A stretch of 24,022 nucleotides of DNA from a virus, in IMG/VR virus record IMGVR_UViG_3300025671_000528, positions 1-24,022 of that record; one strand, given 5' to 3'. The notes beneath the pieces are model-generated. The model did no database searches, was not told where the DNA came from, and saw nothing but the letters and a program-made list of their open reading frames with translations. Of this stretch, positions 1 through 24,022 are shown piece after piece. Numbering within the stretch: position 1 is the stretch's first letter; every line of letters starts with the position of its first letter. The position numbers were made by a program, and so were the translations under genes.

Positions 1-906
1 GAAGCCTGCGATGCCTGTCGTCGGCACGTCGCTGTTCACGCTCGGCCCCACGCCCCGCTGCCAGACGGTGTTCGCTGCGACGTTGACGAGTGCTCCCGTG
101 GCGGCGTCGTAGATCGCGAAGTGCCCTGGGCCAGGGTCCGTGTTCGTCGTCGCCGTGATCGGGTAGGGGGAGCCTTGGAGGGCGACGGGGAACGGGTTGG
201 TCGCACCGCCGAAGTTGTTGGAGCCTGTAGGCGTCACTCCGGCGTTCGTCATGACACGATCAACTTCCAGCGCAAGGCAGTTGATGAATTCCGCGCCGAC
301 ACTTGCTGTCCCTGAGGCGGACATAAAGATTGCCCTTTTGCCCGTTGCGGCGGCAGGTGCCCGCAGGAAGGTGCAGTTGACGACGCTAAAGGTGGTCGTG
401 CCCGAAGACTCCAGAATGTAAATGCTTTCCTGCGAGGGGGTGCTGAATACGCAGTTGACCAGCGACAGCGACGACACGTCCTCGTTGATTCTCACCGCCT
501 TGTAGCTAGGGTTGCTTATAAGGCCCCGAGTGACACTAACTCCCGTTGTGGAAGGTTGAACTTGCAGGACCGATCCAATGACTCCCGAAGCTGTGAACTC
601 CAAACCGTCTAGGGTCATGTAATCGTCTTGGAGTTGATTATCTGTCCCTCCGGTAGCCGTAAGGACTACACCGCCTCCGAACACGCCGCCGTGCTCACTC
701 CCAGCCGCAGGCTTATAGGTCACCTGCCTCGTCGCATCGGTCGTCAGCGAGCTACTGAACGCCACGCTCTCGACGTAGGTCGCAGCATCCGCCAAGAACT
801 CGATCCGCTCGTTCTCGAACACGAGGTCCGCGCTCCCGCCGATGTTCTCAACGTCAGCCTCAGCCGCCGTGAACGTCGCGTAGTCCCGCCCAACAGGCCC
901 GATGGT
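1..906 (-). repeat. Fibre module 6 (outer type, cut by window edge)
   Basis: Begins at residue 1660 with TIGPVGRDYATF and runs off the window within its end block (DVPTTGIAGF). The lead reads AEADVENIGGSADLV, like module 1, followed by SEHGG as in inner modules. Rungs include LSLVNCVF, FSVVNCTF and AEFINCLAL. Confidence 0.8.
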
Positions 907-3900
907 CCTCGTCAGCACCGCAGTCGCCTGAGCCAGCGCAAACGCTCCGGGGTTCGTCGTCGTGCCTGACCGGGTGTCTCCGAGGATGTCGGTCGTCGGC
1001 ACGTTGCTGTTCGAGGCTGGCCCGACGCCTCCGTTGATGACATCGTTGTTGGGCGAGTCGAGGAGCGCACCGTTCTTGCCGACGTACAGCGCGAAGTCGC
1101 CTGCGCCGGGGTCGTAGGCGGTGGATGCGGTGACCGGGTAGGGGGAGCCTTGGATGGCAGCGGGCCAGGGGCTTGTGCTGCCGCCGAAGTTGTTGGAGCC
1201 TGTGACCGTTACGGTGCCAGACGCCAGATACACCCCAGCACCATTGAGCATTAAGTTGTTTACCGCGTCAAGACTTATGGTTGCCGTTCCGCTCTGAAGG
1301 ACGCGAATAGCTACGAGTCCAGAGGGGCCGTCCAAGATCGTGTTGTTGTATAGCGTCACCGCCTGGGCTCCGGTAGAACACTGCAACAGAAAGCTGTAGT
1401 TATTGGAGCTGATAACACAGTTACTGACCTCAACGGCCAGAACTGTGTTGCCAATCACAAAACCCTGCGTAGTAGCGTTGATGATGCAGCGGCGGGTCAC
1501 GGTGCCAGTGCAAGCGTCGATGTTGAGGGTCTGAGTCGAAGACCCGTTCACCTCAATGCCCTCAAAGAGCATGAAGCTGTCGCGGAAGAAGTTAATTGAA
1601 GCCGAGTTGATAACCACCCCGGCTCCGACCACGCCTCCGTGCTCGCTCCCAGCGGCGGGCTTGTACGTCACATTCCGCGTTGCATCCGTTGTCAACGTGC
1701 TGCCGAAGTACACGTTCTCCGAGTACGTCGCCGCGTCCGCCTCAAAGACGAACGCCCGGTTCGTGAACGTGATGTCCTCGGACGGCAGACTTGCTTCGGC
1801 CAACGTGAACGTCGCGTAGTCTCGGCCCACAGGCCCGATGGTCTGGGTCGTCACGGTCGGCGCAACGAACCCATCGGCCTCAAACGCTCCGGGGTTGCAG
1901 CTCGCGCCTGAGCGGGCCACACCGTTGATGTCCGTGGTCGGCACGTCGCCGTTCGAGCCTGGGCCGACTCCCTGCTGCCACACGTCGTTCCCCGGCTTGT
2001 CGGCAAGGGCTCCAGTGGCCCCCATGTAGACCGCGTAGTCGCCGGAGCCCAGCGGGGTGCTGAAGCTCGTGGTGGCGGTGATCGGGTAGGGGGAGCCTTT
2101 GATCGCATCGGGGAAGGGCTGCGTTGTGTTGCCAAAGTTGTTGGAGCCCGAAGTCGTCAGCGCCCCAGTCGTAAACAGAGTGCGGAACGTCTGCGCGTGC
2201 GAGAGGTTGATCGTGTTCACTACCTCAACGGTGACATCGCTTGGCGTCTGGATTGAAATCGCAGCAAGGCCCGTCCCCGCCAAGGTGCAGTTCACGATGC
2301 GAGCGTGAATCTCTCCGGTAGCACCTCCAGCGATGCCGATGCCACTTCCTGTGCCAAGAGCCACGCAGTTCTGCAAAACAGATGGGTGCGCCGCGCTCCC
2401 CGCTCCCCCAGCAGCCGCGCCAGTATTCAGCTCCACCTCAAATGCCGTGAAGTTTGCGCTGTTGGCTCCTGTGACTGTGAGGCCATCTAGAGTGCATCCC
2501 TCGCACGAATCACCGCTCGCAGGGATTATCTCTACGCCCCTGCACGCTGCTCCTGTGTTCGTGTTTGTGATTTGAAGCCGCCGCAAAGTCGTGAACACAC
2601 CGTCCCTAATCTGAAGCACGCCAAAGGACGCATCCGTTTCTATGTGCGCGATATCAAAGGTCGCACTTTGGAACGTGACATTCCGCGTGGGGTCACAGGT
2701 CAGCGCGTGGTCGATTATGACGCTCTCCGAGTACGTCCCCGCGTCAGCCTCGAACACAAACGCCCGGTTGGTGAAGGTGATGTCCTCAGCGGGCAGCGAA
2801 GCCTCGGCTAGAGTGAACGTCGCGAAGTCTCGGCCCACAGGACCGATGGTCTGAGTCGTGACCGTGGGCGCAACGAACCCATCGGCCTCGAAGGCCCCAG
2901 GGTTACAGGTCGCGCCTGACCGGGCCACGCCGTTGATGTCCGTGGTCGGAACGTCGGAGTTGGTTCCAGGCCCCACGCCCTGCTGCCACACGTCGTTCCC
3001 GGTGACGTTCGCGAGCGAGCCGTTGCTGCCCATGTAGACCGCGAAGTCGCCCGCGCCCAGCGGCGTGGAGAAGCTCGTGGTCGGCGTGATCGGATAGGGG
3101 GAGCCTTGAAGGGCGACGGGCGACAGTGCCCCAGCAGCGTAGTTGTTCGATCCTGTGCTTGTCGTGTTGGCGTGTTCGCTGTAGGCGATCGACCCAGTGA
3201 GAAACAAGTTGTTTAGAAGCGTGACACTTGCGGCGACGCTTGGCTGGTCAATGATGGCACTCGTAGACGCGAAGAACGTGCAGTTCAGGAAGGCGCAGGA
3301 GTTGCTGCCGTTGACCGTGGCCGGGTTGAAGTTGACGCCCCATGCCCCTGTATCGCGGAACACGCAGTTGCGGAACACAGTCTGGTCCGCGCCTTCGCGA
3401 ACTTGGGTATATCCTCCGGTGGTTGTAGAAGGCCCAATAATGAGTCCCTCTAGAACTCGACCAGTTGTCGGCAGGGCAAGATAGACAGCAGTGACCTGCG
3501 ATTTGATATTTAGGCCACGCAGGGCCATGTAGCTGTCTCGCAGATTGACGGGGGTCGTCGATGCTCCGTCAATGATCACCCCAGCGTCCTTGTCGCCACC
3601 GTGCTCTGAACCTGTCGCAGGCTTATAAGTCACCTGCCTCGTCGCATCTGTCGTGAGCGAACTCTGGAAAGTAATGATCTCGTTGTACGTCGCCGCATCC
3701 GCCTCAAACACGAACGCCCGGTTCGTGAACGTGATGTCCTCAGCAGGAAGCGAAGCCTCGGCCAGAATGAACGTCGCGTAGTCTCTGCCCACAGGCCCGA
3801 TGGTCTGGGTCGTGATCGTGGGCGCAACGAACCCATCGGCCTCGAACGCCCCAGGGTTGCAGCTCGCGCCACTCCTCGCCACCCCGTTGATGTCGGTCGT

Positions 3901-5883
3901 GGGAACGTCGCTGTTGGTTCCTGGCCCGACGCCCTGCTGCCACACGTCGTTGCCCGTGACGTTCGCGAGGGCTCCGGTGGCCCCCATGTAGACCGCGTAG
4001 TCGCCGGAGCCTAGCGGGGTGCTGAAGCTCGTGGTCGCGGTGATCGGGTACGGGGAGCCTTTGATCGCATCGGGAAACACATGGGTCGCGCTTGTCTGCG
4101 GGCCGAAGTTGTTCGAGCCCAGCACCGTGTTGGTGCCCCCGCCGCCCTGATCACGCAAGTCCTCCGCCGCCGACAAGATCAGGTTGTTTGTGATCGTGTA
4201 GGTGCTGTTATTCGTGCTGCTGAAGATGTCAAAGGCTCTGCCGCTGCATCTAATTGTGCAGTTCGTGACCGTCCATGCCTTGTCGCTCGCGCCGTAGTTC
4301 CACAGCCTGAAGCCATCAGCGCTGCTCCCGTCCAGCACGCAGTTACTGACTTGAACAGGGAAGGATTGCGTGTCTGAGGTGTTGGACTGAGTCGACTGAA
4401 ACACGACTCCAGTACCCGCGCTCCGAATGATGCAGTCGCTAAAGGTGACGCCTTCTATGTTCTTTTGCGTTTCGGCTGGACGCCCAGTGCCACCGCTGTC
4501 CGTCCAATCAAACTCCAAGCCTTTGACAGCAGTGAACGGGTCGTTGACCCCGACGCACGCACTGCTCAGAGATAGGTTGCCAAATTGGATCCGCACCCCT
4601 TGGCCCGGTACGCCGCCGTGCTCACTCCCCGCAGCAGCCTTGTAGGTCACGTTCCTCGTCGCGTCCGTCGTTAGCGAGCTGTCGAACGTCACGCTCTCCG
4701 AGTACGTTGCCGCATCCGCCTCGAACACGAAAGCTCGGTTCGTGAACGTGATGTCCTCCGCAGGAAGCGAAGCCTCGGCTAGGGTGAACGTCGCGTAATC
4801 ACGACCCACAGGACCGATCGTCTGCGTCGTCACCGTGGGCGCAACAAACCCATCGGCCTCAAATGCTCCGGGGTTACAGGTCGCCCCTGAGCGGGCCACG
4901 CCGTTGATGTCGGTCGTCGGGACATCGGAGTTGGTTCCTGGGCCGACTCCCTGCTGCCACACGTCGTTGCCTGTGACGTTCGCGAGCGAGCCGTTGCTGC
5001 CCATGTAGACCGCGTAGTCGCCTGAGCCGAGGGGCGTGGAGAAGCTCGTTGTAGGCGTGTACTGCGCTCCGATCCCGCCGCCGATGTTGGCGAAATGGAA
5101 GGAGGAATTTGAGCCTGCCGCGTTCCCGATGTTGTTTGTCGAGCCAGAGATATCGACGCCGCCGCCCGTGATGTTTGCGTCGTTGCTCGTATTCTGGGCG
5201 AGGTTCGCGCAGTTGATGATCTTGAACGAGGCGTCCGGCATACCGCCAGTCAGCGCCCAGTTCCACACTTGGTTAGGCGAGGAGCCGCCAAGGTGCGTAC
5301 AGTTGACGACGAGGCAGTGAGCCCCCGTCGTGTGCCCGGTGCCTGAGATGAACTGACTGACGGCGACGATTGACTTCGTGACGAGGTTGCGGAGCGTGAT
5401 AGGTTCCGAACTTGTGCCCAGCGCATGGCCTGTCGCGAACTTCTCGCAAGAGACGGCGCTCACGCTCGCTGTGATCGTCGCGTTCTCGATGACGGTGCCA
5501 GCCTGCGCTGCGCCATATCCCGAGTTGGCGCGAACCTGCGTGGCTGCGCTGCCTGAACTTGCGAGTACGTCGATACCGCTCCAGCGCGTGTAGGGGTCGA
5601 AGAACGCGACGCCTGTTCCCGTGCCTGTGTACTCGTAGACAGGCCGACCGCTTGCCGCCGTGTAGGAGACGTTGCGCGTAGCGTCTACGGTCAGCGCGGT
5701 GTTGGCGATGTTCAGCGTGGATGCAGTCGTGAACGTCGTGTCGTCGGCCTCGAACACGATCGCCTCGTCGTTAGCGACGAGGTCCGCCGAGGTCCCGATG
5801 TTCGACGTATCTGCCTCGGCCAAGGCAAACGTAGTGTAGTCACGGCCAGTCGGGCCGATTGTCTTGATGATGACCGTGACCAC
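1..5883 (-). CDS. Giant modular beta-helix tail fibre/spike protein (C-terminus outside window)
   Basis: The minus-strand frame is open without a stop from 5883 to the window edge, at least 1961 codons. The start is GTG at 5883, chosen because an AAGGAGG ribosome binding site lies 8 bases upstream and an in-frame TGA lies two codons before. The protein consists of six tandem modules of about 310-350 residues. Each opens with TIGPxGRDYxTF, followed by a beta-strand-rich lead, a variable core with ladder-like rungs such as VVNCTF, VSNCVL and VTNCTI, then GSNNFG, SPYPIT, GDYAVYMG and a closing NPGAFE. Rungs of this kind with a GAFE-type ending are typical of right-handed parallel beta-helix surface proteins. 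Position after the tail-tip genes points to a receptor-binding or carbohydrate-degrading fibre. No catalytic motif was recognised. Most diversity lies in the cores while the framework is conserved. The C-terminus, and so any trimerisation or chaperone domain, is not visible. Confidence 0.9.
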   Translation of the reverse strand, partial: MVTVIIKTIGPTGRDYTTFALAEADTSNIGTSADLVANDEAIVFEADDTTFTTASTLNIANTALTVDATRNVSYTAASGRPVYEYTGTGTGVAFFDPYTRWSGIDVLASSGSAATQVRANSGYGAAQAGTVIENATITASVSAVSCEKFATGHALGTSSEPITLRNLVTKSIVAVSQFISGTGHTTGAHCLVVNCTHLGGSSPNQVWNWALTGGMPDASFKIINCANLAQNTSNDANITGGGVDISGSTNNIGNAAGSNSSFHFANIGGGIGAQYTPTTSFSTPLGSGDYAVYMGSNGSLANVTGNDVWQQGVGPGTNSDVPTTDINGVARSGATCNPGAFEADGFVAPTVTTQTIGPVGRDYATFTLAEASLPAEDITFTNRAFVFEADAATYSESVTFDSSLTTDATRNVTYKAAAGSEHGGVPGQGVRIQFGNLSLSSACVGVNDPFTAVKGLEFDWTDSGGTGRPAETQKNIEGVTFSDCIIRSAGTGVVFQSTQSNTSDTQSFPVQVSNCVLDGSSADGFRLWNYGASDKAWTVTNCTIRCSGRAFDIFSSTNNSTYTITNNLILSAAEDLRDQGGGGTNTVLGSNNFGPQTSATHVFPDAIKGSPYPITATTSFSTPLGSGDYAVYMGATGALANVTGNDVWQQGVGPGTNSDVPTTDINGVARSGASCNPGAFEADGFVAPTITTQTIGPVGRDYATFILAEASLPAEDITFTNRAFVFEADAATYNEIITFQSSLTTDATRQVTYKPATGSEHGGDKDAGVIIDGASTTPVNLRDSYMALRGLNIKSQVTAVYLALPTTGRVLEGLIIGPSTTTGGYTQVREGADQTVFRNCVFRDTGAWGVNFNPATVNGSNSCAFLNCTFFASTSAIIDQPSVAASVTLLNNLFLTGSIAYSEHANTTSTGSNNYAAGALSPVALQGSPYPITPTTSFSTPLGAGDFAVYMGSNGSLANVTGNDVWQQGVGPGTNSDVPTTDINGVARSGATCNPGAFEADGFVAPTVTTQTIGPVGRDFATFTLAEASLPAEDITFTNRAFVFEADAGTYSESVIIDHALTCDPTRNVTFQSATFDIAHIETDASFGVLQIRDGVFTTLRRLQITNTNTGAACRGVEIIPASGDSCEGCTLDGLTVTGANSANFTAFEVELNTGAAAGGAGSAAHPSVLQNCVALGTGSGIGIAGGATGEIHARIVNCTLAGTGLAAISIQTPSDVTVEVVNTINLSHAQTFRTLFTTGALTTSGSNNFGNTTQPFPDAIKGSPYPITATTSFSTPLGSGDYAVYMGATGALADKPGNDVWQQGVGPGSNGDVPTTDINGVARSGASCNPGAFEADGFVAPTVTTQTIGPVGRDYATFTLAEASLPSEDITFTNRAFVFEADAATYSENVYFGSTLTTDATRNVTYKPAAGSEHGGVVGAGVVINSASINFFRDSFMLFEGIEVNGSSTQTLNIDACTGTVTRRCIINATTQGFVIGNTVLAVEVSNCVISSNNYSFLLQCSTGAQAVTLYNNTILDGPSGLVAIRVLQSGTATISLDAVNNLMLNGAGVYLASGTVTVTGSNNFGGSTSPWPAAIQGSPYPVTASTAYDPGAGDFALYVGKNGALLDSPNNDVINGGVGPASNSNVPTTDILGDTRSGTTTNPGAFALAQATAVLTRTIGPVGRDYATFTAAEADVENIGGSADLVFENERIEFLADAATYVESVAFSSSLTTDATRQVTYKPAAGSEHGGVFGGGVVLTATGGTDNQLQDDYMTLDGLEFTASGVIGSVLQVQPSTTGVSVTRGLISNPSYKAVRINEDVSSLSLVNCVFSTPSQESIYILESSGTTTFSVVNCTFLRAPAAATGKRAIFMSASGTASVGAEFINCLALEVDRVMTNAGVTPTGSNNFGGATNPFPVALQGSPYPITATTNTDPGPGHFAIYDAATGALVNVAANTVWQRGVGPSVNSDVPTTGIAGF
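907..1842 (-). repeat. Fibre module 5 (inner-type lead, divergent end)
   Basis: 312 residues. The lead has AEASLPSEDITFTNR and SEHGG. Core rungs include VEVSNCVI, VTLYNNTI and LDAVNNLM. The end block diverges from modules 1-4: GKNGALLDSPNNDV, then DILGDTRSG and NPGAFALAQA. Confidence 0.85.
1843..2850 (-). repeat. Fibre module 4 (inner type, altered core entry)
   Basis: 336 residues. It shares the inner-type lead up to AEASLPAEDITFTNR but lacks the SEHGG landmark. Rungs include SVLQNCVAL, ARIVNCTL and VEVVNTINL. Its end block has ATGALADKPG and ASCNPGAFEAD, like module 2. Confidence 0.85.
2851..3804 (-). repeat. Fibre module 3 (inner type)
   Basis: 318 residues. The lead is nearly identical to module 2 and ends TGSEHGG. 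Core rungs include TVFRNCVF, CAFLNCTF and VTLLNNLF. The end block has SNGSLANVTG and ATCNPGAFEAD, as in module 1. Confidence 0.85.
3805..4821 (-). repeat. Fibre module 2 (inner type)
   Basis: 339 residues. The lead contains AEASLPAEDITFTNR and AAGSEHGG. Core rungs include VTFSDCII, VQVSNCVL, WTVTNCTI and YTITNNLI. It ends with ATGALANVTG and ASCNPGAFEAD. Its end block at 3988-4074 differs from module 4 (2026-2112) at only 3 of 87 bases. Confidence 0.85.
4822..5862 (-). repeat. Fibre module 1 (outer type)
   Basis: Runs from TIGPTGRDYTTF (residue 8) to just before the next TIGP, 347 residues. Its lead reads AEADTSNIGTSADLV, which matches module 6 rather than modules 2-5. Rungs in the core include LVVNCTHL and FKIINCANL. 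It lacks the SEHGG and SPYPIT landmarks of the other modules and ends with SNGSLANVTG and ATCNPGAFEAD. Confidence 0.85.
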
Positions 5884-5886
5884 GGA

Positions 5887-6249
5887 TCACGCCTCCTTGT
5901 CGATCGTGATCGCCTGAATCTCGGCCCAGGTCTTTTCGATCCCAGCGTCGTGCGCCTCGTCCTCAGGCACCCACGTCTCGAACTCCGAGCCCGTGAGCGT
6001 CACCTGATACCGACGCTTGCCGAGCTGCTCCGGCGGGTCCTGAGTGTCGTCCTCCCACGGCTGCATGAGCGCGAGCACGTCGGGGTCGTCGGCTTCCTTG
6101 TCGGTGCAGTAGCAGAACAGGAACCCACTCTCGGTCGGCGTGACTGCCGACCCAGGGTTCTGGTGGCCGTCAAGGATCTGAACGACATCGTTGTCGTCGT
6201 AGGTCAAGCCGCCGCTGGGCTTCGCGGTGATGATGAGGGCGTGAGACAT
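5887..6249 (-). CDS. Small tail-tip-associated protein of unknown function
   Basis: A 120-residue acidic protein starting MSHALIITAKPSGGLTYDDN. It has no signal peptide or membrane segment. A CYC motif occurs near residue 47, and the C-terminal half is rich in Asp and Glu. The ATG at 6247-6249 lies 3 bases after the stop of the large tail-tip gene, without a recognisable ribosome binding site, so translation is probably by reinitiation. The fibre gene follows in the SAME reading frame: the stop TGA is separated from the fibre GTG by a single codon. Position between tip protein and fibre suggests a small structural adaptor or a fibre assembly factor, but I do not recognise the family and the role is inferred only from context. 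Confidence 0.75.
   Translation of the reverse strand: MSHALIITAKPSGGLTYDDNDVVQILDGHQNPGSAVTPTESGFLFCYCTDKEADDPDVLALMQPWEDDTQDPPEQLGKRRYQVTLTGSEFETWVPEDEAHDAGIEKTWAEIQAITIDKEA
5892..5898 (-). promoter_or_regulatory. Ribosome binding site of the fibre gene
   Basis: The minus strand reads AAGGAGG here, 8 bases before GTG 5883. It is the strongest Shine-Dalgarno match in the window and fixes the fibre start. It lies inside the last codons of the upstream 120-residue gene, so the two genes are probably translationally coupled. Confidence 0.8.
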
Positions 6250-6252
6250 AAA

Positions 6253-9200
6253 TCAGGGTGCGGGCGAGGGAGGCCCGGCTTCGGTGTAGTCGAGTAGTTT
6301 AAGGGCGTTCAAGGTCGTCGGCATCGTGCCCAGCTGAGGGCCTGTGGACTCGTCAGTCTCTCTGTAACGAACGGCTTCCCAGTTGCCGTCTTGCCCGAAG
6401 GTGACGTAGAAGTAGTTCTCAGGCACGTCGTAGTATCCTACCCCGTCTTGAACTTCCGGGGGGTCCTGAGTTTCCCAAGTTGCGTCGTAGTCGTCGCCGC
6501 TTGACTTCACAAGAACCTGCCCCGGCAATCCACCCGAGGGCATTTCACCTTCAGTGGCGGTTCTTGCATCAACCTCAGTCATTGCAGGCGCGGCGGCAGC
6601 GTTTCCTAGCGAAGTGGACGAAGCAGGAACCACTTTGAACTGCCTCCCTGCCGACACAGGCAAGCTAGTTCTTACAGGAGGCACCTGACCGTCCCGGTAG
6701 ACGTACACAAAGTCTCCGTCCGACAGAGTCACCGGGGTCGGCCTCAAACAACCCTCGACTCGATACACCCCGCCACCCAGATCGACGATGCTTCGGAACG
6801 TGAACATCTCTCCCCGACTGGTGGCCCCTCGCATGACTGAGCTGCTCGCGTTTGATGCGTCGGCTCGCGGCACCGCGTCGGTGAACATGGGCACTGGCGT
6901 GTAGAACGTGATGTTGGTCACATCGGTAGATGTCCAGTAGCCGCCGCCTACTCCAGGCACGCTCCCCACGGTCCAGTACGAAACCCCGTCTTCCGACGCG
7001 AGCACAACGCCCTGGGTGGCTCGCTTGTCTGTTGGCAGGCGAAGCACCACAATCCCTTCGTTCGTGTTGAACGTGCCCGAGGACAAGTCTGACGTGATAG
7101 GTGCTGGGAAATAGCTAGGCCCGCCTACGTCGAAAGTGATGGGATCTTCGTCCAGCAGGAACGACTCAGGGTAGGCAGTGACATCCACCTCTCTGGATTT
7201 TGGCTGGACGTTGACCGACAAGATGCGGTGGGCCAGGCTGTCATTGGTGATGGCTGAAACGTCGATCACGTCATTGGACCGAAGCGTCATCGCGTCCCGC
7301 ATCAGCTTGAACTTCGTGATCGAGGTCTTGGACTGTTCCTCAGACGCTCGACGTGAAGCGATCAGCTGTCCAGCAATAACGTCCCTCGGGGTTCTGAGGT
7401 CGTCTCTCTCGACCCCGGAGCGTTCAGCGACCTGTACGTTGCCGTGTTCGTCAGCCTCGATGCTGCGCGTCTGGTACTCCTCGGACGCAGACTTGTAAGT
7501 GAAGACGATGGTCTTGGTCGGGTCTGACTCCAGCTTGCGGGTCCTGGCAGGCACCGTTTTCGTCATCAACTCCTGAGGAACCGAAGTCACAGGAGCTGCG
7601 GGCCTTCTCAGCCCAAAGACGTATTTGCCTTGCACAAGGTCCCACGTCACATCAATGCCAACCTCCAGCATCAGTGCCGACAGACGCTCTTTGACAGTCG
7701 CGTAGTCTTCGACGATCAGGTGGCACCGGATCCCCTCGGTGTCGAGCGTCGTAGCAATGGCCTGAAGTGAGGTCAGATCCCAGCAGCTTGGGTCCAACCC
7801 CAGCCCGTGCGGATCCGTGTCGAACATCAGCTGGTAGAGGATATGCGCGGCGTTCGCGCCAGCGTCCCCATCGGCGTCCACGACGTAAGGACAAACCTCA
7901 CCGACAAAGTTAACTCTTCCGGTTAGGTCGAAGTCGGTTTCTACCACCGTCGTGCCTTGAATGCTCAAGTACGGAGCGAACCGGAGCGCGGGCTGAAACT
8001 GCCCCCCTGCGGAAGGAGCGTCCGGCTTTCGAAGCCACATCTCCCCATACAGCCCGCCTTGAACGCTAGCAAACGTCACATCAACCTGGATCTGGTCGGT
8101 GGCGTCAATGGTGTTTACGGAGCTGCTCGCACCTGTGGCGAGCCCAAACCTAAGGAAGCACCAACGGGGCCCTAGGTTGAGGAAGTCCGTGACCGTGACA
8201 TCTCCCTGAATGGTTCCCAGCGTCGGCTGTCCTTGATTTCCACCCGGCCAGTCGATTTGAACTGACCCCGACTCAAGAGATGAAGAGGTTGCGTCCGACC
8301 TAAGGGCCACCGTCGCGGTGTGGTCCTCGACGATGATCAAACTCGACACATGGAAGTAGCCTTCAAACCACGAGAAACCGTCTCCGAAGTCTTCCTCGGT
8401 AGACCCGCCGGGGGGCAAGTAGCCCGACGCCCCAGGTGCCAAATCTCGGGTCAGCTTCAGAGTCTTGGCAGCAAACGTCCCCTGAGACGTGTACCGGACT
8501 CCGTGATAGTTGGTAGGGTCAACCCCAGGAGGGCCTGAGGTCAGAGGAGCTGCCTTAGACTCGGTGCCTTGGGTCGCGGTTTCGGCCCAGTACGTCAGCG
8601 CATCGGTCTCCAGGGCTCGATCTTGGTATACCGTATCGGGTGCAGTGAACACGCTGGTGGCGTCGTAGGTCGCCCCGTATGACCTCCCATAAGCGATCGG
8701 CAGCTCCGTGCCGCCCACACTACCGGGCTCGTACTTCAGAGCCAAGTAAGCGCCTGCGGCAAGCTCCGTAGAGGCGTCTCCAATGATCCGAATCGAGTTG
8801 TTCGGCAGGTTAGGGCTGCTTACATAGTAAAACAGCACGTCGAAGCAGTTCGCTTCGTCGATCTTCCTGGCGTTACGGAACCAAGGGTCTGAGGTGCCTC
8901 CCAGGTTTGTTCCGCTCACCGACACGACATCTTCGTAGCTGTCGGTTCCGTCCGCGCCGTAGCGGTTGTTGTCGTTGTACGGACGAGACTCAATATCGAC
9001 CTGGAAGTTGCCCAGTGTGCCCGCGCCGCCCAGGCGCAACGAAGGCCAGTACAGGTAGCACACAAAGGGGAGCCGGGTCTGCGTAGGAAACCCGCCGCCG
9101 ACTGGCCCGAATGCGTCCGTCTCAACGGGCTGGTCCTCTTCGCCCCAATAGATCCTGAACGGCCCTGGCGACTCGGGGTCACTGGCCGTCCTCCCCGTAG

Positions 9201-9651
9201 AGAACTGAGTGCCTGAAGGAGCCTCGTGAGCCCGCACTCCGTTGGGGTATTCGCTGGCCCCGCCAGAAGTAGGCATTGGCCAGATGCGTTCGCCGTTGTA
9301 CTTGATCTCAAGCAAGCGGTGCGCCGGGCCGACACACACGCCCATCAAGTACGAAGCGTAAAAGACTTCGTTCGTGAGGCCCCCGCCCCCGGCTCCAACC
9401 CCTTTGCCGCCTGCGGTAGACTGTGACTCTAGACGAACCTCGCGGTTCCATTCAGAGAGCACTAGCGGCGCTAGCAGGTCTCGCCCGACCAACAGAGGCA
9501 GTTGATCCCCCCGCGTAGCCTTGGTGGAGCGAAACTCAGGAGTCTCGGCCTTAGGGGAGTCAGGCTTGAAGATGCTTCGCAGCACCTGACCGACCAAGAA
9601 ACCAGCCGCCACCTTGGACGCAAACGTGATGATCGTGACGGGATCAGCCAT
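6253..9651 (-). CDS. Large tail-tip/baseplate protein (GTA gp15 'megatron' / lambda gpJ position)
   Basis: A 1132-residue protein starting at ATG 9651, with AAGGAG 8 bases upstream, overlapping the peptidase stop as TAATG. The N-terminus carries a hydrophobic stretch (about residues 7-27) and then a conserved-looking block (LPLLVGRD at about 51, YLMGVCVGPAHRLLEIKYNG at about 101-120) of the kind found in tip proteins of lambda-like and GTA-like tails. A central part around residues 600-850 (GLDPSCWDL, KERLSALMLEVGIDV, VFGLRRP) resembles the hub-like domain of such proteins. Near residue 1040 a GQVLVKSSGDDYDATW segment matches a motif common at fibre-attachment ends. It presumably closes the tail tip and anchors the fibre encoded next. 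It is shorter than the roughly 1300 residues of GTA gp15, and I did not see the N-terminal TIM-barrel part of that family. Confidence 0.85.
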   Translation of the reverse strand: MADPVTIITFASKVAAGFLVGQVLRSIFKPDSPKAETPEFRSTKATRGDQLPLLVGRDLLAPLVLSEWNREVRLESQSTAGGKGVGAGGGGLTNEVFYASYLMGVCVGPAHRLLEIKYNGERIWPMPTSGGASEYPNGVRAHEAPSGTQFSTGRTASDPESPGPFRIYWGEEDQPVETDAFGPVGGGFPTQTRLPFVCYLYWPSLRLGGAGTLGNFQVDIESRPYNDNNRYGADGTDSYEDVVSVSGTNLGGTSDPWFRNARKIDEANCFDVLFYYVSSPNLPNNSIRIIGDASTELAAGAYLALKYEPGSVGGTELPIAYGRSYGATYDATSVFTAPDTVYQDRALETDALTYWAETATQGTESKAAPLTSGPPGVDPTNYHGVRYTSQGTFAAKTLKLTRDLAPGASGYLPPGGSTEEDFGDGFSWFEGYFHVSSLIIVEDHTATVALRSDATSSSLESGSVQIDWPGGNQGQPTLGTIQGDVTVTDFLNLGPRWCFLRFGLATGASSSVNTIDATDQIQVDVTFASVQGGLYGEMWLRKPDAPSAGGQFQPALRFAPYLSIQGTTVVETDFDLTGRVNFVGEVCPYVVDADGDAGANAAHILYQLMFDTDPHGLGLDPSCWDLTSLQAIATTLDTEGIRCHLIVEDYATVKERLSALMLEVGIDVTWDLVQGKYVFGLRRPAAPVTSVPQELMTKTVPARTRKLESDPTKTIVFTYKSASEEYQTRSIEADEHGNVQVAERSGVERDDLRTPRDVIAGQLIASRRASEEQSKTSITKFKLMRDAMTLRSNDVIDVSAITNDSLAHRILSVNVQPKSREVDVTAYPESFLLDEDPITFDVGGPSYFPAPITSDLSSGTFNTNEGIVVLRLPTDKRATQGVVLASEDGVSYWTVGSVPGVGGGYWTSTDVTNITFYTPVPMFTDAVPRADASNASSSVMRGATSRGEMFTFRSIVDLGGGVYRVEGCLRPTPVTLSDGDFVYVYRDGQVPPVRTSLPVSAGRQFKVVPASSTSLGNAAAAPAMTEVDARTATEGEMPSGGLPGQVLVKSSGDDYDATWETQDPPEVQDGVGYYDVPENYFYVTFGQDGNWEAVRYRETDESTGPQLGTMPTTLNALKLLDYTEAGPPSPAP

Positions 9652-10115
9652 TACCAGTTCTCCTTGCCGGGAAGGCGATAGTGCGAGTGAAACTCAAGCC
9701 CCGACAAACCAAAGCTCGTCATGGCAACGCCGTCCGATGTCGCGTGGTAGAAGCGAGGCCAGGGACCAGACAGTATGACGTGGGTCGGACCAGCACCGGG
9801 ATAGGCGCAGATGATTACGTCCCCTGGCTCCAGCGTGCTGTCGGTCACCTTCTGCACGTCCCACAACCTAGCCATCTTGCGAAGGAAGCTGCGCGAGATT
9901 TCGGGTTGATGCAACGCCGCGTCCTCGGGCAGAAGCTCCAGCACAGTCTCGGTGCCGTACAGCTGATCAAGAACGCCCAGGACGAAAGACCTACAATCAC
10001 AACCTACTCCAGGCTGCTGGTGCCCAGGGCGGTACGGAGTCCCTACCCAAGGCGCGATGGCCGCTTTCAGGGACGCCTCGGCGTCGGGACTGATGGCTTT
10101 CCTGGTGAACTGCAT
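9651..10115 (-). CDS. NlpC/P60-type tail peptidoglycan peptidase (GTA gp14 / lambda gpK position)
   Basis: A 154-residue cysteine peptidase. The start is taken as ATG 10115, which overlaps the hub stop as TGATG; a GTG one codon upstream (10118) is the alternative. Motifs fit the NlpC/P60 fold: GTPYRPG at about residues 25-31, the nucleophile in GCDCRSFV (Cys41, with Cys39 two residues before), a linker with LEPGDVI at about 96-101, and the catalytic His in GPTHVIL (His112), with a second His at 124. In GTA-like tails this enzyme sits between hub and tip protein and helps cut the cell wall as DNA is injected. Length and order match that group. Substrate bond specificity (for instance D-Glu to diamino acid) is family knowledge, not visible here. 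Confidence 0.88.
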   Translation of the reverse strand: MQFTRKAISPDAEASLKAAIAPWVGTPYRPGHQQPGVGCDCRSFVLGVLDQLYGTETVLELLPEDAALHQPEISRSFLRKMARLWDVQKVTDSTLEPGDVIICAYPGAGPTHVILSGPWPRFYHATSDGVAMTSFGLSGLEFHSHYRLPGKENW

Positions 10116-10996
10116 CACTGAGCCACGGGCTTCGCGAAGACGGGGTGGTGGTCAGGAATTTCGACCCCGATGCCTCTGAAGTTCTCGGTCTGCCCGAACG
10201 AAGTGCAGTTCTGGAGGCCCTTGTTACACCCTGGAGCCACCTGAACAGGAAAGGACCCGGCCTCTTCCCAGTAGGTTGGCACAGCTTGGTTCAGGACGAA
10301 GTCGTTGCCCTCACGCCAGTACTTGATGTGAACCCGATGTCCTCCGAAGTCAACGTAACCGTCCTGCCAATGCCCAGGGGGCTTATTGGGGAGCCCCGTG
10401 ATGGTGATCTCATTGCCTGAAGCCGAGCTTGCCGTCCCGGTCTCCAGCGCATTAGTCAGGTTGAACTTGCAAACCTTGCCTGAGGCGAAATCGTTGCGGC
10501 ACTTCTCAAGGGCGAGGCTGTCCAAGGCTTTCTCGGTGCGCTGCTTCGGGTTGAGGCAAGTGAGCTTGAACACGCCCTCGGCCCCGTCTGTATTGACCTC
10601 GACCGTCAGCAGTTTGCCACAAAACAAGTACGCCCATTCGGTGGCTTCGAGCGTGATGCTCTGATCTTCGATGATGTACTCCACCACCTCGACGGTCACT
10701 GTCGGGTGCGAGCGGCCTGAGACCATGTTCAGAAACGGCTGGATGTTGGCCGAAACTGAGCTGAGGGTGATGATGGCGTCATCTTCCTCCAACGAGCCGT
10801 TGCGCTCAGGCAGTTCAACCTGAAGCGTCGGCTCAGGCGAAAACGTCAAGGTGTCTCCTTGAGCGTCCTGCACGTTGAAGTTGTTGTGCGTGTCGGCCAG
10901 CCGCAGCGGCGACTCCAGCCCGCCCGAAGGGTTGTAGTTGGCGTAGCTAAACGTGACCGTCAATACGCTGATCTGTGACTCGCTCTGTAGGCTCAT
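10115..10996 (-). CDS. Tail hub protein with four-cysteine motif (GTA gp13 / lambda gpL-like)
   Basis: A 293-residue protein. The ATG at 10996 overlaps the distal tail gene stop as ATGA and has GAGGA 7 bases upstream. The C-terminal ending GCNKGLQNC followed by FGQTENFRGIG is characteristic of the DUF2163/BR0599 group to which GTA gp13 belongs. Four cysteines at 166, 176, 257 and 264 form two pairs, C-x9-C and C-x6-C. In lambda gpL and GTA hub proteins four cysteines hold an iron-sulphur cluster, so the same is inferred here. The N-terminal half (residues 1-150) is beta-rich. Two further cysteines, 126 and 147, lie outside the motif. The protein would form the trimeric hub between distal tail ring and tip. 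Confidence 0.85.
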   Translation of the reverse strand: MSLQSESQISVLTVTFSYANYNPSGGLESPLRLADTHNNFNVQDAQGDTLTFSPEPTLQVELPERNGSLEEDDAIITLSSVSANIQPFLNMVSGRSHPTVTVEVVEYIIEDQSITLEATEWAYLFCGKLLTVEVNTDGAEGVFKLTCLNPKQRTEKALDSLALEKCRNDFASGKVCKFNLTNALETGTASSASGNEITITGLPNKPPGHWQDGYVDFGGHRVHIKYWREGNDFVLNQAVPTYWEEAGSFPVQVAPGCNKGLQNCTSFGQTENFRGIGVEIPDHHPVFAKPVAQ

Positions 10997-12399
10997 GTCA
11001 GTTCCTCGGGGACCTTGTCCTCACACTCGACGATGGTGAAGGAGACCTCGCAAATATCGCGGGTGATCCACTTCTCCTCCAACGCACCTGAGAACCTACC
11101 AGCAAAAGCACGGTGCAGGCAAGGAGTCAAGTTGGTGCCGGGAATCTGAAACACGGTGTTGTGCATGTCCAGGTTCCAAGCAGTCACCCGCCCCGCCCCT
11201 CCGACCACAGGACTGCCCGCAGAGATCTCGTTGACGTACCAGTCCCCGTCGTACTGAAAAGCTGTCGCGGTGGTCGTGTTCAGGAAGTCTTGAAGGTTGC
11301 CCCCGATCGGTACGACCAACCTAGTGCTGCTAGCCCGCTGTGCTTTCTCGTAGATGACCGTAGGGCTGACAACCCACATGGGCCTAGCGCCGCCCTGGGT
11401 AGAGTCGAACGCCTGAAGGATCGAGTACCACTCCTGTCGGGTCACTGTCAGCGACGTGACCTCCATCGACCAACGGGGACGGAACCCCGACATTCTCGTC
11501 AAACTGCCCGCACCAGAGTTGCCTGGGCGGACGTAGCTGACTTTAAGCGCCTCTGCCCAGTTGTGGTCTACGGGGAACACTAGGCGGGCCGCGCCGCTCT
11601 GTCCTGTGAACGTGCTGTAGCCAGAAGGGGTCGTCCCGGCAGGCTGCGAAGAGGGCATTACGTTGATGCCGGGGTACTCTTCGCCTGAGATTTCCGCTTC
11701 GATCACCTTGGCCGTGGTGTACGACGAAGGCACTTCGAGCAACGGCAAACAATCCATCACCGGAACTACCCGCCAACCTAGGGCCAGGGGCGGGTCTACG
11801 TCAGTTTGAAACCCTTGCGGGTCGGGCGTCAGCACTAGGCGGTTTGGGTCGCCAGCGGTCATGCTGCCCGGCTGAATTACCGCGTACAGGGCAGGTAGCT
11901 CAGTCGTGCCGTTGAGGCGAAGCAGCGGCGTGTTGTACGGAGGCACCAGGAACACTCCCTGTCCTTCAAAGAACCTGCGGGTGTCCAGATCCTCAACGAC
12001 GATGTACGTCGCTGTCATGTTGACGATTTCAGTCGAGTCACAGTCCAGAGGCAGCTTCCACGACTTGCCCAGACCAAAGCCAAAGAAGTCGTAGGCGTTC
12101 GCCAGAGTAGCGGAGATGTCAGGGCTCGTCCGAGCCAAGAACTGCTCAAGGAAGCCTGCCTTGATCTCGTCCGAGATAGCTGAGAAGCTGGCTGCCCGAA
12201 GAGGGCGCACGTCCAAGGCTGTGTACTGCTCGCGGTTGCCGAACGTGCTGGCCAGCGTCTCCACTTCATACGAGGTTGAGACCCGGAATTCGTCTTTCCA
12301 ATTGTGGTGGGCGTAGGCGGGCCTTCCCAACTCAAGCGGCTGAGACTCCATTGTCCGCGTGAAAGCAGACACCGTAGATGTCAGGCTTCGGAACGGCAT
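10993..12399 (-). CDS. Distal tail protein (GTA gp12 / lambda gpM position)
   Basis: A 468-residue protein whose ATG at 12399 overlaps the tape measure stop as TAATG. No Shine-Dalgarno match is visible, so coupling to the tape measure gene is likely. No signal peptide or membrane segment was seen. The sequence is beta-rich with many aromatic residues, for example TRQEWYSILQAFDSTQGGARPMW-type segments around residues 315-345 that resemble the conserved part of distal tail proteins joining tail tube to hub. It is longer than usual for the role (about 200-300 residues), suggesting an inserted or fused domain in the N-terminal two thirds. The assignment rests mainly on gene order between tape measure and the four-cysteine hub. 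Confidence 0.75.
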   Translation of the reverse strand: MPFRSLTSTVSAFTRTMESQPLELGRPAYAHHNWKDEFRVSTSYEVETLASTFGNREQYTALDVRPLRAASFSAISDEIKAGFLEQFLARTSPDISATLANAYDFFGFGLGKSWKLPLDCDSTEIVNMTATYIVVEDLDTRRFFEGQGVFLVPPYNTPLLRLNGTTELPALYAVIQPGSMTAGDPNRLVLTPDPQGFQTDVDPPLALGWRVVPVMDCLPLLEVPSSYTTAKVIEAEISGEEYPGINVMPSSQPAGTTPSGYSTFTGQSGAARLVFPVDHNWAEALKVSYVRPGNSGAGSLTRMSGFRPRWSMEVTSLTVTRQEWYSILQAFDSTQGGARPMWVVSPTVIYEKAQRASSTRLVVPIGGNLQDFLNTTTATAFQYDGDWYVNEISAGSPVVGGAGRVTAWNLDMHNTVFQIPGTNLTPCLHRAFAGRFSGALEEKWITRDICEVSFTIVECEDKVPEELT

Positions 12400-15300
12400 T
12401 AGCGCATAGGACGCTTGTTGAGCATCCGCAGGGCCTGCTGGTTAGTCCGCTTGTTGATCCCTGCCACGAATTGCGGGTTGTCGTGAATGCGCCTCATGCT
12501 GCGCTCGTCCGTGACCAGCACCGGGAGAACTGCGGTGCCCTGGTTGGAGCTTGCCAGTTGGTCTGCCGTGCGAAGAGTGCCCGAGGCAGGACCGCCCGTT
12601 GCAAAGCCCTTGGGAGCGTTCCTGAGCGACCCGAAGTTCGGCAGGCCGTGGACCCCGCGCCGGAGCTTCTCAAGCGCGTAGAAGAGCCCAGGAGCACGCC
12701 GCTCCATCTCGGGTGTGGCGACGTACTCGCCGGGCCGCAGGAACGCCGGGATCGTGTCCCTGGGGTCGCCGTTGTGAGGCGCTGAAGGGAGCGCCAGGGT
12801 ACTGGAAACTGCACCCGGCCCCGTATGCGCTCCTGCCGTTATCGGTCCCCCAAGTGCATTGGCGGCAGCACCCGTCAGGACCCCGGCCCGACTAGGAGTT
12901 GCCGACACACCCAGCCCAGAAAACGCTGCCTGGGCCTGTTGAGCGTACAACGCGGTTGTCAGACTAACGAGTGCAGCCGTGTTCGTCTCCAACGCGATGT
13001 TGTTGAAGAGCTGAAGACCGAACAGCTCCGAGAGGCCGTTCAGCAGGGGCTGGAACAGGAACTTGTCGATCACCGCGTTGACGAACTGGTTCGCGAGGTC
13101 TTGGCCCAGACGTCGGGCGAGCAGCCCGAAGTCCACGTCTTCACCAGTGAATGCTGCCTGAAGCGCCGTCGTAGCGGCGTTCTTGACCCCGGCTTGCAGC
13201 GTCTGGAACGTGCCCGTGAACAGGGTCTGGGAGATCGCCTCGGTAGTCAGTTGGCTACTGAGCGTGTCAATCGCGCCCGCGCCGCCCCGGCCCACGTTGC
13301 TCAACGACAGGAGCTTCCGTGTGCGCTCTAGCTGCTTGTCGATTTCCTCGTTCTGGAGCTTCAGGATCTCGGCAGAGTCGAGATCTACCTCGTTGCGCTG
13401 TTTCGCCAGCCTCACGAACTCTTTGAACGCCGCGTTCTCCTGAGGGTAGCGTTGGCCAAGTTTCGCCAGCAGTAGTTCCGCAGCAGCCACTCCCTCGTTG
13501 CGGGCCTCGACCCGCTTCAAGATCTGCTCGCGCTCGATCAGGTTCTCTCGAATTTGAGAGCCCCCTTCAATGACCTGACGAAGCTGATCCCCCAATGGAC
13601 CGAACACGGGCACCTGACGCAGACGCTCCGCAGTTTGAAGGTCGGGGCGTTGCTGCACGTCGGCTTGAGCGTTCAAAATCTCAAGCTGCTTGGTGACTAG
13701 CTCCAGGCGGTCCTTCTCTCCCTGTTTCAGGTCCGCGTCGATCAGCTTACGCTGCGCCTTCAGTAGCAGCAATCTGCTACTGAAGGCGCTCTGAGTTTTG
13801 ATCGCCTCGTTGATCTCTTTCTGCGTGCGAAGGAGTGCTTCGTTCTTCTTTTCTGTCTCGACCAGGGCCTCGTTCAGGGATTTGATCACATCCTCTGTGC
13901 CCGTGCCCAGAGCGCCTGCCTGAGCAGCCGCCAACTCTCCCTGAAAACCACGGTTGAACTCCCTGAGAGATTTGGCGAAGTCCTCGGCAGTCAGCAGCTT
14001 GGAGACTGCTCCGGCGGAAATGCCCTCTCCGATATCTTCCCCGAGCCCAAACAGTTTATTGCTGAGAGAGCGAACCCCTGACGAGATCGCCTCAAAGAGA
14101 TCGTCAGAGAACCCGTCCAGCCCGACGCCGCCCTCTGGCGTAAGCCCCTCCAAGTCTTCTTTGAACGGACTGACACTGATGAACCTATTTATCTCAGTTT
14201 CCAGGTTGCTGATTTGGTCAATGCGCTCCTGAATGCGTTTGTCAATGCGCTCGGATTCAGCTAGGGACGCGCCACGCGCTTTTCTCTTTTGATCCTCGTA
14301 GATCCTCAGCACGCGCTGCGCGTTGCGTAGTTCTTTGACTTGGTCTTGGACAAGCTTGGCTTCAGCGGCAAAATTCCCCGCAGCCCCGAACTCGCCGGAG
14401 AAGAAACGCTTGGCGATCCCGATAGTGACCTTGAGTCCGTTAGCTGCTGCTTCAAGATTTGCGTTCAGCCCAGGCAACGATGCAGCGAACTTTTCAACTG
14501 CAACGATCCCTGCCAAGATCAGTAGCGGAGTCGCCAGGAACGCGGAGTTGACCGCAAGTGCTGCCGCCTTGAGCCCGGCCAAACTGAAAGTCAGCGACCT
14601 AGTCGCAGTGACCAGTTTTCCAATGCCCGCAGTGATCTGCTTCGGGGTCAGGAAGATCAGCAACTTGAGAGCTGCCGATGCCGACAAGCTGGCCGTTGCA
14701 ATCGCGGCAAACGAACTTAGTGCCCTACCTAGCGCACTCCCTGAAAGCTCTTGAACAGCTTCAAGAAGACCAAGTGCGACACTGAACAGGATGTTAAACA
14801 CCTGCACGAGCGGGGCGAACGCGGTAGCTACCAGTGCCGCAGACTCGCCAAGCTCGAAAAAGCCCTTTGCCAGAAGCCCGATCAGCTCCCCGAATGGCTG
14901 ACCGTCCCTGCCCAGGATTTCAGTGATCTCGTCGAACGGCTCGACCAAGAACTGGATAAACGTAGCCAGTTCGCGTTGAGCTTCGTCGTTTGAAAGAGCG
15001 TCCCTAACCTCAGAGCCAACCCGTCCCAAGGTGTCTCTCAGTTGTTCGGTGCCCGCTGCACCTGCCAACCGGAACGCATCCTCAAGGTCGGAAGCAATGA
15101 CCGGGAGCGTGTTACGCAGAGCCTCAGAAGCCTCAGCAATACCCGAGAACTTCTCCTGAATAAACTCGAACAGCCTGCCCGCTTCTTTTGCCTTGCGGAT
15201 GTCCGGGTTCGTAATTCCGAGCGCCGTGGCAATTCGCGTGTCTCGCGGGCGAACGGTGCCCTGAAGCACCGAGCGGATCTCTTCAGCAAGCTGGGTCTGC

Positions 15301-16658
15301 GGCACCCCGAGAAGCGTGGCACCCTGCGAGAAGAGCAACGCCACCTCGCGGAATTGACTGAGGTCCAAGCCGTTGCCTAGGGCCTGACTGACGTTCTGCT
15401 GGTAGATCGTCAGCAGCTGTTCAAACGTCGCGGTTGTGCCCAGGGCCTGCTTGCGGATCTCAGTAATCTCGACCCTGGAAATCTTCAGGGCCTCTGCGTA
15501 CTTCTCAGCCCCTTGGAGCAGGTTGCCTTGACTGTCAACGATGTCCGAAGCACCTGCCACAAGACCCGCTACTGAAAGTCTCGCAGTCTCAAGCTCATTG
15601 CCGAACTCCACAGCGTTCTTGAGCCCGAACTTAACGGCGTCAATGCTTCGCGTAATGCCTCGGTACACTACGAGACCAACGACCACGCCTCGGACGGTGC
15701 CCTTCAGGCGATTGAAGAACTCGTTCTGCTTCTTGACCTCCTTGTTGCTGCTCCTGACTACGCGAGCAAGGTCTGCCTGTGCCGAGTTGAATTCGGTCTG
15801 AAGTGCAAGACGACCTACCGGAGAGAGCTTCTCGCCCGGCTGCGCCAATCGGTCAGCGGCCAACGACCTCTCCACCTTCGCAAGACGCAGGTTTGCCTTC
15901 CGAAGAGCTTGCTCCTCTTGAAGCCTCAGCAACGTCCCTTTCTCGGAAGCGAGCTTGGACTTCTCGCTGGCCAGCCTTTCGTCGGCCTTGGCGACAATCT
16001 GAGCTTCAGCCGCACGAAGGGTCTGCGTGGCCTTGAGCTGTCGCGTCTTGGTTCTTTCTATGTCGGCTTCTTGCCGTTGCAGTTCCGCGAGAATGATTGC
16101 TCGCTTCTGCTCAAGTTTGACCCTTTCTTGAGTCAGTTGCTTGATCGAGGATTCGCTTGCCTTAAACGCCCGCTCGACAATAGGGACCTTTGTCGCAAAC
16201 CTTCCCTCCTTGTCTCTTCCCGTGACCGCGCCGGACTCTTTTCTCCTCCGGTTCAGTTCTGCCTGAAGCCTCGACTCGCGCTTAACCTCCGTGATTCGCG
16301 CGTTTGTTTCTTTCAGCAGCTGCTTGTTCTGCTGGCGACTCAGCTTGAGTCCTTCGACGTAGGTCTTGCCGCCCTCGTTTTGTGCCTTGCGAAGGCTGAC
16401 GTTTGAGGTTGCTGTCTTCCTGATCGCCTCGTTGAGCTTGTTCTCTTCCGCGACCAACAGGCGAAGGTCTGCACGAACTTTCTTGAGCCGAGACAGCTCG
16501 TCCTTCTCAACCAGGGTCAGGGAGCCCTTTTTGAACCTCCCCTTGGCGTCTCGAACGGCGGTTTCAAGCTGTTTGATCTCACGCTGAACACGGTCGAACT
16601 CGTTCTCATTAGCGAACTCGGCGCTGATGATTAGCTTCAGTTCTTCTTGTTCGGCCAT
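12399..16658 (-). CDS. Tail tape measure protein
   Basis: A 1419-residue protein that sets tail length and enters the host envelope at injection. Residues 1 to about 315 are highly charged, Lys/Arg/Glu/Gln-rich and coiled-coil-like. A hydrophobic segment follows at about 321-335 (TVRGVVVGLVVYRGI), and a cluster of hydrophobic stretches lies at about 605-735 (for example FNILFSVALGLLEAV and LATPLLILAGIVAVEKF), as expected for membrane insertion. A second charged helical part spans about 880-1130. Near the end is DTIPAFLRPGEYVATPEM, a motif often found in tape measures. The ATG lies 3 bases after the stop of the chaperone -1 frame, the usual arrangement. With about 0.15 nm per residue, tail length would be near 210 nm. 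An unusual perfect inverted repeat lies inside the gene (13754-13789). Confidence 0.95.
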   Translation of the reverse strand: MAEQEELKLIISAEFANENEFDRVQREIKQLETAVRDAKGRFKKGSLTLVEKDELSRLKKVRADLRLLVAEENKLNEAIRKTATSNVSLRKAQNEGGKTYVEGLKLSRQQNKQLLKETNARITEVKRESRLQAELNRRRKESGAVTGRDKEGRFATKVPIVERAFKASESSIKQLTQERVKLEQKRAIILAELQRQEADIERTKTRQLKATQTLRAAEAQIVAKADERLASEKSKLASEKGTLLRLQEEQALRKANLRLAKVERSLAADRLAQPGEKLSPVGRLALQTEFNSAQADLARVVRSSNKEVKKQNEFFNRLKGTVRGVVVGLVVYRGITRSIDAVKFGLKNAVEFGNELETARLSVAGLVAGASDIVDSQGNLLQGAEKYAEALKISRVEITEIRKQALGTTATFEQLLTIYQQNVSQALGNGLDLSQFREVALLFSQGATLLGVPQTQLAEEIRSVLQGTVRPRDTRIATALGITNPDIRKAKEAGRLFEFIQEKFSGIAEASEALRNTLPVIASDLEDAFRLAGAAGTEQLRDTLGRVGSEVRDALSNDEAQRELATFIQFLVEPFDEITEILGRDGQPFGELIGLLAKGFFELGESAALVATAFAPLVQVFNILFSVALGLLEAVQELSGSALGRALSSFAAIATASLSASAALKLLIFLTPKQITAGIGKLVTATRSLTFSLAGLKAAALAVNSAFLATPLLILAGIVAVEKFAASLPGLNANLEAAANGLKVTIGIAKRFFSGEFGAAGNFAAEAKLVQDQVKELRNAQRVLRIYEDQKRKARGASLAESERIDKRIQERIDQISNLETEINRFISVSPFKEDLEGLTPEGGVGLDGFSDDLFEAISSGVRSLSNKLFGLGEDIGEGISAGAVSKLLTAEDFAKSLREFNRGFQGELAAAQAGALGTGTEDVIKSLNEALVETEKKNEALLRTQKEINEAIKTQSAFSSRLLLLKAQRKLIDADLKQGEKDRLELVTKQLEILNAQADVQQRPDLQTAERLRQVPVFGPLGDQLRQVIEGGSQIRENLIEREQILKRVEARNEGVAAAELLLAKLGQRYPQENAAFKEFVRLAKQRNEVDLDSAEILKLQNEEIDKQLERTRKLLSLSNVGRGGAGAIDTLSSQLTTEAISQTLFTGTFQTLQAGVKNAATTALQAAFTGEDVDFGLLARRLGQDLANQFVNAVIDKFLFQPLLNGLSELFGLQLFNNIALETNTAALVSLTTALYAQQAQAAFSGLGVSATPSRAGVLTGAAANALGGPITAGAHTGPGAVSSTLALPSAPHNGDPRDTIPAFLRPGEYVATPEMERRAPGLFYALEKLRRGVHGLPNFGSLRNAPKGFATGGPASGTLRTADQLASSNQGTAVLPVLVTDERSMRRIHDNPQFVAGINKRTNQQALRMLNKRPMR
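13754..13789. repeat. Perfect 16-bp inverted repeat inside the tape measure gene
   Basis: Arms 13754-13769 (GCGCCTTCAGTAGCAG) and 13774-13789 are exact reverse complements around a 4-base loop (CAAT). It lies in frame at about codons 957-969, spanning SAFSSRLLLLKA. No T-run follows on either strand, so it is not a standard terminator. The function is unknown. Confidence 0.9.
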
Positions 16659-16661
16659 GAG

Positions 16662-17455
16662 TCAGCGTGAGTTCTTCTGGAACTCCTTGAGGCGTTTCTT
16701 GATGTCCTTGCCGCTTCCCTGTGCGCCAAGGGCCGTGTTGGAAAGGTGGAGTGCCTGTTCAGACATTTCCGCCTTGGACTCAAGAGCAGCCAGCTCAAGA
16801 AGCTGGCTGACTCCCAAGGTGGTCAGGTAGCTGGGATCGCTTCCTCTGCGGGCGAGGTAGGCAACACAGTCAGCGACGGTGCGCCAGGACTGGTCGTTTC
16901 GCTCATCGACTGTTTGAGGGTCTCGGCCAGATCTCCGAGCGCGGCGTCGTCCAGCTTCACGTTCAGCATCTGACGCACCGCCCCCGAAAAAGGGCCGAAG
17001 ACTCCTGCGTTGGCCTTCAAGGCCCCGAGCAGGCACTCGACGAACACACCAGCCCCGCAGTCTTCGAGCATCGTCTTGCCTGTAACGCCGTCGAGGCGCA
17101 GAGAGTCCGCGATGAACTCTGACAGCAGCTGCTGGTTGGTCTGACCCATCAGAGCCTCACCGAGTTGGTGGATCGCTTCGGTGCGCTTCTCTTCGTGGTG
17201 CCGCGCCAGCTCCGGCGAGACCGAAAGGTGGGTCTCGTCTTTGCTGACTTGCTCGTCTCCCGTCTGGTTGTAGGAGGTCTGGGATCCTGCGTCATCGCGG
17301 GGGTTCCGCATGAGCTGCATGATCGCGTCGGTGGAAAGGGTGGCTACGTTGCGGAGCTTCGAGAACATCCCCACGGAAACTTCGTGGAAGACCACTTCTC
17401 GCCCGTTCACCTCATGAATTTCGGTGCGGGGCTCCATCCAAGTTTGATTACTCAT
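16662..17455 (-). CDS. Tail assembly chaperone, -1 frameshift product (gpGT-like)
   Basis: Inferred extended product of the chaperone gene. A second open frame, -1 relative to the first, overlaps it and runs to a TGA at 16662-16664, just before the tape measure start. Its C-terminal part (SWRTVADCVAYLARRG, then TTLGVSQLLELAALESKAEM and a basic end) looks like real protein. Its only upstream start is a GTG at 17036 in Arg-rich, shadow-like sequence, so independent initiation is unlikely. The best slippery site is C_CCT_TTT at 16994-16988. Slipping there would join 156 residues of the short form to 108 of the extension, giving 264 residues. A shift nearer 16925-16890, where the protein-like character changes frame, cannot be excluded, though no good heptamer is there. 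In lambda the extended form binds the tape measure and recruits tail tube subunits. Confidence 0.7.
16787..16809. repeat. 9-bp hairpin within the chaperone extension
   Basis: CAGCCAGCT and AGCTGGCTG are exact inverted copies around a 5-base loop. It starts 13 bases beyond the short-form stop on the minus strand. It could be chance, or part of the structure controlling frameshifting or entry to the tape measure gene. Confidence 0.45.
16823..17455 (-). CDS. Tail assembly chaperone, short form (gpG-like)
   Basis: A 210-residue acidic to neutral protein from ATG 17455 to TGA 16823. It starts after a hairpin that ends the tail tube gene. Helical, Asp/Glu-rich segments dominate (for example ARHHEEKRTEAIHQLGEAL at about residues 85-103), and the last 25 residues are Pro/Ser/Thr-rich. 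The place between tail tube and tape measure, plus the overlapping -1 frame that ends at the tape measure start, identifies it as the gpG-type chaperone. It is longer than lambda gpG (140 residues). It should keep the tape measure soluble during tail assembly and is expected to be absent from the finished virion. No Shine-Dalgarno match is visible before the ATG. Confidence 0.85.
   Translation of the reverse strand: MSNQTWMEPRTEIHEVNGREVVFHEVSVGMFSKLRNVATLSTDAIMQLMRNPRDDAGSQTSYNQTGDEQVSKDETHLSVSPELARHHEEKRTEAIHQLGEALMGQTNQQLLSEFIADSLRLDGVTGKTMLEDCGAGVFVECLLGALKANAGVFGPFSGAVRQMLNVKLDDAALGDLAETLKQSMSETTSPGAPSLTVLPTSPAEEAIPAT
16988..16994 (-). promoter_or_regulatory. Candidate -1 frameshift slippery heptamer C_CCT_TTT
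   Basis: In the chaperone reading frame codons 155-156 are CCT TTT preceded by C, giving the X_XXY_YYZ pattern. After a -1 slip the tRNAs would read CCC and TTT, both acceptable. GC-rich sequence follows directly. It is the only well-formed heptamer I found in the 214-base overlap of the two frames. Confidence 0.5.
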
Positions 17456-17478
17456 GGCTACAGCATACTAATGGAATA

Positions 17479-17507
17479 GGGGGCCAGGGTGAAAAACCCT
17501 GGCCCCC
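17479..17507 (-). terminator. Strong hairpin after the tail tube gene
   Basis: A perfect 12-bp stem (GGGGGCCAGGGT with its complement) around the loop 17491-17495 lies between the tail tube stop and the chaperone start. On the minus strand only a weak T-rich tract follows (TATTCCATT). It is the right place for a partial terminator or a 3'-end stabiliser that keeps tail tube mRNA more abundant than tape measure mRNA. Confidence 0.65.
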
Positions 17508-17541
17508 ACCCTTTCCTCCTCGGGCTCTCGCCCCAGGTGGC

Positions 17542-18624
17542 TCAGGAGTCCTTCACGTCGTACTTGTGGAAGAACCCTTGAAGGCCAGCACTGCCATCCA
17601 TCCACGCAGGCTGCTCAACCGATCCCTCCAGGGAGGCCGTGGAGAAGTCCGTGCCGTCAGAGATGAGGTCCACTTCGCCCGAGGGAATGAGGCGCGTCTT
17701 GAAGACCTCGACCACGGCGCGGTAGCCCGAGCGGTTGGAGTCCTGCTGCTCGAAGCGGATCGCGATGGCACGACTGGCCTTGGCCAGACCTTGAACGACG
17801 GGACGCTTCTGCGGTGCGGAATCGTTGGTGTCGTTGTAGGTCAGCTTCATGCAGACGTTCGGATCGGTGTTGTTGCTAGCAGCACCTGCGATGGTCGCGT
17901 AGCTGCCCGAAACAGCCGAGTCCAACAGAGGGCTCCCTTGCGGGATGAAGATCGTCCCCTGGGCCGCGTTGACGCTGAACGCGCCGCTAGCGGCGTTGTA
18001 TGCGGTTCCGCCGCCGGACGCATCGTTCTCAGTGCCCGTAGCCAGCTCGATCTCAATCGTACTGGCGTCCACCTGGAACAGGTGATGCGTCGGCTTCCAG
18101 GTCGGCAGGACAAAGGCAGGATTGCTTCCCGCTCCATCCGGGTCAATGGTCTGAGTCGTCCCTGAAGGCAAGTACGGCACACCAGCGTAGACCTTTCCCG
18201 GCCCATCGGACCACAGCTTGTAGGTCCGGCCAGCAACGGTCGGGTCTTCAGGGGGTTCCGCGTAACCAATGTTCGGCAGGAAGATCGCGCCGATCGCCGC
18301 TGAGCCAGCGTCAGGGGAATCCTGAGAGATCGCCTCGGCGGCGTAGATCAGCTCAAGGTTGGCGGTGTCGAGGATGTGGTCGAACGTCATCGAGAGGTCG
18401 ATGTTCGTCTCGACGGCGACTCGCGCGTCACGCACACGCTGCTCACCGCACGACGTGTAGTGCTCGGCCTCGGTGGTGTCGAACGAAAGCTGCGCGGAGC
18501 TAACGTCACCGACATCGCGCCAGGGGCCGGGGTTATCGGCGTCGTCCAGAAGCGCGATCTTGACACACGCCCTGGGGATGGACAGGTTGCTGGAGTTCGG
18601 GGTTCCCGAGTTGTTAAACGGCAT
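17542..18624 (-). CDS. Major tail tube protein
   Basis: A 360-residue protein starting at ATG 18624 with a weak AGGT site 8 bases upstream, 5 bases after the previous stop. The N-terminal part (IPRACVKIALLDD, then WRDVGDVSSAQLSFDTTEAE and GEQRVRDARVAVETNIDLSM) follows the usual tail tube pattern of a beta strand, a loop naming G-x-V, and strands ending in a conserved Arg-x-x-Asp. The C-terminal part (RAIAIRFEQQDSNRSGYRAV, FKTRLIPSGEVDLISDGTDF) fits the closing strands of the same fold. The middle, about residues 115-260, is Gly/Thr/Ala-rich and probably an insertion projecting from the tube surface, which explains a length above the usual 150-250. A strong hairpin follows, consistent with high expression. 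Identity is supported by place upstream of the chaperone pair. Confidence 0.85.
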   Translation of the reverse strand: MPFNNSGTPNSSNLSIPRACVKIALLDDADNPGPWRDVGDVSSAQLSFDTTEAEHYTSCGEQRVRDARVAVETNIDLSMTFDHILDTANLELIYAAEAISQDSPDAGSAAIGAIFLPNIGYAEPPEDPTVAGRTYKLWSDGPGKVYAGVPYLPSGTTQTIDPDGAGSNPAFVLPTWKPTHHLFQVDASTIEIELATGTENDASGGGTAYNAASGAFSVNAAQGTIFIPQGSPLLDSAVSGSYATIAGAASNNTDPNVCMKLTYNDTNDSAPQKRPVVQGLAKASRAIAIRFEQQDSNRSGYRAVVEVFKTRLIPSGEVDLISDGTDFSTASLEGSVEQPAWMDGSAGLQGFFHKYDVKDS

Positions 18625-18629
18625 GGGTG

Positions 18630-19064
18630 TTACCTGACGAGTGTCTCGAAGGTGAGGATCAGGATCGTGCCCTTCTCAGGGTCGATCTTGGGTCGGTAAG
18701 GAGACTCAACGTCAAGCAGACGAAGCCAAGCGCCGTTCGCTTGAAGACCTTCATGTGCCAACTTCTCGATGAGTCTGTCAGTGATGACTTGTCGGTCCCA
18801 CTCTACCGTGACTTTCCAGCGCCAACGACGCCGTTCCGAGACGGAGGAGCAAGACCTGCCCGGCTGGAACTCTTGCACCAGCGGGTGTGCGTACACGCTA
18901 CGAGGAGTGTCGTAGTTCGTGGTCTGGTTCAGGATCAGCGACCCGTCAGTGTCGCGAGTCACAGACAACCTGGGGACCGCCAGAGACCGGACGTAGTCGT
19001 CGATCTCGTTTTGAAGGGCGATCTCCCTACTAGTCTCAGTGATCTCTACGACAGGCGATGCCAT
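18630..19064 (-). CDS. Probable tail terminator / head-tail completion protein
   Basis: A 144-residue protein with ATG at 19064, overlapping the preceding gene by 19 bases, so translation is probably coupled; no Shine-Dalgarno match is visible. The sequence opens with an acidic helix-like stretch (EIALQNEIDDYVRSL), has a basic aromatic segment RRRWRWKVTVEWD near residue 80, and ends in the beta strand TILILTFETLVR. Size, mixed alpha/beta look and position directly before the tail tube gene match gpU-type tail terminators, which cap the tube and meet the head. The family itself was not recognised by motif, so the assignment is from gene order. Confidence 0.6.
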   Translation of the reverse strand: MASPVVEITETSREIALQNEIDDYVRSLAVPRLSVTRDTDGSLILNQTTNYDTPRSVYAHPLVQEFQPGRSCSSVSERRRWRWKVTVEWDRQVITDRLIEKLAHEGLQANGAWLRLLDVESPYRPKIDPEKGTILILTFETLVR

Positions 19065-19669
19065 AGACGGTGCTGGGTGTAGGAGGAAACGGGACCATAG
19101 TGCGTGGTCGAGTTGGTCAGGTGACCATCACGCGAGGTCAGCAGAGGCGCTTCTTTGTCGGGGCCAAGCATGACTGCTCCGACCCCGCTGATCTTGCTCG
19201 CAGAAGAAAGCTCATCCACCTTCTGGGCCGCACGCATATCCGACAACAGGCGGCGAGAGATGTCATTGGCCTGGGCCTCAAGCTCCATAACGAGCTTGGC
19301 ACGCTCCTGCGGATTGGACAGACGGAACGGAGCTTCGCGCTGGTAGGTGTCCAGCATCGACCCCGAGTCATCCATGAACGCAGAAGGCAAATCAGGCAGC
19401 AGGAAACGCTTCGTGAGCACAACCTCAAGCTGCTGCGCTTCGACCTTCTGGACTTCTTCCCGAGTGGTCGGGCTGTCCGTTGAAGGCAAGGCTGCGAGCG
19501 TCGCTACAGCCCCGTCGCCCAGGACCCGGATCATTAGCGTCCGAGCCCTGAGCATGGCGTCGTTGAGGATGTCGTCAGCGGCGTCGGTGTCGATCAAGCC
19601 TCCGAGACGGAGAGATGCCTTGAGCGTAGCCTTGTCGGCCACAAACAGGGGTGTCGCGGAAGCTGCCAT
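19046..19669 (-). CDS. Probable head-tail connector/adaptor protein
   Basis: A 207-residue protein from ATG 19669, 5 bases after the previous stop. The first 110 residues are alpha-helical in look (KATLKASLRLGGLIDTDAAD, then DILNDAMLRARTLMIRVLG), a pattern seen in gp6-like adaptors that sit under the portal. The middle has a charged helix (ERAKLVMELEAQANDISRRL, about residues 123-142) and the end is Ser/Thr/His-rich. No catalytic motif, signal peptide or membrane segment is present. Position between the capsid genes and the tail terminator candidate supports a role in closing the filled head. The exact family is uncertain. Confidence 0.6.
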   Translation of the reverse strand: MAASATPLFVADKATLKASLRLGGLIDTDAADDILNDAMLRARTLMIRVLGDGAVATLAALPSTDSPTTREEVQKVEAQQLEVVLTKRFLLPDLPSAFMDDSGSMLDTYQREAPFRLSNPQERAKLVMELEAQANDISRRLLSDMRAAQKVDELSSASKISGVGAVMLGPDKEAPLLTSRDGHLTNSTTHYGPVSSYTQHRLWHRLS

Positions 19670-19674
19670 CGAGA

Positions 19675-20193
19675 TCAGGTTGCGGGAGTGATGTCGCCGC
19701 CAAGCGTGTGCTCGGCCTGCGAGGAGGAGCCTTTGCCACGGTCAGACTGAAGGATGTCTTCAAGCTGGCTGCGGCCCATGTTGCTCAGGTGTTCCTCGGA
19801 CATGCCGGGGATCGCCTGCTTGACGGTTTCACGAAGCTCGTGATCCGACTTCTGGTCAAGGTAACGCTGGTCGTATCCCAGCGCAGTGCTTGAGTCGTTG
19901 ATGAACAGAGCGTCGTCATCAACGCGCTCGGCCTTGGTCGACGTCCCGATAGCAGCGGCGTTGCCGATTGCTTGGGGCGCGGTCATCACCTTGTTCTTCT
20001 GAACATCCACGACCGTCTCGACTGTGCTGGGCACCAGAGTGCCAAGTTTGATCAGACGTTGGATCTCAGCAGGCTCGGTGATACCTACTGAGTGAAGCTG
20101 TTCCTGGTTGCGGATGACTTGATTGTGGGTGAGCAGAACCTTGCCTTGGGCAAGAACGGTGCCTTTGACCACATAGAAGACTTCGTTGGACAT
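19675..20193 (-). CDS. Head-associated protein with N-terminal beta domain (lambda FI position)
   Basis: A 172-residue protein if started at ATG 20193 (MSNEVFYVVKGTVL). A GTG 24 codons upstream is open too but would translate through the capsid-gene hairpin, so it is less likely. The N-terminus looks like a small beta domain with a V-x-K-G turn. The middle is polar. The C-terminal part (DHELRETVKQAIPGM, then LSNMGRSQLEDILQSD, about residues 112-145) resembles a short helix-extended-helix unit of the SAP/HeH type, which often contacts nucleic acid or capsid. There is no Shine-Dalgarno site; instead a long pyrimidine run precedes the ATG. By position it matches small head-completion or DNA-packaging accessory proteins; the role is inferred. 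Confidence 0.6.
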   Translation of the reverse strand: MSNEVFYVVKGTVLAQGKVLLTHNQVIRNQEQLHSVGITEPAEIQRLIKLGTLVPSTVETVVDVQKNKVMTAPQAIGNAAAIGTSTKAERVDDDALFINDSSTALGYDQRYLDQKSDHELRETVKQAIPGMSEEHLSNMGRSQLEDILQSDRGKGSSSQAEHTLGGDITPAT

Positions 20194-20221
20194 GAGAGAG
20201 AGGGGGAAAGGGGTGTGGGAA

Positions 20222-20253
20222 CGAGGGGCAGTGCTTGAAAGCACCACCCCTCG
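20222..20253 (-). terminator. Two-part hairpin after the major capsid gene
   Basis: An outer 7-bp stem (CGAGGGG with CCCCTCG), a symmetrical two-base internal loop and an inner 5-bp stem (GTGCT with AGCAC) around TGAA. It starts within 10 bases of the capsid stop. A pyrimidine-rich stretch, not a clean T-run, follows on the minus strand. It probably acts as a leaky terminator or 3' stabiliser for capsid mRNA. Confidence 0.6.
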
Positions 20254-20261
20254 CGTAGCAA

Positions 20262-21371
20262 TCACAGGCAGATGAGCTTCGCGCAGAAGTCAGGCCGGAA
20301 CGGAGCGACCAGCGGGCGCGTCTGAACCATCATCTGCATCTCGGAGGGGTAGTCCACGGACCACGACTTCGAGTACAGCTCGGTGTTGATGGCGCGACCG
20401 GGGGCCTCCTTCATGTCGTACACCGGGGCGTAGAACTGACGGATGTCAGCACCCTGCCCGACGTGCATGAAATAGATCGAGTTGGCGTCCACGAGCGGGA
20501 CCGAAGAGCCACCGAAAAGGGTGACCGAGCGGTTGTACTCCCAGAAGTCGATGCCGTTGATCCGACCAATCGGGGTCACCGCGCCCTGCTGGGCGTAGGG
20601 AGCCGTCACGTCGATGTACGAGGTCTGACGGAACTCGTCCAGGTTGCGGTTGTCGAGCCGCGCGTTGAACTTCTGCGGCAGGTCCTTGCGGATCGCAGCA
20701 GCAGCTTCAGGACTACAGATCGCCGTGTTGACGCTCAAGTACTCCTTATCAGCGACAAGCTGCTTGATCGTCTGGATGTCCTCGATGGGCTCGGCGGTCG
20801 TCTCGTCCCACTGAGCACCACCCGTCAGCGTGACCGTGAGGTCCGCACTGCGACCGAAGTCGTAGCTGAAGGCGTCGTAGTTGGAATCCGAGTACGTCAC
20901 CGTGCCGTCCGACAGCATCCGGCTGACCCACCACTCAAGGGTGTTCTCGATGCGACGAACCATGTCCCGCTGGTAGCGGTCCACGCGCGCGGCAAGGCCG
21001 TTCGACTGAGTCGTGGCGGCGCTACCGTTGACGAAGATCTGGTCACCGATCGAACGGTCCTGCGCGATGTCGCCCGAGTGGATCGACTTCCGCATGGCGA
21101 TGTTCGGGATGTCCATCGCAGTCATCGAGCGCGTGCGATCACCAACGAAGACCGCAGCGGCCTCAGTCGGGATGAACGGAGCGCCTTCGCGCCCGAGCTG
21201 CTCACGACCGAACTCGATGCTGTCCGTACCGGGGAAGACCGGAGAGACAGGGTCAACGAGAAGGCCCTTGAGAAGGCCCGCAGGCTCTTCGATGTTGAGG
21301 ACGTTGGCGGTGAGGTATGCCGTCTTGAGCACGTCAATGCTCCGCATACCCTGCATGTCAAAAGAGGGCAT
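20262..21371 (-). CDS. Major capsid protein (lambda gpE family)
   Basis: A 369-residue protein with ATG at 21371 overlapping the decoration gene stop as TGATG, and AAGGAG 7 bases upstream (21379-21384). It follows the gpE pattern: an N-terminal arm (residues 1-60), a segment on ordered refolding (RTRSMTAMDIPNIAMRKSI, about residues 79-97), a long helix with RYQRDMVRRIENTLEWW (about 131-147), then GRINGIDFWEYN near 270 and a C-terminal stretch with QFYAPVYDMKEAPGRAI and RPLVAPFRPDFCAKLICL. It has the HK97-like capsid fold by family. The AAEP-type and W-rich residues fit hexamer and pentamer contacts. A hairpin follows directly, in keeping with very high expression. No large N-terminal prodomain is seen, as the scaffold appears to be carried by the protease gene. 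Confidence 0.92.
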   Translation of the reverse strand: MPSFDMQGMRSIDVLKTAYLTANVLNIEEPAGLLKGLLVDPVSPVFPGTDSIEFGREQLGREGAPFIPTEAAAVFVGDRTRSMTAMDIPNIAMRKSIHSGDIAQDRSIGDQIFVNGSAATTQSNGLAARVDRYQRDMVRRIENTLEWWVSRMLSDGTVTYSDSNYDAFSYDFGRSADLTVTLTGGAQWDETTAEPIEDIQTIKQLVADKEYLSVNTAICSPEAAAAIRKDLPQKFNARLDNRNLDEFRQTSYIDVTAPYAQQGAVTPIGRINGIDFWEYNRSVTLFGGSSVPLVDANSIYFMHVGQGADIRQFYAPVYDMKEAPGRAINTELYSKSWSVDYPSEMQMMVQTRPLVAPFRPDFCAKLICL

Positions 21372-21874
21372 CAGGCAGCTCCTTCAAGGTTGAGGATGAA
21401 GAACCCCTTCGCTCGCATGCCCGTCTTGAGGGCAGCGTCGAGGTTGGACTGGCTTTCACCAGCAGGGAGGACGACTTGGTCGGCGGGCACTTTGCCCCCG
21501 AGGATGACGACGCCGATGGTTTCACCAGCGGCGAGAGTCTTGACGAGTCCGGTCTCGTGGAGACTGAGCCCAGTCTGGCCCCCAGCAAAGGCGTCAACGG
21601 ACTGCCCGTTAGTCCACACGCGCCAACCAGGGGTGCCAGTGGCGTCGTAGACCAGGGGCGTCAGGAACGGGATCAGGTCGCCCTGGTTCGTGGAGCCCCC
21701 GGTCAGCGTGGAGTCGTCGATGCGCGTGTCCACGACCACGGTGCCCTTGTCGAAGGTTCCGCCGCCCGTCGTGACGAGCGCCGCGAAGACGCCCTGCTGC
21801 TGGTGAGTGATCTCAAGATCCTTGGCCGCGTAAAGCGTCCGGGTCTTGATCATGTTGCGTTCTTGAAGAGCCAT
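21371..21874 (-). CDS. Capsid decoration protein (lambda gpD-like)
   Basis: A 167-residue protein, ATG at 21874 with GAGG 9 bases upstream and 11 bases after the protease stop. An internal ATG at codon 8 is an alternative start without a better site. The sequence is Gly/Thr/Val-rich and beta-strand-like throughout (GGGTFDKGTVVVDTRIDDST, then AAGETIGVVILGGKVPADQV), and ends KTGMRAKGFFILNLEGA. Size, beta-rich composition and exact place between protease/scaffold and major capsid protein are those of head-stabilising decoration proteins, which bind as trimers to the expanded capsid. The translational overlap with the capsid gene suggests matched amounts. Confidence 0.75.
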   Translation of the reverse strand: MALQERNMIKTRTLYAAKDLEITHQQQGVFAALVTTGGGTFDKGTVVVDTRIDDSTLTGGSTNQGDLIPFLTPLVYDATGTPGWRVWTNGQSVDAFAGGQTGLSLHETGLVKTLAAGETIGVVILGGKVPADQVVLPAGESQSNLDAALKTGMRAKGFFILNLEGAA

Positions 21875-21885
21875 GTTCTTCTACC

Positions 21886-22929
21886 TCAGCGGCGGGACCG
21901 CTTAAGAGCCTTCTCGTTCGCAGCTTCGTGACGGGGGGCAAGCTCCTTCAGGAGCGAGTTGAGTTCCGACTCGAAACCGACCTCTTCCGGTTGCTCGACA
22001 GTGCGCTCGCGAAGAGATTTGCGAGCGGAGCCCTTGGTGCCGTCTTGGCCGTGATCAGCCTTCAGCTTCTCCAGCTGCTCGATGTACGAATCGAGTTCGT
22101 CGAGGTCGAGGGAGGCGATGTCGCCGTCCTCAATCTCAAACTGCTTCTGAAGGCCACGGACAGCGGCATCGAAGCGGTGCTTGCGAAGGGCCTTGGCGTC
22201 GGACAGGTCGAGCTTCTTCTCGACCGCCTTTTCCACAGGCGCTTCCTCCTTGGTGAGCCCTTCCGCAAGTCGCTCAACGACCTCGGAAAGACCTTTGATG
22301 GCGTCCATGACGCCGTCTTCGGGGGTGGTATCGGTCATCTGAGTTTCCTCAGGGGCCTCCTTAGGCTCCGGGGTTGTCGTCGCTGACTTCAAGAGAGCCA
22401 GCTCAGAATCGGACGGCTCCTCCAAGGAGTAACCATCCGGGGGAGAGGTCAAACTCAGTTCAGCAAGATTGCCTTCCCGAGCCTGCTTTCGAAGCTCTTC
22501 GTCGAAGAGCTGTACGGTCATGGCCCACGACCCGTCGTGCGGGATTTCGCGGCCCAAGTGGTCTGTAGAGGGGAAGCGGTCGTCCTGGCCGTTCATGATG
22601 AACGACTCAACAACCGCCGCCTTGGCCTTGTCGAGGCTGTCCTCCTGGTGCATCAGGTCCAAAGACATACCCGAGCTTCCAAAGCTGTGGCACGCCTTCT
22701 TGATGCTGTCGCGGTCCATGTAGTGCCCGTGGGCGTCCACAACCATCGGGGCATAGACAATCCCGTAGAGCAGCCCCTCTTCAGGAGCAGACTTCATGAT
22801 CGGAACCAGATTCAGTTCCTCTTCGCCTTCCTTACTTTTGAACAGGCCGGGCGTGAGGTTTGCCCCTTCGTCAACTAGAGCCACGCGAGTGACTTTGCTG
22901 ACGACGATCTTCTTCGGTTTGACTGCCAT
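21886..22929 (-). CDS. XkdF-type prohead protease with C-terminal scaffold-like region
   Basis: A 347-residue protein from ATG 22929 (MAVKPKKIVVSKVTRVALVD), typical of the family start; a TTG ten codons upstream (22959) would add MVSLLVVSLL and is less likely. Residues about 50-170 are the protease: YGIVYAPMVVDAHGHYMDRD, a His in LMHQ (about 94) and a Ser in AELSL (about 159) are the expected catalytic pair. The usual GFSIEG context of that Ser is replaced here by ELSLTSPP. Residues about 200-347 are charged and coiled-coil-like (GLSEVVERLAEGL, LDELDSYIEQLEKLKAD) and end in basic residues (ALKRSRR), like a scaffold domain that binds capsid subunits and is removed in maturation. No Shine-Dalgarno site is visible. 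It is divergent from the portal gene. Confidence 0.85.
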   Translation of the reverse strand: MAVKPKKIVVSKVTRVALVDEGANLTPGLFKSKEGEEELNLVPIMKSAPEEGLLYGIVYAPMVVDAHGHYMDRDSIKKACHSFGSSGMSLDLMHQEDSLDKAKAAVVESFIMNGQDDRFPSTDHLGREIPHDGSWAMTVQLFDEELRKQAREGNLAELSLTSPPDGYSLEEPSDSELALLKSATTTPEPKEAPEETQMTDTTPEDGVMDAIKGLSEVVERLAEGLTKEEAPVEKAVEKKLDLSDAKALRKHRFDAAVRGLQKQFEIEDGDIASLDLDELDSYIEQLEKLKADHGQDGTKGSARKSLRERTVEQPEEVGFESELNSLLKELAPRHEAANEKALKRSRR

Positions 22930-22982
22930 GAGTAGACTGACTACGAGTAGGCTAACCAAAGATCAAGTGGCCTACTTACATT
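22930..22982. promoter_or_regulatory. Divergent intergenic control region with dyad
   Basis: These 53 bases separate the start codons of the minus-strand protease and the plus-strand portal genes, so any promoter for either must lie in or near them. A 7-bp dyad, AGTAGGC (22946-22952) and GCCTACT (22970-22976), is spaced by 17 bases. AGTAG occurs also at 22931-22935, 15 bases from the copy in the first arm. This looks like an operator or factor-binding site. No good paired -35/-10 elements were found and neither gene has a clear Shine-Dalgarno site. Confidence 0.4.
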
Positions 22983-24022
22983 ATGGAAGATCGCACATCT
23001 AGCAATAACCCTTTCGAAGACGGCACTGCCGCTTTTGGAGGTAGCTCAACTCCTTGGGTAGCTGGCGACTTGGTCTCTAGCAAAGAGCCTCTTCGCAAGA
23101 CTCTCTACAAGGTTCGCGACCTTCCGGGGCAAGAAGCCAGCGGGCGCAAGACCCAAGAGTCTGGCAAGGTTCTGCATCCGTTCAACATGGAGCTTGCTGA
23201 CTCCATGATCGAGGTCAGTCCGTACCACGGGTCGTGTCAAGCGACTCTGGTCAGCGCGACTGTCGGGTGCGGGCTGGGCGTCATCGACGAGGAAGCTACG
23301 GCGCAAGCCAAGGCCGGACTGGCCCAGAGCAGCACCGCCGACGCGGCAGGCAAGCTGCCCGTCATTGACCACGAGCGCACCGAGGAGCTGTACGACACGC
23401 TCGACTCGATGTGCGAGCACGACTTCGACCACCTGATGGCCCAGGTTGCGGGCAACTACTGGGGCGTGGGCAACGCCTACATGGAGTGTGGACGAGACTC
23501 TGACGATCAAGTGTCCTCGCTGTACTGGTTGCCTGCCCCGGACGTGTACCGCACGCACTACCTGGACAAGCGCCGGGACCGATTCTACTTCACGCTCTTC
23601 AACGGCTACAACGATGGTGAAGTGCTCTTTGCCCGCTGGCGCAAGATGCAGGAACTGCGAGCTGCCGACGAAGTCAGCCTTGAGCGCCAAGAGATCCTGA
23701 ACGAGGTCGTGGACTTCACTCGACCCACCACGCGCTGGGAAGGCTACGGAGCGCCCCACTGGCTTGCTGCCGTGCCGTACATGGACGTGGACGTGCGTGC
23801 TCTTCAGCGCGTCAGTGACTACATGTTTAACGGGGGCATGCCGCAGAACATGCTGTTCCTGGGCGGCATGCCGATCAACGGAGAGCAGCTGCTGAAGATG
23901 CGCGAGGTGATGTCCGGCGCATCTGGCTCGCGCCAAGGTCAGAGTGCGTTGTTCACCATGCCCAGCTCTTCCAAGGACCGTGCTTGGGTCGAGCACATCA
24001 AGGTGGGCGACTCCGTTGAGGG
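22983..24022 (+). CDS. Portal protein (3' end outside window)
   Basis: Starts at ATG 22983 (MEDRTSSNNPFEDGTAAFGG) and stays open through the right edge, 346 codons visible. A region around residues 60-190 (LHPFNMELADSMIEVSPYHG, then GNYWGVGNAYMECGRD, YWLPAPDVYRTHYLD) and the segment WEGYGAPHWLAAVPYMDVDV, followed by SDYMFNGGMPQNMLFLGG, match the PBSX/HK97-type portal family (YG-x-P-x-W ... NG pattern). The portal forms the dodecameric ring through which DNA enters the head. It is the only gene here on the plus strand, pointing away from protease and capsid, while in most phages portal, protease and capsid are in one operon. No Shine-Dalgarno site is visible before the ATG. The large antisense frame opposite it is a shadow. 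Confidence 0.88.
   Translation, partial: MEDRTSSNNPFEDGTAAFGGSSTPWVAGDLVSSKEPLRKTLYKVRDLPGQEASGRKTQESGKVLHPFNMELADSMIEVSPYHGSCQATLVSATVGCGLGVIDEEATAQAKAGLAQSSTADAAGKLPVIDHERTEELYDTLDSMCEHDFDHLMAQVAGNYWGVGNAYMECGRDSDDQVSSLYWLPAPDVYRTHYLDKRRDRFYFTLFNGYNDGEVLFARWRKMQELRAADEVSLERQEILNEVVDFTRPTTRWEGYGAPHWLAAVPYMDVDVRALQRVSDYMFNGGMPQNMLFLGGMPINGEQLLKMREVMSGASGSRQGQSALFTMPSSSKDRAWVEHIKVGDSVE

What the first reader, a model, noticed from the sequence alone, without database searches (positions are those of the whole stretch)
1..5883. Very long tail fibre made of at least six tandem beta-helix modules
One frame of at least 1961 codons holds six modules starting at residues 8, 355, 694, 1012, 1348 and 1660 (periods 347, 339, 318, 336 and 312). 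Each has a conserved lead (TIGPxGRDYxTF) and a conserved end (GDYAVYMG ... NPGAFE) around a core that differs from module to module. Most phage spikes carry a single beta-helix. A string of swappable beta-helices with fixed joints would be a ready-made architecture for multi-receptor binding or for serial evolution of host range.
Basis: partly seen in the sequence, partly recalled or inferred. Interest (0 to 1): 0.7.

Follow-up and report, generated by a model that had tools for sequence, protein, structure and literature searches.

The report
Swappable beta-helix arrays on phage tails
The window carries the start of a very long phage tail protein built as a string of beta-helix domains, and related viruses carry the same two-gene cassette plugged into quite different tail genes, with single domains traded between them, which looks like a shared, fast-changing toolkit for sticking to bacteria.

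Summary
A near-identical contig (L007) shows a complete gene: 2050 codons, six modules, a short C-terminal tail. Structure prediction of one module and of a pair gives right-handed beta-helices. Relatives in IMG/VR carry 1 to about 8 modules at the N-terminus, fused to unrelated C-terminal parts: podovirus nozzle, T4 gp15-like, (weaker) lambda gpL-like and DUF2460-like, and unknown ones. An orphan 120-aa gene lies directly upstream in 27 of 29 contigs where this could be seen, so the unit is a two-gene cassette. In three podovirus-type contigs the cassette splits the nozzle gene where intact homologues are continuous. Modules are traded: the window equals L007 for the first 4781 bases of the gene, then carries another sixth module, 92% identical to a module of a phage with a different C-terminal part; L007 and L008, about 98% identical outside, share one of 6/7 module cores. 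Virion location is inferred from fusions and context; glycan binding is likely but not shown. Four queries found no match in 50,697 phage records. Best reading: an exchangeable tail-adhesin array; new variant of a known kind.

The parts
1..5883 (-). Array gene ('fibre'): six beta-helix modules, 5' end complete, 3' end cut by the contig end
   Evidence: complete relative of 2050 codons in L007
4822..5862 (-). Module 1 (residues 8-354)
3805..4821 (-). Module 2 (355-693); the only module whose core L007 shares with L008 (87% aa)
2851..3804 (-). Module 3 (694-1011); predicted right-handed beta-helix
1843..2850 (-). Module 4 (1012-1347); predicted beta-helix in the module 3-4 tandem model
907..1842 (-). 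Module 5 (1348-1659)
   Evidence: L007 copy
1..906 (-). Module 6 (1660-1961, cut): core differs from L007 module 6; 92% nt identical to L011 module 2
1..1102 (-). Exchanged stretch: window and L007 are identical for the first 4781 nt of the gene (5883-1103) and differ from 1102 on, starting inside the C-cap of module 5
5892..5898 (-). Shine-Dalgarno-like AAGGAGG before the GTG start of the array gene; lies inside the 3' end of the 120-aa gene
5887..6249 (-). 120-aa orphan gene, first gene of the two-gene cassette (called q120 here)
6253..9651 (-). Upstream neighbour: tail protein, hub-like by place (phrog_1101 E 1e-7)
9651..10118 (-). NlpC/P60-like tail gene (context; E 2e-4, just under the Pfam cut-off)
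10115..10996 (-). BR0599/phrog_778 tail assembly protein (context)
12399..16658 (-). Tape-measure-like protein (context; phrog_10093 E 7e-11)

Best explanation
The window holds a two-gene tail-adhesin cassette: a 120-aa protein of unknown function followed by a protein whose N-terminal part is a string of right-handed beta-helix domains and whose C-terminal part is a virion anchor. The anchor ties the chain to a tail structure, the string points outward, and the variable sides of the helices contact surface polysaccharides of the host. The conserved module ends serve as joints and as DNA homology for recombination, so single modules, runs of modules or the whole cassette are replaced between phages, also between phages with different tail types. 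Shown by sequence: array, cassette linkage, anchor fusions, split nozzle genes, module exchange. Predicted: the fold. Inferred: presence in the virion, outward orientation, glycan binding, and that the 120-aa protein is an assembly partner (chaperone, cap or adaptor).
For: Fold: AlphaFold2 module 3 pLDDT 80, pTM 0.70; VIA Z 19.1 to alginate lyase 6kfn (rmsd 2.6, 208 aligned), 18.4 to tailspike 6c72 (2.6, 200), 18.3 to Pam1 tailspike 7eea (2.7, 200); tandem model pLDDT 83.7, second module Z 22.1 to 5mqp (rmsd 5.0, 264 aligned). Cassette: 120-aa gene upstream of the array in 27 of 29 contigs with upstream DNA held; 29 of 29 loci with the 120-aa gene and downstream DNA held have a module next (8 of the 37 loci set aside because the contig ends in or within 90 nt after the gene; only L078, L080 and L093 are contigs not already in the first count). 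Anchors: Phage_nozzle 1.6e-40, T4-gp15 3.8e-13; below Pfam's cut-off Phage_tail_L 1.3e-4 (with phrog_18 1e-6) and DUF2460 7e-4. Split nozzle in 3 of 3 nozzle-type contigs against continuous genes in CRP-227 and three others. Exchange. Ka/Ks 0.15-0.37 in 10 comparisons: shared modules, 120-aa gene, both nozzle parts.
Against: No virion proteome, no isolate, no binding data. No shared catalytic or binding residue was found in the cores. The C-terminal 79 residues of the L007/L008 type match no family, so the anchor of this phage is not identified. All data are metagenomic contigs; in 30 of 54 loci the array is cut by a contig end, so some arrays could be mis-joined. Two contigs (L057, L058, 100% identical over 2032 bp) have an array without the 120-aa gene. 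Foldseek scores of the module are modest: 3 PDB matches at E 0.001 or better, TM-scores about 0.4, none in BFVD.
Confidence: 0.68

Rival explanations
1. General accessory decoration: the modules give weak, unspecific adhesion (to particles, mucus-like polymers or cell envelopes), like phage Ig-like domains, and are not the receptor-binding protein that fixes host range.
For: The array is fused to several unrelated tail proteins, is the N-terminal part, and two copies of the 120-aa gene occur in one contig (G005). In the window phage a hub-like gene exists beside it.
Against: Cores are much more variable than frames and are exchanged between near-identical phages, as expected for specific recognition under selection.
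Confidence: 0.2
2. Array of polysaccharide-cleaving enzymes (depolymerases): each module digests a different surface polysaccharide.
For: Best fold neighbours are pectin methylesterases, lyases and depolymerase tailspikes.
Against: Of the residues D, E, H, K, R, Y and W, only D90 (43 of 55 modules) is conserved in at least half of the rows at a core position; the core residues conserved in 80% or more are G, N, C, V, T. This argues against one shared active site, not against different sites in single modules.
Confidence: 0.12
3. The variation is an assembly artefact: short-read assembly joined modules of different strains through the conserved frames.
For: Many contigs end inside an array or at its start (30 of 54 loci; eight further loci). 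The window's exchanged stretch runs to the contig end.
Against: The same arrays recur in contigs of different IMG identifiers: L009/L010 100% over 7111 bp with all three modules, L022/L023 99.98% over 4009 bp, L047/L048 100% over 8954 bp. Flanks stay 97-99% identical while arrays of 6 and 7 modules differ. Whether those identifiers are independent samples was not checked.
Confidence: 0.06
4. The product is not in the virion (secreted or host-cell-surface protein of an infected cell).
For: The module ends match choice-of-anchor Q, a name used for bacterial proteins with varied anchors (family use recalled).
Against: Fusion in frame to nozzle and gp15-like proteins; the window protein begins 7 residues before the first module, leaving no room for a signal peptide.
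Confidence: 0.03

Closest known systems
Phage tailspikes with right-handed beta-helix (for example Fri1 gp49 6c72, Pam1 tailspike 7eea)
   Same: Predicted fold of each modelled module; tail gene context; exchange of receptor-binding parts is known for them (recalled, and PMC8432352 in the listing)
   Different: Here up to about 8 helices in one chain, no N-terminal virion-binding domain, different C-terminal parts, linked 120-aa gene
Choice-of-anchor Q domain (NF041518)
   Same: C-terminal cap of the modules: 61.5 bits for the whole window protein, four stretches, cut-off 25
   Different: Of four single modules tested, three score 18.6-22.3 bits, below the cut-off, and module 5 is not listed; phage tail proteins at the C-terminus
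Ig-like accessory domains on phage structural proteins (recalled; only search listings seen)
   Same: One kind of domain appended to unrelated virion proteins of different phages
   Different: Different fold, long arrays with variable cores, a second gene in the unit, and splitting of the target gene
Domain shuffling in phage receptor-binding and neck-passage proteins (Smug et al. 2023, PMC10684548; start of abstract and passages seen)
   Same: Recent exchange of domains, including pectin-lyase-like ones, in otherwise similar phages
   Different: The two examples seen there keep the N-terminus and exchange the C-terminal domain; here N-terminal arrays are exchanged over a kept C-terminus, with many modules per chain and a two-gene cassette
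Podovirus nozzle / tail tubular protein B (T7 gp12 6r21; P-SCSP1u gp23 8i4m; PF25675)
   Same: Both parts are present in L012, L021, L025
   Different: Encoded by two genes with the cassette between them; the C-terminal part carries the array at its N-terminus

Membership tests
Right-handed parallel beta-helix proteins | beta-solenoid fold | tested here: met
   Predicted models of modules 3 and 4, Z 15-22 to many solved beta-helices; prediction only, other modules not modelled
Choice-of-anchor Q domain (NF041518) | profile score above 25 bits | tested here: inconclusive
   Whole window protein 61.5 bits; three single modules 20.8, 18.6, 22.3 bits, the fourth tested not listed
Phage tailspike | N-terminal virion-binding domain before the beta-helix | tested here: not met
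   First module starts at residue 8 in the window; in 34 arrays with visible start the first module begins at residue 8-39 counted from the preceding stop
Phage tailspike | homotrimer | not testable with these tools
Phage tailspike | polysaccharide cleavage or binding | not testable with these tools
   No conserved charged pair in the cores, which does not settle it
Shuffled phage receptor-binding proteins | recently exchanged domain in an otherwise similar gene | tested here: met
   Window/L007 and L007/L008 comparisons
Shuffled phage receptor-binding proteins | receptor binding | not testable with these tools
   No binding data
Diversity-generating retroelement target | reverse transcriptase in the same genome | tested here: inconclusive
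   RVT_1 in 0 of 9 contigs; 3 of 14 control genomes positive; contigs may be incomplete
Phage Ig-like accessory domains | Ig fold | tested here: not met
   Modules 3 and 4 are predicted beta-helices
Podovirus nozzle (PF25675), for L012/L021/L025 | both parts of the nozzle profile present | tested here: met
   L012: 1-583 and 585-790 of 794; L021: 1-584 for the N part; L021 and L025 C parts and L025 N part by alignment to CRP-227

The most novel reading that the evidence does not exclude
A dedicated two-gene adhesin cassette (orphan 120-aa protein plus N-terminal beta-helix array) plugs into unrelated tail genes of podo-, sipho- and myo-type phages, in podoviruses by splitting the nozzle gene so that the nozzle is rebuilt from two chains, and draws its modules from a pool shared across these tail types. 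It would be a portable host-recognition organ whose unit of evolution is the module, not the phage.
Probability: 0.55. Interest if true: 0.88.

Novelty: new variant of a known kind. Interest (0 to 1): 0.77.

Why it matters
Phage receptor-binding proteins are usually seen as a constant N-terminal virion part with an exchangeable C-terminal tip. Here the order is reversed, the exchangeable part is a string of many domains, and the same cassette is found on tail proteins that belong to three tail types. If it binds hosts, it gives natural examples of many beta-helix specificities in one interchangeable frame, a split tail nozzle that must assemble from two chains, and a way to test how fast recognition modules move between unrelated phages. 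Four queries of this family (window protein, two 120-aa proteins, a 736-aa piece of the L047 array) have no match among 50,697 phage records, so it has probably been out of sight of laboratory work.

Tried and rejected
Plus-strand reading of 1-5883: many stops, rejected. Pfam and PHROGs on the window protein: no usable match. The NCBIfam hits to ribonuclease HII (32.8 bits, cut-off 364) and BagM_FevK (16.2 bits, cut-off 420) were taken as chance. PDB by sequence for the modules (six-row and 55-row profiles) and the 120-aa protein: nothing significant. PHROGs for the 24 120-aa proteins: best E 0.021, not used. tblastn of the window protein, its hub, two 120-aa proteins and a 736-aa piece of the L047 array in INPHARED: no match. 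The gp15-like part of L018 has one weak INPHARED match (E 6e-7, 30% covered), so no empty site could be shown for that slot.

Diversity-generating retroelement: no RVT_1 in 9 contigs. Silent donor modules elsewhere in the contig: in 10 of the 11 IMG/VR records searched all module matches lie in one array gene; G004 has matches in two frames at its two contig ends. The two end loci of G004 share no stretch of 100 bp at 95% identity, so its ends were not shown to be one array. Terminal redundancy of the L011 contig: tested and not found; its second 120-aa gene has a different upstream gene, so it is read as a second cassette. Special pairing of the 120-aa gene with the first module: correlation 0.44 with the first N-cap (24 loci); in the 15 loci with two or more modules 0.43 with the first and 0.47 with the second, so no special link. 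Gemmatimonadota as host: 1 of 298 genomes of the phylum has full modules, three more have weak partial matches; the 120-aa gene rang in 0 of 298, an answer the tool calls empty without a positive control, and DNA next to that array is masked; the array lies in a MAG among cellular genes, so the host is not inferred. Catalytic site common to all modules: not found.

Rows dropped before counts: the 59 modules leave out duplicate loci L010, L020, L023, L035-L037; one search printed its list of similar cores from 38% under a heading that says 45%, recounted. The upstream test leaves out L010 and L019 (array starts 43 and 138 nt into the locus), arrays cut at their 5' end, L038 (masked), L064 (one C-cap match only), and L046, L065, L066 as second loci of contigs already counted; L014/L015 and L022/L023 are near-identical contigs but counted apart. 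In one search eight loci are set aside (L072, L077, L082, L083, L085, L094, L095, L096). The 54 loci include second loci of some contigs (L029/L046/L050, L061/L069, L062/L067, L007/L065, L008/L066).

Full report
1. Observation. The frame is on the minus strand, 5883 to 1, starts with GTG behind AAGGAGG, and runs into the contig end. The window is an IMG/VR record of 24,022 bases. Six leads at residues 8, 355, 694, 1012, 1348, 1660 are exact. A query of module 3 with the edges of its neighbours finds the other five places at E 8e-112 to 1e-58. In the L007 copy of the gene the cores are 23-37% identical while the frames are 46-89% (15 pairs).

2. The whole gene. L007 (53,782-base contig) matches the window at 99.5% over 14.1 kb and has an end: 2050 codons, six modules and 79 further residues. 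L008 has seven modules and the same 79 residues. The 79-residue end matches no Pfam or PHROG family. It holds two copies of a VWD/VWN...GTFG/GSFG motif; L071, a different fibre-like protein, carries similar motifs on both sides of a stretch that looks like a beta-helix (by eye), so the motif looks like a fibre joint or attachment element (inference).

3. Fold. Module 3 with 55 aligned modules gives pLDDT 80 and pTM 0.70, the tandem of modules 3 and 4 with 36 rows pLDDT 83.7. VIA-align places module 3 with alginate lyase 6kfn (Z 19.1, rmsd 2.6, 208 aligned), pectin methylesterases (up to 19.0), and tailspikes 6c72 and 7eea (18.4, 18.3); these rows cover model residues 1-256, so the C-cap is little tested there. 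In the tandem the second module gives Z 22.1 to 5mqp (rmsd 5.0, 264 aligned) and, over nearly its whole length, 17.9 to 9cdv (rmsd 4.6, 286 aligned). Foldseek alone is modest: 3 PDB matches at E 0.001 or better, none in BFVD. The C-terminal cap matches choice-of-anchor Q. Core residues conserved in 80% or more of the modules are G, N, C, V, T (for example N146, N174, N198 in module 3 numbering), as in an asparagine ladder (recalled).

4. Relatives. Two viral scans with module alignments and one with the 79-residue end gave loci L007-L034, L039-L064 and L065-L071. Complete arrays hold 1 to about 8 modules; L047 is 3282 residues stop to stop. In all 34 arrays with a visible start the first module begins at residue 8-39 counted from the preceding stop. 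The C-terminal parts are of many kinds: nozzle in L012, with L021 and L025 shown by alignment; T4-gp15-like in L018 (E 3.8e-13), with L017, L047, L057, L059 and L078 judged by eye from the translations; Phage_tail_L (below cut-off) / phrog_18-like in L011 and L027, with L026, L031, L033 by eye; DUF2460-like, below cut-off, in L034 and L030; minor tail phrog_13352 in L019; the others unknown.

5. The 120-aa gene. The window gene 5887-6249 has relatives 30-93% identical (24 sequences). It lies directly before the array in 27 of 29 contigs found through array searches whose upstream DNA is held; the exceptions L057 and L058 are 100% identical to each other over 2032 bp. The gap from its last sense codon to the first module is 23-34 nt in 23 of 24 measured loci and 56 in one. 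Searching with the 120-aa family gave 37 loci: 29 of 29 with downstream DNA have a module next, 8 end first; most of these are the same contigs as in the first count, only L078, L080 and L093 are new. It has no usable Pfam, PHROG or PDB relative.

6. Split nozzle. In L012 the gene before the 120-aa gene is Phage_nozzle positions 1-583 (E 3.9e-163) and the end of the array protein is positions 585-790 (E 1.6e-40) of 794. L021 has 1-584 upstream. In Roseobacter phage CRP-227 the two parts match adjacent bases, 24203 and 24204, of one gene, tail tubular protein B; the same adjacency is seen in CRP-361, CRP-125 and CRP-114. Residue numbers on CRP-227 are 1-574 and 575-778 for L012; 1-574 and 588-778 for L021 and L025. 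On P-SCSP1u 8i4m the parts cover 1-587 and 585-802. On T7 gp12 the N part ends at 583. The T7 paper (PMC6702177, passages) puts D478 in blade 6 of the propeller and the fiber dock, on the outer surface, between propeller and C-terminal platform; the split therefore lies near the propeller / fiber dock junction (inference). Ka/Ks is 0.23 and 0.29 for the two parts (L012/L021), so both are kept.

7. T4-like slot. L018 and L047 are 97-99% identical in two upstream stretches (2009 and 555 bp) and 88% downstream (1799 bp), but no stretch of 450 bp at 70% identity joins their cassettes, and their 120-aa proteins differ strongly. Both have the same kind of gene just upstream (phrog_11591, weak); L018 has a head-tail adaptor gene, L047 sheath and tube genes. 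L078 has an upstream end very like that of L018 but a 120-aa protein 76% identical to the window's. So whole cassettes are replaced in one slot.

8. Module exchange. Of 1711 pairs among 59 modules, mean identity is 60% (N-cap), 29% (core), 62% (C-cap); 24 pairs have cores of 45% or more, one of them from two copies of one phage (L014/L015). Examples across C-terminal types: L011.3 and L026.1 (gpL-type), L018.3 (gp15-type) and L015.2 (end cut; its last 28 residues are those of the DUF2460-like L034) share cores of 94-97%; L008.7/L026.2 has N-cap 100%, core 91%, C-cap 55%, with a DNA block of 92% over 1060 bp that starts inside the preceding C-cap and ends inside the next. L007 and L008 are 97.5% identical up to the first N-cap and 98.8% from the last C-cap on; between them 6 and 7 modules, of which only module 2 has a shared core (87%; the next best of 42 core pairs is 38%). 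The window has no mismatch to L007 in the first 4781 nt of the gene, then 25 mismatches up to nt 5089, then a different core; of its last 783 nt, 762 align with L011 module 2 at 92%. Ka/Ks of six shared modules is 0.15-0.37.

9. Limits. All IMG/VR arrays are from metagenomic contigs; in 30 of 54 loci the array is cut by an end. Some arrays recur identically in contigs with other IMG identifiers, which speaks against chimeras, but independence of samples was not checked. Binding, virion presence and oligomeric state are untested. Host unknown; the window's capsid protein is Phage_cap_E, best-ranked record 28.5% identical.

10. Literature. Domain shuffling in phage proteins is known (PMC10684548, start of abstract and passages). 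Searches for tandem beta-helix fibres, choice-of-anchor proteins, shuffled modules, a split or invaded nozzle and hypervariable repeated fibres (titles and starts of abstracts of the listed papers seen) showed no description of this cassette in that open-access library; subscription journals and preprints are not covered. PMC10575957 and PMC7029224 were seen as passages.

11. Judgement. Works like: an exchangeable receptor-binding module system on a tail. Member of: beta-helix proteins (fold predicted). Not a classical tailspike, because the N-terminal virion-binding domain is absent. Confidence in array, cassette and exchange as sequence facts is about 0.95; in a tail-borne adhesin about 0.68.

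Noticed in passing
G005 (contig of L011), 54124-54480 and 2-139; L095 7974-8142: Two 120-aa genes at two places of one contig, with different upstream genes: probably two cassettes in one phage; the second array lies beyond the contig end.
   Followed up: partly
L013, L022, L029, L049, L055, L083, L093, just before the 120-aa gene: A terminator-like hairpin (GC-rich inverted repeat with TTCG loop) precedes the cassette (seen by eye).
   Followed up: no
L071:3350-4858: A different fibre-like protein with the VWNKLIAD...AGSxGE kind of motif of the L007-type C-terminus on both sides of a beta-helix-like stretch.
   Followed up: partly
L051:11924-13126: C-terminal part with a GDSTANG stretch like SGNH esterases (by eye); Pfam gave no match at 0.01.
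   Followed up: partly
L053:3455-6349: Array followed by many Ig/Fn3-like repeats.
   Followed up: no
L017:1680-4619 and 4574-8758: Array gene in two overlapping frames; broken gene or sequencing error.
   Followed up: no
L038:9608-12652: Array in a Gemmatimonadota MAG among cellular genes, alone with full modules among 298 genomes of the phylum; maybe a prophage remnant or a mis-join.
   Followed up: partly
window 22983-24020 (+): A large gene on the plus strand, divergent from the protease, capsid and tail genes; may be the portal by its place (no Pfam match).
   Followed up: no
window 16662-17036 and 16823-17455 (-): Two overlapping frames just before the tape measure, as in tail chaperone pairs made by frameshift (recalled pattern).
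   Followed up: no
L080:8361-9479: A single-module cassette placed shortly after a terminase gene, outside a recognised tail slot.
   Followed up: no
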